Assembly (NCBI GenBank): GCA_903913285.1 | Contig: CAIWKO010000068.1 | Coordinates: 62,001 to 126,000 of the forward strand | Length of the DNA stretch: 64,000 bases | Origin: an uncultured Bacteroidales bacterium | GTDB taxonomy: Bacteria; Bacteroidota; Bacteroidia; Bacteroidales; CAIWKO01 | Reading direction: 5' to 3' | In this document: positions 1 through 64,000 of the stretch, one piece after another | Layout of the letters: the number at the start of each line of letters is the position of its first letter | How positions within the stretch are numbered: position 1 is the stretch's first letter | Made by a program: the position numbers and the translations under genes | The notes under the pieces: model-generated | The model's input: the letters and a program-made list of their open reading frames with translations, nothing else | Told to the model about the DNA's origin: nothing | Databases searched by the model: none

Positions 1-2
1 CA

Positions 3-776
3 TTAATCTTTTAACGTAAATGCTATTGGCATATTAAATTGAACTCTGACTTCTTTCCCGTTCTGACGACCTGGTTTCCATTTCGGCATAAGTTTTAATA
101 CACGCATCGCTTCTTCGTCGCAACCGGCACCAATTCCGCGTAATAAATTTACATTGGTGATGCTTCCGTCTTTTTCAACAACAAATGTCAAATATACCGG
201 TCCTTGAACACCAGATTCTCTTGCGATTTGCGGATATTTGATGTTTTCGCTCAAGAACTTAATTCTGTTTACATCACCACCCGGAAATTCAGGCATTTCT
301 TCAACAAACGTGAACGGTGTTGATTCATGTTCAGTTTCAATAACTTCTTTCCCGCCCCCGTCAGTTGGGATATCTGCGGTTTTCATCGTATCAAAAGGAT
401 TTTTATTTGCAGTGTTATCCTTCAGATCGGCCAGATCAACATCAGTCACTTCATTTGGGTCAGCTGTAACTATTGGAGCTCTGAAAACCGTTGCTTTTTT
501 GGTTTCAGGAGGAAGTTGCGGAAGTATTGGCTTTACTTCAGGTGGTTTATTAAAGATACTCACTTTTTCATTAACTTCTGTTTTGAAGTTCCTGTTGTTT
601 CCGTTTATGTAACTTGCTATCAGCGGAATTGAAATTCCCATCAGGAAGATTACAATTGCAATACACAATGCGGACATCATATTTTTGTTGTAAGTTCTCC
701 GCATTAAATAGGCACCATACTCCTTGTTCCTTTTTTCGAAGATGATGTCATCGAGGTTTTTGGTTGTTGTTTTCAT
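3..776 (-). CDS. tonB: Energy transducer TonB
   Basis: TonB couples the inner-membrane proton motive force to outer-membrane TonB-dependent receptors. The 257-residue protein has a short cytoplasmic N-terminus, one membrane anchor at about residues 35-57, a proline-rich periplasmic spacer at about 78-95 (PPEVKPILPQLPPETKK), and a TonB C-terminal domain from about 160 to the end, with the typical YPQIARESGVQGPVYLTFVV and a CDEEAMRVLKLMPKWKPG block. The N-terminal DDIIFEKRNKEYGAYLMRR is characteristic of Bacteroidota TonB. It is complete, with its stop at bases 3-5. A 10-bp inverted repeat lies just upstream of the start. It could serve the TonB-dependent receptor at 27.7 kb, although the two are not linked. 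Family assignment is firm; the partner is inferred. Confidence 0.93.
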   Translation of the reverse strand: MKTTTKNLDDIIFEKRNKEYGAYLMRRTYNKNMMSALCIAIVIFLMGISIPLIASYINGNNRNFKTEVNEKVSIFNKPPEVKPILPQLPPETKKATVFRAPIVTADPNEVTDVDLADLKDNTANKNPFDTMKTADIPTDGGGKEVIETEHESTPFTFVEEMPEFPGGDVNRIKFLSENIKYPQIARESGVQGPVYLTFVVEKDGSITNVNLLRGIGAGCDEEAMRVLKLMPKWKPGRQNGKEVRVQFNMPIAFTLKD

Positions 777-789
777 GACTTTTTGTTTT

Positions 790-820
790 TTGTGTTAAAC
801 ATTAAATTAATTTAACACAA
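790..820. promoter_or_regulatory. Inverted repeat in the tonB leader
   Basis: TTGTGTTAAA at 790-799 is repeated perfectly as TTTAACACAA at 811-820 with an 11-base spacer. It sits 14 bases before the tonB start and abuts a weak -7-like TATTATTG on the minus strand (about 819-826). It could be an operator or an mRNA hairpin. Confidence 0.45.
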
Positions 821-858
821 TAATACAACAACATCAAAGTCAATGCAACCGCAAATCA

Positions 859-913
859 GTTAACGGTAGGAAGAAAAAAGCTAACGGTAGGTTTTAGCAA
901 GTTAACGGTAAAG
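859..913. repeat. 21-bp tandem repeat, 3 units
   Basis: The core G(T/C)TAACGGTA starts at 859, 880 and 901, exactly 21 bases apart, just downstream of the methyltransferase stop. Bases between the cores differ from unit to unit. It is the smallest of six arrays in the window that share this period. Confidence 0.7.
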
Positions 914-914
914 G

Positions 915-1679
915 CTATTTTTGTGCCGTAACAAAAAAGTCGAAACAACGTTCATTTGCAGGTTCAATAAAAAAGTCGGAGGTCAGTACTTTTTCAACCA
1001 GAGTGGTGTTCTTTTTCATAAGTTTGTTACGGTTCATACGGTTGGCAAGGTCGTATGGAATCTGTAAAAGTCTCCGTGGCAAAATATATTGTAATCTGAA
1101 AATATCGAAGCGGGTGATTTTCTTTACCGAACGCCTGTTCTCTTCATAATAGGCCATTACTTTCTCGTTCCCGTAAACACCTTTAATATCAAATTCGTCA
1201 AACGTTGCTGAAATAAGTTTAGTGATACCTTCAGGTGTGTATTCACGAACATGCCAGGGGTTTCGCGTCAGCGACATCCTGATATTGGGTGTGGTTAAAA
1301 CCAATATTCCTCCGGGCTTGAGTACGCGTTTTATTTCCTGCAGAAAAAATCTATCGTTTTTAATGTGTTCTATCACCTGAAATGTAACTACAGCATCAAA
1401 ACTATTATCTTCAAGTCCTGCCAGTGGCGGAACGCTCAGCTGAAAGAACTTAATGTTGCCCGAACCGGTTTCCACGGGTGTGGCATGTTTGTCCACAGCG
1501 ATATACGATGTAGCATTGGGCGCTAATATCTTTATTCCGTATCCTTCGCCGCTGCCGATTTCCAGAACATTGCCTTTAATAACCTTCAGCGCTTCGTTGT
1601 ATGCAATTAAATGGCGATGATGTATCACATTATCTTCCGGCAGGGTTCCTGAATTTCGTTCTGCAGTTTTTATACTCAT
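915..1679 (-). CDS. Class I SAM-dependent methyltransferase
   Basis: This 254-residue protein has a Rossmann-type methyltransferase fold. Motif I is VLEIGSGEGYGI at about residues 39-50, an acidic strand-2 end follows (AVDKH), then FDAVVTFQVIEHIKND and LKPGGILVLTTPN (motifs typical of the Methyltransf_11 group). The substrate cannot be read from the sequence. It lies 19 bases after the polysaccharide deacetylase gene and downstream of the DUF2723 gene on the same strand, so a role in envelope polymer or glycan modification is plausible but inferred. The C-terminal 80 residues are basic and family-specific. Confidence 0.85.
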   Translation of the reverse strand: MSIKTAERNSGTLPEDNVIHHRHLIAYNEALKVIKGNVLEIGSGEGYGIKILAPNATSYIAVDKHATPVETGSGNIKFFQLSVPPLAGLEDNSFDAVVTFQVIEHIKNDRFFLQEIKRVLKPGGILVLTTPNIRMSLTRNPWHVREYTPEGITKLISATFDEFDIKGVYGNEKVMAYYEENRRSVKKITRFDIFRLQYILPRRLLQIPYDLANRMNRNKLMKKNTTLVEKVLTSDFFIEPANERCFDFFVTAQK

Positions 1680-1698
1680 AGCGCTATGCAGTTACTTT

Positions 1699-2346
1699 TT
1701 ATTGTAAAGGATGTTTTATTTCTTTCTGGTGCATCGGTATGGCCTTGAACCTGTATCCTTGTTTCGAAAAATGCTCCAGAAAAGCAGGTAAAGCATAAAC
1801 CAGGTTCTTTTCTGCTTTCAAACTGTCGTGAAAAACCACGATTGAACCTTTTTCGGTGGCTGAAAGAGCATTTTCAAGACATTTCTCAGGTGTGATGGTC
1901 TTGTCGAAATCTCCCGAAATAACAGTCCAGTAAACCAGTTTATAATGCTTCTTTAGGAACTTATGTTCTGCAACCGATATCTTTCCGTAGGGCGGCCTGA
2001 ACAAAGGAGAGTTGATATAATTGCCGGCTTTTTTTACATTCAGCACATATTCCCGGGTATTCGATTTCCAACCGTTCAGATGATTGAAGGTGTGATTCCC
2101 TACGGTATGCCCCCGCAGAAGCAAGTCGCAATAGATATCATAGTTTTTTCGGATGTTGTCGCCAACGCAAAAAAAAGTAGCTTTGGCATTATAGCTGTCC
2201 AGCAGGTTTAAAACCCAGGGCGTAACTTGAGGTATCGGGCCGTCATCAAAAGTCAGAAAGATGTCTTTATCTTCAGTTTCTACACGCCACATATCTTTCG
2301 AATTGTAGAACTTATAGATGATAGACGGGGTTTTGCTTAAATACAT
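1699..2346 (-). CDS. Polysaccharide deacetylase (NodB homology)
   Basis: It should hydrolyse N-acetyl groups from a polysaccharide or peptidoglycan (carbohydrate esterase family 4). The 215 residues carry the NodB motifs in order: TFDDG (about 32-36), the metal-binding HTFNH (about 82-86), RPPYGK (about 117-122), YWTVISGDFD (about 139-148) and VFHDS near 170. No signal peptide or membrane segment is visible, so it may act on a cytoplasmic or lipid-linked substrate. It lies between the DUF2723 glycosyltransferase gene and the methyltransferase gene, all on the minus strand, and is probably co-transcribed with them. Confidence 0.88.
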   Translation of the reverse strand: MYLSKTPSIIYKFYNSKDMWRVETEDKDIFLTFDDGPIPQVTPWVLNLLDSYNAKATFFCVGDNIRKNYDIYCDLLLRGHTVGNHTFNHLNGWKSNTREYVLNVKKAGNYINSPLFRPPYGKISVAEHKFLKKHYKLVYWTVISGDFDKTITPEKCLENALSATEKGSIVVFHDSLKAEKNLVYALPAFLEHFSKQGYRFKAIPMHQKEIKHPLQ

Positions 2347-2454
2347 AGCTGCAACATTCCGGTTTTATTGTGCCAATTTGCAAAGTAAATGATATTTTTC
2401 AACATAGCCTTCAAAAACTCTTTCCAACGAAAAGCCGGTGACATCATCATTCTG

Positions 2455-5400
2455 TTATTTATACAAATTGATGATCTCCTGAGTTTGTTTTTCCAGGTCA
2501 GCCTGTTTATAGGTTCCGGACATGGCATGTATCTTATCCAACAGGTCGAGGGCTTGCTTTTTGTCGATCGACAGATAAGCAGCATCCCCACCCGTAAATT
2601 GTGCATAATACTTCAGTTCCTGACGGCTGTATTCTGTTAGTCGTCTCGTTATTTTGTTTGCCTTTTCGGGTTCATTAATTTTATAATAGGCATTGGCCAC
2701 AGGCACCATAAATTGGTCGTAGGGCGAGCAATTGTCGGGCATTTCTTCTACACATTTGTCGCAAACTATGCCGGCTTCTTTCAGTTTGCCTTCCAAAACC
2801 AAAGCATTCGCCAGCCTGCCGAAAAGAACCCGCAGGAAATAGGTGTTGTGTATATTGGTTTCGTCCAGATAAACAGAGGGGTTGTTCATATTTCCCCACT
2901 TGAATTTATGTATCAGGTTGTCGAACATCGCTTCGGTGTTCACTCTGCCCGTTTGGCCATCGGTTGATTTGCATCTGAATGGAACTAACCTGTAGGCCAA
3001 ACCCTCTAACTGCAAATAATCGGTCAATCCCACATAAGCATCATCGCCTGTGGTGGTGGCAAAATAAACGGGACGCTGCCACTGCAAATTCGAAAGCATA
3101 TCCAACAACACTATGGCATTTTTCTGCAAGCCATAATCCGAATAGGTCCAAACAATGGCCGAATTCACCGAATCTCTAAATTCGGGCGGCACGCTTCCGT
3201 TCTTTCTCACCAGATTGGTATCAACTGGAAGCAAAAAGTTATGCGTCGGGACGAAGTTGAATTTTCCGCGATAGGTGTTTAACATGGTCGATTCGTCATC
3301 GCTGGTAGCAAAGTTGATGAGGGTTCTCACATCCACATTGGTATCGGCTTTCACCAGGGCCGTATCGTCATAAACCAGCACGTAATCGCGTTTCGAAGCA
3401 ATGTATTTGCTTGCGTCGAGCGAGATGGGAAGCGGTTCGGCGGGACCTGTTTTCAATTTCATCTGGTCGATATACCAATCCATATCGAGTAAACTCAGGT
3501 TCACTATCTTCACATCGGTGCGTATGCCCTCAACTTCCTGTGCATACCACAAAGGGAAGGTGTCGTTGTCGCCGAGGGTGAATAGTATAGCATTGGGGGC
3601 ACAACTGTTCAGGTAATCGGAAGCCACGTCGACCACGGTATAACGGTTGGAGCGGTCGTGGTCGTTCCAGCCCTCTTTAGCCATGAGGCCGGGCACCAAA
3701 AACAGGCAAATGAAAAAGGCAATAACAGCCGATACTTTGGGTTTTATAATTAGTTTCAGCAATTTGAACAGTCCTATCACTCCAAGTCCTATCCAGAAAG
3801 CAAAAGCATAGAACGAGGCCGCGTAAGCATAATCGCGCTCGCGGGGCTGATACGGAACGGGGTTTAAATATACGTTGATGGCGATGCCCGTGAACACAAA
3901 CAAGAGCGCTATCACCAAAAAGCCTTTCATATCTTTGTTGAGCTGCACAAAAAATCCTACAATTCCCAGTATAAGCGGCAACAGGTAGAATACATTGCGT
4001 CCTTTATTGTTTGCCAGAGGTTCGGGGAGGTTGCTCTGCGGCCCCAAACGCATATTGTCTAAAAAGGGTATGCCCGAAATCCAGTTGCCGTTCAGCAAAC
4101 CGCCGTTGCCCTGTATGTCGTTTTGTTTGCCCGCGAAGTTCCACATAAAATACCTGAAATACATGTGCCCGAGCTGATACGTGAAGAAATACCTTAGGTT
4201 TTCGACAAAGGTGGGCTTGTAAATAATCTCGTCTTTGTCGTTCATTTTCTTCACCTGCATGGGCACACCTTTCACTTCGCCCCACGATTTGTAGCCGCTG
4301 ATGTGCTGGTCGGAATTGCCGTCCCACATGCGGGGAAAAAGCGTCATAAAACGCGAATCGTAGTTGGCAACGGAGTTCTTGCGCTGGTCAACTACCACAT
4401 ATTTTTTCTTCACATCGTCGCGGGCATAAAGGGGATTGCCGTCGGTGTAGGGCTTTTTGGTATCGAGCGGGGCGTTGTAATAGGGTCCGTAAACCAGGGG
4501 CCAGTCGCCATATTGCTCGCGGTTGAGGTAGCTCAGCAAACTGATGGCATCTTTGGGCGCGTTTTCGTTGAGCGGGGTGCCTGCATTGGAGCGCACCACC
4601 AAAGCCATAAAACTCGAGTAGCCTATGAGTATAAACGCGAAGCCGAGGATGGCAGTTTTCAGCATTTCTTTTTTGCGGCGGCCCAAGATTATCAAAGCCG
4701 TGAGAGCGGCCATGATGAGCAGGCGCACGATAAATTCCCACACGGAGGCGCTGCAATAAAGCACCAAAAAAATCAGAATAACGTAGCAAACCGCTACTCC
4801 CCACGCGAAAGCTTTGTGGGATTTTTCGGTGTAGAGCAATCCGAACACGATGGCGGCAATGAGCAGGATGAAGAAAAACACGGTGCCCGAATGGAAAGGC
4901 ATGCCGAAGCCGTTGACGAACAGAAGTTCGCTTTTGGCGAATATTTCGACCACCTGGGGAATGATGCCATACATGATGGCAGCCAGCAATAACACCGAAA
5001 TGGCAAACGCCAGCAGGGTGCCTGCACGGGTGGTTTTGTATTTTTTGAAATAAAACACGAGAGTGATGGCAGGTATGGCAAGCAAATTGAGCAGATGCAC
5101 TCCAATTGAAAGGCCCATCATAAAAGCGATGAGCACCAGCCAGCGGTTGGCACCCGGTTGGTCGGCAACTGTTTCCCATTTGAGGATGCTCCAAAAAACA
5201 AAAGCAGTGAAAAACGACGATGTGGCGTAAACTTCTCCTTCGACGGCCGAAAACCAGAACGAATCGGAAAAGGTATAAGCCAGTGCGCCTACCAAACCTG
5301 CTGCTATGATGATCATCGTATCGGCCATGCTGACCTCGGACGAACGTTGGACTACCTTTTTTGCTAGCGCGGTGACAGACCAGAACAGAAACAAGATGGT

Positions 5401-5667
5401 TAATCCGCTTGCCAATGCCGACATGGTGTTTACCATGCGAGCCACCAGATGCACGTTGCCAAAGGCAAAGAGCGAGAAAAAACGCCCCATCAACTGGAAG
5501 AAAGGAGCACCCGGGGGATGGCCCACCTGAAGTTTGTAGGCGGTTGAAATGTATTCGCTGCAATCCCAATAGGAGGCGGTGGGTTCGGAGGTGATGATAT
5601 AAACCAGCGCCGCAACAACAAACACGGCTAAACCCGCTATGTTGTTGATGAATTTATATTGCTTCAT
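2455..5667 (-). CDS. DUF2723 multi-pass membrane glycosyltransferase-like protein
   Basis: The 1070-residue protein belongs to the DUF2723 (TMEM260-like) family common in Bacteroidota. The N-terminal half is a polytopic membrane domain with family hallmarks YWDCSEYISTAYKLQVGHPP and FFQLMGRFFSLFA at about residues 33-70, followed by at least ten hydrophobic segments. The C-terminal third is soluble and TPR-like, ending in a helical region. The fold resembles GT-C enzymes that use polyprenyl-phosphate sugars, and the human relative TMEM260 is reported as a protein O-mannosyltransferase, so protein O-glycosylation is a fair guess. It is the first gene of a minus-strand run with the deacetylase and methyltransferase. 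Confidence 0.88.
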   Translation of the reverse strand: MKQYKFINNIAGLAVFVVAALVYIITSEPTASYWDCSEYISTAYKLQVGHPPGAPFFQLMGRFFSLFAFGNVHLVARMVNTMSALASGLTILFLFWSVTALAKKVVQRSSEVSMADTMIIIAAGLVGALAYTFSDSFWFSAVEGEVYATSSFFTAFVFWSILKWETVADQPGANRWLVLIAFMMGLSIGVHLLNLLAIPAITLVFYFKKYKTTRAGTLLAFAISVLLLAAIMYGIIPQVVEIFAKSELLFVNGFGMPFHSGTVFFFILLIAAIVFGLLYTEKSHKAFAWGVAVCYVILIFLVLYCSASVWEFIVRLLIMAALTALIILGRRKKEMLKTAILGFAFILIGYSSFMALVVRSNAGTPLNENAPKDAISLLSYLNREQYGDWPLVYGPYYNAPLDTKKPYTDGNPLYARDDVKKKYVVVDQRKNSVANYDSRFMTLFPRMWDGNSDQHISGYKSWGEVKGVPMQVKKMNDKDEIIYKPTFVENLRYFFTYQLGHMYFRYFMWNFAGKQNDIQGNGGLLNGNWISGIPFLDNMRLGPQSNLPEPLANNKGRNVFYLLPLILGIVGFFVQLNKDMKGFLVIALLFVFTGIAINVYLNPVPYQPRERDYAYAASFYAFAFWIGLGVIGLFKLLKLIIKPKVSAVIAFFICLFLVPGLMAKEGWNDHDRSNRYTVVDVASDYLNSCAPNAILFTLGDNDTFPLWYAQEVEGIRTDVKIVNLSLLDMDWYIDQMKLKTGPAEPLPISLDASKYIASKRDYVLVYDDTALVKADTNVDVRTLINFATSDDESTMLNTYRGKFNFVPTHNFLLPVDTNLVRKNGSVPPEFRDSVNSAIVWTYSDYGLQKNAIVLLDMLSNLQWQRPVYFATTTGDDAYVGLTDYLQLEGLAYRLVPFRCKSTDGQTGRVNTEAMFDNLIHKFKWGNMNNPSVYLDETNIHNTYFLRVLFGRLANALVLEGKLKEAGIVCDKCVEEMPDNCSPYDQFMVPVANAYYKINEPEKANKITRRLTEYSRQELKYYAQFTGGDAAYLSIDKKQALDLLDKIHAMSGTYKQADLEKQTQEIINLYK

Positions 5668-5849
5668 GAAGCTTTGAATTTGAATGCGAAATTAGGTGAA
5701 AATTTGGAATTAGGTGATATATTTTAGCCACAGATTTGCAGATTTTTATTTGAAAGAAATCAGCACAAAACTAAAAAACGAAATGGGATAGGGGCATGAA
5801 TAAAAATAACCTAATAAACTTAAAACTTGTAACTTAAAATTGGCAATCT

Positions 5850-6080
5850 CTAATCACCATCTTGATATTTCACACTGAAAACAAAAGGGGCGCTGGCGTC
5901 GGATTCGCCGTTGATGATAGAAACATAAAAACGTATTCAGTATTTTTTCAGGGGTGTTAGCCCGCTTATCCACAAATACGAGCGGGTCGACATGGGTGAG
6001 AATAATTGTCTGCCGATAACAGCATTAAACAAAATGCGTAACTGTCCAGTGAAAAAAATTAACGCTGTATTTTTTTTCAT
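5850..6080 (-). pseudogene. Interrupted small reading frame or gene remnant
   Basis: One frame starts at an ATG (6078-6080) that overlaps the DoxX stop by four bases. It runs 47 codons to an in-frame TGA at 5937-5939, then continues open for 28 codons to TAG at 5850-5852. The segment SYLWISGLTPLKKY, then the stop, then IRFYVSIINGESDASAPF looks like the end of a fibronectin type III-like domain, suggesting a decayed gene tail. The N-terminal part may be open by chance. No function can be assigned. Confidence 0.3.
6003..6026 (-). repeat. Flanking motif copy downstream of DoxX
   Basis: Minus-strand GTTATCGGCAGACAATTATTC. The same motif with one extra A (GTTATCGGACAGACAATC) lies upstream of the DoxX start at about 6496-6517. 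Confidence 0.4.
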
Positions 6081-6454
6081 TTAATCATATGCAGATACTT
6101 TTCACGATTCTCAATAATTACCCAAAGTTCTATTCCGAATAGTACAAGGGCTAAGGGAAGTCCTGATGGTGCAATTAGAATGTGAGTTAAAAGTATTCCT
6201 ATAAGAACTGGAAAAATAATTATTGCACCAAGTGCCCTAAATTTATTAGTGATGAAAAGTACTCCGCCAATAATTTCTGCAACTGCAACAAGTGGGAAGA
6301 GCCAACCAATTTCCTTAATCGCGCCCATTAATTTCATCATGTTCTCGGGCATGTCTTTGGATATTGGCATGTAATTAAAAAATTTATTCAGTCCTGAGTT
6401 AATGAACATCAGTCCGAAAAGGAGGCTTACTACAAATAGAATTTTCTTTTTCAT
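6077..6454 (-). CDS. DoxX-like membrane protein
   Basis: A 125-residue protein with four predicted membrane helices (about 5-22, 47-68, 72-92 and 95-115). The second helix region, PLVAVAEIIGGVLFITNKFRALGA, matches the DoxX/SURF4-like family, whose members are linked to redox or quinone-associated processes but have no well-defined reaction. It sits inside a zone of broken genes and is the only intact coding sequence there. Both flanks carry the same short motif GTTATCGG(A)CAGACAAT, which may mark it as a mobile cassette. Confidence 0.8.
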   Translation of the reverse strand: MKKKILFVVSLLFGLMFINSGLNKFFNYMPISKDMPENMMKLMGAIKEIGWLFPLVAVAEIIGGVLFITNKFRALGAIIIFPVLIGILLTHILIAPSGLPLALVLFGIELWVIIENREKYLHMIK

Positions 6455-6495
6455 GGTTTTTGTTTTTTATTTGTTTGCAAATATTGTCATTTTAA

Positions 6496-6566
6496 TGAAC
6501 GATTGTCTGTCCGATAACTTTAAAACTGTCGTGTCTGCCACCGGTTATACAAACCCGCTGTTAGGC
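6496..6566 (-). repeat. Flanking motif upstream of DoxX with attC-like core
   Basis: On the minus strand this stretch begins with GCCTAACAGCGGGTTTG, passes through GGCAGACACGACAG, and ends with GTTATCGGACAGACAATC. GCCTAAC fits the RYYYAAC core of integron attC sites, but a clean paired core was not found. It separates the decayed gene at 6578-7710 from DoxX. A cassette boundary is a suggestion only. Confidence 0.25.
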
Positions 6567-6577
6567 ACTGGCAATTA

Positions 6578-7710
6578 TTATTTTAAAGATTTTTTTTGCT
6601 CACTAATCATTATAATTTTGCCATCTTTATTTATTTTGCCCTTTTTGAACTTACAATAATATTTTTTTGTACCGTCAATCGCTTTCATTGTTTTGTCAAG
6701 ATCAACCGTTTTTAATGTGTCGGCGCAATATATTGTTAAATCGCTATTGATAACACCTATCGCTGAACAGTAGTTAATACCTGGGCCACCGCCATTACAG
6801 TCCCCGATAGATAAACTCTCATCACTAATTATATTTCCTTTTTTATCGTATGTTGTTAAAACTGGAACAAAAACATCTGCCGGTGAGAATACAATTAATC
6901 CATAATAATAATTTGTATCAGGCAGCATTCCGTAATAATGCGTTTGTGATGTGATATTGTATTTTTTGAGAAATAATGTATCAGCGCTTTTAAATCTAAT
7001 TTTGGCAATCCTTCAGTTTCCAAATACCCTATTTTAAATGTTAAAGGCAATTGCAATAATTTAAATTGTTTTATGAAATGACTGAATTGTGCCGCAATAT
7101 CATCCGTTTGTATTTGTATGTTTATTGCTGAATTAATTAAATCAAATTTATCAACTTGTATTTTTCCATAGGCATCGCTATTAATTTTTTGTTCACTGAT
7201 TAGTTTATTTGGTTCTTCAGTATTAGATGCATCCATAATTGAATATTCATCATCAAATAAAAACCAATTGCCAATGGGGGGATAATATTCAAAGGCAGTA
7301 CTTCTTCCCCAGCGGTGGGCAAAACCTCCATAATGGTCGATTGTAAAACGCCCTTTTTCTATATTTACGTCTACAAACGCATCTTTAAAATTAAGATCAT
7401 ATCCATAAAAGTATATTAAATTCTCATTTTGAGAAACAAGTTTATATGTGTTGTTGGACTGCCCAATTAAAATTAGAAATTTTCGTTTTACAGGTTTTTC
7501 AATAGTTGAGATGCTATCTTCACCATTTTTATTCAAAACCAAAATCATATCGTCAATACTGTCGAGATTTAGGTCTCCTTTTACAAGTTTTAATACAGAG
7601 TAGTCCTTAGGTATAAATTGCGAAATGTTTTATAGTTCTTTAGAATTAGTTTGTACAAAAGAGGTTGAAAACAGGAAAACGATAAAATAGATTTGTATTA
7701 GATTTTTCAT
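6578..7710 (-). pseudogene. Broken secreted-protein gene (nonsense plus frameshift)
   Basis: An ATG at 7708-7710 opens a signal-peptide-like start (MKNLIQIYFIVFLFSTSFVQ) that is stopped by an in-frame TAA at 7630-7632. The same frame then reads on (IPKDYSVLKLVKGDLNLDSI) to a run of six T at 6962-6967. Adding one base there joins it without a break to the downstream frame (KKYNITSQTHYYGMLPDTNY), which ends at 6578. The restored product is about 377 residues; DLNLDSIDDMILVLNKNG looks like an FG-GAP/VCBS-type calcium-binding repeat. Function unknown. A sequencing error could explain the homopolymer shift but less easily the stop. Confidence 0.7.
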
Positions 7711-7919
7711 GTGTATTTTTTTAAAGCTTTATTTTTAAATCTCTGGTTTGTTTTAGCACGTTTGCACCAATTAACGGTATCGTTCCCGAACTTTATGCAG
7801 GCAAGGGAATCGAAGCCGTTTCCTGTCCTAATATATCAAAGATAAATAAAAGAACTGCACTATTCTATAAACCGAATGCCCCGATTGCAGAAAGCTCTTG
7901 TTGGCATCAGTTTATTTCT
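7711..7919. other. Intergenic region of the decayed zone
   Basis: This 209-base region separates two broken minus-strand genes. No open frame, promoter match or terminator was identified. It may contain further cassette-like debris. Confidence 0.4.
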
Positions 7920-8474
7920 TTAAAAACAACATCCGAAACTTATCCCAGCCCATGATACGTATTCTTTATGATAAGTCATAAATATTGGTGTATAATCAAT
8001 TCTGAATAAAAAACCCTTATTATTTCTAAACCTTAGTCCTGCTACACCAGTTAGTTCAACTTCGGTCCCTTTAATAAAATAATCAGGACTATCTGGAGAA
8101 ATGTCTTTGGCAACCGTATTTTATGTCCACACCATCATTCCTAATCCCATTTCAATAAAGGAGTTTTTCGTTAACCGAAGTATTCCATTTGTAAGAACAG
8201 GTATCATAAAGTCACCCATCACCTTTCCGGGTATATAGCTAACACCTTCTCGTAACGATAAACAAATTCTTTTTTTTGGGAAAAAAATGCGTTCATAATT
8301 CAATGAATAAAAAATTGAATTGCCGAAAATCTCAGCATAAATGCTATTTTTTGGCAGAAATTGTTTTTTGGTATTGTTATGCAATGAAGTAGCAGTGTCA
8401 ACAGTCTGTCCAACGCTTAGGTCAAACAAAATAGCAATGAGAAATATTGTTATAACTGCTCTCATTTTGAACAA
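7920..8474 (-). pseudogene. Outer-membrane-like protein gene split by an in-frame stop
   Basis: The frame starts at 8474 with a signal peptide (MFKMRAVITIFLIAILFDLSVGQ), runs 117 codons to TAA at 8121-8123, and continues in the same frame for 66 more codons to TAA at 7920-7922. The second part (VELTGVAGLRFRNNKGFLFR, then IDYTPIF, ending WAGISFGCCF) has alternating beta-strand character and the aromatic C-terminal end typical of small outer-membrane barrels. Without the stop the product would be 184 residues. The family is not recognised. A promoter (TAATTTTG at 8521-8528, minus strand) lies 47 bases upstream. Confidence 0.6.
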
Positions 8475-8520
8475 CCGTATAAATTACCTTACCCCGTATA
8501 TTTATATTTGATATCTCACT

Positions 8521-8528
8521 CAAAATTA
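8521..8528 (-). promoter_or_regulatory. Promoter -7 element TAATTTTG
   Basis: It matches the Bacteroidota consensus TAnnTTTG, with GTTGA at 8543-8547 in the -33 region. It is placed to transcribe the broken 8474 gene. Confidence 0.5.
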
Positions 8529-8569
8529 CAAAATTTAATAAATCAACACTCAATATTTCTTTCAATAAA

Positions 8570-8594
8570 AAAGGGCGTATATCTTGCGCCCTTT
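8570..8594 (-). terminator. Rho-independent terminator of the beta-helix gene
   Basis: AAAGGGCG (8570-8577) pairs perfectly with CGCCCTTT (8587-8594) around a 9-base loop. On the minus strand it is followed by a T-rich stretch. It lies 46 bases beyond the stop of the beta-helix gene. Confidence 0.75.
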
Positions 8595-8640
8595 ATGTTG
8601 TTCGAAGTTGTATACTTTGAACAAGGGGGGGTATACCCTA

Positions 8641-10302
8641 CTATTGTAATATTATTTTTGTTGTTGTTATGTTACCTTTATTGTTTGTGATATTTACAAA
8701 ATAAATTCCGGCTTTCAATTCTCCTTTGTCTATATTGCATTCTTTCCCGGTAAAGTTAATTTTCTGTATTTCGTTGCCTAAAACGTCAATTATTCTTATG
8801 GTTGAGTTCGTTTGTTCTTCCGAAAAACTAATAGTGGTTTGATAAGAAAAAGGGTTAGGATAAACTAAAATATTGTTGGTAACCGAAACATTTGTTATCC
8901 CTATCTGTACAAAAAACTCAACTGCTCCAATGTCAGGTAAGTTGTCTCTTGTAATGTTGTAAAAATCAACCTGCGGTGCAACACTTGTTAATGCTGCATT
9001 AATGGCTGCTGATGTTGATTGTAGATAGAAATTAAAGGTTGATGCATTTACAAATTGAGGGGTTGAAAAAACAGTATTTGCATCAATTGTGTTTATGTCA
9101 GTGTCTAAATGTCCTTGCACTAAGTTATTTGAAACCTTGATGTGGGCTGTATCGGTAGATGAAATGGCAAAACCATTCCAAGTGGTGTCAGCAACTACAA
9201 TGTTATTATAAATAGAAATGGAGTCAGAGCCTTGCAAGCTGATGCCAATATTATTCCCCGAGCCTGTATAGGAATTAAGATAGCAAGTGTTATTGATGAT
9301 TTCCATTCTAACGCCTTGATTAGAATGAATACCACTAAATCCGTTTAAGAAACAAATGTTGTTGTCAATTTTTATTCTTCCATGAACCCATCCACCTTGT
9401 ATGGTGTTTTTTTGCATAGAGATTCCTTTGCCTTCATCAATGATGGGTGTATTAAAAGTTTTTGTTTCGCTCCACGAATATACTTCGTTGTAGTTGTGAT
9501 GAATCTTGTTTTGTTCAATAAATATTTTGTCGGCATCACTATTATCAATGCTTGCAGAATTTTCTACTACAAAACCATGATTACCAATAGATGACCTTCG
9601 CGAGCAATCGTTTACCTCATTAGCAATAAATTTTATGTAGTCTGATTGAAAAGCTCGTAATCCAGTTCCTGGTGTGTGGTGAATATGATTGTTGATGACA
9701 TCAATATGGTTAGAACCTTGCACCAACAAACCTATTGTGCTGAAATAAGCAGGTCGGGTGATGTTGTTTAATACGGCGAAAGTCATAGTATCAACAATGC
9801 TGTCAGGTGTAAAAGGTGGCACCCGATACTGAATATTTCCTCCTGCATCTTTATACATAAATTGGTATTTCAAAGCTGAATCTAAAGGAATATTATTTAC
9901 CTCACCTGCAATTTCAAAACCTTCAATACGAATGAAAGAACTGTTCCTGATTTGAAAAATATAATTGCCATTGCCATTAAAAATTACTGATTGATTTTGA
10001 TAAGGTCTGATAGTTATGTAACCTGAGGTATTGCCGTTGAGATTGTTTAGATAAACCGCTTCGTCGCTGTTCCAAAAACTACCGTTTCCGAAATTAGGAT
10101 TGTGATAAGTTCCGCCTAAAACATTGATGGTATCGCCTGCTACTATATAATTGGCAGCATAGGTTATTGTTTTGAATGGTGTTGCGGTTGTTGTCCCATA
10201 ACCAGATGCGTCTTGTCCGCTTGTTCCAACAAAATAATTCGTCTGTCCAAAAGTGTTTTGTGCAAATAGGAAAATAAAAAATAAAATAGCTGTTCGTTGC
10301 AT
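8641..10302 (-). CDS. Secreted right-handed beta-helix protein with T9SS sorting domain
   Basis: A 553-residue secreted protein. It has a signal peptide (MQRTAILFFIFLFAQNTFGQ), then a parallel beta-helix with pectate-lyase-like rungs (repeated N-N-x-I/V turns such as IDVINNHIHHTPGTGLRAF and IDNNICFLNGFSGIHSNQGV), then DNLPDIGAVEFF, the usual end of such helices. The C-terminal type IX secretion sorting domain begins at about residue 477 (NNILVYPNPFSYQTTISF). It is probably exported and attached to the cell surface as a polysaccharide-binding or lyase-like protein; catalytic residues could not be assigned. Its sorting domain closely resembles that of the CotH protein at 22.8 kb. Confidence 0.85.
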   Translation of the reverse strand: MQRTAILFFIFLFAQNTFGQTNYFVGTSGQDASGYGTTTATPFKTITYAANYIVAGDTINVLGGTYHNPNFGNGSFWNSDEAVYLNNLNGNTSGYITIRPYQNQSVIFNGNGNYIFQIRNSSFIRIEGFEIAGEVNNIPLDSALKYQFMYKDAGGNIQYRVPPFTPDSIVDTMTFAVLNNITRPAYFSTIGLLVQGSNHIDVINNHIHHTPGTGLRAFQSDYIKFIANEVNDCSRRSSIGNHGFVVENSASIDNSDADKIFIEQNKIHHNYNEVYSWSETKTFNTPIIDEGKGISMQKNTIQGGWVHGRIKIDNNICFLNGFSGIHSNQGVRMEIINNTCYLNSYTGSGNNIGISLQGSDSISIYNNIVVADTTWNGFAISSTDTAHIKVSNNLVQGHLDTDINTIDANTVFSTPQFVNASTFNFYLQSTSAAINAALTSVAPQVDFYNITRDNLPDIGAVEFFVQIGITNVSVTNNILVYPNPFSYQTTISFSEEQTNSTIRIIDVLGNEIQKINFTGKECNIDKGELKAGIYFVNITNNKGNITTTKIILQ

Positions 10303-10389
10303 AATGGTAGTTTTGTAATAGCCGATAAAATAGTCCTGCTTTCAGCCCATTTACAAATTTCTCTACATATTTGATGCATTTATAATTGA

Positions 10390-10460
10390 TTTCTCCCTCA
10401 AAATTACAAAATTTTATACATCAACATTCAATATTTTTTTCAATAAAAGAAGATGGCACG
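10390..10460 (-). repeat. Terminator-promoter composite repeat, copy B (hairpin lost)
   Basis: It shares the ATTGAA(T/G)GTTGAT...TTTGTAATTTTGAG block of copy A, but the GGGCG hairpin is replaced by unrelated sequence. The promoter element TAATTTTG lies at 10399-10406 on the minus strand, about 97 bases before the beta-helix gene start. Confidence 0.55.
10399..10406 (-). promoter_or_regulatory. Promoter -7 element TAATTTTG (beta-helix gene)
   Basis: An exact TAnnTTTG match inside composite repeat copy B, upstream of the beta-helix gene. Confidence 0.5.
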
Positions 10461-10511
10461 GTGTGTCTCTTGAAGAGGGATTGGCGAATATTCAGCAATT
10501 TCATTTAATTC

Positions 10512-11960
10512 TTAACCATCATTCATACTAACTTTAGCCGAATTCTTAAATGAGAAATTAACCAGATTTAATAAAGGTCCTGTCATCAAAGTTGTGAATA
10601 AGGCCATTATTACCATTATTGAAAATATTTCCGGACCAAAAACACCCAGGTCATACCCGATATTTAAAACAATAAGTTCCATCAGGCCCCGTGTATTCAT
10701 TAAAGCACCGATGGATAAGGAATCTTTCCAGGTTCGGCCAATAATTTTAGCCGTGAAGGCACTGCCTGCAAGTTTACCCACAATTGCAACACTGATGATC
10801 AATAAACAAAACATCCATAAATGTCCGTTGTTCAACAAACCTATTTGGGTGCGAAGACCTGTGAAAGCAAAAAATATCGGCAACAAGAGTATGGTGCTTA
10901 CATCCTCAACTTTTTCGGTCAATATTTCTTTGAACCGGGTATTGTTAGGCATCACAACACCGGCAATAAAAGAACCAAATAAAGCGTGAATACCAATTAT
11001 TTCGGTAAAATAGGCCGATAGTAACAACAGAAAGAACGATATACCAATAACTGTTTTACCGATCTTTCCCTCTTTCATTCGTTTTTCGCTGATCTTTTGA
11101 AGCCATGGCTTTATAACATAAAGCATAAAAACGATATAAGCAATGGCAAGTCCGATGGTAAATAGCGAACTGGTTACACTGCCTGCTTTAACAATGGCAA
11201 TGGCAGCTGCCAGCAAACACCATGCAGTTACATCATCAACAGCGGCACACGTAATGGCAAGCACACCAAGAGGTGTTTTGGTTAAGCCACGTTCTTTAAT
11301 AATTCTGGCTAACACAGGGAACGCGGTTATGCTCATCGAAATACCCATAAACAAAGCAAAAGAGAGAAAACTAACGTCTTTTGGTGCCAACTCCTGAAAG
11401 ATATAATATGATACACAAGTGCCCAGAAAAAAAGGAAAGATAATACTGATCTGGCTGATGATAATTGCATCCTGAGTTTTGCTTTTTATTTTACTCAGAT
11501 CCAACTCCATCCCGATCACAAACATAAAAAATGCCAGACCTATCTGACTTAAAAATTGGAGCGATATGAACGAATTATGAGGGAAAACGATTGCAAACAG
11601 ATCGGGAAATAGCCACCCAAAAATAGATGGACCCAGAATAACACCTGCTATTATCTCGCCTATTACAGTTTGTTGCCCTAATTTTCTGAAAATAATTCCG
11701 AATATCCTTGATGTAAAAAGAATAATGATCACCTGCAACAATAATATGCTCAGGGGATACTTGATATTATTCAGAAACTGATCAATTACATTTGCGGTAG
11801 AGTCAATGACTACGGGTTTTGCATTATCTGCAAGCGTAGCGTTTTGGCCATTTGAAATTACCTGAGGTTGACGAACAATAAGATTCCCTTTTTCTATCAC
11901 ATACCATGACAGAGAGGCAAAAACTCCAATCAGCAATACGTAAATTAATATCTTTTTCAT
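10512..11960 (-). CDS. Cation:proton antiporter (CPA2/KefB-like)
   Basis: An inner-membrane Na+/H+ or K+/H+ exchanger of 482 residues, comparable to other single-domain CPA2 transporters. An N-terminal helix and a periplasmic-looking linker of about 50 residues precede the exchanger domain, which begins near residue 68. Family features include QTVIGEIIAGVILGPSIFGW (about 98-117), LAFFMFVIGMELDLSKIK, the unwound-helix region with an acidic pair (ITCAAVDDVTAWCLLA, about 237-252), and FGSFIAGVVMPNN. There is no C-terminal TrkA-N domain. A composite promoter lies upstream at about 12.04 kb. The ion specificity cannot be determined. Confidence 0.9.
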   Translation of the reverse strand: MKKILIYVLLIGVFASLSWYVIEKGNLIVRQPQVISNGQNATLADNAKPVVIDSTANVIDQFLNNIKYPLSILLLQVIIILFTSRIFGIIFRKLGQQTVIGEIIAGVILGPSIFGWLFPDLFAIVFPHNSFISLQFLSQIGLAFFMFVIGMELDLSKIKSKTQDAIIISQISIIFPFFLGTCVSYYIFQELAPKDVSFLSFALFMGISMSITAFPVLARIIKERGLTKTPLGVLAITCAAVDDVTAWCLLAAAIAIVKAGSVTSSLFTIGLAIAYIVFMLYVIKPWLQKISEKRMKEGKIGKTVIGISFFLLLLSAYFTEIIGIHALFGSFIAGVVMPNNTRFKEILTEKVEDVSTILLLPIFFAFTGLRTQIGLLNNGHLWMFCLLIISVAIVGKLAGSAFTAKIIGRTWKDSLSIGALMNTRGLMELIVLNIGYDLGVFGPEIFSIMVIMALFTTLMTGPLLNLVNFSFKNSAKVSMNDG

Positions 11961-12038
11961 GGTTTGTAATTTTTTGGCTTGTCGCTAACTCCAAAGGCAT
12001 AGTATTACTATTTTTGCAGATATTTATCAACTTTTTTT

Positions 12039-12150
12039 CAAAATTACAAATTATTATAAACCATCTTTAAAATCAACTCTTAAATTTTTTCAATAAAATA
12101 GAAAAAGGGCGTATGCAATACGCCCCTCCATTTGGTTAGTTGAAAACTAA
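12039..12150 (-). repeat. Terminator-promoter composite repeat, copy C
   Basis: It carries TAATTTTG (12039-12046, minus strand) for the antiporter gene. Beyond a TTGAAAAAATTTAAGAGTTGA block is the hairpin GGGCGTAT-GCA-ATACGCCC (12107-12125), then GGTTAGTTGAAAACTA, which recurs in copy D. Confidence 0.6.
12107..12125. terminator. Hairpin of repeat copy C
   Basis: A perfect 8-bp stem with a 3-base loop, preceded by A5 on the plus strand (T-tract on the minus strand). No gene ends immediately upstream on the minus strand, so it may be a relic. Confidence 0.5.
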
Positions 12151-12310
12151 TTTTATGGAGTTAGAATTTGCAAACAACGAATAACGGAGTTAATTATCTG
12201 TTTGTCTTTATTATCTGCTCTAATAAACGGAGTTTGTAAAAAATAAAATCGCCCTTTGGTTATTCATAATTTCTTCTTTCAAGAATTGATATGGTAACTG
12301 AAATCTTTTG

Positions 12311-12318
12311 TACTTTTG
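12311..12318 (+). promoter_or_regulatory. Promoter -7 element TACTTTTG (glycan block)
   Basis: An exact TAnnTTTG match about 135 bases before the mannosyltransferase-like gene. It probably drives the three-gene glycan block. Confidence 0.5.
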
Positions 12319-12453
12319 GAAAAAACATTATGCACCATGAAAATGGAAAAGGTACGCAAAGCATGCCAATAGTGGAAATAATGTTCACTTTCTTGGGGGT
12401 TCGAGGTATGCTAATATTCCCGATTAAAGTTTTACAATTTTAAACTGGTTTTA

Positions 12454-13860
12454 ATGAAAGATTTCATTTATAAAATTTCGATTGCTATTATCCTGTTCCT
12501 TTGTACATTTTTTGTTTTTAAAATGCTTCAAAGACCTGCCATTTATGATTCAACCCTGAAAAAGGTTACTTATACTTATGAAAGGGATGGCATTAATAAA
12601 TCCTTAATTTGGAAAGTTGACGAACCTTATTATTACAGAGATAATAAAAACACTTTAAGATGGGACGGCGGTATCTATTATGATATTCGGGAGGACTATT
12701 ATAATCACGGGAATTTGAGATATTCATTTTTCCCTCTATTCCCCCTGCTATGGAAAGTTTTCCCAATTGATGCTCTATATATCGGGTTCATTAATTATTT
12801 ACTTTTTGTTCTTTCTATTATTCTGTTTTCAAAGTATTTTTTAAAAAAACAGGATATTTCTTTTTTGGATACTATATGCATCTTTGCAGTCGCACTAATA
12901 CTTCCTCCTATTGTTACCTTTTATCTGCCCTATGCTGACGCATTATCGGCTTTTACTTTTGCATTAGCTTTATGGGGATTGATAAAAAACAAGTATTGGC
13001 TGTTTTTTATTTTTATACTGCTTTTCGCGATGACCCGACCGATATTTCTTGTTGTGGGATTATCATTTATTATTATTGATGTATATTATTTTATTAAACA
13101 CCGAAACTTTTTGCATTTTGCAAAGCAGCTAGCTTTAAAGTTATTTCCTTTGTTATTGGGAACATTTATCGTTTTTTTTATGTTCTATCTCAATTCAGGT
13201 TCATTTACCAAATATTTTGAATCAAACAATATGGGTTGGAAAGTTGCTTTCAGCATCCCTACAAAAATCAGCGACTGGTCGGTTGAAGGTTTTGGCATGA
13301 ACGTATTCACTATATTTTTCATTTTGATTCCGTCTTTGATCATTATAATAAATAAATTTATCAAGTTACTCCGGTCTGAAAGAACCACTGCATTGCCGTC
13401 TGTATTTAATAAAGACACAAGTTTTATGAAAGAGTATTTTTTAAATCTTTCAATAGTTTATTTCTGGGGAATCTTTTTATATGTGATCTTTTTTCAGCAT
13501 GGATCGCTTAACGGATTAAGCAGATACGTTATTGCTTCTCCTTTTATGTTTATTTATTTGTTTAGTGTTATTCCGATATTGAAAAATAGAAGTTTAAAAT
13601 ACGCCTCCGCACTTTTAATTATTTTTCTTTTAATACTAAGTATAATAACACTGGTAAGTTTCCCAAAAATTGATCCGGCTATTAATTTTAATGATAGCGG
13701 GTTTTTAACGCTCTTCCTCGATTTTATTTTCTTATTTACAATGAAATACATGAATAAATATGTAAAAATAGGTTCTTTGTCAATTTTGGTCTTTGTTAAT
13801 ATTATTTGGATTACATACTTGTACGATATTTATTTATGTAATGGGTGGATTTTTACATAA
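12454..13860 (+). CDS. PIG-V-like multi-pass mannosyltransferase
   Basis: A 468-residue GT-C type membrane protein. A first membrane helix (about 7-27) is followed by a luminal loop containing RWDGGIYYDIRE (about 69-80) and RYSFFPLFPLLWKVF (about 89-103). The RWDxxxY...FFPLFPLL signature is that of PIG-V/GPI mannosyltransferase II relatives, and at least nine further hydrophobic segments follow. It presumably transfers a sugar from a polyprenyl-phosphate donor to a lipid or protein acceptor outside the cytoplasmic membrane. The GT2 enzyme two genes downstream would make such a donor. The gene is AT-rich compared with flanking genes. The acceptor is unknown. Confidence 0.7.
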   Translation: MKDFIYKISIAIILFLCTFFVFKMLQRPAIYDSTLKKVTYTYERDGINKSLIWKVDEPYYYRDNKNTLRWDGGIYYDIREDYYNHGNLRYSFFPLFPLLWKVFPIDALYIGFINYLLFVLSIILFSKYFLKKQDISFLDTICIFAVALILPPIVTFYLPYADALSAFTFALALWGLIKNKYWLFFIFILLFAMTRPIFLVVGLSFIIIDVYYFIKHRNFLHFAKQLALKLFPLLLGTFIVFFMFYLNSGSFTKYFESNNMGWKVAFSIPTKISDWSVEGFGMNVFTIFFILIPSLIIIINKFIKLLRSERTTALPSVFNKDTSFMKEYFLNLSIVYFWGIFLYVIFFQHGSLNGLSRYVIASPFMFIYLFSVIPILKNRSLKYASALLIIFLLILSIITLVSFPKIDPAINFNDSGFLTLFLDFIFLFTMKYMNKYVKIGSLSILVFVNIIWITYLYDIYLCNGWIFT

Positions 13861-13902
13861 GCAATTTCTGGTTTTATAATCGCTCCTAAGTTTATTAAAT
13901 AC

Positions 13903-14532
13903 ATGAATAAGAGTTTTATTTATAGCAATATCTACACATACCGCATTTTAATGAATATTTTGTATTCATTAAAATACAAGAAAAGATTTTCTGAAATTTC
14001 CCTTGAAATTTCAGAAAAGGATACAAATATCCTTGAGTTATGCTTTGGAGATATCTATATTGCCAATGAATGCAGGAAAAAGGGAATTAATTGGACAGGA
14101 ATTGATATCAATGAAAACTTTGTAGATTTTGCTGCTAAGAGAGGTTATAATGCCCTTAGAAAAGATGTAAGTAAAATTGACTCATTCCCTTTATCGGATA
14201 TGTGTATCATAAGTGGCTCTCTTTACCAATTTCATAGTGAAATTGAATCAATGATACAGAAAATGCTTGATTCCACTCAAAAAATACTAATATCAGAACC
14301 TATTAATAATTTGTCATCAAAGAAAGGTTTTATAGGGAAAATATCCGGAATACTTACAAATGCCGGTAAGGGAGCAGAAAATTTCAGATACAACAGGCAA
14401 AGTATCACTGATATGTTAAATAAATTAAAGGATACACTGAATTTTGAATATAGAATTATCAGCGCAAACCATGATATTGTAATCGAAATTAAGAAAAATG
14501 AAAGAAATAAGTATAATTATCCCAGTTTATAA
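13903..14532 (+). CDS. Class I SAM-dependent methyltransferase
   Basis: A 209-residue protein with a methyltransferase core: ILELCFGDIYIANECRKKGI (about 43-62; the usual glycine-rich motif I is degenerate), TGIDINENFVDFA (strand 2 acidic end), and DMCIISGSLYQFH in place of motif II. The substrate is unknown. Its 3' end overlaps the glycosyltransferase start by 35 bases, indicating translational coupling. It belongs to the AT-rich glycan block and probably methylates a sugar, lipid carrier or glycolipid intermediate, an inference from position alone. Confidence 0.7.
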   Translation: MNKSFIYSNIYTYRILMNILYSLKYKKRFSEISLEISEKDTNILELCFGDIYIANECRKKGINWTGIDINENFVDFAAKRGYNALRKDVSKIDSFPLSDMCIISGSLYQFHSEIESMIQKMLDSTQKILISEPINNLSSKKGFIGKISGILTNAGKGAENFRYNRQSITDMLNKLKDTLNFEYRIISANHDIVIEIKKNERNKYNYPSL

Positions 14533-15460
14533 CAGCCAGGAAAACATTGAGGAATTATCCCGACAAATTAATGATGCATTGCAGGATATAAGTTTTGAGG
14601 TTGTTTTTATTAATGATGGCAGCAAAGACAGAAGCTGGGATGTGTTAAAAAAATTAGCTGCCGGAAATTTAAATATTATTGCTATTAATCTGCGAAAAAA
14701 TTTCGGACAGGATAATGCTATAATGGCCGGAATTACTCATGCTTCCGGAAATTATATTGTAATTATGGATGATGATCTGCAACATTCTCCTAACGATATT
14801 ATTAAATTATACGAACAATGCAGGCAAGGTTATGATGTTTGTTATGCCCATTTTCCGAAAAAGAATCAGCAAATATGGAAAAATTTCGGAAGTTGGTTAA
14901 ATGGAGTTTTTGCTTACTGGTTACTTCAGAAGCCAAAGGGTATTTATATGTCGCCTTTTAAAATTATAAAAAAGGAAGTGGCAAAATCTCTTTTGCAATA
15001 TTCCGGACCTTTCCCATATGTTGATGGATTGATACTTGATTGTACCGCAAATTTGACTTCAGTTACAGTTGAACATTATAAACGATATAAGGGGAAAAGC
15101 AATTATAACCTCGCTAAATCTTTTTCTGTTTTCCTGAAAACTTTGACTAGTTTTTCTGTAATCCCATTAAGGTTAGCCACAATCATTGGTTTTATTTCTT
15201 CCTTTACGGGTTTTATATTTGCTGTTTATTTCATGGTTCAATATTTAACAACCAATTATACAGTGGAAGGATGGACTTCACTAATTCTGACGCTGCTAAT
15301 AATTGGGGGTATTCTGCTGATGTTAATGGGGTTAATTGGTGAATACATTGGAAGGATGTATTTAGCTTTAAATAAAAAACCGCAATTTTCTATAGGTGAA
15401 ATAATTATTAAGGAAAAGCCAACTGAAAATTTAAATCTTACCGATCGGCCGGAGAACTGA
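14498..15460 (+). CDS. GT2 polyprenyl-phosphate glycosyltransferase (DPM1/ArnC/GtrB-like)
   Basis: It transfers a sugar from a nucleotide donor to undecaprenyl phosphate on the cytoplasmic face of the membrane. The 320-residue protein has a GT-A catalytic domain (EISIIIPVYNSQENIEELSR at the start, DDDLQHSPNDI near 89-99 for metal and donor binding, and a YKRYKGKSNY loop near 198) and two C-terminal membrane helices (about 232-253 and 267-289), the layout of GtrB-type enzymes. It overlaps the methyltransferase and would supply lipid-linked sugar to the PIG-V-like enzyme two genes upstream. The sugar identity is unknown. Confidence 0.85.
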   Translation: MKEISIIIPVYNSQENIEELSRQINDALQDISFEVVFINDGSKDRSWDVLKKLAAGNLNIIAINLRKNFGQDNAIMAGITHASGNYIVIMDDDLQHSPNDIIKLYEQCRQGYDVCYAHFPKKNQQIWKNFGSWLNGVFAYWLLQKPKGIYMSPFKIIKKEVAKSLLQYSGPFPYVDGLILDCTANLTSVTVEHYKRYKGKSNYNLAKSFSVFLKTLTSFSVIPLRLATIIGFISSFTGFIFAVYFMVQYLTTNYTVEGWTSLILTLLIIGGILLMLMGLIGEYIGRMYLALNKKPQFSIGEIIIKEKPTENLNLTDRPEN

Positions 15461-15474
15461 AAATAATTATATTG

Positions 15475-15590
15475 AGTTCGATTTGCAAAATTCGAACAAC
15501 GGGTAAATCAACATTCAATATTTCTTTCAATTAAACAAGGGGCGTATTGCATAAGCCCCTTGTTTTTTGGTTAGTTGAAAACTATCATTT
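15475..15590. repeat. Terminator-promoter composite repeat, copy D
   Basis: It shares AAATCAACATTCAATATTTC with copies A and B, and TTGGTTAGTTGAAAACTA with copy C. Copies C and D flank the three-gene glycan block in the same orientation. In this copy the promoter part is degenerate. Confidence 0.6.
15536..15568. terminator. Bidirectional terminator between convergent genes
   Basis: CAAGGGGC (15536-15543) pairs with GCCCCTTG (15555-15562), followed by T6 on the plus strand. It lies between the GT2 gene and the convergent delta-60 repeat gene and can serve both. Confidence 0.75.
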
Positions 15591-15632
15591 ATTTAGCGAT
15601 AAGTTGCAAACTAAGCAGAACTGATATTACGT

Positions 15633-17186
15633 TTATTCTTTTACCAGTCGTTTTATAACGGTGTTCTCAGTGTTGCTTATTTTTATTGTGTATACACCGG
15701 TTGCCAGATTTTCAATATTGATATCAGCCTTATTGCTTAATAGCGGTTGAGTAAATACTAATTGTCCCTGAATGTTATAGATTGAAAGAATATTATCTTT
15801 TGCTTGCAATGAAGTAGTGACGGTAATACTATTTTTTGCCGGGTTAGGATAAATTATCGTATTATCGTTTTCATCCTGAATTTCATTAATACCTGTTGGA
15901 GAAATAAAATAGCGTACTACTTCAATAACATCGGTAGATGATGCATTATAACCATATCCGGCTACAACAACTTTTCCGTCGGGCTGAAGAACCATTGAAG
16001 TAGTCCAATCGTTGCCGGGTCCAACAGGAGTAATAGCTTCTCCGCTTGTTCCGAAAGTATTATCTAAAGTTCCATCAGTATTATATCTTGCAAGAGCAAA
16101 ATCAACACTTGAACCTCCGACACTTGTTGTTCCTGCAACCACAATTTTCCCATTCAGTTGAATTATCACAGAATAAGGTGCATCATTACTTGTATTAAAA
16201 TCAGTTATCACGGTTCCGGTAGTACCAAAAGTATTATCCAAAGTTCCGTTGGTATTGAAACGTGAAATAGCAAAATCACCAGTACCCACTGCCGTATAGC
16301 CGCAGGTAACAATTTTTCCATCGGTTTGAAGTGCTAAACCGATTCCATAATTATCGTTGCCACCCACATCAAGAGTTTCTACACCGGATGTGCCAAATGT
16401 ATTATCAAGTGTTCCGTTGGTAGTATAACGCAGAAGAGCTAAATCATAAGATGTGCCATTCCAGCAACTGCCGCAAACAACAATTTTCCCGTCGGTTTGC
16501 AAAGCCACTGCATACGCTAATTCGTCGCCGGTGCCTATAGCCTTTGTTATTTTTCCGCTTGTACCGAAAGTGTTATCAAGCGTACCATTAGTATTGTATC
16601 TGGCTAATGCAATATCCAAATCCGAGCCATTGTATGCTTGTCCGGCCAGAACGATTTTGCCATCCGTTTGAATTGCTATTGCAAATGCTCTGTCGTCACC
16701 ACCAGCGAAATCAGTAGTAACCATACCGCTTGTACCAAATGTGTTGTCGGTTGAACCATCAGTATTAAGTCTTATCAAAACAAAATCATTGTTTGCGCCA
16801 ATTTCTGCTAATCCTGCCAACAGGATTTTGCCATCAGATTGTACGGCTACAGCATAACCATCGGCATAGTTGCCCGGATTACCTACTACGATTCCGGCTG
16901 TTCCAAATGTATTGTCAATTGTACCATTAGCATTATACCGTGCAGCAATAATTTCATCGTAAATGCCGCTGTTATAACTCCATCCGGCAACAACGATTTT
17001 GCCGTCTGATTGTAAGGCTACCGCATTAGCTGCAGCATCCTGTGAGCCAATGGGTGTAAATACTTTACCACCAGTGCCAAAAGTGTTGTCGAGCGTACCA
17101 TCAGTTTGAGCAAAAAGTAGCTGCTGATTGCTTGCTGCCTGAAACATAATAAATGTCAAGCTCATTAAGAGTAATAATTTTTTCAT
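15633..17186 (-). CDS. Secreted delta-60 repeat beta-propeller protein with T9SS domain
   Basis: The 517-residue protein has a signal peptide (about 1-26), then seven or so delta-60 repeats of about 55-60 residues, each with a TLDNTFGTSGxV...AxQxDGKIVVAG core, and a type IX sorting domain from about residue 435 (NTIIYPNPAKNSITVTTS to the terminal KRLVKE). The repeats build a beta-propeller-like surface domain; no catalytic residues are visible, so it is probably an adhesive or structural secreted protein. Promoter TATTTTTG (17467-17474, minus strand) lies in composite repeat copy E. Confidence 0.88.
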   Translation of the reverse strand: MKKLLLLMSLTFIMFQAASNQQLLFAQTDGTLDNTFGTGGKVFTPIGSQDAAANAVALQSDGKIVVAGWSYNSGIYDEIIAARYNANGTIDNTFGTAGIVVGNPGNYADGYAVAVQSDGKILLAGLAEIGANNDFVLIRLNTDGSTDNTFGTSGMVTTDFAGGDDRAFAIAIQTDGKIVLAGQAYNGSDLDIALARYNTNGTLDNTFGTSGKITKAIGTGDELAYAVALQTDGKIVVCGSCWNGTSYDLALLRYTTNGTLDNTFGTSGVETLDVGGNDNYGIGLALQTDGKIVTCGYTAVGTGDFAISRFNTNGTLDNTFGTTGTVITDFNTSNDAPYSVIIQLNGKIVVAGTTSVGGSSVDFALARYNTDGTLDNTFGTSGEAITPVGPGNDWTTSMVLQPDGKVVVAGYGYNASSTDVIEVVRYFISPTGINEIQDENDNTIIYPNPAKNSITVTTSLQAKDNILSIYNIQGQLVFTQPLLSNKADINIENLATGVYTIKISNTENTVIKRLVKE

Positions 17187-17268
17187 GTTTTTTCAGATCA
17201 GAAGATCTGCTCCTTTTATTAGTAATTATTGTTATTTTCCTACTCGTAAGGCTTTTCAGATTCCGCCT

Positions 17269-17289
17269 CCCGACGATAGCTTTGTCGGG
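17269..17289. repeat. Short inverted repeat CCCGAC/GTCGGG
   Basis: CCCGAC (17269-17274) and GTCGGG (17284-17289) form a 6-bp stem over a 9-base loop in the delta-60 gene leader. Extragenic palindromes of this look are common in Bacteroidota. Confidence 0.4.
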
Positions 17290-17457
17290 ATCAAGCCCGT
17301 TTTTTAAAGTGGTTTCCGAACTCCACTTTATATTTTTGTTAATTAAAATTTTCAACAACTGTTGATATTAATTATGGGTATACTTTTTGTCAGCATAGCT
17401 GTTGTTATTTAAACTTGAATAAAGTTATTGCCTTGCCCTAAGTCTATTATAAATTGT

Positions 17458-17570
17458 TTTCTCCCCCAAAAATACAAATTATCTTTAAATCAATCTTAAA
17501 ATCAATTGAATAATTTTTATTATGAAACAATAAAAAAGGGCGTATGCAATACGCCGTAAATCCTATAGCA
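17458..17570 (-). repeat. Terminator-promoter composite repeat, copy E
   Basis: The minus strand reads hairpin GGCGTAT-TGC-ATACGCC (17539-17555), a T-tract, an AT-rich block, then TATTTTTG (17467-17474). It ends the small 17573-17791 gene and starts the delta-60 gene. It is the most diverged copy. Confidence 0.55.
17539..17555 (-). terminator. Hairpin terminator of the small 17573-17791 gene
   Basis: A perfect 7-bp stem with a 3-base loop, then T6 on the minus strand. Confidence 0.6.
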
Positions 17571-17572
17571 TA

Positions 17573-17791
17573 TCAGGTGGCAGGCGGTTCATCGGGTTCG
17601 ACGGGATCGACGGGCGGTTCGGTTGGGTCAACTTCGGGTTCGCGATCAATGTTCATTTCGATATCAACGCCTTTTTTAATTTCAACTACTTCTTCCCAGT
17701 GTTTGTAGCCAAGTTTGACAGCTATGAGCAGTTGTTGGCCTTCTTGATGAGCGCCCAGGTTGAATTCGGCATTTTCGTCGCTATAGATCAT
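17573..17791 (-). CDS. Small hypothetical protein with proline/acid-rich tail
   Basis: A 72-residue frame whose N-terminal 45 residues are folded-protein-like (LGAHQEGQQLLIAVKLGYKH, then WEEVVEIKKG). The last 22 residues are a Pro/Glu/Asp tail of PTEPPVDPVEPDEPP type. No signal peptide and no family recognised. A terminator lies 18 bases downstream, supporting a transcribed gene, but it could be the 3' remnant of a longer one. Confidence 0.5.
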   Translation of the reverse strand: MIYSDENAEFNLGAHQEGQQLLIAVKLGYKHWEEVVEIKKGVDIEMNIDREPEVDPTEPPVDPVEPDEPPAT

Positions 17792-17986
17792 ATATTTGTT
17801 TTCGAAATAAAATTTTTGTTTTTGATAATTCGATTATTGTTTTTGATAATTCTGTTTTTCTATTTTTTTGATTGATCTATTGAATCCATTATTATCATTT
17901 TTTTGGAAAAACCTATCTTAACATCACAATATCTGTACTTTCGGAACTAGCAAATTGATTTTTGAAAACTGCAGAGGCTAAAATTT

Positions 17987-18175
17987 TTGCGGGAAAAGTC
18001 AACTTTTTTGCGGGAAAAGTCATCTTTTTTGCGGGAAAAGCTAACTTTTTTGCGGGAAAACAAGAAATTTTTGCGGGAAAGTAACAAAGTATTGCGGGAA
18101 AGTATGAAATTTTTGCGGGAAAACATGAAAATATTGCGGGAAAACATGAAATTTTTGCGGGAAAGTGATAAATTT
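17987..18175. repeat. 21-bp tandem repeat, 9 units
   Basis: The core TTGCGGGAAA recurs at 17987, 18008, 18029, 18050, 18071, 18092, 18113, 18134 and 18155, always 21 bases apart, while the rest of each unit varies. Because 21 is divisible by three it stays open in several frames (FLRExxx heptads), but no start signals or family support a protein. Confidence 0.85.
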
Positions 18176-18374
18176 TGATCGGAAACCGACTTAGGCAGAT
18201 GGTGAGGCAAGTTATTTTTGATAGAGGGGAAGTTATTTTGGTTTTGATATAACGAAGCAGTGGAAAGAAGAAATAGCGGATGGAAATTGAAAGATATGAT
18301 GGCTTTTGGGAGAATGCTATGGCTCTATAATATTTATTTTCAGATAATTTTATTGTTTCTTTGAAAAAGATTTA

Positions 18375-18382
18375 TATATTTG
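18375..18382 (+). promoter_or_regulatory. Promoter -7 element TATATTTG (SBBP gene)
   Basis: An exact TAnnTTTG match leaving a leader of about 100 bases before the SBBP-repeat gene. Confidence 0.5.
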
Positions 18383-18486
18383 ATGGTATGAAAATAGAAA
18401 TATAGCAATTGTTCATTGTCTTTGAAATTCCATAAGTATCGGACAATAACAAAAACAAAATAGTTTAACCTTAAAAAAAAGACGTC

Positions 18487-19929
18487 ATGAAAACAAAAAT
18501 CTTACTTCTCGCGTTCATTGGTTTTTTTGGTTTTTTAAGCAACATCGCTCTTGCACAAACTCCCGAATGGCAATGGGCAAAAAGCGTTGGAGCCACCTTT
18601 AATAACGACAATGCCTATTCGGTTACCGCGGTAGATGCTTCGGGCAATGTTTATGTGGCAGGCGATTTCGCAAGCCCTACGGCTACTTTTGGTTCAATAA
18701 GCCTTAAAAGTGCAGGCGATGCTGATATGTTTATTGCAAAATACGATACCAAAGGCGAACTTATTTGGGTTAAGAATTTCGGCGGCAAGAATTTCGACGG
18801 GGCAAGTGCTATTGCCATTGATGCAGCGGGCAATGTTTTTGTGGCCGGAAAACATTTAAGCACAGGTTTTATCTTGGGTTCAACCACCCTTACCGACCCG
18901 GGTTTATTTTTAGCGAGATTTGATGGCGACGGTAATGCCGTTTGGGCAAAGAATTTGCCCGGAACAGGCATCGATTTTATCAACTCGCTGGCGCTGGATG
19001 CTAAAGGGAATGTATTTATTACCGGAACTTTCGGAAGCAAAACTCTCACGTTTGGCAGCACGGTGCTCACCAACTTGGGTGGCGACTGCCCTCAGGGATG
19101 CCAGGATGTGTTTGTGGCGAAATACGATGCCAACGGAAATTGTTTATGGGCAAAAAGTGCGGGAGGCTCGGCCAGCGACTATTCACAGGCTGCGGCAACC
19201 GATGCTTCGGGCAATGTTTTCATCGGTGGTGGCTTCTACAGCACCACACTCAGTTTTGGCTCCGTCACTTTAAAACGAAGTGATAAAACAGCCATCATTG
19301 GAGGCGACATGTTTGTGGCCAAATTTGATGGCGACGGCAATTTGCTTTGGGCAAAGAATGCCGGCAACAATAACGACGAGAAAGTATTTTCAATTGCAAC
19401 AGATGCAAGCGGTGATGCTTACGTTGCCGGAAGTTTTAAAAGCCATGAGTTCACACTTGGCACTTTCACCTTAACAAAAGAAAGTCACATGGCAGGCTAC
19501 AGTAATTTTTTTCTGGCCAAATACGATGCCGGCGGCAATGTGTTGTGGGTACAATTTGGTGGTGGCGGCAACACCGACGAATCGAGATCTGTGGTATTAG
19601 ATGCTTCGGGCAATGTGTATTTAGCAGGAATATTCACCAGCGGTTCTATAACTGCCGGCACCTATAAATTAAAAAACGAACGAACCGGAACTTACGATAT
19701 TTTCCTGATCAAATACGATCCCAAGGGCAATGTGCTTTGGGCCAACAGCGAAGGAACCAATAATATGGATTACGCTTTCTCGCTTGCAGCCGATCGTTCG
19801 GACAATATCTATTTAACCGGACTTTTCGGTACGAAAGAAATTAAATTTGGCTCTACCACATTAACCAATACCTTCGGCAGTTTAAATTCGAGCTTTAATA
19901 TTTATGTGGCGAAGTTGAAAGGGAAATAA
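18487..19929 (+). CDS. Secreted SBBP-repeat beta-propeller protein
   Basis: A 480-residue protein with a signal peptide (residues 1-24, ending ALAQ) and a run of SBBP-type repeats of about 45-55 residues with the pattern DASGNVYVAGxF...FGSxxL...DxFIAKYDxxGNxLWAKxxGG. The repeats predict a beta-propeller. Unlike the delta-60, CotH and beta-helix proteins nearby it lacks a type IX sorting domain, ending in NIYVAKLKGK, so it is probably periplasmic or released. No enzymatic role is visible. Confidence 0.85.
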   Translation: MKTKILLLAFIGFFGFLSNIALAQTPEWQWAKSVGATFNNDNAYSVTAVDASGNVYVAGDFASPTATFGSISLKSAGDADMFIAKYDTKGELIWVKNFGGKNFDGASAIAIDAAGNVFVAGKHLSTGFILGSTTLTDPGLFLARFDGDGNAVWAKNLPGTGIDFINSLALDAKGNVFITGTFGSKTLTFGSTVLTNLGGDCPQGCQDVFVAKYDANGNCLWAKSAGGSASDYSQAAATDASGNVFIGGGFYSTTLSFGSVTLKRSDKTAIIGGDMFVAKFDGDGNLLWAKNAGNNNDEKVFSIATDASGDAYVAGSFKSHEFTLGTFTLTKESHMAGYSNFFLAKYDAGGNVLWVQFGGGGNTDESRSVVLDASGNVYLAGIFTSGSITAGTYKLKNERTGTYDIFLIKYDPKGNVLWANSEGTNNMDYAFSLAADRSDNIYLTGLFGTKEIKFGSTTLTNTFGSLNSSFNIYVAKLKGK

Positions 19930-19969
19930 CAGATCGGGTTTTTAAATGCACTCTAGAAACAATAGCTTA

Positions 19970-21475
19970 CTACTCCGTTGTAACAAATTTCTTTTTGTCC
20001 TGCTTGCATATAAATTGCATCACATCGCGCGAGGTTCTTGCTCCGGCAGGCACTCCGCCCGGAGGCATGAGCCACATACCCGTTAGCCAAAAATTATCGA
20101 GTTTCGGTAAGGTTTTTTTAAAGATGCGGCTGTTTTTCATCAGTTCGGGTGTCATAATCCAGCTCATGTATGAACCTTTGTAGTTGTTGGCATATCTTTT
20201 ATAGGTCATGGGCGACAATACATCGGAAACTTCAATTTTGTCGGCAAATCCCGGGTATTTCTTTTCCAATTCGGCTATAGTGATACGGAGTATTCGTTCT
20301 TTTTCGGCTTTATAGGCAGCTTTGTCGGCATAAAGGCTTTCCCAATACTCAAAATCGTCGGTAGCAAACGCACAGGCAAGCACTGTTTTTCCTTCGGGCG
20401 CCAGAGTAGGATCAAAACTATAGTTCGACATAGTAAACCACTCGGTTTGCTGATTGCCTATCGTGATGGGCGACTCCATCTTAAACACTTCGGTAACACA
20501 ATCGGGTTCGTGGCTCAGATCCATATTCACGCCAAACGAAATCTGCACCATAGAATGATACAATAGTCCTGTTTGGAACAGTTTTTCGTGTTTGGGTTCA
20601 ACATACTTGCCGTCGAGCATATTATAAACCGTGTGGTGCAGATCGGCTCCCGAAATAACATAATCGGCCGCTATATCTTCGCCATTCTCCAGTCTGATAC
20701 CGCAGGCTTTATTATCTTTCACTAATATCTTTTCTACCCGTTTGCCATAATTGATCTTACCGCCCAGGTTTAGCAGACGGGTTTCGATGGCTTTGGAAAA
20801 TTCGAGCGACCCTCCTATCGGAAAACCGCCTGCCTTATTGTGAAGCTGCGACATGGTGAGCACCAGCCCGAACAAACTCATTTCTTTCATATCTATCACC
20901 ATCGGAAACACTTCGCGCAGAAAAGGGTCTTTGAACCTTTGAGCAAATTCCTCGATAGAGATCCTGCAAAAAAAATAAAGGTCACGCATATACTGCTTGG
21001 TGTTCCACAGCAGTTTGATGTTCTCCGCAAAACTGAGCAGTTCAAGCGCTTTATCAATAGGGGCTTTAAACCCGGCAAACTTGCGGATGAGGTTGCACAA
21101 AAACTCAATGGGTTCTTTATCGTCGGGCGAAAGTTCTTTCATGTGGCGTTCAAGCTTATCGGCATCACAATACATGATAAAGGTTTTTCCGTCGGCATCC
21201 GCTATCCTGTAAAACTCTTCGTGATCATACATCCTGCGGTTTTGCACCGCGCCCAGTTCTTTCCAAAGCTGATAAAAAGGGTCGGCTTCGCCCGAACCCG
21301 TGAGCCAATGCAAACATCCGTCGATGGTAAACTCTCCCTTTTTCCACGAAGTGCATAAGCCTCCCGGCGAACTGTGTGCTTCATACAATTCAGCCTCATA
21401 ACCATTCATTCTGGCATAACATCCGGCCGACAGTCCGGCAATACCGGCTCCAATGATCACGATCTTTTTCTCCAT
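19970..21475 (-). CDS. FAD-dependent phytoene desaturase/retinol saturase-like oxidoreductase
   Basis: The 501-residue flavoprotein opens with the dinucleotide-binding motif VIIGAGIAGLSAGCYARMNG (residues 5-24) and a CrtI-family SPGGLCTSW stretch (about 36-44), followed by FTIDGCLHWLTG. The C-terminal FAD region includes NFWLTGMWLMPPGGVPAGA (about 465-483). Relatives desaturate or saturate isoprenoid chains, or act as poorly characterised NAD(P)/FAD oxidoreductases. No other carotenoid gene is nearby, so the substrate remains open. It is monocistronic, with promoter TACTTTTG at 21520-21527 on the minus strand. Confidence 0.85.
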   Translation of the reverse strand: MEKKIVIIGAGIAGLSAGCYARMNGYEAELYEAHSSPGGLCTSWKKGEFTIDGCLHWLTGSGEADPFYQLWKELGAVQNRRMYDHEEFYRIADADGKTFIMYCDADKLERHMKELSPDDKEPIEFLCNLIRKFAGFKAPIDKALELLSFAENIKLLWNTKQYMRDLYFFCRISIEEFAQRFKDPFLREVFPMVIDMKEMSLFGLVLTMSQLHNKAGGFPIGGSLEFSKAIETRLLNLGGKINYGKRVEKILVKDNKACGIRLENGEDIAADYVISGADLHHTVYNMLDGKYVEPKHEKLFQTGLLYHSMVQISFGVNMDLSHEPDCVTEVFKMESPITIGNQQTEWFTMSNYSFDPTLAPEGKTVLACAFATDDFEYWESLYADKAAYKAEKERILRITIAELEKKYPGFADKIEVSDVLSPMTYKRYANNYKGSYMSWIMTPELMKNSRIFKKTLPKLDNFWLTGMWLMPPGGVPAGARTSRDVMQFICKQDKKKFVTTE

Positions 21476-21519
21476 AAAAACAGCTGAAAAGTATTGATTG
21501 TTTTTTTTGAATGCTGTTG

Positions 21520-21527
21520 CAAAAGTA
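21520..21527 (-). promoter_or_regulatory. Promoter -7 element TACTTTTG (oxidoreductase gene)
   Basis: An exact consensus match 45 bases before the start of the FAD-dependent oxidoreductase gene. Confidence 0.55.
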
Positions 21528-21660
21528 TGGTTATTTTTTCACAAAACCATTGTATCAAAGAATTTCAGATTAATATCAGTTTTTTATTTGCTTGGTTTCA
21601 ACCTCGAACTTTGTTCTGGATTCAAATAGTGTTTTCAAAACGTCATCATCAAAAATAACG

Positions 21661-21668
21661 TATCTTTG
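21661..21668 (+). promoter_or_regulatory. Promoter -7 element TATCTTTG
   Basis: An exact TAnnTTTG match 33 bases before the 21701 gene. Confidence 0.55.
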
Positions 21669-21700
21669 ACAAGCATTTCATTTAAAACCAAAACCAACGT

Positions 21701-22273
21701 ATGAAAAAAACTATCATTGCCGCTTTTCTGCTTTTATTTTTATGCATCGGCAAATCGTTTGCACAATACACCACCACCAAAACCGACGGAGGTTCGGCAG
21801 TTACAAAATACAACGACGACTACTCGGTGAACAAAGGCTCAACACTCAAAAGAGAGTGGTATACGCTCAACAACGCAGCCTGTCCGCTTCAGCTGAAGGA
21901 TATCGGAATATCAACCTTGTATGATTCTAAATATCTGTTCACTCCCAAAGGCGAAATGATTGCAAAAGATACCATAACCGCCTACGAAATCCATCATATT
22001 TTATATGATGTGTTTGGCAGGTTTCTGGTTTCGTTGCGTAATTTCACCTGTAAGAACATAGCCGGAAATTTTAATTTCCCGGATTATTGGTCGTGGGGTT
22101 CCGATATGGATATGGCAAGCGAATATTATACCTGCGTTTCGTATGTGGCTTGTGTGCGCACCAGCAGCGGGAAGGTATGGAAATACAACCCAATTGATAT
22201 TAAAGCCGAATTAAATAAAATCCAAATTGTATACGAGGATAGTTACAGCCCGAAATCGGAAACGAAAAAATAG
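21701..22273 (+). CDS. Hypothetical secreted protein
   Basis: A 190-residue protein with a clear signal peptide (MKKTIIAAFLLLFLCIGKSFAQ). The mature part has four cysteines (at about 48, 121, 145 and 151), acidic and aromatic patches, and a lysine-rich tail. Its domain was not recognised. It has its own promoter and is followed 57 bases later by a small lipoprotein gene with which it may be co-transcribed. Presumably periplasmic or envelope-associated; function unknown. Confidence 0.7.
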   Translation: MKKTIIAAFLLLFLCIGKSFAQYTTTKTDGGSAVTKYNDDYSVNKGSTLKREWYTLNNAACPLQLKDIGISTLYDSKYLFTPKGEMIAKDTITAYEIHHILYDVFGRFLVSLRNFTCKNIAGNFNFPDYWSWGSDMDMASEYYTCVSYVACVRTSSGKVWKYNPIDIKAELNKIQIVYEDSYSPKSETKK

Positions 22274-22329
22274 TTTAATATTATAAGTCAGACCCGATTG
22301 CGCCATCTTTAATTTAAACACTATACACC

Positions 22330-22608
22330 ATGAAACTTAAGATCCTTTACCTTAGCGGCATGATGGCAGCGATAATACTCTTGTTCACCTCCTGCAACTA
22401 CATAATCACAGCACTGGTTTTTCCGAACCGCTGCGAAAAATGCAAGATCATCGACAAATATACTCAGGAAGTTGTCTGGAGCGAAGAAGATTGCGGAGGC
22501 GCTGTAGCCGGACTCGAAGATCGAGCTAAAGTAGAAGCCTACGATAGGAATTCAAACAGTGCAATGGAACGCTACGAGGTGAGCTGCGATACATATTCAA
22601 ATAAGTAA
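22330..22608 (+). CDS. Small cysteine-rich lipoprotein
   Basis: A 92-residue protein with a lipoprotein signal peptide whose lipobox is LLFTSC (modified Cys near residue 21). The mature part carries a CEKC pair (about 35-38) and two further cysteines, and ends SCDTYSNK. CxxC plus additional cysteines could bind a metal or form disulphides. No family recognised. A weak leader with ATCTTTAATTTAAAC precedes it, so it may depend on the promoter of the upstream secreted protein. Confidence 0.65.
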   Translation: MKLKILYLSGMMAAIILLFTSCNYIITALVFPNRCEKCKIIDKYTQEVVWSEEDCGGAVAGLEDRAKVEAYDRNSNSAMERYEVSCDTYSNK

Positions 22609-22840
22609 AGAACTTCACAACAACTTCGTGCCCATGAGGCCTGTATTGATGTCTCACTTCCTCCAAAAGGTAATGCGCTTTTCTGTTGACTAAAAATAAT
22701 CCTTATGATATTCATTTCTGATCTCACTTAATGTCATCGACGGCACCATCATAATTCCAAAAAGTTTGTAAACCAGTTTAAAAAAGTTATAAATTTACAG
22801 GTTTAAAGCTATTTTCCAAATCAATCATAAACCATTTCAC

Positions 22841-24892
22841 ATGAAAAAACTTTTACTTGTCTTTAGTTTATCACTTTCCACAATAATAACTTCAGCTCAA
22901 ACTTATTCAAACACCACAGGAGGAACTATTCCCGATGCCGGTGCTATTGTTTCGTTCCCCATAACGGTTTCGGGTTTGTCTCCTTCAACTATTGATACCA
23001 TTTTTGGTCTGGAAACCGTTTGTTTCACTATTAATCATACTTACGATGCCGATTTGAGTATATCGCTGCAATCTCCCGATGGTACTATTGTAGATCTATC
23101 AGTAGCCAACGGAGGAGGCGGTCTGAATTATACAAACACCTGTTTAAACAGTTCTGCCTCTTTATCTATTGTTAATGCAAGTCCACCCTTCACCGGCACT
23201 TATATTCCTCAGGGATTTATCGGAACCATGAATAACGGACAAATTGGTAACGGAACATGGAACTTGCTTGTGCAGGATGTAGCAGCTTTAGATTCGGGAA
23301 CTGTGATCGAATGCAGTATAACATTCGGCAATAATCCTGCGCATCCTTTCACTTTCACATCTTCCGATATACCTCTTGTAGTAATAAATACATTCAACCA
23401 AAGCATACCGGATGAACCAAAAATAAATGCTCACATGGGAATTATTTATAACGGACCCGGAGTCAGAAACTATTTGACCGATCCGTTTAATAATTATAGC
23501 GGTAATATTGGTATCGAAATTCACGGTTCGAGTTCACAAATGTTTCCCCAAAAAGCTTACGGTTTGGAAACCCGCGATGCCGGCGGATCTAATTATGACA
23601 CTATTATTTTGGGCATGCCGCCCGAACACGACTGGATTTTATATGCTCCTTACGATGATAAAACCTGTATGAGAAATGTGTTGACCTATCAGATTGCAAA
23701 TCTTACCGGTCATTATGCTCCACGCACAAAATTTTGTGAACTGGTTATCAACCAACAATATCAGGGAATATACGTAATGATGGAAAAAATTAAACGCGAT
23801 TCGAACCGGGTTAATATTTCTAATCTTAACCCGGGCGATACAACAGGTATGCAGTTAACAGGTGGGTATATTGTTAAAATAGACCGTATCGATGGCCCGG
23901 GTAGCTACTGGACATCAAATTATCAATCGAGCATCAGTACTGATATTAATTTTGTGTACGTATATCCCAAACCGGGTGATATAAACACGCCTCAAATGAA
24001 CTACATAAAGTCCTGTGTTGATTCATTTGAATATGTACTGAACAGTGCAAACTTTGCAGATCCTGTTAATGGTTGCCGAAAATTTGCGGATGAAAATTCA
24101 TTCATCGATTATTTTATCCTGAACGAGGTGAGCCGAAATGTGGATGCATATAGGCTCAGCACTTTTTTATATAAAAACAAAAACACTCATGGCGGAAAAC
24201 TGGTGGCAGGTCCTGCCTGGGATTATAATCTGGGCTGGTGGAATGCCAATTATTGTGATGGGGATCTGAGTACCGGTTGGGCATACCAGTATAACACTGT
24301 TTGCGGAGGCACCTGGGGAGTACCGTTTTGGTGGGATAAGTTCCTGCAGGATCCGGCTTATACTGCCGATTTGAAATGTCGCTGGTTATCGCTGCGACAA
24401 AATGTGTTAAGTATCCCTTCATTAGATCATTTTATTGATTCAGTTGCCGCTTATTTGAATGAATCAAAGACCCGACATTTTCAAATCTGGCCGATTTTAG
24501 GCGTATATACCTGGCCCAATCCAACGCCTTTAGCAACCGATTATGCAGGTGAAATAACGAATATGAAAAACTGGATATACGACCGTATAACCTGGCTGGA
24601 TGCTAATATGCCCGGCGTTTGTGATCTTAATATCAATACAAATTCTTTAGCAGATAATTCCGTTCAGATATATCCGAACCCTTTTAAAAATTCGACAACC
24701 ATTTCATTCAGTAATGAACAAGAAAATACCACGATTACTGTTGTGGATGTTGTTGGCAACAAAATAAGTTCAACAAAATTTTCAGGCAGGGAACTGGTGC
24801 TGGAAAAAGGAAATATGCAGGCAGGAGTTTATTTTGTGCAAATTATTGACGAAATGGGAAATGTTTGCAATAAGAAAATAATTGCCCAATAA
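22841..24892 (+). CDS. Secreted CotH-kinase-family protein with P-domain and T9SS sorting domain
   Basis: A 683-residue protein in four parts: a signal peptide (1-19); a proprotein-convertase P-domain at about 20-165 (TINHTYDADLSISLQSPDGT); a CotH domain at about 185-580 (IGIEIHGSSSQMFPQKAYGL, then HDWILYAPYDDKT, then GIYVMMEKIKRD, then AGPAWDYNLGWWN); and a type IX sorting domain from about 600 (VQIYPNPFKNSTTISF). CotH proteins are atypical surface protein kinases, with the catalytic acidic residues lying in the WDYNLG region. Here the protein is probably surface-displayed through type IX secretion. Confidence 0.88.
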   Translation: MKKLLLVFSLSLSTIITSAQTYSNTTGGTIPDAGAIVSFPITVSGLSPSTIDTIFGLETVCFTINHTYDADLSISLQSPDGTIVDLSVANGGGGLNYTNTCLNSSASLSIVNASPPFTGTYIPQGFIGTMNNGQIGNGTWNLLVQDVAALDSGTVIECSITFGNNPAHPFTFTSSDIPLVVINTFNQSIPDEPKINAHMGIIYNGPGVRNYLTDPFNNYSGNIGIEIHGSSSQMFPQKAYGLETRDAGGSNYDTIILGMPPEHDWILYAPYDDKTCMRNVLTYQIANLTGHYAPRTKFCELVINQQYQGIYVMMEKIKRDSNRVNISNLNPGDTTGMQLTGGYIVKIDRIDGPGSYWTSNYQSSISTDINFVYVYPKPGDINTPQMNYIKSCVDSFEYVLNSANFADPVNGCRKFADENSFIDYFILNEVSRNVDAYRLSTFLYKNKNTHGGKLVAGPAWDYNLGWWNANYCDGDLSTGWAYQYNTVCGGTWGVPFWWDKFLQDPAYTADLKCRWLSLRQNVLSIPSLDHFIDSVAAYLNESKTRHFQIWPILGVYTWPNPTPLATDYAGEITNMKNWIYDRITWLDANMPGVCDLNINTNSLADNSVQIYPNPFKNSTTISFSNEQENTTITVVDVVGNKISSTKFSGRELVLEKGNMQAGVYFVQIIDEMGNVCNKKIIAQ

Positions 24893-24903
24893 CACTAAAT
24901 GTT

Positions 24904-24911
24904 TAACTTTG
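24904..24911 (+). promoter_or_regulatory. Promoter -7 element TAACTTTG
   Basis: An exact consensus match 65 bases before the 24977 gene. Confidence 0.5.
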
Positions 24912-24976
24912 AGGATGTATTGTAAAATAATACAGGAAATAGTCCTTTCAATTATTGTCATTTAACAGCTGATTAT

Positions 24977-25582
24977 ATGAAAACATTGAAATTTTTATGC
25001 ATAATAATCATTGTATGTTTTGCCCGAACAGGTGCCCGGGCTCAGAACATTGAAAATAAAGTGTCGAACGACGACTGGAACAACATTATTACGCTATTAT
25101 CGAATGAAAAATGGGTGGATGCTGAAAAATTAAGTGATAAATTCCTCGCCAGATACACCGATAATGATGACAGCCTCGCCGAACCTGCCATTTTACGCTA
25201 TATGAATTTAAGATGCGTTGCTGCCCGCCTGAGCGAACATGAGTACAGTAAAGAGAAAGCCATGAAAAAAGTAGAGAAGTTTATTGGAAAAACCATTATA
25301 ACACCACCCCGTCCTTTTTATCCGAAATGCATATTCAATTGCCTGCAATTATCAGAGAACAAAAAGAACTTATTCTCGTGCTCGTCAAATACTGACAAGA
25401 CCACTATACAAATATTTGAAACATACATCATGGCCGATACCAATATTACAAAAGATACAAGCGCTCTGATAGACAAGAAACTTCGGATAGGTGCTATAAT
25501 TAAAGATATTAAAACCGGGGGTGAAATGATGCCCCGTTTCGATATAACTTTTGGAGATGCTTTTATTTGGGATGAAGAATAA
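24977..25582 (+). CDS. Hypothetical secreted protein
   Basis: A 201-residue protein with a signal peptide ending ARTGARAQ (about residue 23). The mature part is helical (ITLLSNEKWVDAEKLSDKFL, then AILRYMNLRCVAARLSEHEY), suggestive of a TPR-like helical array, followed by a beta-rich C-terminus with PRFDITFGDAFIWDEE. Family unknown. It has its own promoter and is convergent with the START-domain gene. Confidence 0.65.
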   Translation: MKTLKFLCIIIIVCFARTGARAQNIENKVSNDDWNNIITLLSNEKWVDAEKLSDKFLARYTDNDDSLAEPAILRYMNLRCVAARLSEHEYSKEKAMKKVEKFIGKTIITPPRPFYPKCIFNCLQLSENKKNLFSCSSNTDKTTIQIFETYIMADTNITKDTSALIDKKLRIGAIIKDIKTGGEMMPRFDITFGDAFIWDEE

Positions 25583-25647
25583 TTATACAACCTGTACAAA
25601 AAGCATAATCAATAATTCATTACACCAATTCTTATTCCAAGTTAATC

Positions 25648-26292
25648 TTATAGCTCCTTAACGATCTTCATCACCTTTTTAGGATATTGCGGCGATTCCA
25701 CGATATTTTTCAAATTCACCAAAACGGTATACGGAGTGTTGGTGATGAATTCGTTAACAATAGCAGCAGGTACAATACCCCCCGATTCGCAATGCACCTG
25801 ATACACCACTTTTGTGCTTCCTTTGGTTAAAGGAGTTAATTGCCAGAATCCTGTTATATCGGGCACCCTTACAATACCCGATTTTTCGGGCAGATAATCT
25901 TTAACCCCTTTCAGTGTAACGGTTATTACCTTGGTAAGGGTGTCCTGCTTAACACTATAGTACGCACAAATATCTCTGTCGGAAACAGGCCATGACGATT
26001 TAAGCACCGTATAGGTATAACCTGAAGTCGGATTTATTCTTTTTATGCGTTCGGCATAACTACATTTGTACATCCATTTCGGGTATTCCGAAATACTGTC
26101 GATGAGCGACAATATACCCGACATATTCGACTTTACAGTAACTTCCCCTTTGAATTCCTCCACATTCGAACCCGCTATTTTTCGGGTATATACCTTCACA
26201 TTATCTTTGTCTAACCTCAGGTCCCATTTTTGTCCGGAGCAGCATAATCCAATTGATATCAAAATCAAAACAGATAGTAAAAGTTTTCTCAT
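25648..26292 (-). CDS. START-domain lipid-binding-type protein
   Basis: A 214-residue protein with a signal peptide (about 1-20, ending CCSGQ) followed by a START/SRPBCC fold: WDLRLDKDNVKVYTRKIAGS, EFKGEVTVKS, ISEYPKWMYKCSYAERIKRI, and the diagnostic SSWPVSDRDICAYYSV (about 99-114). Such proteins enclose a hydrophobic ligand, often a lipid; the ligand here is unknown and the location is probably periplasmic. Promoter TATTTTTG at 26332-26339 on the minus strand. Confidence 0.8.
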   Translation of the reverse strand: MRKLLLSVLILISIGLCCSGQKWDLRLDKDNVKVYTRKIAGSNVEEFKGEVTVKSNMSGILSLIDSISEYPKWMYKCSYAERIKRINPTSGYTYTVLKSSWPVSDRDICAYYSVKQDTLTKVITVTLKGVKDYLPEKSGIVRVPDITGFWQLTPLTKGSTKVVYQVHCESGGIVPAAIVNEFITNTPYTVLVNLKNIVESPQYPKKVMKIVKEL

Positions 26293-26331
26293 ACTTAAAA
26301 ATTATTATGACGACAATTAAGATCAGGGTAA

Positions 26332-26339
26332 CAAAAATA
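26332..26339 (-). promoter_or_regulatory. Promoter -7 element TATTTTTG (START gene)
   Basis: An exact consensus match 40 bases before the START-domain gene. Confidence 0.5.
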
Positions 26340-26455
26340 AGAAAATATCGATCTTGTAAAAAAGAATTTTTGAAAATAAGTAGTTTATGAACTCTTTTCA
26401 GGTATTCGCATCTCCGGCCTGCAACAATTAGTTTGCATTTGTGCTTAAAATTTTG

Positions 26456-26463
26456 TAACTTTG
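26456..26463 (+). promoter_or_regulatory. Promoter -7 element TAACTTTG with -33 TTTG
   Basis: TTTG at 26432-26435 and TAACTTTG at 26456-26463 are 20 bases apart, the best-spaced Bacteroidota promoter in the window. It drives msrBA. Confidence 0.65.
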
Positions 26464-26500
26464 AATAAATCCTTTCAAAAAGGATGAAAAATATCAAAAG

Positions 26501-27583
26501 ATGAAACTCATAATAAATAATCCCGGTTTGTTTTTACTTTGCTGCCTGATGATATTTTCGTCGTGCGGACAAACACAAAACACCGATAATAATAATACTA
26601 TGGATACGATCAATAACAAAAACCCTTATTACTCCCGCAGCGATACCACCAAATTGAATTTGACCGATGCAGAATGGAGAAAGGTTTTATCGCCCGAAAT
26701 ATATGCGGTGTCGAGAAATAAAGAAACCGAAAGGGCATTTACAGGGAAACTCTGGAACTTTGAAGGCACAGGAACGTACTATTGCGCTGCATGCGGGAAT
26801 CCCCTTTTCCGTTCCGATGCCAAGTTTGCAAGCAGCTGTGGCTGGCCGAGCTTTTTTGAAGTGATGCACAAGAACAGTGTGATATATAAAGATGATAATT
26901 CTTTTGGAATGGAGCGTACCGAAGTTCTTTGCGGCAGATGCGGCGGCCATCTGGGGCATTTGTTCGACGACGGTCCTTTGCCAACCCATAAACGTTATTG
27001 CATGAATTCCGTTGCACTCGATTTTGTGCCGGATGCCAAAGCTGAAGGTCAGGATACCATAACCTTAGGCGGAGGTTGCTATTGGTGTGTTGAAGCTGTG
27101 TACGAAGAACTCAGTGGAGTTATTTCCGTTACTTCAGGATTCTCCGGCGGAACCACCAAAAACCCAAGCTACGAAGAAGTGTGCACCGGAACTACCGGTC
27201 ATGCGGAAGTTGTTCAGATCGTATTTGATAAAACCCTCACCAGTCTCGACGAAATATTAAAAGTGTTTTTCACCGTTCACGACCCTACCCAACTCAACCG
27301 GCAGGGCAATGATATAGGGACTCAATACCGTTCGGTTATTTTCTACAGAAACGATCGGCAAAAAGAAACGGCACTTGATCTGATCAAAAGTCTCAACGCA
27401 TCAAAAGTATATGATAAACCGATCGTAACCAAAGTGGAAAAATTTGCAGCTTTCTACAAAGCCGAAGATTATCATCAGAAATATTACGAAAACAATAAGG
27501 AACAGCCCTATTGCAAACTGATCATTCAACCCAAACTCGAAAAGTTTGAAAAGGTATTTAAAGACCGTCTTAAAACAAAATGA
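26501..27583 (+). CDS. msrBA: Bifunctional methionine sulfoxide reductase MsrB-MsrA, lipoprotein
   Basis: It reduces both R and S diastereomers of methionine sulfoxide, repairing oxidised envelope proteins. The 360-residue protein has a lipoprotein signal (lipobox FSSC, Cys about 24). The MsrB domain (about 55-175) has zinc pairs CAAC and CGRC, and catalytic cysteine in RYCMNSVALDF. The MsrA domain (about 185-350) has catalytic GGCYWCVEAVYEEL. The order B then A, with a lipid anchor, indicates a periplasmic or outer-membrane repair enzyme. All key cysteines are present. Confidence 0.92.
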   Translation: MKLIINNPGLFLLCCLMIFSSCGQTQNTDNNNTMDTINNKNPYYSRSDTTKLNLTDAEWRKVLSPEIYAVSRNKETERAFTGKLWNFEGTGTYYCAACGNPLFRSDAKFASSCGWPSFFEVMHKNSVIYKDDNSFGMERTEVLCGRCGGHLGHLFDDGPLPTHKRYCMNSVALDFVPDAKAEGQDTITLGGGCYWCVEAVYEELSGVISVTSGFSGGTTKNPSYEEVCTGTTGHAEVVQIVFDKTLTSLDEILKVFFTVHDPTQLNRQGNDIGTQYRSVIFYRNDRQKETALDLIKSLNASKVYDKPIVTKVEKFAAFYKAEDYHQKYYENNKEQPYCKLIIQPKLEKFEKVFKDRLKTK

Positions 27584-27712
27584 GCTAATTGTCGTTAGTA
27601 TATTAGCGCTTGCTTCTTAATACGTTTTTCTGAATAACATATTGAGAAGAAAAATCACTCCCCCGTTGATGGCTGCGGGCTGTGATCAACTTAAAATAAA
27701 ACCCGCGGAGGT

Positions 27713-30046
27713 ATGATACGATTTAAAACTCTTTTCTTTTTAACATGCGTTTTGTGTTTGTTGGCAGTTTCTGCATCGGCACAAAAAAAATATACGATCA
27801 GCGGCTTCGTGAAAGATGCCAAAACAGGCGAAGAACTTATAGGGGCAACGGTGGTCATCAAAGAAATTCAGGCCACAGGAACCGCCACCAATGCTTATGG
27901 TTTCTATTCCATCACCATACCCGAAGGCAAATATACCGTCACAGCGCAATTTGTAGGCTACCAATCGAAAGCGGTTGAAATTAACCTTACGCAAAGCGTG
28001 AAACAAGACTATACACTCGAAGAAAAAGCCAGCGTGCTGACCGAAGTGGTGGTTTCGGGCGAACGCAAAGACGACAACGTGACCAATACCCAAATGGGAG
28101 TCGACAAGATAAACATAAAAGAAATTGAGAACATCCCCGTGATATTCGGCGAAAAAGACGTGTTGAAAACCCTGCAGCTCACCCCCGGCATCAAATCGGC
28201 GGGCGAAGGCAACAGCGGTTTTTATGTGCGCGGCGGCACTGCCGACCAGAACCTTATTTTGCTCGACGAAGCCACGGTGTATAATGCATCCCATTTGCTG
28301 GGCTTCTTCTCGGTGTTCAATTCGGATGCTATTAAAGACATCACCTTCTATAAAGGCACCCAACCTGCCGAATTCGGAGGCCGCCTTTCGTCGGTGCTCG
28401 ACATTAAAATGCAGGACGGCAACGACAAAAAGTTTGGCATTGAAGGTGGCATCGGTATCATATCTTCGCGACTGAAAGTGGAAGGCCCCATCAAAAAGAA
28501 CAAAGGTTCGTTCACCATTTCGGGCCGCCGCACCTATGCCGACCTGTTTCTGAAACTATCCAAAGATACTTCCATCAACAAATCGCGCCTCTATTTCTAC
28601 GATATCAACGCTAAAGCCAACTACGAGCTCGGCAGCAAAGACAAATTATTTCTCTCAGGCTATTTCGGCCGCGACGTGCTGGGCCTGGGTTCGCGCTTCG
28701 GCATCGACTGGGGAAACGCAACGGCCACGCTGCGGTGGAACCACCTGTATTCCGACAAGGTGTTCTCGAACACCGCTGTGATATTCAGCAACTACAACTA
28801 TAAGATACATCTGGAACTGCCCACCACCAAAGCACGAATTATTTCGCGACTGCAGGACTGGAACGTGAAACAAGACTATCAGTATTTCATCAATGCCAAA
28901 AACACCATAAAGTTCGGCTTCAACAGCGTTTACCACAAGATCATCCCCGGTGTGGTCACCCGCGAAAGCGATTCGACCATTCATCAACTCAACCTCTCGA
29001 ACAAATACTCGTGGGAAAACGCTATTTATGTATCGCACATTTTCAAACCCAACAGCCTGTTCAGCATCGAATACGGTTTGCGTCTGTCGTCATTCAGCGC
29101 CATGGGCCCCGGCGATTTCTATTCGTACGATGCACTGGGTAATACCACCGACACCCTGTCGTTCACCAAATGGCATTTCGTGAAAACCTTTTTCAATCTG
29201 GAACCCCGCGTTACCATGAATTATATTCTCACCGAAAAGAGTTCTATCAAGGCGGCCTATTCGCGCAACGTGCAAAACCTCCACCTCATATCGAATTCAA
29301 CCACCGACAACCCCACCGACATGTGGATACCCAGCAGCAACAACGTGAAACCCGAAATTGCCGACCAGGTGTCGCTGGGCTATTTCCGCAATTTCCGAAA
29401 CAATATGTTCGAACTTTCGGGCGAAGTGTATTACAAGTTCATGCAAAACCAGATCGACTATAAAGACGGCGCCCAAACTTCGCTCAACGAGAACGTGGAA
29501 TCGCAACTGCTGTTTGGCAAAGGGCGCGCCTACGGCATGGAGCTGTTCTTCAAAAAGAAATTCGGCAAAATAACGGGCTGGGTGGGCTACACCTTGTCGC
29601 GCACCGAAAAGAAAATTGAAGGCATCAACAACGGAAGCTACTATCCGGCCAAACAAGACCGCACTCACGATGTGTCGATAGTGGGCATGTATCAGATATC
29701 CAAAAAATGGAACATCTCGGCCACCTGGGTTTACTACACGGGCAACGCCGTTACCTTCCCCAGCGGAAAATATGAAGTGGCGGGGCAGGTGGTGAACTAT
29801 TATACCGAACGCAACGGCTACCGCATGCCTGCCTACCACCGCCTCGACATCGGCGCCACGTGGCAGATACGCAAAAACCTGAAATCGGAACAAAGCCTCA
29901 ACATTTCGTGCTACAACGTGTATGGCCGCGAAAATGCCTACATGATAAACTTTCAGCAAGACCCCAACGATCCCACCAAAACCCAGGCGGTGCAAACCAC
30001 GCTGTTTCGCTGGGTGCCTTCGCTTACCTACAACTTTAAATTCTGA
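27713..30046 (+). CDS. TonB-dependent receptor with carboxypeptidase-regulatory-like domain
   Basis: An outer-membrane receptor of 777 residues. It has a signal peptide (1-23), a CarboxypepD_reg-like domain (about 25-110, KYTISGFVKDAKTGEELIGA), a plug domain (about 115-235, GFYVRGGTADQNLILLDEA), and a beta-barrel ending in an aromatic residue (SLTYNFKF). It imports an unknown ligand, energised by TonB. The DUF4249 lipoprotein gene follows after 3 bases, a common Bacteroidota pairing. Codons here are conspicuously rich in C at the third position compared with flanking genes, possibly reflecting high expression or a different origin. Confidence 0.92.
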   Translation: MIRFKTLFFLTCVLCLLAVSASAQKKYTISGFVKDAKTGEELIGATVVIKEIQATGTATNAYGFYSITIPEGKYTVTAQFVGYQSKAVEINLTQSVKQDYTLEEKASVLTEVVVSGERKDDNVTNTQMGVDKINIKEIENIPVIFGEKDVLKTLQLTPGIKSAGEGNSGFYVRGGTADQNLILLDEATVYNASHLLGFFSVFNSDAIKDITFYKGTQPAEFGGRLSSVLDIKMQDGNDKKFGIEGGIGIISSRLKVEGPIKKNKGSFTISGRRTYADLFLKLSKDTSINKSRLYFYDINAKANYELGSKDKLFLSGYFGRDVLGLGSRFGIDWGNATATLRWNHLYSDKVFSNTAVIFSNYNYKIHLELPTTKARIISRLQDWNVKQDYQYFINAKNTIKFGFNSVYHKIIPGVVTRESDSTIHQLNLSNKYSWENAIYVSHIFKPNSLFSIEYGLRLSSFSAMGPGDFYSYDALGNTTDTLSFTKWHFVKTFFNLEPRVTMNYILTEKSSIKAAYSRNVQNLHLISNSTTDNPTDMWIPSSNNVKPEIADQVSLGYFRNFRNNMFELSGEVYYKFMQNQIDYKDGAQTSLNENVESQLLFGKGRAYGMELFFKKKFGKITGWVGYTLSRTEKKIEGINNGSYYPAKQDRTHDVSIVGMYQISKKWNISATWVYYTGNAVTFPSGKYEVAGQVVNYYTERNGYRMPAYHRLDIGATWQIRKNLKSEQSLNISCYNVYGRENAYMINFQQDPNDPTKTQAVQTTLFRWVPSLTYNFKF

Positions 30047-30049
30047 CAC

Positions 30050-30862
30050 ATGAAACGAATCCTCATCATATCCACCATACTTGCAGCGGCTGTTTACCTT
30101 TTCAACTCGTGCCAAAAAGTGATCACCATCAACCTCAACGATGCCGCACCCAAACTCATCATCGAAAGCACACTCACCGACCAGCCCAACTCCTGCACCG
30201 TGAAACTTTCGAAAACGGTGAACTACAACCAGCCGAACGCCTTTCCGCCCGTTAGCGGGGCCGTCATCACCATAGCCGACAACCTGGGCAACACCGCCGC
30301 ACTCGCCGAAACCACGCCGGGCACCTACACCGCTCCTGCGTTTCAGGGAGTGCCCGGACGCAGCTACACCCTGGCCATCACCGCCGAAGGCAAAACCTAC
30401 TCGGCCCTGTCGACCATGCCCATACCGGTGAATATCGACACGCTGGTGCAGGACAGCATCAACTACGGAAGTTTCGGAGGCGGTGGCATGCATGTTTTTG
30501 TGTGGGTTATCTATCAAGATCCGCCCAACATCGCCAACTATTATCGTTTTGTGGAAGTGGTGAACCACCGCACCAACACCAATATTTATATCAGCAACGA
30601 CGAATTGCGCGACGGCAACCTCATCACCCGACGCATATCCGAACGCGACTCAACCCTCGGCAAAGGCGACTCGGTGAGCATCACCCTGCAATGTATCGAC
30701 AAAAATGTGTTCACCTATTTCGATATGCTCGACCAGCTCAGCTCTATGGGTTTCGGCGGACAATCGGCAACCCCCGCCAACCCCACCTCTAATTTCGACA
30801 ACGGAGCCCTGGGCTATTTCAGCGCCTGCGCCGTGAGGACGAAGAATATTGTGATACAGTAG
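30050..30862 (+). CDS. DUF4249-family lipoprotein
   Basis: A 270-residue lipoprotein. The signal peptide ends with lipobox LFNSC (Cys about 21). The mature protein has the family opening KLIIESTLTDQPNSCTVKLS, then FPPVSGAVITIADNLGN, then PGTYTAPAFQGVPGRSYTLA, an immunoglobulin-like DUF4249 domain. Members are encoded next to TonB-dependent receptors and probably form an external lid or ligand-binding partner. It lies 3 bases after the receptor gene with the same C-rich codon use. Confidence 0.88.
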   Translation: MKRILIISTILAAAVYLFNSCQKVITINLNDAAPKLIIESTLTDQPNSCTVKLSKTVNYNQPNAFPPVSGAVITIADNLGNTAALAETTPGTYTAPAFQGVPGRSYTLAITAEGKTYSALSTMPIPVNIDTLVQDSINYGSFGGGGMHVFVWVIYQDPPNIANYYRFVEVVNHRTNTNIYISNDELRDGNLITRRISERDSTLGKGDSVSITLQCIDKNVFTYFDMLDQLSSMGFGGQSATPANPTSNFDNGALGYFSACAVRTKNIVIQ

Positions 30863-30936
30863 GGGAAGTGACCAGGAGTGACTTGAGTGAGCTAGAGTGA
30901 CTAGAGTTGGGAGTATGAATTCAGAAGGGCGATGTG

Positions 30937-31251
30937 ATTTATAACCCGTCACGACGTTTTTATTACGCGTCACATCATTTTTATGACACGGCAGATTATT
31001 TTAATAACTCGGCAGGTGATTATTATGGCGCGGACCATCCTGTTTATGGCGCGGACCATCTTGTTTATGACGCGGACCACACTGTTTATGACGCGGACCA
31101 TCATGTTTATAACTCGGCCCATCTTGTTTATGACACGGCCCATCCTGTTTATGACGCGGCCCATCATGTTTATGACGCGGCCCATCATGTTTATAACGCG
31201 GCCCATTCGGAAAATGACACGGCCCGTCCTGTTTATGACGCGGCCCATCAG
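30937..31251. repeat. 21-bp tandem repeat, about 15 units
   Basis: Units of the form GTTTATGACGCGGACCATCNT start at 31042 and every 21 bases to 31231; weaker units extend upstream on the same phase to 30937. The tRAC(R)CGG core is best conserved and the last bases vary. Both strands remain open in several frames because of the period, but none shows a start signal or a known fold. Confidence 0.88.
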
Positions 31252-31534
31252 ATAATGATTTTTTTCGCTTCTGTTCAAAATAAATCACTATTTAAATACA
31301 GTAATAATCAATCATTTATTAAAACCATAAAAAAATTAAAATAAATTTCAATGCACACAATGAAGCAGACTTCAGAATCGTATCACCATCGATATCATTC
31401 CCTGACGGGGGAGTTAGTGAATAGTTGGAAGACGAAAGTCAGATTTCAGAAGTAAGAATTCAGAATAAACATATTCTTATCTGCGTATTTCTGCGCAATC
31501 TGCGGGAAATATTTTTTTGTGTTTGATTAATTTG

Positions 31535-31542
31535 TAATTTTG
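31535..31542 (+). promoter_or_regulatory. Promoter -7 element TAATTTTG
   Basis: An exact consensus match 57 bases before the PorT-like gene. Confidence 0.5.
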
Positions 31543-31598
31543 AAAGAAAAAAGAGTTGCAAAACATAAAAAACCTGTTAGATAACCCAGATATATGAA

Positions 31599-32273
31599 AT
31601 GAAAAGATTTTTACTTCTAACCATTTTTTTTATAATAATTTCTTCGGGATCAAAAGCCCAGTTTAGCATTGGTGTGCAAGGTGGCGTGGGTGTTTCTTTT
31701 ACCAAATCCACTTTAGATAAAATCATTTTAGTTAAAAACCATCCACTCTGGACTTCACCGATTGTTGGGCTAACGGTGAATGCTTACTTTGGCAAACAAT
31801 TTTCATTGCAATCGGAAATTCTTTATAAAAACGAAGGATACGGAGGTTTCTTTAGGAAAAATCCTTTGGATTATATTCATTTCCCCGAAATGATACGGTA
31901 TAATATACCTTTAAACACTGTATCTGATAAATCCTTTTTTATTGAAGCAGGTCCATATTTTTCATATTGTTGTCATTATTCGTATTCTAATTTTATATTT
32001 CCAACAGGCTCAAACAATCTTTCCAGAACAGATATTGGCGTGGTTGCAGGTATTGGATATAAACAGCAATGGGGTAAAGGACAGATTGATTTTTGTATAA
32101 AATTTGAACATAACTTTCTGGGACAAGATGCTACGTCTATAGATAATACTACAGAGCATGAATGTTCAAATACATCTTTTTATAAAACATTAAGTTTGAC
32201 TGTAGGTTATAGTTTGGAGATAAAAACAATAAAAAAATTATTGCATCCTGATAAGCATGGGAAAAAAAAGTGA
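31599..32273 (+). CDS. PorT-like outer-membrane beta-barrel protein
   Basis: A 224-residue protein with a signal peptide (ending GSKAQ, about 21) and an eight-stranded-barrel pattern typical of the outer_membrane_beta-barrel/PorT group (FSIGVQGGVGVSF, SLQSEILYKNEGYGG, TDIGVVAGIGYKQQWGKGQI). Unusually for the family it ends in a basic, non-aromatic tail (LLHPDKHGKKK), so the last strand lies before about residue 210. Function unknown. It precedes the hydrogenase-like trio but has its own promoter. Confidence 0.75.
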   Translation: MKRFLLLTIFFIIISSGSKAQFSIGVQGGVGVSFTKSTLDKIILVKNHPLWTSPIVGLTVNAYFGKQFSLQSEILYKNEGYGGFFRKNPLDYIHFPEMIRYNIPLNTVSDKSFFIEAGPYFSYCCHYSYSNFIFPTGSNNLSRTDIGVVAGIGYKQQWGKGQIDFCIKFEHNFLGQDATSIDNTTEHECSNTSFYKTLSLTVGYSLEIKTIKKLLHPDKHGKKK

Positions 32274-32414
32274 GTAAAGAAGCTTTAAAAGTATAATAGC
32301 CCCTTCTGCGCATCACCGTCTCCTACCCAAAACAGCTAAACATCGCTAATCGCCAAAGCACTTTCTTAAATAAAAAATAATCTGTTATACCGGGCAAAAG
32401 TCAGCCGAATTTTA

Positions 32415-32422
32415 TACTTTTG
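32415..32422 (+). promoter_or_regulatory. Promoter -7 element TACTTTTG (NuoE/NuoF/HydA-like trio)
   Basis: An exact consensus match 39 bases before the first gene of the trio at 32462-35886. Confidence 0.55.
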
Positions 32423-32461
32423 GATACCAAAACACAAATCATTAATCAGTAAATTCCTACC

Positions 32462-32926
32462 ATGTCAGAAACTAAAACCTTGATACAGGAATATATCGCG
32501 CTCAACGGCAAATCGCGCAACCAACTGTTGCCCCTGCTGCAAAACATTGTTCAGCATCAAAACTACCTCAGCGAAGAAGCCATGACGGAAGTGGCCCGAG
32601 CGATGGGATTATCGCCGGCAGATGTATACGGAACCGCCAGCTTTTATTCGTACCTGAGCACCGTGCCGCGCGGAAAATACGTGATACGCCTTTGTCGCAA
32701 CATTTCGTGCATGATGAAATCGCAGGCCGAGATACTGAGCGCCGTGAGTGCACACCTGAAAATTAAAGTGGGCGAAACCACCTCCGACAAAAAGTTCTCG
32801 CTCGTGCAGGCCAATTGTTTGGGCTGGTGCCATAAAGCCCCCGCCATGATGATAAACAACGAAGTGTTCACCGAACTCACCGCACCGAAAGCCATCCAGA
32901 TCATAAACGAATACCAGCAAAAATAA
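32462..32926 (+). CDS. NuoE-like [2Fe-2S] subunit (locus 1)
   Basis: A 154-residue thioredoxin-fold electron carrier related to NuoE and to HydC/HndA of NAD(P)-linked hydrogenases. The N-terminal helical part has LPLLQNIVQHQNYLSEEAMT, the family signature YGTASFYSYLS follows, and the [2Fe-2S] ligands are intact: CRNISC (about 78-83) and CLGWC (about 118-122). It would pass electrons between the NuoF-like flavoprotein and the HydA-like subunit encoded immediately downstream (5-base gap). The paralogue at 50.6 kb is its counterpart in the canonical operon. Confidence 0.88.
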   Translation: MSETKTLIQEYIALNGKSRNQLLPLLQNIVQHQNYLSEEAMTEVARAMGLSPADVYGTASFYSYLSTVPRGKYVIRLCRNISCMMKSQAEILSAVSAHLKIKVGETTSDKKFSLVQANCLGWCHKAPAMMINNEVFTELTAPKAIQIINEYQQK

Positions 32927-32931
32927 GCGCT

Positions 32932-34098
32932 ATGGAATCACATGAATTGAAAAGGATAGATTTGATATTCAGTAACTATACCACCTCGAAATATAAGGTA
33001 TTGGAACGCACCCTGCAACGCGACCCCGACGAGATCATCAACGAGCTGATGGATTCGGGTTTGAAAGGCCGGGGCAACGCGGGTTTCCCCACGGGTTTGA
33101 AATGGAAATTCGCCCGCAGGAATGAAGCAGAAACGCATTACGTGATATGCAACGCCAACGAAAGCGAAACCGGAACCTTCAAAGATCGCGAGATACTGGA
33201 ACGCGTGCCGCGCAAAGTATTGTCGGGGATGGCCATTTGCGCATACTGTACAGGCGCCCGCAAAGGCATCATCTACCTGCGTCAGGAATATGCCTACATG
33301 ATGGAACATCTGCAAAACGAACTCAACATATTTCATCAGCATGTAAAAGAATTTAATTTCGATTTCACGGTAGAAATATTCCTCGGAAGCGGCAGCTACG
33401 TGAGCGGCGAAGAAAGCGCCATGCTCGATTCTATTGAAGGCTACCGCGCCGAACCGCGCAACAAACCACCCTATCCCATCACCAAAGGATTGTTCGATAT
33501 GCCCACCGTGGTGAACAACGTGGAAACCTTTGCCACGGCTCAGGTTATTTTCCGCATCGGAGCGGAAGAATACAGCAAGCTGGGCACACCGCTTTCGCCG
33601 GGCTCGAAGCTGTTCACCCTTTCGGGCGACACACCCAAACCCGGCATACACGAACTGGAACTGGGGATGACGTTGCAGGATTTCGTGAAAGAATTCGGCG
33701 ACAACAACACCAAGGCAGTTCAGGTGGGCGGTGCATCAGGTTATTGCATTCCGCAAAAACTCTTTGCCGAAACCGTGATAGGTTTCGAAGGCATCCCCAC
33801 GGGAGGTTCGATGATATTGTTCAACAACTCGCGCTCGATGTATAAAGTGCTGCACGAATACCTGCGTTTTTTCACCGAAGAATCGTGCGGATTGTGCACT
33901 CCCTGCCGCATCGGCACGCAACAACTGCTGAAAGGCGTTGAAGCCGTTAAAAAAGGCGAACGTCCCGTATCGTATATCGATGTGCTGATAAAACTGGCGC
34001 TGAGCATGAAAAGTTCGGCCAAATGCGGACTCGGGCAATCGGTTGCCAACCCTTTTATTTCAATTATCGATAATTTCAAAGAAGAAATTTTGTATTAA
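32932..34098 (+). CDS. NuoF-like FMN/[4Fe-4S] subunit, trimmed form (locus 1)
   Basis: A 388-residue flavoprotein related to NuoF/HydB. The FMN/NAD core begins GLKGRGNAGFPTGLKWKF, then has CNANESETGTFKDR where NuoF proteins usually show CNADExEPGTFKDR, so three residues of the nucleotide-site loop differ. An SLBB region and the [4Fe-4S] motif ESCGLCTPCRIG with a distal Cys (AKCGLGQ) are intact. Compared with the 643-residue paralogue at 51.0 kb it lacks the N-terminal thioredoxin-like domain and the C-terminal two-cluster ferredoxin domain. NAD binding is plausible but unproven. Confidence 0.85.
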   Translation: MESHELKRIDLIFSNYTTSKYKVLERTLQRDPDEIINELMDSGLKGRGNAGFPTGLKWKFARRNEAETHYVICNANESETGTFKDREILERVPRKVLSGMAICAYCTGARKGIIYLRQEYAYMMEHLQNELNIFHQHVKEFNFDFTVEIFLGSGSYVSGEESAMLDSIEGYRAEPRNKPPYPITKGLFDMPTVVNNVETFATAQVIFRIGAEEYSKLGTPLSPGSKLFTLSGDTPKPGIHELELGMTLQDFVKEFGDNNTKAVQVGGASGYCIPQKLFAETVIGFEGIPTGGSMILFNNSRSMYKVLHEYLRFFTEESCGLCTPCRIGTQQLLKGVEAVKKGERPVSYIDVLIKLALSMKSSAKCGLGQSVANPFISIIDNFKEEILY

Positions 34099-34110
34099 AC
34101 CGTCATTTTC

Positions 34111-35886
34111 ATGGAAAAATATCAGGTAAGTTTAACCATAAATAATATTCCCGTAACAGTTGAAGAAGGTTCAACCGTGCTGGATGCCGCCCGAAAAGTA
34201 AATCTTCATATTCCCACCTTGTGCAATCATCCCGATTTGAAAGTGGCAGGCAATTGCCGCGTATGCGTGGTAGAGATCAAAGGGCAGAAAGAACTTTCGG
34301 CAGCCTGTGCCACTCCCGCCACGGAAGATATGGAAGTGTTCACCAACAGCCGCAGAGTGCGCACTGCACGCAAGAACATCGTTGAACTGCTGCTTTCGGA
34401 ACACAATGCCGACTGCACCAAATGCTACCGCAACGGCAACTGCGAACTGCAATGGCTGGCCAGCGAATACCGCATCGGCGACCACGTGTTTCACGATCTG
34501 GTGAAAGAACAGGAAAAAATTCCCGACACCTCGTCGTGGAGCCTGATAAAAGACGACAGCAAATGCATACGCTGCCAGCGATGCGTCAGAACCTGCAACG
34601 ACCTGCAGGATGTGGGAACGTTTTCGGTCATCAAAAAAGGGAAGAGACAAAAGGTGTCCACCTTTTTGAGCAAACCGCTGAAAGAAGTGTTCTGTATAGA
34701 TTGCGGACAGTGCATAGTGCGATGCCCCACGGCGGCGCTCAGCGAAAAGGCCAACTACGAAGAAGTGTGGGATGTATTGGAAACCGGCAAACATGTGGTG
34801 ATAAGCACCACTCCTGCCGTTAGGGCGGCCATTGGCGAAGAACTGGGTTTTGAATATAACAAACACTCCGACCTGAAAATAGTTACGGCGCTCAAATTAA
34901 TGGGGTTTAACTCCGTGGTGGATTATGGATTTTTCACCGACATCTATATCGTGGAACTGTGCACAGAGTTTTTGTTGCGCATGAAACAAGCGCAGGCCAA
35001 CGAAGGCTCAGCGAAGATGCCACTGATAAGTTCGGGTTCGCCGGGCTGGGTGAAATATGCCGCAGAGAAACATCCCGAACTGGCCGGAAACCTGTCGGAT
35101 TGCAAATCGCCTCACCAGATATTCGGAGCCGTGGTAAAATCGTTCTACGCCGACAAAAAAGCCCTGGACCCGAAAAAGATAATCACCGTTTCGGTTTCGC
35201 CCTGCACGGCAGCCAAGGCCGAATCGGCCAACCCCAAAATGGAAGTGAACGGACTGAAAGATGTTGATTTCACCATCACCACCCGCGAACTGGCCCGCAT
35301 GATACGCCAATCGGGCATCGACATTGAACGCCTGCCCGAAACGGATTACGACAACCTGACACAAATTCACAGCGGGGCATCGGTGCTCACCGAACTCTCG
35401 GGCGGCACCACCGAAGCGCTTATACGCACCTTATATGAACTGATAACCGGAAACGAACTCACACCCGAACTTTTGAAAATTATGCCGCTGCGCGGACAGA
35501 ACGGAATAAAAGAAACGGTGATGAAGTTTACGGATGTGAGAGCCGACTGGGATTTTCTGGAAGGAAAAGAACTGCGCTTTGCCGTGGTGAACGGCACAGG
35601 AAATGCCGCCAAATTTTTCGGCACGCTGCCCGAAAAAGAATATCATTTTGTGGAAGTGATGGCCTGCGCCGGAGGATGCATAGGCGGCGGCGGGCAACCT
35701 ATACCCGTTTCGGCCGAACTGGTGAAGGCACGCTCTTCAATTCTATATTCGCTGGACGAGATAAACGGGGTGAAAAAATCGCACGACAACAGCGCCCTGC
35801 AGGATATTTTCCGCGAGTTCCTGAAACAACCCGGCAGCGAGAAGGCGAAGGAGATACTGTATAAGGAAGTGCCTAAAGTGAACTAA
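34111..35886 (+). CDS. Divergent [FeFe]-hydrogenase-like subunit with altered H-cluster site (locus 1)
   Basis: A 591-residue HydA homologue. Accessory domains look intact: [2Fe-2S] with C38, C49, C52 and C66; a His/Cys cluster region (HNADCTKCYRNGNCELQ); and two [4Fe-4S] motifs (CIRCQRCVRTC, CIDCGQCIVRC). The H-cluster domain is not canonical. Motif L1, normally TSCCPxW, reads SSGSPGW (307-313), replacing both the proton-relay and one cubane cysteine. L2 is SPCTAAK (363-369), lacking the Met and Lys of MPCTxKK. L3 (C519, C523 in MACAGGCIGGGGQ) is intact. Leu283 replaces the proton-path glutamate. A non-hydrogenase or regulatory role is likely. Confidence 0.85.
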   Translation: MEKYQVSLTINNIPVTVEEGSTVLDAARKVNLHIPTLCNHPDLKVAGNCRVCVVEIKGQKELSAACATPATEDMEVFTNSRRVRTARKNIVELLLSEHNADCTKCYRNGNCELQWLASEYRIGDHVFHDLVKEQEKIPDTSSWSLIKDDSKCIRCQRCVRTCNDLQDVGTFSVIKKGKRQKVSTFLSKPLKEVFCIDCGQCIVRCPTAALSEKANYEEVWDVLETGKHVVISTTPAVRAAIGEELGFEYNKHSDLKIVTALKLMGFNSVVDYGFFTDIYIVELCTEFLLRMKQAQANEGSAKMPLISSGSPGWVKYAAEKHPELAGNLSDCKSPHQIFGAVVKSFYADKKALDPKKIITVSVSPCTAAKAESANPKMEVNGLKDVDFTITTRELARMIRQSGIDIERLPETDYDNLTQIHSGASVLTELSGGTTEALIRTLYELITGNELTPELLKIMPLRGQNGIKETVMKFTDVRADWDFLEGKELRFAVVNGTGNAAKFFGTLPEKEYHFVEVMACAGGCIGGGGQPIPVSAELVKARSSILYSLDEINGVKKSHDNSALQDIFREFLKQPGSEKAKEILYKEVPKVN

Positions 35887-35909
35887 AATACTTAAAGTGC
35901 CTAAAGTAG

Positions 35910-35929
35910 GGACACGACATGTCGTGTCC
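35910..35929. repeat. Perfect 20-bp palindrome
   Basis: GGACACGACATGTCGTGTCC lies between the HydA-like gene and the DUF2141 gene, flanked on the left by AAAGTGCCTAAAGT-type short repeats. It has no loop, so it is more like an extragenic palindrome or protein site than a terminator. Confidence 0.6.
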
Positions 35930-35985
35930 TTTAATAATTTTCAGAATTCAGAATACCTTGTAATAATTTCTAAAACAAAATTAAC

Positions 35986-36447
35986 ATGAAAAAACTATGG
36001 ATCGCACTATTGCTGCTGATTCCTTTTTGGGGTGCAACAGCTCAGGTAAAAACCACACCTGCTACCACCGAAACCGGCACACTGAAAGTGCTAGTGAAAG
36101 GTTTTAAAAATACCGACGGCCAACTGATGATCGCTTTGTATAATACTGAAGGCACCTATATGGGCGAAAAAACATTCCGAAGCAGCTATTCGGAAATAGA
36201 TGCAGGTGAAGAACTCATCACATTCGATAATTTGCCGTACGGCAATTATGCATTGGCTGTAATACACGACGAAAACAACGATGGCAAACTGGATAAGAAC
36301 GATTTTGGCATACCTAAAGAAGGCTACGGTTTTTCGAACGACGCCATGGGAAAATACGGCCCGCCAACCTGGATGCAGGCAAGCTTTGTGCTGAACGAAA
36401 AAGAATTGACCAAGCTGATAAATCTGCAATACGGGATACCGGAATAA
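35986..36447 (+). CDS. DUF2141 secreted protein
   Basis: A 153-residue protein with a signal peptide (about 1-20, ending GATAQ) and a single DUF2141 beta-sandwich: LKVLVKGFKNTDGQLMIALY, then LPYGNYALAVIHDENNDGKL, then FGIPKEGYGFSNDAMG. The DENNDGKLDKNDFG segment is rich in acidic residues and may bind calcium. Function unknown; probably periplasmic. No strong promoter was seen. Confidence 0.85.
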   Translation: MKKLWIALLLLIPFWGATAQVKTTPATTETGTLKVLVKGFKNTDGQLMIALYNTEGTYMGEKTFRSSYSEIDAGEELITFDNLPYGNYALAVIHDENNDGKLDKNDFGIPKEGYGFSNDAMGKYGPPTWMQASFVLNEKELTKLINLQYGIPE

Positions 36448-36560
36448 AAGAGACTTCAGAAGTCAGAAGTGAGAACTCAGAAGTAAAACAACACCCCCGG
36501 CATTTTCTTTCGGTTTGTTCTGATTTTCGCAAAAGGCTTTAAATTGCCTGCCGATGTCCT

Positions 36561-36848
36561 GAATTTCGTTGCGGAGAGTAATTTACAGTCAACTATGGTC
36601 TGGTTTTCTTGACAGGGAGTAATTGACCATCAACGACGCTTTGGTTTTCTTGGCAGAAGGTAGTTGACCGTCAACGACGCTTTGGTTTTCTTGGCAGAAG
36701 GTAGTTGACCGTCAACGACGGTCTGGTTTTCTTGGCAGAGGGTAGTTGACCGTCAACGACGCTTTGGTTTTCTTGGCAGAGGGTAGTTGACCGTCAACGA
36801 CGGTCTGGTTTTCTTGACAGGGAGCCGTGGACCTTATTTGACGGGCTT
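36561..36848. repeat. 41-bp tandem repeat with internal inverted repeat
   Basis: GGTTTTCTTG(G/A)CAG starts at 36602, 36643, 36684, 36725, 36766 and 36807, each 41 bases apart, with a degenerate unit before. Four of the intervals contain GTTGACCGTCAAC, an inverted repeat of GTTGAC around one base. Units are nearly identical and there are no variable spacers, so this is not a CRISPR. Confidence 0.85.
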
Positions 36849-37006
36849 TTTAATTTTTTCAGTCATCAGCAGCAAATATTTAAATAAAAGTAATTTAAAA
36901 CCGTTCCCCGTTTTTTTTAATAACATCTTCGCGTAAAAATAAAGTTCGGCTAGATTATTAAAGCAATGTTCTTTTGATTATTTCCAATATGGTAAAACTA
37001 TTTTAT

Positions 37007-37014
37007 TATTTTTG
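37007..37014 (+). promoter_or_regulatory. Promoter -7 element TATTTTTG; decides the start of the transporter
   Basis: An exact consensus match ending 12 bases before ATG at 37026. An in-frame GTG at 37014 lies inside the element and cannot be the start, so the ATG is chosen. Confidence 0.6.
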
Positions 37015-37025
37015 TGCCATCAAAA

Positions 37026-37748
37026 ATGAATAACGAAATCTTTGCACTATCGGTAACTGCGGCTTCAATAGCTCTATTGCATACTATTGCAGGCCCCGAC
37101 CATTATCTGCCGTTCATCGTTATGTCGAAAGCCCGCAACTGGTCGAACCTGAAAACAATATTGATCACTACGGTATGCGGGATCGGACATGTGGGAAGCT
37201 CGATCGTGATCGGAACTATAGGAATTGTTTTCGGTTTAAGCGTTGCCCGTATGCAATTTTTTGAAGGATACCGTGGCAATGTGGCTGCCTGGTTATTTAT
37301 TATTTTCGGTTTGGTGTATTTTGGTTGGGGATTATGGCGTGGTTTGAAAAACAAAGCACATCATCACCATCACCACTTACACCAAGACGGCAGCATCCAT
37401 AAACACGAACACGATCATATTCAAACCAAAGAACATGCTCACACTCATCCGGAAGAACCCAAAGTGAATGTAACTCCGTGGATACTGTTTACCATTTTTA
37501 TATTAGGTCCCTGCGAACCCTTAATTCCATTATTAATGCTACCGGCAGCCCGTCAAAACTCTTCAGGTGTCATCGTTGTTGCAACAGTTTTCAGCATCAT
37601 CACCATTTTCACCATGGTTTCTCTGGTTGTATTGTCGCTACTTGGATTAAAAATGTTGCCGATGAAATTTCTGGTGCGATACATGCACGCAATAGCCGGT
37701 TTCACCATTTTTATATGTGGCATGGGAATAGAATTTTTGGGGTTATAG
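37026..37748 (+). CDS. NicO/UreH-like membrane transporter with His-rich loop
   Basis: A 240-residue protein with six predicted membrane segments. Helix 1 contains LLHTIAGPDHYLPFI, resembling the histidine/aspartate motif of NicO/UreH/HupE-type nickel transporters and accessory proteins. A long central loop (about 115-150) is very histidine-rich (HHHHHHLHQDG and HEHDHIQTKEHAHTH), as expected for a metal handler. The second half has LFTIFILGPCEPLIPLLML. Its location before hypAB suggests nickel supply or export, which is an inference. Members may instead be annotated as TauE/SafE-like exporters. Confidence 0.7.
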   Translation: MNNEIFALSVTAASIALLHTIAGPDHYLPFIVMSKARNWSNLKTILITTVCGIGHVGSSIVIGTIGIVFGLSVARMQFFEGYRGNVAAWLFIIFGLVYFGWGLWRGLKNKAHHHHHHLHQDGSIHKHEHDHIQTKEHAHTHPEEPKVNVTPWILFTIFILGPCEPLIPLLMLPAARQNSSGVIVVATVFSIITIFTMVSLVVLSLLGLKMLPMKFLVRYMHAIAGFTIFICGMGIEFLGL

Positions 37749-37824
37749 CCGATTAAAATATTCTTCACTTGAGTAAAATATTTTTTGTTTTGGTACACAA
37801 ATTGCTCATGTCATAAAAAGTTCT

Positions 37825-37832
37825 TAATTTTG
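37825..37832 (+). promoter_or_regulatory. Promoter -7 element TAATTTTG
   Basis: An exact consensus match 33 bases before the 37865 lipoprotein gene. Confidence 0.5.
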
Positions 37833-37864
37833 TTCAATCATATTTTATCCACTAAACCCATCTT

Positions 37865-38554
37865 ATGAAAACTACTTCCAAACTTATCGTAAACTTGCTC
37901 ATTGTGAGTTTTATTACTGTTACACTATTTCTGAATTCCTGTACCAAAGATGCAACCCCTACCAAAACACTGATGGAAGGTGTTTGGACTGTATCGCATG
38001 TATACGATGCCAGTGGCTCGGATCATGCTTTAAAATTAAATTTCCCTATCACGGCTTTTTGGCTAACCAGTGATAATTCTATTTCAAGCACGTCTGGTCC
38101 TATGATGATGTATGTGGTTTATGGCGACAGCAAATATACCCAGATCGCTTCCGACATCGATCAGGTTTTTAACTATGTCAATCTTGATTATACTGGTGGC
38201 GAATATTTTGTTGGTGACGGAGTTGTTACCAACTTCACGCTTGAAATGAAGCTTCAGGGATTGCCCGGACAACATGCACTCACTGACCTGCTGACATTGA
38301 TTGGAATAAACGCCAGTTTTTTGAACACAGTGATCTATCATAAATTTGAGAACGTTGGCATCAGTTTCGCTGATGATAATAACACCATGACCTGGACAAT
38401 TGATGACAATACCACAGCCCTGTATAATACTAAAGATACTAATGGGAACTACGTGTTGTGGGGAGGTTGGCCCGTAAATAATTTTTCGCGTTGCACTATT
38501 GTACTTAACAAACAGGTAAAAACGTTAGATCAGGTTGTTACTGATGCTCATTAG
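37865..38554 (+). CDS. Hypothetical lipoprotein
   Basis: A 229-residue protein with a lipoprotein signal peptide (lipobox FLNSC, Cys about 26). The mature region is beta-rich with lipocalin-like features (LMEGVWTVSHVYDASG near the start; TWTIDDNTTALYNTK), typical of small Bacteroidota lipocalin-like lipoproteins, but no family could be fixed. It has its own promoter and ends at a strong terminator shared with hypB. Confidence 0.65.
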   Translation: MKTTSKLIVNLLIVSFITVTLFLNSCTKDATPTKTLMEGVWTVSHVYDASGSDHALKLNFPITAFWLTSDNSISSTSGPMMMYVVYGDSKYTQIASDIDQVFNYVNLDYTGGEYFVGDGVVTNFTLEMKLQGLPGQHALTDLLTLIGINASFLNTVIYHKFENVGISFADDNNTMTWTIDDNTTALYNTKDTNGNYVLWGGWPVNNFSRCTIVLNKQVKTLDQVVTDAH

Positions 38555-38570
38555 CATAAAACATAAAGTC

Positions 38571-38607
38571 CATAAAAAAAGCCTACCTTATTTCGGTGGG
38601 CTTTTTT
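38571..38607. terminator. Bidirectional terminator, lipoprotein gene and hypB
   Basis: GCCTACC (38581-38587) pairs with GGTGGGC (38595-38601) with one G-T pair. A7 precedes it and T6 follows, suiting both convergent genes. Confidence 0.8.
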
Positions 38608-38632
38608 ATTTTATAAACTTTAAACATTTACC

Positions 38633-39538
38633 TCATTTATTCTCTTTCAGCCATTGATACCATTGCTGCATGCCCTCACCTGTTTTCACCGAAACTTCGA
38701 AGAACACAAGATGATGATTCACGCTTAAAGCATATTCTTTGGCTTTGGCAACACTAAAATCGACATAAGGAAGCAGATCGGTTTTATTGATAATACAAAT
38801 GTCGGCCGAATGAAACATGGTCGGGTATTTTATCGGTTTATCGTCGCCTTCTGTGACACTTATAACAACAACCCTTTTAGCTTCGCCCAAATCGAACAAG
38901 GAAGGACACACAAGATTTCCGACGTTTTCGATAAACAAAACTGAATCATTAGCCACCTCCAATTGCTTTACAGCTTTGTTCACCATTTCGGCATCCAGAT
39001 GGCATCCGTTTCCGGTGTTGATCTGAATTACCGGAACTTTTAAAGCAGCAATACGGTTTGCATCGTTCATGGTTTGCTGATCACCTTCAACAACATAGAA
39101 ATTTAACTCACTGCCCAGTTCTTTGATCGTACGTTCGAGCAAACTTGTTTTCCCCGAGCCTGGCGAACTCACAAGATTTAGTGCAAAAACATTTTTAGCT
39201 TCAAAATATCCACGGTTACGTTCGGCCAAGGCATTATTTTTATTGAGGATATCGTGCTCGATCTTTATCTCTTTTCCATGCGGGTGATCGTGTTCTTTTT
39301 CGTGGGTATGGTGTTCATGAGCATGGTCGTGTTCGTGGTCATGGTCGTGATGAGAATGTTCGTGCGAATACTCATGCTTATGATCGTGAGCATGTTTGTC
39401 AGTATCGTGCTGATGATCGTGGTCGTGAGTATAGGAATGAGTGTGGCCGTGCCCGTGATCATGATCGTGGGTATGTTCTTCGCCGGGTTTGTTATAAGTT
39501 ATTTTAGAATCGCCTTCGCAGCCGCAAGTATCACACAT
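38633..39538 (-). CDS. hypB: Hydrogenase/urease nickel incorporation GTPase HypB
   Basis: The 301-residue protein is the GTPase of nickel insertion. An N-terminal CDTCGCEGD metal motif is followed by a long histidine-rich stretch to about residue 90 (dozens of His, runs of HDHDHxH). The GTPase domain has Walker A SSPGSGKTSLLERT (about 127-140), the metal-binding GNGCHLD, VCPSLFDLGE, and NKTDLLPY for guanine recognition. HypA lies 40 bases upstream on the same strand. No [NiFe] hydrogenase or urease gene is present in the window. Confidence 0.95.
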   Translation of the reverse strand: MCDTCGCEGDSKITYNKPGEEHTHDHDHGHGHTHSYTHDHDHQHDTDKHAHDHKHEYSHEHSHHDHDHEHDHAHEHHTHEKEHDHPHGKEIKIEHDILNKNNALAERNRGYFEAKNVFALNLVSSPGSGKTSLLERTIKELGSELNFYVVEGDQQTMNDANRIAALKVPVIQINTGNGCHLDAEMVNKAVKQLEVANDSVLFIENVGNLVCPSLFDLGEAKRVVVISVTEGDDKPIKYPTMFHSADICIINKTDLLPYVDFSVAKAKEYALSVNHHLVFFEVSVKTGEGMQQWYQWLKENK

Positions 39539-39578
39539 AAATGTTCTTTTTAGTTTTGACTTGCAAAATTACAATAAA

Positions 39579-39920
39579 TCAGTCGATGAAGATCGATTTA
39601 ATGCGTAATTCTTTACCGGCGATGATTTCAAAATCCATTGACAGGCATTTCGGACAGGGAGTATACCAGTCGCTGTTGCTGAACTCATTGCCGCATTTGT
39701 TGCATTTCGATTTACCTTCTATTGAAGTAATAACAAACTCAGCACGTTCTAAAACAGTTTCTTTCACGGCGAGTTCCATGGCGAAGTTCAAGCTGTCTAT
39801 AACAATACCTGAAAGTTCTCCTACCTCAATTTCGATCTTCGAAATATGTGAACCTTTATTTTTGGTCACAAATTCCTCAGCAATTTCGATAATATTTGTT
39901 GCGATAGAAAGTTCGTGCAT
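39579..39920 (-). CDS. hypA: Nickel metallochaperone HypA
   Basis: A 113-residue protein with the nickel-binding N-terminus MHELSIA and the zinc site CNKCGNEFSNSDWYTPCPKC, two CxxC pairs as in all HypA. It delivers nickel to [NiFe] hydrogenase together with HypB, encoded next. Promoter TATTTTTG at 39928-39935 lies only 8 bases before the start, so the leader is almost absent. It is divergent from the histidine kinase gene. Confidence 0.95.
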   Translation of the reverse strand: MHELSIATNIIEIAEEFVTKNKGSHISKIEIEVGELSGIVIDSLNFAMELAVKETVLERAEFVITSIEGKSKCNKCGNEFSNSDWYTPCPKCLSMDFEIIAGKELRIKSIFID

Positions 39921-39927
39921 TTGCCGG

Positions 39928-39935
39928 CAAAAATA
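39928..39935 (-). promoter_or_regulatory. Promoter -7 element TATTTTTG (hypAB)
   Basis: An exact consensus match directly before hypA, giving a very short leader. Confidence 0.55.
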
Positions 39936-39990
39936 GGAAAAATAAATTATTATGCTTTTAAATTTTATCCTTATGAATCTTTCAAATCAT

Positions 39991-39998
39991 TAACTTTG
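39991..39998 (+). promoter_or_regulatory. Promoter -7 element TAACTTTG; decides the kinase start
   Basis: An exact consensus match 16 bases before ATG at 40014, which is also preceded by AAAGGA. It argues against an earlier in-frame ATG at 39915. Confidence 0.65.
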
Positions 39999-40013
39999 TG
40001 CAATTTTAAAGGA

Positions 40014-41312
40014 ATGCCGTATAATTTCATCATAATAATCACCGATATCATATTGATAATAGCTTCCATAGCTGTTATCCGAATGCTCTCCTTTTCCCGA
40101 AGTAAAAAATCGTGGATCATGATTGGCCTTGCATTGTTGTTTATGGCCACTGCCCAGATGCTCGAAGGTTTTAATCTTTACTTCGGAAAAAATAATGAAA
40201 TTGTTCTCAACATTTATTTTATTCTTGATCTGCTGGTTGCCATATTGTTTACGGTTGGTTTTTTTAAGATCGGGAAGTTGTTGCGCGATCTGAAAAAACT
40301 GGATGAAGGCCGAAATGAATCGGAAAAGCGGTTTAAAGTTTTATTTAATAATTCGAGCGATGAAATATTTTTAGCCGACTTCGACGGTAATTTTATTGAA
40401 GTGAATCAGGAAGCCATAAACAGACTCGGTTATTCAAAAGACGAACTGATGCAAAAAAATTTCATGGACATAAAAACACCAAAATATGTTCCGCTGGTTC
40501 GAAAAAACATCAACATCATTTTGAAGAACGGACAACATGTTTACGAAACCGAACATGTGGCCAAAGACGGAACTATCATCTTTCTGGAGATGAGCAGTCG
40601 TGTGATCGATTATTTCGGGCGCAAAGCCATACTAACCATTGCACGCGACATCACCGAACGAAAAGAAATAGAACGTAAGATATCGAGTGCCATAATTGAA
40701 ACCGAAGAACGCGAACGCAAACGTTTTGCTGCCGACCTTCACGATGGATTAGCACCTTTGCTTTCAACCATAAAACTCTATACCGATCTGCTGAAAAAAG
40801 GCAACCTGAATAAAATAAGCCCGGTTGAAGCCATGAACTCTGTTGATGAACTGATCGACAAGGCAATTGTTACTACACGCGAAATATCGAACAATATTAT
40901 GCCGAGCATATTGCAGGATTTCGGTTTGCCTGCTGCTGTAAAAGACTTCTGCACCTATATCAACAACACCAAATCTATTAACATCGTTCTCGATACTGAA
41001 CAATATAAACTCACCGGGCCCCGAATTGAAGAAACCATTTTGTTTCAGAGCATCAAAGAACTTGTGAACAATACGCTGAAACATTCGCAGGCCAAGAACA
41101 TTGAAATCTTTCTGGAAAGCCACGAAAACCAGGTGAACCTTTATTACAAAGACGACGGACTCGGATTTAATGCTGAAGAAAAGTTGCAGCAGCCGTCGGG
41201 TTTGGGATTGAACAATATTGTAAACAAAGTGAAAACCATTAATGGTTTATCGTTGATAAAAAGTAAAGAAGGTGAAGGAATGTCGGTACTGATCTCGTTA
41301 TACGTAAAATAA
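40014..41312 (+). CDS. PAS sensor histidine kinase, NarX/HisKA_3 type
   Basis: A 432-residue inner-membrane kinase. Three hydrophobic segments (about 4-20, 31-47 and 58-79) are followed by a PAS domain (about 98-215, FKVLFNNSSDEIFLADFDGN, ending in ARDITERKEIER), a HisKA_3 dimerisation domain with phospho-acceptor His in ERKRFAADLHDGLAPLLST, and an HATPase with NNTLKHSQAKNIEI and DDGLGFN and GLGLNNI boxes. The cognate NarL-type regulator gene starts 5 bases downstream. The signal is unknown. The start at 40014 is chosen over 39915 because of the promoter position. Confidence 0.9.
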   Translation: MPYNFIIIITDIILIIASIAVIRMLSFSRSKKSWIMIGLALLFMATAQMLEGFNLYFGKNNEIVLNIYFILDLLVAILFTVGFFKIGKLLRDLKKLDEGRNESEKRFKVLFNNSSDEIFLADFDGNFIEVNQEAINRLGYSKDELMQKNFMDIKTPKYVPLVRKNINIILKNGQHVYETEHVAKDGTIIFLEMSSRVIDYFGRKAILTIARDITERKEIERKISSAIIETEERERKRFAADLHDGLAPLLSTIKLYTDLLKKGNLNKISPVEAMNSVDELIDKAIVTTREISNNIMPSILQDFGLPAAVKDFCTYINNTKSINIVLDTEQYKLTGPRIEETILFQSIKELVNNTLKHSQAKNIEIFLESHENQVNLYYKDDGLGFNAEEKLQQPSGLGLNNIVNKVKTINGLSLIKSKEGEGMSVLISLYVK

Positions 41313-41317
41313 ATATT

Positions 41318-41956
41318 ATGGAAATTATTCGTTTGGCGATTGTTGATGATCATGAAATATTTCGTAAAGGCTTACGCATCATTTTAAACGAAATTGATGA
41401 GGTTAAAGTGCTGGGCGAAGCGCAAAACGGTCATGAACTTTTTGAGTTTTTGAAACATCAAACGGTGGATGTGGTGCTGATGGACATACGCATGCCGGTG
41501 ATGGACGGCATTGAAGCCACCAAGAAACTTGTTGAAAAATATCCCCAAATTAAAGTTATTGCCCTGACAATGTTCGAGGAGATCAGCTATTTTAATCAAA
41601 TGGTTGAAGCAGGCGCCGATGGGTTCCTGCTGAAAAAGACCAATAAAGACGAACTGAGCCGGGCCATACATCAGGTGATGCTTGATGAAACCTATTTCTC
41701 GGAAGAGTTTATCAGCAATGTGAACAAAACCCAACGCCCGAAATCGAGGCTGATGAATATCGAATTGACCGAACGCGAACAGGAAATTCTGGAGTTCATC
41801 TGCAAAGGTATGTCGAATGCAGAAATCTCGAAATATCTGGGCATAAGCACACGAACCATTGACGGCCACCGTGCACATCTGCTCGAAAAAACAGGCGCAA
41901 AAAACTCTCCGCATCTGGTGATGTTCGCTATAAAGAACGGATTGATTCAAGCATAA
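41318..41956 (+). CDS. NarL/LuxR-family response regulator
   Basis: A 212-residue regulator. The receiver domain (about 1-122) has the acidic pair in VDDHE, the phospho-acceptor Asp in VVLMDIRMPVMDGIEA, and the conserved Lys in LLKKTN. The C-terminal LuxR helix-turn-helix (about 148-210) has ELTEREQEILEFICKGMSN and ISTRTIDGHRAHLLEKTG. It pairs with the kinase encoded immediately upstream. The receiver is closely similar to the stand-alone receiver at 49548-49934. Confidence 0.93.
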   Translation: MEIIRLAIVDDHEIFRKGLRIILNEIDEVKVLGEAQNGHELFEFLKHQTVDVVLMDIRMPVMDGIEATKKLVEKYPQIKVIALTMFEEISYFNQMVEAGADGFLLKKTNKDELSRAIHQVMLDETYFSEEFISNVNKTQRPKSRLMNIELTEREQEILEFICKGMSNAEISKYLGISTRTIDGHRAHLLEKTGAKNSPHLVMFAIKNGLIQA

Positions 41957-42047
41957 TTTTCAATCATCAAACAAATTTCGGGACACAATACATTTGTTAA
42001 ACTTCCGTTATCATTTTTACTTCAATAATTTATTTTTCGAAATAATT

Positions 42048-42055
42048 TATCTTTG
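42048..42055 (+). promoter_or_regulatory. Promoter -7 element TATCTTTG (M13 peptidase)
   Basis: An exact consensus match 37 bases before the peptidase gene. Confidence 0.55.
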
Positions 42056-42092
42056 CCTTAAATAAAAGTATTAGTAATCATTCAAAAAAAAT

Positions 42093-44150
42093 ATGAAAAA
42101 AAAATTATCTAAAATCAATCTCATCATGCTGGCATTCATCATCGCTATAGGCATGATAGTTAGCTGCAAATTTAAAACTATGCAAAAAGAAGAACCAGCA
42201 ATCAACATTGCAAACATGGATACTACCGTGAAACCAGGTGATGATTTTTTCAAGTATGCCAACGGAAACTGGCTGAAAAATAATCCTATTCCTGCTCAAT
42301 ACAGCATCTACGGTTCGTTTGAAGCTTTGAAAGAAGAAAACAATAAACAATTGCGCGGTATTATGGAAGCAACCGTCGCCGACAAAAATGTTAAGTCCGG
42401 TTCGATACAACAAAAAATAGCCGATTTTTATTCGTCGGGTATGGATTCGGCTGCAATTGAAAAAACAGGTATCAAGGCAGTTCAAACTGAGTTGGATAAA
42501 ATTGACGCTATTAAAACTACTGCCGACCTGATTAAAATGGTAGGTTATTTCCACACCACCGGAGTAAGCTTGTTATTTAATTTCGGTTCGGGACAGGATG
42601 ATAAAAACAGCACCAGCGTGATTGCCCAGCTATATCAGGGTGGTTTGGGTTTGCCCGACCGCGATTATTATGTATCGAAAGATAAACGTTCGCAGGAAAT
42701 TCGCACGGAATATGTAAAACATGTGAGCAAAATATTCGAACTGGCAGGCATTAAAAAAGAACAGGCTGATAAAGATGCTGCAAGTGTTATGGACATTGAA
42801 ACACAACTGGCCAACGCTTCTTCAACACGTTTGGAATTGCGCGACCCGATAAAGAACTATAATAAAATGGATCTGGCAGGCTTAAAGAAAATTGCACCCA
42901 AGTTCGACTGGGATCAATATTTTACTGCAATTGGGCTGAAAGCAACCAATCAGATCAACGTAGGCCAGCCTAAGTTTTTTACCGACATGGCTACCATGGT
43001 TACTAAAATACCTGTCGACCAATGGAAACTTTATATTAAATGGCATGTGCTTCACGAAGCTTCTCCCTATTTGTCGTCGGCATTCGAAAAAGAACAATTT
43101 GCTTTCTACAGCACTGTTCTTTCGGGCATCAAAGAAATGAAGCCCCGCTGGAAACGCGTTTTGAACATGACCAGCTATTCGCTGGGCGAAGCAGTAGGAC
43201 AATTGTATGTTGAAAAATATTTCCCGCCCGAAGCAAAAAAACGCATCACCGACCTGGTTCTGAATCTAAAAGACGTATTGAAAGGCCGTATCGAAAATCT
43301 CACGTGGATGGGCGCTGCTACCAAAAAAGCAGCTTTGGAAAAACTGGCTAAAATAAACATCAAGGTAGGCTATCCCAATAAATGGAGAGATTATTCATCG
43401 CTCACCATCACCAAAGATTCATATTATCAGAACATCATGGCTGCATCGTGTTTCGAATTCACCCGCGATATTAACAAAATAGGCAAACCTGTTGATCGCA
43501 ACGAATGGGGCATGACACCTCAAACCGTTAATGCATACTACAATCCCAATATGAACGAAATCGTGTTTCCGGCCGCTATTTTGCAACCTCCTTTCTTCTT
43601 TATGAACGGCGACGACGCTGTGAACTACGGCGCTATCGGCGTGGTTATCGGACACGAAATGACCCACGGTTTCGACGATCAGGGACGTTTATACGATAAA
43701 GACGGTAACCTGACCAACTGGTGGACCAAAGAAGACTCGACCAATTTTTGTAAACAAACTCAGGTGCTTATTGATGAGTTTACCGCTTACAAAATGTTAG
43801 ATTCATTGCATGTGAACGGTTCGCTGACCATAGGCGAAAATATTGCCGATATGGGCGGACTTACCATTGCTTATGCTGCTTTGCAAAAAGTGATGCAGGG
43901 CAAAGATGCCAACGCAAAAATTGACGGATTTACTCCCGACCAGCGTTTCTTCCTGGCATATGCACAGGTTTGGAGAGGCAACACCCGCGATAAAGAACTG
44001 ATGCGCCGCCTGAAAGAAGATGTACATTCGCCCAAGGAAGCCCGTGTGAACGGACAGGTGTATAACATACCTGCTTTCTACAAATCATTTAATATTAAAC
44101 CAACTGACAAACGCTACAAACCCGAAAATCAGCGTCCGGTTATCTGGTAA
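42093..44150 (+). CDS. pepO: M13-family zinc metallopeptidase (PepO/neprilysin-like), lipoprotein
   Basis: A 685-residue endopeptidase. It has a lipoprotein-like signal (IGMIVSCKF, Cys about 26), the M13 N-terminal domain (VKPGDDFFKYANGNWLKNNP, about 46-65), and the catalytic domain with zinc motif VIGHEMTHGFDDQG (about 524-537) and the third ligand ENIADMGGL (about 584-592). The C-terminus is close to the family's typical ending in W. It probably degrades oligopeptides in the periplasm or at the surface. Monocistronic, with a strong terminator. Confidence 0.93.
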   Translation: MKKKLSKINLIMLAFIIAIGMIVSCKFKTMQKEEPAINIANMDTTVKPGDDFFKYANGNWLKNNPIPAQYSIYGSFEALKEENNKQLRGIMEATVADKNVKSGSIQQKIADFYSSGMDSAAIEKTGIKAVQTELDKIDAIKTTADLIKMVGYFHTTGVSLLFNFGSGQDDKNSTSVIAQLYQGGLGLPDRDYYVSKDKRSQEIRTEYVKHVSKIFELAGIKKEQADKDAASVMDIETQLANASSTRLELRDPIKNYNKMDLAGLKKIAPKFDWDQYFTAIGLKATNQINVGQPKFFTDMATMVTKIPVDQWKLYIKWHVLHEASPYLSSAFEKEQFAFYSTVLSGIKEMKPRWKRVLNMTSYSLGEAVGQLYVEKYFPPEAKKRITDLVLNLKDVLKGRIENLTWMGAATKKAALEKLAKINIKVGYPNKWRDYSSLTITKDSYYQNIMAASCFEFTRDINKIGKPVDRNEWGMTPQTVNAYYNPNMNEIVFPAAILQPPFFFMNGDDAVNYGAIGVVIGHEMTHGFDDQGRLYDKDGNLTNWWTKEDSTNFCKQTQVLIDEFTAYKMLDSLHVNGSLTIGENIADMGGLTIAYAALQKVMQGKDANAKIDGFTPDQRFFLAYAQVWRGNTRDKELMRRLKEDVHSPKEARVNGQVYNIPAFYKSFNIKPTDKRYKPENQRPVIW

Positions 44151-44170
44151 CATATAATTATCAGCAGATT

Positions 44171-44204
44171 AAAGAGCAGCTTTAAATAAGGCTGCTCTTT
44201 TTTT
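44171..44204 (+). terminator. Rho-independent terminator of the M13 peptidase gene
   Basis: AAAGAGCAGC (44171-44180) pairs perfectly with GCTGCTCTTT (44191-44200), followed by T4. Confidence 0.85.
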
Positions 44205-44241
44205 ATGATAATAATGGAGTTGATTTTATTTTAGGTTTTCA

Positions 44242-44661
44242 ACCCGACACTTCATTATTCTTACCCGACACTTCATCGCCGTCACCCGAACATTCATTTT
44301 CATCACCAGAGCCTTCATTTTCATCACCCGAACCTTCGATGCTCTCACCCGAGCCTTCATCGACACCACCAGAGACTTCATCGTTCTCACCCGACACTTC
44401 ATCGTCACCGCCCGAACCGTCATTTTCATCACCCGAACCGTGATTACGATTAGCACGACCTTCGATGCACTCACCCGAACCTTCGATGTCACCACCCGAA
44501 CCTTCATTGTTCTCACCCGAACCGTGATTTGCACCACCCGAACCTTCGATGTTCTCACCCGAACCTTCACCGACACCACCCGAACCTTCGTTGCTCTCAC
44601 CCGAACCGTGATTTGCATCACCCGAACCTTCATCGTCGCCACCCGAACAATGAGTGACTTT
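44242..44661. repeat. 21-bp tandem repeat, 20 units
   Basis: Units beginning ACCCGA(A/C) start at 44242 and recur every 21 bases to 44641 with no slippage. The first half (ACCCGAACCTTCA-like) is conserved and the second half varies (TCGTCACC, TTTTCATC, TGTTCTC). One unit (44431) is strongly diverged. Both strands are open because of the period, but the translation is compositionally absurd (mostly V, R, M, K), and no start signal is present. Confidence 0.9.
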
Positions 44662-44778
44662 AATTTTCGGTTTTTAGTGGGGGCGCTAATTCGAGGCGCA
44701 CTCCCACTTGGATGGGATAGGACGACAGAGGTTGGAACCACGGCCGAACATAAAATCATCCCCTTTCTTATTTTCCAA

Positions 44779-45702
44779 TTATTGCTTAATCTTAGACAAT
44801 GATTCTATGTCACTCCATTTATAAACCGAAAAATTATAATCAAGAGTTTGAATTTTAACGTATTTACCAGGCTTGTTTTCAATTATAGTTCCTTCAATTT
44901 CTTTTCCATTTTTTAAATTAATAACATCATTTGTTTTTTCTTTTGGAGTTCTTTTTCGTAGATTAGCAGCACCAATTATCAAGATTAAAAGGCCAACTAA
45001 TAATATTATCAAACCTATAATCCAGTTAAAAAATAATAAGACTACAAATCCTCCGGAAAATATTATAAAACCTAAAATCAAAGCAGCTAAGGCGCCACCT
45101 CTTATAGCAGACGGATGCGGCTTTAAATAATTAGTATTTTCATCTATTTTTAGTTCAGAATCATCTACATCGGATTTAATATGGTCAGTTGTCCCATCTG
45201 AATAAATAATCTTGTTTACTTCTTTGGCTTTGATAATATAAGTGGGACCATTTACTTTTTCACATTTTTTGTATTTTATTTCTTCTGTTGAAATCTCTAT
45301 TACAATTGCATCTACTAATTCGCCATTTTTTAAATAAATTGTCGCACAACTATCATAAGAGTTAAAAGATGAATTTTCCGTATATTTTGATTTTATTTTC
45401 TCTTTATATTTATAAGGTATTCTCAAATTTAAAAGCTCGAAAATTTCACCATTAATCAATAAATCTTTCTTAATAATCATCGGATCAATCTTTGCAGATG
45501 TTGATGCAATAATATTATCATTTTCATTTATTCTATAATCAGCCTTATCTTTTATTGATTTTACGAATGAATTTTGTCCTTTTGTTGTAATAAAATATCC
45601 TGAATTATATAAACGTTTTTCTATGTTACATGATGAAAAAATACCAATCAATAACACAAAAAAAGCGAATTGAACAATTCTGTAATTATTTTTCTTTTTC
45701 AT
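44779..45702 (-). CDS. Hypothetical lipoprotein with two C-terminal-half membrane helices
   Basis: A 307-residue protein with a lipobox-like signal (GIFSSC, Cys about 25). A repeated small beta motif occurs at about 115-160 (YLKNGELVDAIVIEISTEEI) and again near the C-terminus (LKNGKEIEGTIIENKPGKYV). Between them two hydrophobic segments (about 203-225 and 227-247) span or associate with the membrane. Family not recognised; the motif resembles small proteins that place a KNGxxxxGxIIE strand pair in the periplasm. It lies downstream of a small membrane protein gene, 12 bases apart, probably in one operon. Confidence 0.65.
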   Translation of the reverse strand: MKKKNNYRIVQFAFFVLLIGIFSSCNIEKRLYNSGYFITTKGQNSFVKSIKDKADYRINENDNIIASTSAKIDPMIIKKDLLINGEIFELLNLRIPYKYKEKIKSKYTENSSFNSYDSCATIYLKNGELVDAIVIEISTEEIKYKKCEKVNGPTYIIKAKEVNKIIYSDGTTDHIKSDVDDSELKIDENTNYLKPHPSAIRGGALAALILGFIIFSGGFVVLLFFNWIIGLIILLVGLLILIIGAANLRKRTPKEKTNDVINLKNGKEIEGTIIENKPGKYVKIQTLDYNFSVYKWSDIESLSKIKQ

Positions 45703-45714
45703 GTTATTTCTTAT

Positions 45715-45984
45715 TTAAGAGTTATTTTTAAATGGATTATCATAATTACTAATTCCAGATAATACATATCCAGCGATACATCCGAGAAGGGCACCAACTG
45801 TTTCACCATTAAGAATTCCTTCAAATGATAAAATAATTATTGTCGGTATTAGGAAGGCAATACATGTAAATTGAATTACCCTTGCTCCAATTCCCTTTTT
45901 TAAACAAATAGTTCTTATTAATAACCCTAATAATGCAATTAACATAATTGAAGCCATCATTATTTCAACATATTCCTTCATCAT
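45715..45984 (-). CDS. Small hypothetical membrane protein
   Basis: An 89-residue protein with three hydrophobic segments (about 9-28, 36-53 and 62-79), the last containing ALLGCIAGYVLSG, a glycine-rich helix. No family assigned. It sits between the TPR lipoprotein gene (39 bases upstream) and the 307-residue lipoprotein gene, suggesting a three-gene envelope operon. Confidence 0.6.
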   Translation of the reverse strand: MMKEYVEIMMASIMLIALLGLLIRTICLKKGIGARVIQFTCIAFLIPTIIILSFEGILNGETVGALLGCIAGYVLSGISNYDNPFKNNS

Positions 45985-46023
45985 AATTTATTTTTTAAAA
46001 GAATAATTTAATTGCTAAAATAG

Positions 46024-46425
46024 CTAGTTGCATAATTGTTTTATAGCATTATAAGCTGACATGTCACCAAGTTCTCCTGCTTTGCTTAAATCCAAACATC
46101 CGCTTTCTTTCATACCCATATTGATTTTTACTATACCCCGATCATAATATGCATATTTAGATTTTGAATTTATACTTATTGCTTTATTTAAATCATCTAA
46201 AGCTCCTCTATAATCATATAATAAAGCCTTAACCGCACCCCTGCCAGTATATGCATCTTCGTATAATGTATCTAATTCAATTGCTTTATTATATGCATTC
46301 ATTGCTCCTTGAAAATCTTGTAATTTTGATTTTGCAGTTCCTTGATCGGTATAATCCTTTGCTGTCTGTGTACATCCAATAACACTCATTAAAACTAGCC
46401 CCATTAAGAATATAATATTTTTCAT
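46024..46425 (-). CDS. TPR-repeat lipoprotein
   Basis: A 133-residue protein from the ATG at 46425, chosen because it opens a proper lipoprotein signal peptide (MKNIIFLMGLVLMSVIGCTQ). An earlier in-frame ATG at 46467 adds 14 non-signal residues and runs into a structured repeat. Two to three tetratricopeptide repeats follow (GAMNAYNKAIELDTLYEDAY, then GALDDLNKAISINSKSKYAY), then a short SEL1-like end with CLDLSKAGELGD. It presumably mediates protein contacts at the membrane. Confidence 0.8.
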   Translation of the reverse strand: MKNIIFLMGLVLMSVIGCTQTAKDYTDQGTAKSKLQDFQGAMNAYNKAIELDTLYEDAYTGRGAVKALLYDYRGALDDLNKAISINSKSKYAYYDRGIVKINMGMKESGCLDLSKAGELGDMSAYNAIKQLCN

Positions 46426-46496
46426 TTTATTTATCCCCTCCGCAGCCCCAACGAAGTATTTATACATAAAAAAAGCGTGGAACTACAACTATATCC

Positions 46497-46607
46497 GCAA
46501 CCGAGGTACTGGTATACCCATGCATGCAAATAAGTTCAGCCCACGCTTTGGCGTGAGCGTTACTTATTATTCTTACATGCATTTGAAAATTACCAGTTTT
46601 CGGTCGC
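46497..46607. repeat. Long imperfect hairpin element
   Basis: GCAACCGAGGTACTGGTAT (from 46497) is mirrored by the complement of ATTACCAGTTTTCGGTCGC (to 46607). Inner ATGCATGCAAATAAGT mirrors ACTTATTATTCTTACATGCAT, and the centre CACGCTTTGGCGTG forms the tip. The whole can fold into a stem of about 50 bp with internal loops on either strand. It could be a miniature inverted-repeat element or a structured RNA. Confidence 0.6.
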
Positions 46608-46768
46608 AAGAATAAAAGCTAACGCTTTTTATCTTAATTATAATGTTGTAAAGAACGTAGTAATATTAGTTTTCACAATATTACAAGTGTAAAAGTACGA
46701 GTTTTTTTATTGGATTAACAAAAAAAATTAAAATCTTTAAAAAAATTAATATTTCATACAATATAGTG

Positions 46769-46873
46769 TCACCGTCAGTAAATATTTGATCATTGTCAGT
46801 CAATTTATAATCACTGTCAGTAAATATATGATCACTTACAATCAATTTATTGTCATTGACAGTAAATATTACG
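46769..46873. repeat. 21-bp tandem repeat, 5 units
   Basis: TCA(C/T)(C/T)GTCAGTAAAT-like units start at 46769, 46790, 46811, 46832 and 46853, exactly 21 bases apart. Odd units share CAGTAAATAT and even units share CA(G/A)TCAATTTAT, hinting at a 42-bp dimer. Confidence 0.75.
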
Positions 46874-47030
46874 ACGCTTACACAAAAAACAATCATTTCT
46901 ACATTAACATCCTTTAAATTGTAAATAAAAATAATCTCAGTTTAAACCTTGATGCTGTGCTTTTAACCACTTCCTGCTTTGTTTCTCTATCTCCTGCTGA
47001 TGCTCTGCACATTTAGTCAGTCTTTCCCCC

Positions 47031-47344
47031 AATTCCCCCTCCGTAAAAACACCTGCCTTAAAAATAATTGCAAAAAAATTAAAAATAATTTGTTTCGCAG
47101 CACACTTATTTTCTGCTGTTTAAATTATGAGACAGTATTTTTTTTCGTAATGCACTTTTTTCGTTTGCCTTCTGTATAGCTTTATCATCAAGCTTTAGGC
47201 AAGCAGACCCGTATTCTTACCCGAATGGCGCATGTGTGTTTCACTCTTTTGCAGGCTATTTTCTTACAATACTTTTGTATCGTTAAAAAAATAAAAAAAT
47301 GGTCAAGGTAATAATAGTCGATAATGAGCCAACATTCCGGAAGG
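47031..47344 (+). repeat. Duplicated segment, copy 1 (promoter plus 5' end of a receiver gene)
   Basis: It aligns along its whole length with 49280-49593. The last 46 bases (47299-47344) are identical to the first 46 bases of the receiver gene at 49548. Differences are concentrated in the upstream AT-rich part. It retains the promoter TACTTTTG (47270-47277). Confidence 0.9.
47270..47277 (+). promoter_or_regulatory. Promoter -7 element TACTTTTG, copy 1
   Basis: TTTG at 47248-47251 and TACTTTTG are 18 bases apart. It lies in the duplicated segment and would transcribe the beheaded GloVer gene. Confidence 0.55.
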
Positions 47345-48560
47345 ATCGCTGCTATATGCTCCTAATAAGATGTTTTATGGAATGACCACATACGGAGGCA
47401 CAAAAAACAAAGGAGTATTGTTTAAATATGATCCTGTACATAACGTATTTGAAAAGAAAGTAGATTTTATTGTATCAAATGGGCAAGAGCCTTATGGATC
47501 GCTCACAGCCTGTTCGAACTGGAAATTATACGGCATGACCAGAAACGGGGGGAATGATAATTACGGTGTACTTTTTGAATACGATCCTTTTAATGACACA
47601 CTTATTAAAAAAGTTGATTTTGCAGATTCAATTGGAATTTTAACTGAAGGCTCCTTGTTAGAAGCTTCGAACGGGAAATTATACGGTATGACAAACATGG
47701 GCGGTACGCACGATGGTGGAGTATTATTTGAGTATAATCCTATAACAAGCAGTTACGCAAAGAAAATTGATTTTACAGGGGCAACGAATGGACGCTACCC
47801 TGAAGGTACGCTGATACAGGCAAAAAACGGTCTTTTGTATGGAACGACTGCACAAGGCGGCATCTATGATAATGGTGTGTTGTTTGAATACGATCCTGTT
47901 ACAAATAATTTAGTTAAAAAAATTGATTTTGACGGGACGAATATTGGTAGTCTTCCTTATGGTGCATTATTTCAAGCTGACGACGGAAAACTTTATGGCA
48001 TGACCTCTTATGGAGGCGTGTACGATTCGGGAGTATTATTTAGTTATGAAATTGCAAGCGGTGTTTTGACCAAACTATTGGATTATAACGGCGACAGTAC
48101 AGGATATCGACCAAGAGGAACTTTAATGCAAGCCGTGAACGGTAAACTATACGGGACTACTTGCTGTGGTGGTATATGGAGCGGCGGAACCTTATTTGAA
48201 TATGATATTCAAACCAACAAATTCGTAAAGAAAGAGGATTTTAATCAAATAAATGGTTATACTCCTACCTGGGGCCAACTTATTGAAATAGGCGGAATGG
48301 TTGGCATAGCTCCGATAATTCCACCGGAAAACGATCAGGGTATTTCTGTATATCCAAATCCATCTAATGGGAAGTTCACGATATCGTTGAAGGATGATGA
48401 GTCAATAAAGATATATAACACAATGGGCATGGAGATATACAATGGCCAATATCAAAGAGGGGAAAACAATTTAGTACTTGATCTGCCAAACGGAATTTAT
48501 ATACTGAAGGCATGGAATGGCAAGGCAAGCAGTAGTGTGAAGATTAGTATTTTCAATTAA
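47343..48560 (+). pseudogene. 5'-truncated GloVer tandem-repeat T9SS protein
   Basis: The in-frame open region starts at the junction with GSLLYAPNKMFYGMTTYGGT, the middle of a repeat, and has no signal peptide. It carries about six GloVer-type repeats of about 50 residues (GSLLEASNGKLYGMTNMGGT, then GVLFEYNP) and a complete type IX sorting domain (ISVYPNPSNGKFTISL to the end). The upstream receiver-gene start is out of frame with it. An internal ATG at 47370 gives 396 residues, but a sorting domain without a signal peptide cannot direct export, so the gene is most likely dead. Confidence 0.8.
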
Positions 48561-49279
48561 TATTATTTCCAATTCGACAATTTTCTGGTGTTATTCTTTA
48601 TTAGAAATTAATTCTTTGACGGGAAAAGGTTGATAAATAATAATTTTGCTGTGCCCCATTTCCCCGACCTCCCGACACTTTGTGTGCGGGACAGGTTCGG
48701 TGGGGGATAGACGACAAGCCGTTCAAATATTTCGTAGTATAAAAGCTAATCCCGTTCGACTGAAACTCCATGCCTCCATCGTTCCTATTCAACCAGGCTC
48801 TGAATTATTCATCCCTGTTGATGTTATTACCGCCTATGTTAATGTTCTTTCCCTTCCTGTCAATATTCTACTCTCTCCTGCACATATCCTTCCCTCTTCT
48901 GTAATTTTTCGTTACTGTTTTGTCAATGTTCTTTTCGGTCATGTAAATGTTGTTTTCTGCCCTGTCACCTGACATTCTGTCAGTGTCAATCATGTTTTCT
49001 GCTCTGTCACCTAACTTTCTGTCAGTGTCAGCTGTGTTTTCGGTCGTGTCAATCATGTTTTCGGTCATGTCAATCATATTTTCGGTCTTGTCAGCTATGT
49101 TTTCTGCTCCGTATATGCATTCCGCTGTTATGTAAATGGTGTTTTCTGCCCGGTATATGCACTCCGCTGTTATGTAAATGGAGTTTTCGCAACTATATCA
49201 AGGCTTTTTAAATCTGCTATGTAATAGTTTTAAACTTCTGTGCATTATTATCAGCCTTGTTTGCCCGGTTTTTCACCTT
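48561..49279. other. Intergenic region downstream of the truncated GloVer gene
   Basis: The main content is the nineteen-unit array. A CCCGACAC...GTGTGCGGG imperfect hairpin lies near 48675. No gene recognised. Confidence 0.55.
48804..49202. repeat. 21-bp tandem repeat, 19 units
   Basis: Units on a fixed 21-base phase from 48804 to 49182. Many are TGTTTTC(T/G)G...TGTCAATCA variants. Two 42-bp pairs are nearly identical (49098-49139 and 49140-49181), showing recent amplification of dimers. No protein is indicated. Confidence 0.88.
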
Positions 49280-49593
49280 AAAATTCCCCCTCCGTAAAAA
49301 CACCTGCTTAAAAATAATTGCAAAATAATTAAAAATTATTTGTTTCGCAGCTAACTAATCTTCTGCTGTTTAAACTATAGGACAGTATTTTTTTTCGTAA
49401 GGCACTTTTTTGTTTGTCTTCTGCATAGCTTTATTATCAGGCTTTAGGAAAGCTGATACGTATTTTTACCTGAATGGCGCATGTGTGTTTCACTCTTTTG
49501 CAGGCTGTTTTGCCGCTATACTTTTGTAGCGTCAAAAAAATCATAAAATGGTCAAGGTAATAATAGTCGATAATGAGCCAACATTCCGGAAGG
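49280..49593 (+). repeat. Duplicated segment, copy 2 (parental promoter of the hydrogenase operon)
   Basis: Homologous to 47031-47344. This copy leads into the intact receiver gene and so is probably the original. Confidence 0.9.
49519..49526 (+). promoter_or_regulatory. Promoter -7 element TACTTTTG, hydrogenase operon
   Basis: An exact consensus match 22 bases before the first receiver gene. The largest gap in the following operon is 102 bases, so this may be the main promoter of all eleven genes. Confidence 0.6.
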
Positions 49594-49934
49594 GGCTAAA
49601 AACTGTGCTGCTGAATATCGGTGAAGTTGATATTGTTGCTGAAGCTGCCAACGGAGAAGAGTTTTTAAACATACTGAATGAACAGACGGCCGATGTGGTT
49701 TTTATGGATATTAAAATGCCCGTGATGGACGGCATAGAAGCTACAAAAAAAGCCAAATGTTTGTATCCTGAACTCACCATCATTGGTTTTTCGTCGTTCG
49801 AAAATCAGGATTATGTAAACAGTATGATGGATGCCGGTGCCAATGGCTACCTGTCGAAATCGGGCGATAATTATGATCTGTTACGTGAAATTATGAATAA
49901 CCCAAAAGCCGGATATTTTTCCGGTACTAAATAA
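49548..49934 (+). CDS. Stand-alone receiver domain (NarL-type, no output domain)
   Basis: A 128-residue single-domain response regulator. VIIVDNEP gives an incomplete acidic pocket (D then N-E), the phospho-acceptor lies in VVFMDIKMPVMDGIEA (Asp about 53), and the Lys in YLSKSGD. It is closely similar to the receiver of the NarL-type regulator at 41318, but stops after about 120 residues with no helix-turn-helix. It is the first gene of the hydrogenase operon and probably relays phosphate among the operon's kinases. Its first 46 bases are duplicated at 47299. Confidence 0.85.
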   Translation: MVKVIIVDNEPTFRKGLKTVLLNIGEVDIVAEAANGEEFLNILNEQTADVVFMDIKMPVMDGIEATKKAKCLYPELTIIGFSSFENQDYVNSMMDAGANGYLSKSGDNYDLLREIMNNPKAGYFSGTK

Positions 49935-49961
49935 AATTATAAAACTCAAATAAACAAAGTT

Positions 49962-50456
49962 ATGGAAACCAAGAAAATTTTAATCGTAGATGATGACATT
50001 GATGTGATAACCATCATCCAAACCATCTTAAAAAAAGAAGGATACAACGTTATCAGTGCAAATGACAAAGTAGAAGGCATGCAAAAGATCAGGGAAGAAA
50101 AACCGGATCTGGCTATTCTCGATGTTATGATGACCACTCATTACGAAGGCTTTGAGCTGGCAAAAGAAATTACCGATGATCCCGAATTGCAACGCCTTCC
50201 GGTGCTGATGCAAACCTCCATCGAAATTTTAACCACAACGAAACCTGATGTACAAGCTATGGCCCGCGAATTCAGAAAAAATCCGGGATTTAAAGATCTG
50301 CATGTGATTTTGGTAAAAGACATTAACACAGGAAAAGCCGGTGTGGATTATCTGTCGGAAGACGGCAAATCGATCTGGTTTCCCGTTGACGGTTTTGTAA
50401 GAAAACCTGTAGACGCAAAAAGAATAGTTCCAGAAATTCAAAGAATACTTGGTTAA
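49962..50456 (+). CDS. Receiver-domain protein with an insertion
   Basis: A 164-residue protein with a CheY-like start (KKILIVDDDIDVITIIQTIL), the phospho-acceptor in LAILDVMMTTHYEGFELA (about residue 54) and the conserved Lys in VRKPVDAKRI. An insertion of about 35 residues separates the fourth strand from the final helix (EILTTTKPDVQ...EDGKSIWFPVDG), making it longer than usual. The DxMM...GF signature is shared with the receiver at 56731. No DNA-binding domain. A probable phosphorelay component of the operon. Confidence 0.85.
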   Translation: METKKILIVDDDIDVITIIQTILKKEGYNVISANDKVEGMQKIREEKPDLAILDVMMTTHYEGFELAKEITDDPELQRLPVLMQTSIEILTTTKPDVQAMAREFRKNPGFKDLHVILVKDINTGKAGVDYLSEDGKSIWFPVDGFVRKPVDAKRIVPEIQRILG

Positions 50457-50558
50457 TAATTGGAAGTACTTAAAGTGAACTAAAGTTAAAAGTACTTAAA
50501 GTTAACTTTAGGCACTAAAAACTTCAGAAACTTAAAATGTAGCAACACCATTACTGAT

Positions 50559-51029
50559 ATGAAAACGACACTAGATAACATACTAAAAAACTACGACAAT
50601 AGCGGCCGGGACGCATTGATCCCGCTATTACAGGAAATTCAGGAAAATGAAGGCTTTCTATCGGAAAAATCGATAGTGATGACCGGAAAAAAACTCAATA
50701 TTCCTACCAGCAAGATCTATGGAGTTGCTACATTTTATAATCAATTCAGGTTTGAACCCACCGGAAAATATCATATACAGGTATGCAGAGGAACCGCGTG
50801 CCATGTATTGGGTTCGGCCACCGTATTGCAGGAATTAGAATCATATTTAAAAGTAAAATCAGGACAGACAACACGCGACGGGTTTTTCAGTATAGAAGTT
50901 GTTGCTTGTATCGGAGCGTGTGGTCTGGCACCTGTTATTTGTATAAACGGCGAATTTTACGCGAATGTTACCGCCGACTCTATTAAAACTATTATTGATA
51001 CGTACCGCGCAAAAGAACAAGAACTATGA
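50559..51029 (+). CDS. hydC: NADH-dependent [FeFe] hydrogenase, NuoE/HydC-like subunit
   Basis: A 156-residue [2Fe-2S] thioredoxin-like subunit. It has the family opening IPLLQEIQENEGFLSEKSIV and YGVATFYNQFRFEPTGKY, with the four ligands in CRGTAC (about 77-82) and CIGAC (about 118-122). It carries electrons between NAD(H)-reactive NuoF and HydA in HydABC-type enzymes. Its stop overlaps the NuoF start (ATGA), so translation is coupled. It is similar to, but clearly distinct from, the locus 1 paralogue at 32.5 kb. Confidence 0.92.
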   Translation: MKTTLDNILKNYDNSGRDALIPLLQEIQENEGFLSEKSIVMTGKKLNIPTSKIYGVATFYNQFRFEPTGKYHIQVCRGTACHVLGSATVLQELESYLKVKSGQTTRDGFFSIEVVACIGACGLAPVICINGEFYANVTADSIKTIIDTYRAKEQEL

Positions 51030-52957
51030 TACCAAAATCAAACATCACTGCTCAGGAATATCTTGAAGAATTAAGCAAAGGTTTGGCAACGGGTGTAATG
51101 CCTCATGTGGAAGATCTTAGAAAAGAGCAGCACAAAACCATCATTTTTATCGGCGCAGGAACCTGCGGCTTGGGTGCAGGAGCAGGAAAGACAAAAACTG
51201 CCGTTGAAACCTATTTAACCGAAAAAAACATAGATGCAGAAATTATTGAAGTCGGTTGTATTGGATTTTGTACTGCCGAACCTATAGTTGATATACAGTT
51301 GCCCGAAAAGAACCGTATTTCTTTTTCGAAAGTAACTTCCGATAAAGTTGACAGCTTACTGGATGACGTTTTTGCAGGAAAAACCGAAGGACATGAAGTT
51401 CTCGGTCAGTTCCGGAACAACGGTCACGAATCGTGGGCAGGAGTTCCCGAAATATTTAACCATCCTTTCTTTATTAAACAAAAACGTATCGTTCTTCAAA
51501 ACTGCGGCATTATTGACCCTGTGAGCATCGATGAATATATATCGAAAGGCGGCTACAGCAGTTTGATACAGGTGTTGAAGAAGTTTTCGTCGGATGAAGT
51601 TATTACAGCCATCGAAAAAAGCGGTTTACGCGGCAGAGGCGGTGGCGGTTTCCCGACCGGAATGAAATGGAGACTGGCTTACAAAACCCCGAGCGACCAA
51701 AAATACATGATATGCAACGCCGACGAAGGCGACCCCGGTGCTTTTATGGACCGCGCTGTGATTGAAGGCGACCCGCATCGTTTGCTCGAAGGTTTGGCAA
51801 TAGGTTCGTATGCAGTTGGAGCTTCGGTAGCTTACATTTATATTCGGGCAGAATACCCGCTAGCTATCAAACGTTTGAAAATTGCTATCAAACAAGCCGA
51901 AGATTATGGTTTGCTTGGTCATAACATATTTGGTTCGGGCTTCGACCTGAAAATTAAGATAAAAATGGGTGCAGGCGCTTTTGTTTGCGGCGAAGAAACT
52001 GCTTTGATGCACAGCATTGAAGGTTATCGCGGCATGCCGAGTCCCCGTCCGCCTTTCCCTTCGGAAAGCGGTTTGTTTGGAAAACCCAGTGTGATCAATA
52101 ATGTTGAAACATACTCCAATGTTCCCGACATTATCCAAAAAGGCTGGGAATGGTATAGCGCCATAGGAACCGAAAGAAGCAAAGGCACCAAGGTGTTTGC
52201 TTTGTCGGGCAACGTGAAAAACACAGGACTGGTCGAAATACCGATGGGAACCACCATACGTGAGATCATTTTTGGCATAGCCGGTGGCATACGAAACGAT
52301 AAAAAATTTAAAGCAGTTCAGATTGGCGGCCCATCGGGCGGCTGCATCACCGAACAAAACCTCGATATAGAGATCGATTATCAAAACCTGATAGCTGTTG
52401 GCGCCATGATGGGCTCGGGCGGATTGGTTGTAATGGACGAAGACACCTGCATGGTGGATATTGCCAAGTTCTTTATGGATTTTATTCAGCGCGAAAGCTG
52501 CGGAAAATGCATCCCGTGCAGAGAAGGTACCAAACGTATGCTGGAGATATTGCAAAACATTACTTCAAAACCTCAAAACAGCAATGGCAACCAGGCACTG
52601 GAACGTTTCAAAGGTGTGATGCAGCTTGAGAAACTCGGACAGATCATCAAGGAAACTTCCCTGTGCGGATTGGGTCAATCGGCACCAAATCCTGTACTCA
52701 GCACCCTACGCTATTTCCGTCACGAATATGAGGCCCATATTTTTGAACGGGTGTGTCCGGCTAATAAATGTACCGAACTACGCAAATTCAAGATCCTTGT
52801 TGATAAATGCACGGGTTGTATGGTTTGCAGCAAAAAATGCCCGACAGGAGCTATTATCGGAAGCAAAAAAGAACCTCATTTTATTGTTGATAATAAATGT
52901 ATCGGCTGCGGTTCGTGCCAGGAAGCATGCAAATTTGAAGCTATTGAAATGATTTAA
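51026..52957 (+). CDS. hydB: NADH-dependent [FeFe] hydrogenase, NuoF/HydB-like subunit
   Basis: A 643-residue subunit in four domains. The N-terminal thioredoxin-like domain (about 33-100, GTCGLGAGAGKT and CIGFC) has only one cysteine in its first half. The FMN/NAD core follows (GLRGRGGGGFPTGMKWRLAY and CNADEGDPGAFMDR), then SLBB and [4Fe-4S] (ESCGKCIPCREGT, SLCGLGQ). A C-terminal ferredoxin domain has CTGCMVCSKKCPTGA and CIGCGSCQEACKFEA. This is the architecture of HydB in electron-bifurcating hydrogenases, so coupling of NADH and ferredoxin is possible; bifurcation is an inference. Confidence 0.93.
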   Translation: MIPKSNITAQEYLEELSKGLATGVMPHVEDLRKEQHKTIIFIGAGTCGLGAGAGKTKTAVETYLTEKNIDAEIIEVGCIGFCTAEPIVDIQLPEKNRISFSKVTSDKVDSLLDDVFAGKTEGHEVLGQFRNNGHESWAGVPEIFNHPFFIKQKRIVLQNCGIIDPVSIDEYISKGGYSSLIQVLKKFSSDEVITAIEKSGLRGRGGGGFPTGMKWRLAYKTPSDQKYMICNADEGDPGAFMDRAVIEGDPHRLLEGLAIGSYAVGASVAYIYIRAEYPLAIKRLKIAIKQAEDYGLLGHNIFGSGFDLKIKIKMGAGAFVCGEETALMHSIEGYRGMPSPRPPFPSESGLFGKPSVINNVETYSNVPDIIQKGWEWYSAIGTERSKGTKVFALSGNVKNTGLVEIPMGTTIREIIFGIAGGIRNDKKFKAVQIGGPSGGCITEQNLDIEIDYQNLIAVGAMMGSGGLVVMDEDTCMVDIAKFFMDFIQRESCGKCIPCREGTKRMLEILQNITSKPQNSNGNQALERFKGVMQLEKLGQIIKETSLCGLGQSAPNPVLSTLRYFRHEYEAHIFERVCPANKCTELRKFKILVDKCTGCMVCSKKCPTGAIIGSKKEPHFIVDNKCIGCGSCQEACKFEAIEMI

Positions 52958-52970
52958 AAAATACTGAACT

Positions 52971-54695
52971 ATGAGCTTAACTATAGATATAAACGGAAAA
53001 TCCTACGAAGCTTTTGAAAGCGAAACCATACTTACGGTATTGAATCGTAATGGAATTAAAGTTCCGACACTGTGTAACATGAAAGATTTTATACCCACGG
53101 GTGCATGTCGCATCTGTGTGGTGGAAATTGAAGGCAACCCAAAACTGGTGAGTTCCTGTTCATTTCCTGTCAGTAACGGGATGAAGATACACACACATTC
53201 GCCCCGGGTGGTTGAAGCCAGAAAGACCATTGTTGAACTGCTTTTATCAAATCATCCGGACGATTGTCTGTTTTGTGTGCGCAACTCAAATTGCGAACTT
53301 CAAAACCTGGCAAAAGAATATCATGTGGTGGAACGCCGCATACATGGTGTGAAGAACAATCATAAGATAGATTTCTCCAGTCTGAGTATAGTCCGCGACC
53401 CGGATAAATGTATATTATGCGGTCGTTGTGTTCGCGTTTGCGAAGAAACCATGGGCGTGGCCTGCATTGAATATATCAATCGCGGCAGCAAAACCGTGAT
53501 TGGAACTACCATGCAAAAAGGTCTGAACACATCGAGTTGTGTGAATTGCGGACAATGTATCATGGTTTGCCCAACGGGAGCCTTATCAGAACGCAATCAA
53601 ACATCGTTGGTTCAGGAAGCCCTTGGCCAGAAAGATAAAATTGTGGTTGCCCAATACGCACCTTCTATTTCGGTATCTATTGCCGAAGAATTCGGAATAA
53701 AACCCGGAAAAGATATCAACGGAGCTTTGAATGCTGCTTTACGCAAAATGGGATTCAACTTTGTTTTTGATACAACATTCGGTGCCGACCTTACCATTAT
53801 GGAAGAAGCTTCGGAATTGATAGACCGTATCACCAAAGGGAAGACCCTTCCGATGTTCACCAGCTGCTGCCCTGCCTGGGTTAAGTATGCTGAAGAATTC
53901 GCACCCGATTTTCTCGATAATCTTTCTTCGTGCAAATCGCCGCAACAAATGACAGGCGCTATCATTAAAAGCTATTTTGCCGACAAGATAAACGTGAAAC
54001 CCGAAAACATCATATCGGTTTCTATCATGCCCTGCACTGCCAAAAAGTTTGAAGCACAACGCGATACCATGGGAAGAAATGGGATCAATGATGTTGATAT
54101 AGTGATTTCAACACGTGAATTAATCGAATTAATTAAACTCTACGGAATCGACATCAATAATATACAGGCTGAACTAACGGATTCACCATTAGGAGTTAGA
54201 AGTTCGGCAGGAAAGATATTCGGAGCAACAGGCGGAGTGATGGAAGCTGCCCTGAGAACCGCTTATAAAAAACTTACCGGAACAGAACTAACGAATTTCA
54301 AGATATCTGCTGTCAGGGGTTTTGCAGGCCGCAAAGAAACCAAGATCAATATTAACGGGTTGGAAATTGGAGTTGCTGTGGTAAGCGGGTTGGCAAATGC
54401 CGCCATACTTTTAGAAGAAATCAGGAATGGCAAAAACGATGTTCATTTTATTGAAGTGATGACATGCCCCAGAGGATGTATCGCAGGCGGCGGTCAGCGC
54501 ATCGGCGCTTCCGAATCGATTATTGAAGCCCGTATGCAATCGCTCTATAAGATCGATGATACGGAAACCTTGAAAGTATCACATAAAAACCCTGAGGTGA
54601 TAGAATTATACACCAATTTCCTCGGAGAACCTCTGCAACATAGGAGCCACGAATTGCTTCATACAAAATATTCGAAACGGGATGTATTACTGTAA
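52971..54695 (+). CDS. hydA: [FeFe] hydrogenase catalytic subunit HydA, canonical
   Basis: A 574-residue enzyme that interconverts protons and H2. It has an N-terminal [2Fe-2S] domain (LCNMKDF and CRICVVEIEG), a His/Cys-ligated cluster (HPDDCLFCVRNSNCELQ), two [4Fe-4S] clusters (CILCGRCVRVC, CVNCGQCIMVC), then the H-domain with FTSCCPAW (C299, C300), MPCTAKKFE (M353, C355, K358) and VMTCPRGCIAGGGQ (C499, C503), plus LTIMEEASEL for the proton path. Length and cysteine numbers coincide with those reported for C. pasteurianus CpI. It is the catalytic partner of the NuoE and NuoF subunits upstream. Confidence 0.96.
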   Translation: MSLTIDINGKSYEAFESETILTVLNRNGIKVPTLCNMKDFIPTGACRICVVEIEGNPKLVSSCSFPVSNGMKIHTHSPRVVEARKTIVELLLSNHPDDCLFCVRNSNCELQNLAKEYHVVERRIHGVKNNHKIDFSSLSIVRDPDKCILCGRCVRVCEETMGVACIEYINRGSKTVIGTTMQKGLNTSSCVNCGQCIMVCPTGALSERNQTSLVQEALGQKDKIVVAQYAPSISVSIAEEFGIKPGKDINGALNAALRKMGFNFVFDTTFGADLTIMEEASELIDRITKGKTLPMFTSCCPAWVKYAEEFAPDFLDNLSSCKSPQQMTGAIIKSYFADKINVKPENIISVSIMPCTAKKFEAQRDTMGRNGINDVDIVISTRELIELIKLYGIDINNIQAELTDSPLGVRSSAGKIFGATGGVMEAALRTAYKKLTGTELTNFKISAVRGFAGRKETKININGLEIGVAVVSGLANAAILLEEIRNGKNDVHFIEVMTCPRGCIAGGGQRIGASESIIEARMQSLYKIDDTETLKVSHKNPEVIELYTNFLGEPLQHRSHELLHTKYSKRDVLL

Positions 54696-54732
54696 TCAAC
54701 AAATTTATTAAACAAAGCTAAAATCTAAAAAA

Positions 54733-56721
54733 ATGGGCAATCTGATAAATAACGAACTAGTTTACACGGTGAAAGACCGGTGCCGGGTTTGTTATACCTG
54801 TGTCAGAGAGTGTCCTGTAAAAGCCATCAAGATCGTCAACGGTCAGGCTGAAGTTATTTCCGAACGTTGTATCGGATGCGGAAACTGTACGAAAGTATGC
54901 AGCCAGAAAGCCAAATCATTTATTGATACGACGCCGCAGGTTTATGATTATTTAAATAGCGGTGAGAAAATTGTAGCATGTGTTGCTCCAAGTTTCCCGG
55001 CCGAGTTTTCGGAAATTGAGGATTACAAATTGTTCATCGGTATGTTGCGTAAGCTGGGGTTTACCTATGTGGTTGAAGTGGGTTTTGGAGCCGATATTGT
55101 TGCAAAAGAGTACAAGAAAACAATAGACGATCCGAATTCGAAAAAATTCATCTCTTCCGATTGCCCTGCAATTGCTTATTATGTCAGACACTATCATCCT
55201 GAGCTTATTGAATATCTTGCTCCTATTGTTTCGCCCATGGTTGCCATGGTTAGGATCATTAAACACAAATACGGTAAGGACTTAAAAACGGTATTTATCG
55301 GACCTTGCATTGCAAAAAAGGCAGAATCGTCGGAAGTTGACCAGGTGATCACTTTTGCTGAATTACGCAATATGTTCAATAATGCCAATATCACATCAGA
55401 TAACACAACTCCTTCTGAATTTGATCCGCCCATTGCCGGAAAAGCTTCTATTTTTCCCGTAACCCGCGGCAAATTACACTCCATAAACAAATCGGATGAT
55501 ATTTGTGATGAAAACATAATCGTAGCTTCAGGCCGGATACATTTTCGCGAAGCGATCAAGGAATTTGAAGAAGGGCTCAACAAGTCGCAACATCTTGAAC
55601 TGCTTTGCTGCGAAGGTTGCATTATGGGACCTGGAATGACCAATAGTAATAAGATCTTTACCAAAACTACGCATATTCGGAATTACGTCCGAAATAAACT
55701 TTTGAATTTTGATACGGCAGCATGGAAAATAGAATATGATGCCGTTAAAGACATGGATTTCTCACAAACATTTTCATCTGCCGACCGTCGTATTCCAATT
55801 CCTTCGCCCGAAAAAATAACTCAGGTGCTGGAATCCATCGGCAAGTTCAATTTGTCTGACCATTTGAATTGCGGAGCCTGCGGTTATGATACCTGTATTG
55901 AACACGCCATCGCAATAGTGGAAGGTCTTGCCGAAACCGAAATGTGCTTACCTTATACCATAGAAAAATTACATAACTCTGTAAAAGACCTCAATTTATC
56001 TAACGAAAAACTCGCCAGTGCTCAACAATCACTAAAACAGTCGGAAAAACTGGCTACAATGGGACAACTTTCAGCAGGGATTGCTCACGAACTAAACAAT
56101 CCACTGGGAATTATAACTATGTACAGCAATATACTCAAAGACGAAGCACCTGCTGATAGTCCCGTTCATAAAGATCTGGAATTGATCGTTGAGCAGGCAA
56201 ACCGCTGTAAAAAAATTGTTGGTGGTTTATTGAACTTTGCACGTAAAAATCAGGTTAACCTGATTGAAACCGATATCTTTAAATTTACTCAACACAGCAT
56301 CGATTCTATTATTGCTCCTGAAAACGTCACTATCGAACTTAAATCTACTTTAACAAACCCCTACGCTTATATTGATAACGACCAATGGATGCAAGTTCTG
56401 ACAAATATTGAAAAGAACGCTATTGAAGCGATGCCGAACGGAGGTAAACTTACTTTGGAACTCAACGAAACGAACGGCGATGTTGAATTTTGCATCGGCG
56501 ATACGGGTGTCGGGATCTCAAAAGAAAATATGGATAAAATATTCACACCTTTCTTTACCACAAAACCTATAGGAAAAGGAACCGGATTAGGATTACCATT
56601 GATCTACGGCATTGTTAAAATGCACAACGGCCAGATCAGTGTTGATTCAAATGCAGGAGAAGAAGCCGGACCTACAGGAACTGCATTCAGAATTAAAATA
56701 CCAAGAACTAAAAATCTTTAA
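54733..56721 (+). CDS. HydA-like sensory domain fused to histidine kinase
   Basis: A 662-residue soluble protein. Two [4Fe-4S] motifs (CRVCYTCVREC, CIGCGNCTKVC) are followed by a [FeFe]-hydrogenase-like domain. It keeps cubane-type cysteines C144, C192, C292 and C296, but has Asp143 where HydA has the proton-relay cysteine (SSDCPAI) and Gly190 where HydA has Met (GPCIAKK; Lys195 kept). Next come an Fe-S domain with CGACGYDTC (about 377-385), a coiled coil, HisKA with H452 in IAHELNNPLGI, and an HATPase (DTGVGIS and GTGLGLPLI). It is probably a hydrogen or redox sensor signalling by phosphorylation. Confidence 0.9.
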   Translation: MGNLINNELVYTVKDRCRVCYTCVRECPVKAIKIVNGQAEVISERCIGCGNCTKVCSQKAKSFIDTTPQVYDYLNSGEKIVACVAPSFPAEFSEIEDYKLFIGMLRKLGFTYVVEVGFGADIVAKEYKKTIDDPNSKKFISSDCPAIAYYVRHYHPELIEYLAPIVSPMVAMVRIIKHKYGKDLKTVFIGPCIAKKAESSEVDQVITFAELRNMFNNANITSDNTTPSEFDPPIAGKASIFPVTRGKLHSINKSDDICDENIIVASGRIHFREAIKEFEEGLNKSQHLELLCCEGCIMGPGMTNSNKIFTKTTHIRNYVRNKLLNFDTAAWKIEYDAVKDMDFSQTFSSADRRIPIPSPEKITQVLESIGKFNLSDHLNCGACGYDTCIEHAIAIVEGLAETEMCLPYTIEKLHNSVKDLNLSNEKLASAQQSLKQSEKLATMGQLSAGIAHELNNPLGIITMYSNILKDEAPADSPVHKDLELIVEQANRCKKIVGGLLNFARKNQVNLIETDIFKFTQHSIDSIIAPENVTIELKSTLTNPYAYIDNDQWMQVLTNIEKNAIEAMPNGGKLTLELNETNGDVEFCIGDTGVGISKENMDKIFTPFFTTKPIGKGTGLGLPLIYGIVKMHNGQISVDSNAGEEAGPTGTAFRIKIPRTKNL

Positions 56722-56730
56722 AAATATACT

Positions 56731-57129
56731 ATGACAACCTCAGATAAAAAAACAGTAATAATTGTAGACGATGATATTGATAGCTTGTCGCAGTTAACCC
56801 TTCACATGAAAAACATGGGCTTTGATGTTATTACAGGCGAAAGCCAGAAAGAAGGTGAAGACCTAATAAATAAGATCAAACCCGATCTGGCGATCTTCGA
56901 TCTGATGATGGATAATAAAGACAGCGGATTTATTCTAAGTTATAAGATCAAAAAGAAATATCCGGAAGTTCCGGTGATTATTGCTACAGCAGTTACAGCT
57001 GAAACCGGAATGATGTTCGGTTTGAATACCGAAGAAGAAAAAAAATGGATAAAGGCCGACCTCTATCTGGAAAAAGGATTGCGTTTCGACCAACTTCAAG
57101 TTCAGGTCAATAAATTATTAAAACAATAA
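56731..57129 (+). CDS. Receiver-domain protein
   Basis: A 132-residue CheY-like protein with KTVIIVDDDIDSLSQLTLHM, the phospho-acceptor in LAIFDLMMDNKDSGF (Asp about 53), and Lys in LYLEKGLRF. It lacks an output domain. The gene begins 9 bases after the sensory kinase, its most likely phosphodonor. It shares the DxMM...SGF/EGF signature with the receiver at 49962. Confidence 0.88.
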   Translation: MTTSDKKTVIIVDDDIDSLSQLTLHMKNMGFDVITGESQKEGEDLINKIKPDLAIFDLMMDNKDSGFILSYKIKKKYPEVPVIIATAVTAETGMMFGLNTEEEKKWIKADLYLEKGLRFDQLQVQVNKLLKQ

Positions 57130-57139
57130 GTCTCGAATT

Positions 57140-58270
57140 ATGGCAACGCTAAAAGTATTGATAGTAGATGATGAACCCGGTATTCGCTCCGGAATTGTCA
57201 GGATATTGCAAGGATTCTCGGTTGACTTTCCTTTTCTGGAAGAAGATTTTACATTCGATACAATAGAAGTTGGCACCGGCGAAGATGCAATTACCTATCT
57301 CGACAATAACCCTGTTGATATAGTTCTGCTCGACAACAAACTTCCCGGAATTCACGGGATAGAAGTCCTGGAATATATCAATCAAAAGAATATCAACACC
57401 AGCGTGATGATGATCACTTCGTATGCATCACTAGATCTGGCAATAAAAGCTACAAACAACGGAGCCTATAATTTCGTTCCGAAACCCTTTACACCACAAG
57501 AACTGAAAACGTCTATGGAGAGCATTACCAAACATCTCTATTTACGACGGATGACTAAAAAGCTAAACGAAGAAGGTAAAACGATTCGTTTTCAGTTCTT
57601 GTCGGTGTTATCTCACGAACTCAAGTCGCCAATCAATGCCATTGAAGGTTACCTGAGAATTATGCAGGACCGTCAGGTTGGCAACAATCTGGAAGATTAC
57701 GACCTGATGATCAACCGCTCCCTCGAACGTATCAAAGGCATGCGTACACTCATTATGGATATGCTTGACCTGACCAAACTGGAAACAGGCAAAAAAAACC
57801 GTGAGATCAAAAAGGTCGACCTAGTTGAAATTACTCGTATATCAATGGACACTATGAGTCCTATGGCCATCCAGAAAAACATTAAAATGTATCTCGATAC
57901 AGATCAGCCTGCTGTTTTATTGAATGCCGATTCGGAAGAGATCGAGATCATCATGAATAACCTTATTTCGAATGCCGTTAAATACAACAAAGACAACGGC
58001 ACGGTGAACTGTGTCATCAGGAGCGACGGTGATAAGATCAAAATATCAGTTCAGGATACCGGTATCGGGATGACAGAAGATGACATCTCGAAATTATTTC
58101 AGGATTTTGTGCGTATCAAGAACGAAAAGACCAAAGGCATCAGTGGCAGCGGACTGGGTCTTTCTATCATGAAAAAGATGGCAGAAGAATATTATCACGG
58201 TACAGTATGCGTCAATAGCAAACCTGATATCGGAAGTACTTTTATTGTTGAGTTGCCTAAGAACTGTTAG
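57140..58270 (+). CDS. Receiver-histidine kinase hybrid
   Basis: A 376-residue soluble protein. The N-terminal receiver (about 1-125) has LIVDDEPG, phospho-acceptor Asp in IVLLDNKLPGIHGIEVL and Lys in FVPKPFTP. A HisKA domain has phospho-acceptor His in LSVLSHELKSPINAIEGYL (about 158), and the HATPase has NNLISNAVKYNKDNG, QDTGIGM and GSGLGLSIMK. A kinase controlled by its own receiver would sit downstream in the phosphorelay begun by the HydA-like sensor kinase. Confidence 0.9.
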   Translation: MATLKVLIVDDEPGIRSGIVRILQGFSVDFPFLEEDFTFDTIEVGTGEDAITYLDNNPVDIVLLDNKLPGIHGIEVLEYINQKNINTSVMMITSYASLDLAIKATNNGAYNFVPKPFTPQELKTSMESITKHLYLRRMTKKLNEEGKTIRFQFLSVLSHELKSPINAIEGYLRIMQDRQVGNNLEDYDLMINRSLERIKGMRTLIMDMLDLTKLETGKKNREIKKVDLVEITRISMDTMSPMAIQKNIKMYLDTDQPAVLLNADSEEIEIIMNNLISNAVKYNKDNGTVNCVIRSDGDKIKISVQDTGIGMTEDDISKLFQDFVRIKNEKTKGISGSGLGLSIMKKMAEEYYHGTVCVNSKPDIGSTFIVELPKNC

Positions 58271-58289
58271 ATCGTAAACGCTTAAAGCC

Positions 58290-59717
58290 ATGAAATTCAC
58301 TCCCGAAACATACAACATTCCTGACATACCGATGCAACCGTTTATTGATGCAAATGAGATCGATGCGATTATTGAACATACTGTTTCCACTCCCGAAGCA
58401 GTAAGGGCGGTCATAGCAAAATCTCTATCAAAAAAACGACTCAGCTTAAGGGAAACAGCTATTTTGATCAACACCAACGATCCGGTTTTGGTTGCCGAGA
58501 TTAAAGAAGGCGCCAAAGAACTTAAAAAAAGGATCTACGGCAACCGCATTGTTTTATTTGCACCACTGTATATAGGGAATAAATGCTCGAATAATTGCAC
58601 TTATTGCGGATTCAGAGCTTCAAATGCCGACGCAAAACGGGTAACATTAACCGACGATGAGATCGTTCATGAAATAGAATCACTCGAAGATCACGGACAA
58701 AAAAGGCTTATACTTGTTTATGGCGAACATGCGTTATACAATCCCGAATACATTGCACACACTGTAAAACTTGCTTATTCCGTAAAGAAAAATCATGGTG
58801 AGATCAGGCGGGTGAACATCAATGCTGCTCCTCTGGACATCGAAGGATTCAAGATCGTAAAAGAAGCCAATATCGGAACATTTCAGGTCTTTCAGGAAAC
58901 CTATCATCCCGAAGCATACAAGACCTACCATTTAAGAGGGAAAAAAGCCGATTACGGCTATCGCCTCACAGCACTCGATCGCGCTCAGGAAGCAGGTATC
59001 GATGATGTAGGCATCGGTGCATTGTTTGGATTATACGACTGGCGTTTCGAAGTAATGGCATTGGTACGTCACACCAATCATCTCGAAGCATGCTATAACG
59101 TAGGTCCACATACCATATCGTTTCCTCGTGTTAAAGATGCTTCCATGCTGGGTATGGGTGAAAAATATTTTGTGAATGACGAAGACTTTGCAAAGATCGT
59201 TGCTATACTTCGACTGGCAGTTCCATACACTGGTATGATATTGACAGCCCGGGAGCCTGTGCAGGTTCGCAACGAATTATTGCAATACGGAGTTTCGCAG
59301 ATCGACGGCGGCACAAAACTAGAACTCGGCAGTTATGCAAAAAAAGATATAAGTGAACAGGACCTGAATAAGGGCCAGTTTCGTATCAACGACAGTCGTA
59401 CGTTACACGAGATCATTTCCGAACTCATTGACCAGAACATGTTGCCTTCATTTTGCACGGCTTGTTATAGACTGGGACGGACGGGAGAACATTTTATGGA
59501 GTTTTCGGTCCCCGGGTTTATCAAACGTTTTTGTACACCCAATGCCATTTTAACTTTGGCAGAATATCTAGCTGACTATGGACAGGAACCCAACATAACA
59601 AAAGGCCGGGCATTGATAGACAAAGAACTTGACGCTTTAGAAGACAGAACTATAGTTATTGAGATCAAAAAAAGAATTGAAGAAATTAATAACGGAAAAA
59701 GAGATTTATATTTTTAA
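58290..59717 (+). CDS. hydG: H-cluster maturase HydG (radical SAM tyrosine lyase)
   Basis: HydG cleaves tyrosine to make the CO and CN- ligands of the H-cluster. The 475-residue protein is full length. The radical SAM [4Fe-4S] motif is CSNNCTYC (CX3CX2C, about 93-100), followed by RLILVYGEH. The C-terminal auxiliary cluster site is CTACYRLGRTGEHFMEF with a third Cys in FIKRFC (a CX2CX22C pattern), as expected of HydG and not of ThiH. It lies between the kinase gene and hydF, 19 bases after the former. Confidence 0.95.
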   Translation: MKFTPETYNIPDIPMQPFIDANEIDAIIEHTVSTPEAVRAVIAKSLSKKRLSLRETAILINTNDPVLVAEIKEGAKELKKRIYGNRIVLFAPLYIGNKCSNNCTYCGFRASNADAKRVTLTDDEIVHEIESLEDHGQKRLILVYGEHALYNPEYIAHTVKLAYSVKKNHGEIRRVNINAAPLDIEGFKIVKEANIGTFQVFQETYHPEAYKTYHLRGKKADYGYRLTALDRAQEAGIDDVGIGALFGLYDWRFEVMALVRHTNHLEACYNVGPHTISFPRVKDASMLGMGEKYFVNDEDFAKIVAILRLAVPYTGMILTAREPVQVRNELLQYGVSQIDGGTKLELGSYAKKDISEQDLNKGQFRINDSRTLHEIISELIDQNMLPSFCTACYRLGRTGEHFMEFSVPGFIKRFCTPNAILTLAEYLADYGQEPNITKGRALIDKELDALEDRTIVIEIKKRIEEINNGKRDLYF

Positions 59718-59756
59718 ATAATTAAAATCAATAGCCAATCGCTAATCATTATCATC

Positions 59757-60974
59757 ATGGACAAAGGCAGAGATCTTAAACCCCACATCGGCATCTTCGG
59801 AAGAAGAAACAACGGTAAAAGCTCGTTCATCAATGTGTTGGTCGGGCAAGAAGTGGCAATCGTTTCCGAACAGGCAGGCACCACCACCGATCCTGTGAAG
59901 AAATCCATCGAAATATTCGGTATCGGTCCGGTTATTATGGTCGATACTGCCGGCATCGATGATTCCGGCGAACTCGGGAAAAAACGAGTGGATAAAACCA
60001 TGCAGGTATTGAAAACCATTGATTGTGCCGTTCTCATTCTTGCTAATAACGTTTTTGGCGATTACGAAATTGATCTGATACGCGAATTCAACAGTTTCGC
60101 AATTCCTTTTATCTTAATTCACAACAAGTCGGATATTATTCCCATTTTAAAAGCCACTAAAGCTGAGATCGGTAAAACAACCCAAACTGAGATCATCGAT
60201 TTCAGCACCATCACACCGCATAATCTCGACTATGTTGTTGAATCTCTAAAAAAAACAATTCCTCAAACTGCATACGTCAGCAAATCGCTGATCGGCGATA
60301 TTGTGAAGAAAGGCGATTATGTATTGCTCGTCACTCCCATCGATTCCGAAGCTCCCGAAGGACGCATGATACTTCCGCAAACCATGGCCATACGCGATGT
60401 GCTGGACAATCATTGCATCTGCATTGTGCTGCGTGAAACCGAACTCACTCATTTCTTCGAAACCTGCAACACAAAGCCCAAACTGGTTATTACCGACAGT
60501 CAGGCATTCGGCAAGGTGAAGGACTTGGTACCAGAAGATATCATGCTCACCGGGTTTAGCATCGTTTTTTCACGTTTGAAAGGCGACTTTGAAAACTTTA
60601 TTAAAGGAGCACAAAAAATATCTGCGCTGAAAGACGGTGACAAAGTGATCATCATGGAATCGTGCACGCATCGCGTCAGCTGCGAAGATATAGGGCGTTT
60701 TAAACTCCCCGCATGGATCAAAAAATATACGGGCAAAGACATTGACTTCACTATAATTTCGGGAATGAGCGATCTACCTGAAAACATTAAAGATTATTCA
60801 CTATTAATTCAGTGCGGAGGCTGCATGTTCACCCGTAAACAAATATTGAACAGACTGAAGCCATTCACAGATAATGCTGTTTCCATAACGAACTACGGGA
60901 TGGCTATTGCTTTTATGAACGGAATATTTGAGCGGGCACTGCAGCCTTTTTTTATCAACTCTGAAACATCCTGA
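59757..60974 (+). CDS. hydF: H-cluster maturation GTPase HydF
   Basis: HydF is the scaffold that delivers the diiron precursor to HydA. The 405-residue protein has a GTPase domain (G1 GRRNNGKSSF near 14-23, G2/G3 with GTTTDPV and DTAGID, G4 HNKSD) and a C-terminal cluster-binding region: CTHRVSCEDIGR, and CGGCMFT about 50 residues later, the CxH...CGGC ligand set of HydF. Lies between hydG and hydE. Confidence 0.95.
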   Translation: MDKGRDLKPHIGIFGRRNNGKSSFINVLVGQEVAIVSEQAGTTTDPVKKSIEIFGIGPVIMVDTAGIDDSGELGKKRVDKTMQVLKTIDCAVLILANNVFGDYEIDLIREFNSFAIPFILIHNKSDIIPILKATKAEIGKTTQTEIIDFSTITPHNLDYVVESLKKTIPQTAYVSKSLIGDIVKKGDYVLLVTPIDSEAPEGRMILPQTMAIRDVLDNHCICIVLRETELTHFFETCNTKPKLVITDSQAFGKVKDLVPEDIMLTGFSIVFSRLKGDFENFIKGAQKISALKDGDKVIIMESCTHRVSCEDIGRFKLPAWIKKYTGKDIDFTIISGMSDLPENIKDYSLLIQCGGCMFTRKQILNRLKPFTDNAVSITNYGMAIAFMNGIFERALQPFFINSETS

Positions 60975-60995
60975 TTCAGGACAAAACAGCATAAG

Positions 60996-62087
60996 ATGAT
61001 ATACGACTTTGAACAAATATTGAAAAGCGAACTCGGATCCGAGATGGTGAAATATTTGTTATCGCTCGACGACGAAGCTGCCGCAAAACAACTTTTCGCA
61101 AAAGCACGCGAAACCCGCGACGCTGTGATCGGCAACAAAGTTTATCTGAGAGGATTGATCGAATTATCGAACCGTTGTTCCAAAAACTGCTACTATTGCG
61201 GCATTCGTTCGGGAAACAAAAATGTTATCCGATATGATATACCCGACGATGAAGTGCTGAAAGCCGCTGAATTTGCTTTGCAAAACAACTATGCCTCTAT
61301 CGTCATTCAATCGGGCGAACTGAATGATAAAACCTTTACCAAACGTGTTACTTCATTACTGCAAAAGATCGGTAATCTTACACAAAACCAACTGCACATT
61401 ACACTTTCGTGCGGAGAACAAAGCCCCGATGTTTACCGCCAGTGGTTCGACAATGGTGCGCAACGCTATCTGCTACGTATCGAAACTTCCAGCGAAAGTT
61501 TATACTATAAGATACACCCCAACAATCCGAAGCATAATTTCACCCACAGGCTCAATGCTCTCGAATCATTAAAAGGTATAGGATACCAAACCGGAACAGG
61601 AATTATGATAGGTTTGCCCTACCAAACATTTGATGACTTGACTAACGATCTGTTCTTTTTCAAAGATTTCGGCATCCACATGGTAGGTATGGGGCCTTAT
61701 ATTGAACATCCTGACACACCGCTTGCAAAATTCAGCAAGATCATGCTTCCCTTGCAGCAACGATTGGAATTAACCCTCAAAATGATCGCTCTTTTGCGTT
61801 TACTCATGCCCGACATTAACATCGCTTCCACCACAGCCCTGCAAACCATCGACCCATTGGGACGCGAAAAAGGTATTGCTGCCGGTGCCAACGTAATTAT
61901 GCCCAACATCACCCCCGTGAAATACAAAGAAAACTACAACCTCTATGAAGGCAAACCCTGCCTCGACGAAGAACCCGATCAGTGCACCACTTGTATTGAT
62001 ATGCGTGTGAAACTTGCCGGAGGCGAAGTAGCCTACGACCAATGGGGCGACTCAAAATTCTATAAAAGAAGTCAATCGAAACAATAA
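60996..62087 (+). CDS. hydE: H-cluster maturase HydE (radical SAM)
   Basis: HydE acts on the organometallic product of HydG to form the diiron centre. The 363-residue protein has the CX3CX2C radical SAM motif in RCSKNCYYCGIRSGN (about 63-70), GELNDKTF, then TLSCGEQSPDVYRQWFDNGA and GLPYQTFDDL, typical of HydE within the BioB-like radical SAM group. Last gene of the operon and 21 bases after hydF; convergent with the nitroreductase gene. Confidence 0.95.
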   Translation: MIYDFEQILKSELGSEMVKYLLSLDDEAAAKQLFAKARETRDAVIGNKVYLRGLIELSNRCSKNCYYCGIRSGNKNVIRYDIPDDEVLKAAEFALQNNYASIVIQSGELNDKTFTKRVTSLLQKIGNLTQNQLHITLSCGEQSPDVYRQWFDNGAQRYLLRIETSSESLYYKIHPNNPKHNFTHRLNALESLKGIGYQTGTGIMIGLPYQTFDDLTNDLFFFKDFGIHMVGMGPYIEHPDTPLAKFSKIMLPLQQRLELTLKMIALLRLLMPDINIASTTALQTIDPLGREKGIAAGANVIMPNITPVKYKENYNLYEGKPCLDEEPDQCTTCIDMRVKLAGGEVAYDQWGDSKFYKRSQSKQ

Positions 62088-62106
62088 AATCACCCTGAAC
62101 TTCTTA

Positions 62107-62826
62107 CTACTCCATCTCCCAACTCCCATATTGGTTGTGGCTTGCAAAATCTTTTATTTCGCGGCGCACTCTTAAATATCTCTTATGTGTTGAATCGTGA
62201 TCATAACCCAATCTGCATGTAAAAGCTATTTTCAGGTTGTTGGGTATCTTCAGCATCTTTTTTACTTCTTCCTCGATTGGAGCAGCACTCAGCGAACTGA
62301 TAATATGAAAGTGTATATTCAGTGCATTGGCCATTAGCCACATGTTTTCCATTACGCAACCCAAACTCATGAAGCCCAGAAAATCGCCTTCCGATGCAGG
62401 AGCCCGTTTAGCAGGATCAAACACAACCACCATCATAGCCGAACATGGTGGCAGCGACCTTAGGTTTGCTATGTCTTCTTTTGCATCTTTATCAAGTTTG
62501 AAATCGGACTTTCTCCACGATGGTGGAAAATTTGCCGCCAGCAATCCTGTTTTTTTCATTTCCAATTCTTCTTCAGTAAACGACAACTGCGCATAATTTT
62601 CGCGCACAAAGGTTTCAGATATCGGTCGCTTGAGGCTTTCTATTGTTCTCAGCAATAATCCGTCGGTCACTACCACGATCTCGAAGTTCTGCATATTGTG
62701 TGCAGTGGGAGCCCAGCGTGCCGCTTCCAGTATTTTCAATAGATGCGGTTTCGGTATGTGGCGTATGTGGTCGAAAGGCATTCTTGATGACTTCCGGTCA
62801 TGCATTACATTTAAAAGTTCGTTCAT
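62107..62826 (-). CDS. Nitroreductase-family flavoprotein
   Basis: A 239-residue FMN-dependent NAD(P)H oxidoreductase-like protein. The N-terminal region has RKSSRMPFDHIRHIPKPHLL and AARWAPTAHNMQNFEIVVVT (about 36-55), the FMN phosphate-binding start of the family. SLGCVMENMWLMANALNIHF (about 157-176) is the conserved helix, and ends with FTCRLGYDHDS. The physiological substrate is unknown. It follows the alcohol dehydrogenase gene on the minus strand with a 24-base gap and may be co-transcribed. Confidence 0.85.
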   Translation of the reverse strand: MNELLNVMHDRKSSRMPFDHIRHIPKPHLLKILEAARWAPTAHNMQNFEIVVVTDGLLLRTIESLKRPISETFVRENYAQLSFTEEELEMKKTGLLAANFPPSWRKSDFKLDKDAKEDIANLRSLPPCSAMMVVVFDPAKRAPASEGDFLGFMSLGCVMENMWLMANALNIHFHIISSLSAAPIEEEVKKMLKIPNNLKIAFTCRLGYDHDSTHKRYLRVRREIKDFASHNQYGSWEME

Positions 62827-62850
62827 TATTCTTTAGTTTTTTTTGAAATA

Positions 62851-63855
62851 TTACATTTTAAGTACCGAACGGAAATGCACTTTCGCGCTCATCATTTTAT
62901 CGAATGCTTTTGCCGCTTCTTCAAGCGGAAATACTTCCACCATGGGTATTACTTTGGTCAACACACTGAAGCGTACGGTATCTTCCATGTTTCCACCTAC
63001 GAAACCACTCACCGAACGTTCGCCGCCCAGCAGCAAACCCAAAGGTATCTGAAGCATATCTCCCGTTCCGGTTACCACGATGGCTTGCCCGTTGCGCCCG
63101 AGTCCCGGTATCAAATCCGAAATGGTTTTGCCGTTTGGGGCCGTACACAAAATGACGCGTGCACCGCCTAGTTGTTGCAGTTGCTTAGCCGCATCGCCAC
63201 CATCGGTATCTATATAAACATGAGCACCCAGTTTGCAGGCAAGTTCTTCTTTTGCTTTGCCGCGCGATAGCACCACGGTTTTGAACCCGAGTTTCACAGC
63301 ATATTGAACTGCCAAATGTCCCAAACCGCCCAAACCGTGAATGGCAACCAGGTCGCCGCCCTTGGCTCCGCTGTGTTGCAAAGCACCAAAAGTGGTTCGG
63401 CCGGCGCACAAAAGCGGCGCTGCATCTACCGAACTCAGTTCATCGGGTATGCTTATCATTGCTTCGGGGCGGGCTATCATATATTCGGCATAACCTCCGT
63501 CGATGTGCAAACCTGTGGTGAGTGAGGTTTCGCACGACCCAAAATCGCCCCTGCGGCAGGCAGCACACTGGTTGCAATGTCCTCCGTGCCAACCAATGCC
63601 CACACGTTGCCCTACCTTCCATTTCGTAATATCGTTGCCCAATTTATTAACAGTACCCACCACTTCGTGGCCCGGTATAATCGGATATTTTATGCCCGGA
63701 AAATGCCCAAATTTTGCAATAGCATCGCCATGACAAATGCCGCAGGCTTCTACTTTTATTAATACTTCCTGATTGTCCGGTTCGGGAATTTCTTTTTCTA
63801 TCAGTTCGAAATCGGCGCCGGGTTTGCTTACCTGAATGGCTCTCATTTTTGCCAT
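62851..63855 (-). CDS. Zinc-dependent alcohol dehydrogenase (AdhP-like MDR)
   Basis: A 334-residue medium-chain dehydrogenase that oxidises alcohols or reduces aldehydes with NAD(P). Catalytic zinc site: CGICHGD (Cys about 38) and GHEVVG. Structural zinc site: CNQCAACRRGDFGSC (four Cys at about 93-107). The nucleotide site is GLGGLGHLAVQYA (about 175-187). The start could also be the methionine three codons in (MRAIQV). In a fermenting cell it could use NADH from sugar oxidation as an alternative to the hydrogenase; this is an inference. Confidence 0.9.
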   Translation of the reverse strand: MAKMRAIQVSKPGADFELIEKEIPEPDNQEVLIKVEACGICHGDAIAKFGHFPGIKYPIIPGHEVVGTVNKLGNDITKWKVGQRVGIGWHGGHCNQCAACRRGDFGSCETSLTTGLHIDGGYAEYMIARPEAMISIPDELSSVDAAPLLCAGRTTFGALQHSGAKGGDLVAIHGLGGLGHLAVQYAVKLGFKTVVLSRGKAKEELACKLGAHVYIDTDGGDAAKQLQQLGGARVILCTAPNGKTISDLIPGLGRNGQAIVVTGTGDMLQIPLGLLLGGERSVSGFVGGNMEDTVRFSVLTKVIPMVEVFPLEEAAKAFDKMMSAKVHFRSVLKM

Positions 63856-64000
63856 AGTTTTGTTCTGTTTTAGTGTGTGAAATTAATGTTTCACGATTTT
63901 AATAGTGTAAATATAGTATATTTTTTCGTAATAATAGAAATTATTCTGTGATTATCAACTTGATTGCTTCCATCTTCGTGCTTCAGGCTTCTTTAACTCT
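63856..64000. other. Right edge of the window
   Basis: It carries the dehydrogenase promoter region. The last 100 bases contain no identifiable gene; the window ends before any further feature can be read. Confidence 0.5.
63877..63894. promoter_or_regulatory. Inverted repeat GTGAAA-N6-TTTCAC upstream of the dehydrogenase gene
   Basis: GTGAAA (63877-63882) and TTTCAC (63889-63894) flank TTAATG, 22 bases before the dehydrogenase start. It could be a regulator site. The weak -7-like TATATTTA lies further upstream. Confidence 0.35.

Follow-up and report, generated by a model that had tools for sequence, protein, structure and literature searches.

The described systems closest to the locus reported here are the NADH-dependent, non-bifurcating hydrogenases of the Syntrophomonas wolfei Hyd1ABC type, which have a short HydB and are represented by the group A6 model NF040763. 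An operon in the genome of an uncultured Bacteroidales bacterium, within a stretch of 64,000 nucleotides (hereafter the window), shares with this type its subunits, its cluster ligands, the short HydB and the fold of HydA, and its HydA-like protein descends directly from such a family. It differs from that type in that the L1 and L2 motifs are broken, the [2Fe] pocket is rewritten and the profile scores fall below the curated cut-offs.

Several other systems are similar in part. HydA1 of A. woodii is an active enzyme. Its sequence (PDB 7q4v) reads TSCSPGW at L1, with the same Ser at the position of CpI C300 and the same other cubane ligands; unlike the protein described here, it keeps C299, M353, K358 and E279. 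Melainabacteria ACD20, compared through its description in the available text of PMC3787301, is reported to have two HydA with TSCSPGW in which a motif-3 Cys is also replaced by Ile. The sensory groups C and D (TmHydS, TamHydS) have likewise lost C299 and replaced M353 with a small or hydroxyl residue. In comparison with these, the HydA-like protein has no PAS, kinase or C-terminal Fe-S domain (by Pfam, and no Cys follows C523), has lost more pocket residues and has kept HydB and HydC as partners.

Two further systems have a HydA-type scaffold without the full cofactor. The eukaryotic Nar1/NARFL proteins likewise combine a HydA-type fold, a cubane site and the bridging Cys with loss of the [2Fe] unit, but they act in cytosolic Fe-S assembly in organisms without the maturases, whereas the operon here is NADH-linked, lies beside the HydE, HydF and HydG genes, and would represent a separate and recent loss. 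NiFe-HydABCSL, and Bfu with an H-cluster-less BfuA, are also HydABC scaffolds without an H-cluster, as set out in the accessible part of PMC9304861; they have a bifurcating HydB, whereas the present operon combines a short HydB with an H-domain that has been retained in rewritten form. In the open-licence literature, no description was found of a bacterial group of inactive or motif-poor HydA with the present combination.

Operon structure and genomic context

The source genome comprises 4.0 Mb in 70 contigs. Three of its proteins match the H-domain family, and the window encodes every one of them: the HydA-like protein, a canonical HydA and a HydS-like histidine kinase. The genes and sites concerned are as follows.

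32462..32926, + strand: NuoE/HydC-like [2Fe-2S] subunit, 154 aa (Pfam PF01257; C78, C83, C119 and C123 retained)
32932..34098, + strand: short HydB/NuoF-like flavoprotein, 388 aa (Pfam PF01512 and PF10589 only)
34111..35886, + strand: HydA-like subunit with a rewritten H-domain, 591 aa (open frame of 591 codons)
35908..35931, + strand: terminator-like hairpin of 10 pairs just 3' of the HydA-like stop codon, a possible operon end
50559..56721, + strand: intact paralogue operon of HydC, HydB (643 aa), HydA (TSCCP) and an H-domain histidine kinase (HydS-like)
52971-54695, + strand: canonical HydA (TSCCPAW, MPCTAKKFE, E at E279)
58290..62087, + strand: H-cluster maturases HydG, HydF and HydE, all above curated cut-offs

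The HydA-like gene is the last of the operon at 32462-35886; the hairpin that follows it is weak evidence for an operon end, as 13 such sites occur in the region against a mean of 6.8 in shuffled sequence. The order NuoE-like, short HydB, HydA is found in all 30 relatives checked, in which HydB measures 385-393 aa. The possibility that the short HydB is a new trait, marking a remodelled operon, was rejected, since this form is that of the family in 30/30 relatives. The subunit comprises an FMN/NADH domain and the N3-type [4Fe-4S] ligands (C319, C322, C325 and C365), without the extensions that the 643-aa canonical paralogue carries at both termini, and it reads GGASG where the canonical HydB reads GGPSG. 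According to the text available from PMC9304861, homologues lacking the B2-B5 clusters in BfuB are non-bifurcating, and that of PMC7311640 treats GGPSG in HydB as a mark of putative bifurcating enzymes. A HydB of this form, in which B2-B5 are absent and the FMN/NADH domain and N3 are kept, suggests that the enzyme is NADH-linked and does not bifurcate.

The partner subunits have also changed to some extent, with 14 of 139 family-invariant columns altered in HydB and 3 of 28 in HydC, against maxima of 9 and 3 in other members. The HydB changes include flavin/NADH-loop positions (G49N, D76N, C158S). The NADH side may accordingly be altered as well, and NADH is the presumed donor.

The initial annotation had reported a canonical paralogue in the same window, and the motifs of the HydA at 52971-54695 confirm it. 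As HydE, HydF and HydG are encoded in the window, the [2Fe] unit should be available in the cell. Between the canonical hydA and hydG, at 54733-58270, lie the gene of the HydS-like H-domain/histidine kinase (54733-56721), a response regulator gene and a second histidine kinase gene, which possibly constitute an H2- or redox-sensing relay. On the minus strand at 38633-39920, 2.7-4 kb downstream of the HydA-like gene, are found hypA and a hypB whose product begins with a long His-rich stretch; other contigs of the genome carry two genes for [NiFe] hydrogenase large subunits. Two repeat arrays were also observed. A 41-base tandem repeat is present six times at 36574-36820, with the hairpin GACCGTCAACGACGGTC in at least two copies, between the genes at 35986-36447 and 37014, and approximately 14 copies of a 21-base repeat (TTTATGACGCGGCCCATCATG), with several frames open, are present upstream of the operon at 30959-31250.

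Active site of the HydA-like protein

CpI numbering was transferred through a phmmer alignment, in which the query number equals that of CpI +4 before the insertion, +10 around L1 and L2, and +20 near L3. The reference set of 75 homologues consists of 74 fetched rows and the canonical paralogue of the window, and the second species in the list below belongs to the same genus.

34957..34959, + strand: L283, equivalent to CpI E279 (proton path); E in 75/75 homologues
35035..35037, + strand: G309, equivalent to CpI C299 (proton relay); C in 75/75 homologues
35038..35040, + strand: S310, equivalent to CpI C300 (cubane ligand); Ser throughout the family, 48/48
35113..35115, + strand: H335, equivalent to CpI Q325; Q in 71/75 homologues
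35197..35199, + strand: S363, equivalent to CpI M353; M in 69/75 homologues, T in the second species
35212..35214, + strand: A368, equivalent to CpI K358; 63 K and 12 N among 75 homologues, A in the second species
35389..35394, + strand: T427-E428, equivalent to CpI F417-G418; T-E in the second species
35665..35679, + strand: retained L3 cubane ligands C519 and C523 (the bridging Cys) in EVMACAGGCIGGGGQP

The three motifs of the protein thus read SSGSPGW (L1), SPCTAAKAE (L2) and EVMACAGGCIGGGGQP (L3). This agrees with the initial annotation as regards SSGSPGW, the changes E279L, C299G, M353S and K358A, the presence of C355, C499 and C503 as C365, C519 and C523, and the loss of the proton-relay Cys, a residue without exception among the homologues. 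Further altered pocket positions had been overlooked, namely CpI A230T, 268Y, A272T, Q325H, F417T and G418E, and the equivalents of CpI P231, P324, M497, E282, R286 and S319 are kept. Which of the altered or kept positions contact the cofactor is presumed from work on CpI, and the equivalents of K358, Q325 and A230 are taken here to be the residues that hydrogen-bond the [2Fe] unit. Support for roles of C299, M353 and M497 near the cofactor is given in the portions available of PMC8163306 and PMC10055695. As read from the alignment, both the [2Fe] pocket and the proton entry are dismantled in the HydA-like protein, largely through polar replacements.

Single altered states recur in relatives that retain C299: M353S, K358N and F417T together in one homologue (L061), M353T in another (L074), and Q325H in three rows. 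Asn is present at CpI K358 in 12 of the 75 homologues (L061-L069, L071, L072 and L076), with C299, C300 and E279 intact; these all come from Bacteroidetes metagenome-assembled genomes, titled Bacteroidales, Sphingobacteriia or Bacteroidetes. Because K358 is naturally replaced in these proteins, its loss alone is not decisive.

The claim that one cubane ligand (C300) had been lost is not upheld. This site is Ser in all 48 aligned close relatives, each of which has Cys at C299 (TSCSPGW), and is divided between 38 Ser and 37 Cys among the 75 homologues; A. woodii HydA1 has Ser at the same position. The change to Ser was accordingly rejected as a lesion. It had also been proposed that relatives restoring TSCCPxW would count against the earlier reading; the Cys at C299 is restored, as TSCSPGW, and that at C300 is not. 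To judge from the alignment, the cubane ligand set of the HydA-like protein (Ser, Cys, Cys, Cys) is that of its intact sisters. Since Ser is typical of the family, no difference in cubane stability from these sisters is expected.

Distribution of changes and class membership

None of the 16 accessory Fe-S ligands (15 Cys and H98) is missing, and they match the intact family, so the annotated integrity of these motifs, which provide the ligands for one [2Fe-2S] and three [4Fe-4S] clusters, is supported. The proportion of altered positions was assessed at columns conserved in at least 47 of the 48 close relatives. Within the electron-transfer part it is 3/65, made up of 1/39 for residues 1-145 and 2/26 for residues 146-225; in the H-domain it rises to 42/122, and in the small-subunit-like tail to 11/21. 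Mean identity to the family, compared with that within the family, is 0.647 against 0.663 for residues 1-145, 0.576 against 0.727 for residues 146-225, 0.463-0.464 against 0.743 for the H-domain and 0.311 against 0.688 for the tail. This regional clustering is more than chance would give, and both measures sustain the earlier proposal that changes concentrate in the H-domain and spare the electron-transfer part. At the fully invariant HydA columns of 30 full operons, 55 of 205 are altered in the HydA-like protein; leaving out each other member in turn gave at most 8, with a median of 1. The end branch for the H-domain is 1.20, whereas none of the 48 family rows exceeds 0.35 (median 0.13). For the N-terminal part (residues 1-225) it is 0.45, against at most 0.51 (median 0.12), which implies that the electron-transfer half has also evolved fast, but inside the family range.

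An AlphaFold2 model built from 45 sequences has a mean pLDDT of 88.8 and Foldseek TM-scores of 0.90-0.91 to CpI and to the HydA of T. kivui and A. woodii; the H-domain fold is thus predicted to be kept. The profile scores of the HydA-like protein are below both curated cut-offs, at 662.9 for NF040763 (cut-off 765) and 365.6 for TIGR02512 (cut-off 405.95); the canonical paralogue passes both, and the HydA-like protein passes Pfam PF02906. With respect to group A, the L1 signature TSCCPxW or TSCSPxW is replaced by SSGSPGW, and SPCTAAKAE departs from the L2 definition MPCxxKxxE found in the available text of PMC6085437. The L3 signature ExMACxxGCxxGGGxP is present, and descent and fold both place the protein in the group, though the H-domain tree alone disagrees. 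G309 and S363 are as in sensory groups C and D, in which the residues hydrogen-bonding the [2Fe] unit are conserved; here these are changed (K358A, Q325H, A230T). Nar1-like proteins are eukaryotic CIA factors with a C-terminal Trp, whereas this protein belongs to a bacterial operon with HydB and HydC and ends in VPKVN.

Phylogeny, a second species and selection

In a full-length tree, the HydA-like protein and a fragment from a second species of the same genus (genome G002) group together (100%) and are nested in the family of 48 close relatives aligned for comparison (98% SH-aLRT). A tree of the N-terminal part alone likewise places the protein inside the family (96% SH-aLRT). In the H-domain-only tree it falls outside the family, among the remaining rows (95% SH-aLRT), on the longest, and very long, branch, as would follow from a swap in which the H-domain was acquired from another, unsampled HydA lineage; the retention of 3 of 8 family-typical H-domain columns could be read in the same way. 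However, in the H-domain the protein most resembles the family (mean identity 0.464, maximum 0.505, against 0.409 and 0.467 outside it), and the family-specific insert positions 296, 451-452 and 482-483 are filled, all of which are gaps in 19/19 outside rows. A swap, rejected on these inserts and identities, is therefore extremely improbable. Because of the same identity and five insert positions, the position in the H-domain tree looks like long-branch attraction.

The fragment in the second species (G002:C126) is 224 aa long, lies at a contig end, corresponds to residue 361 onwards and is 62-64% identical to the window protein. It has M353T, K358A, F417T, G418E, T420S, V423T and M424T, and keeps C365, C519 and C523. 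Of the conserved columns in the overlap, 24 are altered in the two species, a further 3 in the window protein alone and 5 in G002 alone, and both species read TE-x-SGGTTEA where the family has IFGATGGVMEA. As the fragment begins after L1, the loss of L1 is known from one genome only. The two species agree at 15 of the 24 doubly altered columns (62%), against 126 of 197 elsewhere (64%); as this is no higher than elsewhere, the new states show no unusual degree of conservation.

Between the two species, dN is 0.298 and dS 1.40 (near saturation), giving a dN/dS of approximately 0.2, so that purifying selection has acted since the species split; divergence is 0.245 at first and second codon positions (p12) and 0.518 at third positions (p3). 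The corresponding dN for canonical HydA is 0.117, so the HydA-like protein has evolved about 2.5 times faster. A pseudogene was rejected, given an open frame in two species and this dN/dS. The suggestion of the initial annotation that the protein was repurposed rather than decaying fits a second species that shares most of the rewriting under purifying selection.

At E <= 1e-60, 239 of the 393 genomes of the order match (every HydA type counted), and among the matches listed only the window's own exceeds 55% identity; these matches stay above the score range of fragments, that of G002 is not among them and others are possible. Searches of the class and phylum at E <= 1e-205 (395 + 395 genomes, overlapping the order search), a threshold that also misses fragments, returned the window's own genome only. 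A genome-contig scan gave no row above 52% identity, in a collection from which records very near the window's genome may be absent. No third case of the rewriting was seen in those searches, which fragments could escape. Homologues of the genes at 37014 and 37865 lie together in genomes G001 and G003, with the operon absent on the stretches read; in G002, the fragment shares one contig with homologues of the genes at 37865 and 42093. A further locus in G001, a genus member without H-domain matches (L178, contig C13, approximately 7470-10430), encodes a NuoE-like protein, a HydB-like protein and an 896-aa frame including a HydA-like Fe-S part, and is possibly a bifurcating formate dehydrogenase or similar.

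Interpretation and alternatives

The best reading of these sequences is a pseudo-hydrogenase version of an NADH-linked HydABC, present in two species of one genus, with the L1 change in one of them. The operon at 32462-35886 probably encodes a soluble, non-bifurcating complex of this type, with a cubane-only site in a polar pocket, in which the [2Fe] subsite is no longer built or used; our confidence in this is moderate. Its ancestor would be an ordinary NADH-dependent [FeFe] hydrogenase of the Bacteroidales. Electrons from NADH would reach the H-domain [4Fe-4S], an empty polar cavity would lie beside that cluster where the diiron unit is otherwise bound, and some small substrate that is neither H+ nor H2 would be reduced there, or in reverse oxidised, leaving H2 chemistry to the canonical HydABC of the window. 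More tentatively, and as a proposal we would rate somewhat below even chances, the protein could be the founding example of a bacterial NADH-coupled oxidoreductase derived from an [FeFe] hydrogenase, in which only the [2Fe] pocket was erased, the Ser-ligated cubane and polar cavity became a new catalytic site for a non-H2 substrate, and the whole electron-transfer chain was reused. Against the pseudo-hydrogenase reading stand the retention of the E282, R286, S319 and M497 equivalents, the maturases in the window, and an evolution faster than that of canonical HydA, as relaxed constraint would give. In prototypical enzymes, replacement of C299 by anything except Asp abolishes all or most activity, according to the available text of PMC10055695. 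The accessible parts of two other papers conjecture that a Chlorella protein with ASACPGW is a working hydrogenase (PMC11011570) and report hydrogenase activity for Nar1 homologues produced under anaerobic conditions in E. coli (PMC12621388); hence loss of activity is not readable from L1 alone.

There is an appreciable, if minor, chance, to which these reports contribute, that the H-cluster is complete and turns over slowly. As in sensory groups C and D, the protein would then sense H2, here in an NADH-linked manner, or act as a slow hydrogenase with a bias. Group C/D enzymes without C299 and with Gly, Ser or Thr at M353 still bind the [2Fe] unit, as the available portions of PMC8163306 and PMC10055695 state; the window protein has Ser at M353 and the second species Thr, the maturases are present, and the bridging Cys (C523) and M497 are kept. 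However, the sensory enzymes conserve the residues that hydrogen-bond [2Fe] (same portion of PMC10055695), and the equivalents of K358, Q325, A230 and F417 are gone here, and PAS, kinase and C-terminal Fe-S domains are absent; the argument from K358 is softened by the 12/75 homologues with K358N and an intact C299. A redox relay or structural pseudo-enzyme, in which the H-domain [4Fe-4S] passes NADH electrons to a protein partner such as ferredoxin or another enzyme, is consistent with the retention of all relay ligands. It has precedents, within the available text of each source, in the HydA of NiFe-HydABCSL, which has no H-cluster (PMC9304861), and in eukaryotic Nar1, which keeps the cubane site and not [2Fe] (PMC12621388), and the [NiFe] hydrogenase genes elsewhere in the genome and the hypA and hypB genes downstream could supply a context. 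But the operon includes no additional gene for a partner, a buried cubane pocket would make a poor docking site, and a specific pocket stretch, TE-x-SGGTTEA, is kept in both species; such a relay is consequently judged unlikely. The early decay of a redundant hydrogenase is more improbable still. The intact HydABC in the same genome, the faster evolution than the paralogue, altered columns kept no better than others between the species, and the other two genus genomes (96% and 81% complete), which have no H-domain match at E <= 1e-10, would all suit it. An open frame in two species at approximately 63% identity with a dN/dS of about 0.21, 3 changes in 65 conserved N-terminal columns and the retention of the partner subunits argue against it.

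Loss of [2Fe] from a HydA fold is already known in eukaryotic Nar1, where the partners are gone. Here, the putative loss occurred recently, in a single genus that falls within a large family of intact-looking enzymes, and the partners, the maturases and an intact paralogue are all encoded in the window. It would therefore be a natural experiment on the residues required by the [2Fe] subsite as well as on the way in which a hydrogenase scaffold may gain new chemistry. It also means that a homology-based call of a Bacteroidales HydABC operon as H2-producing can be wrong.
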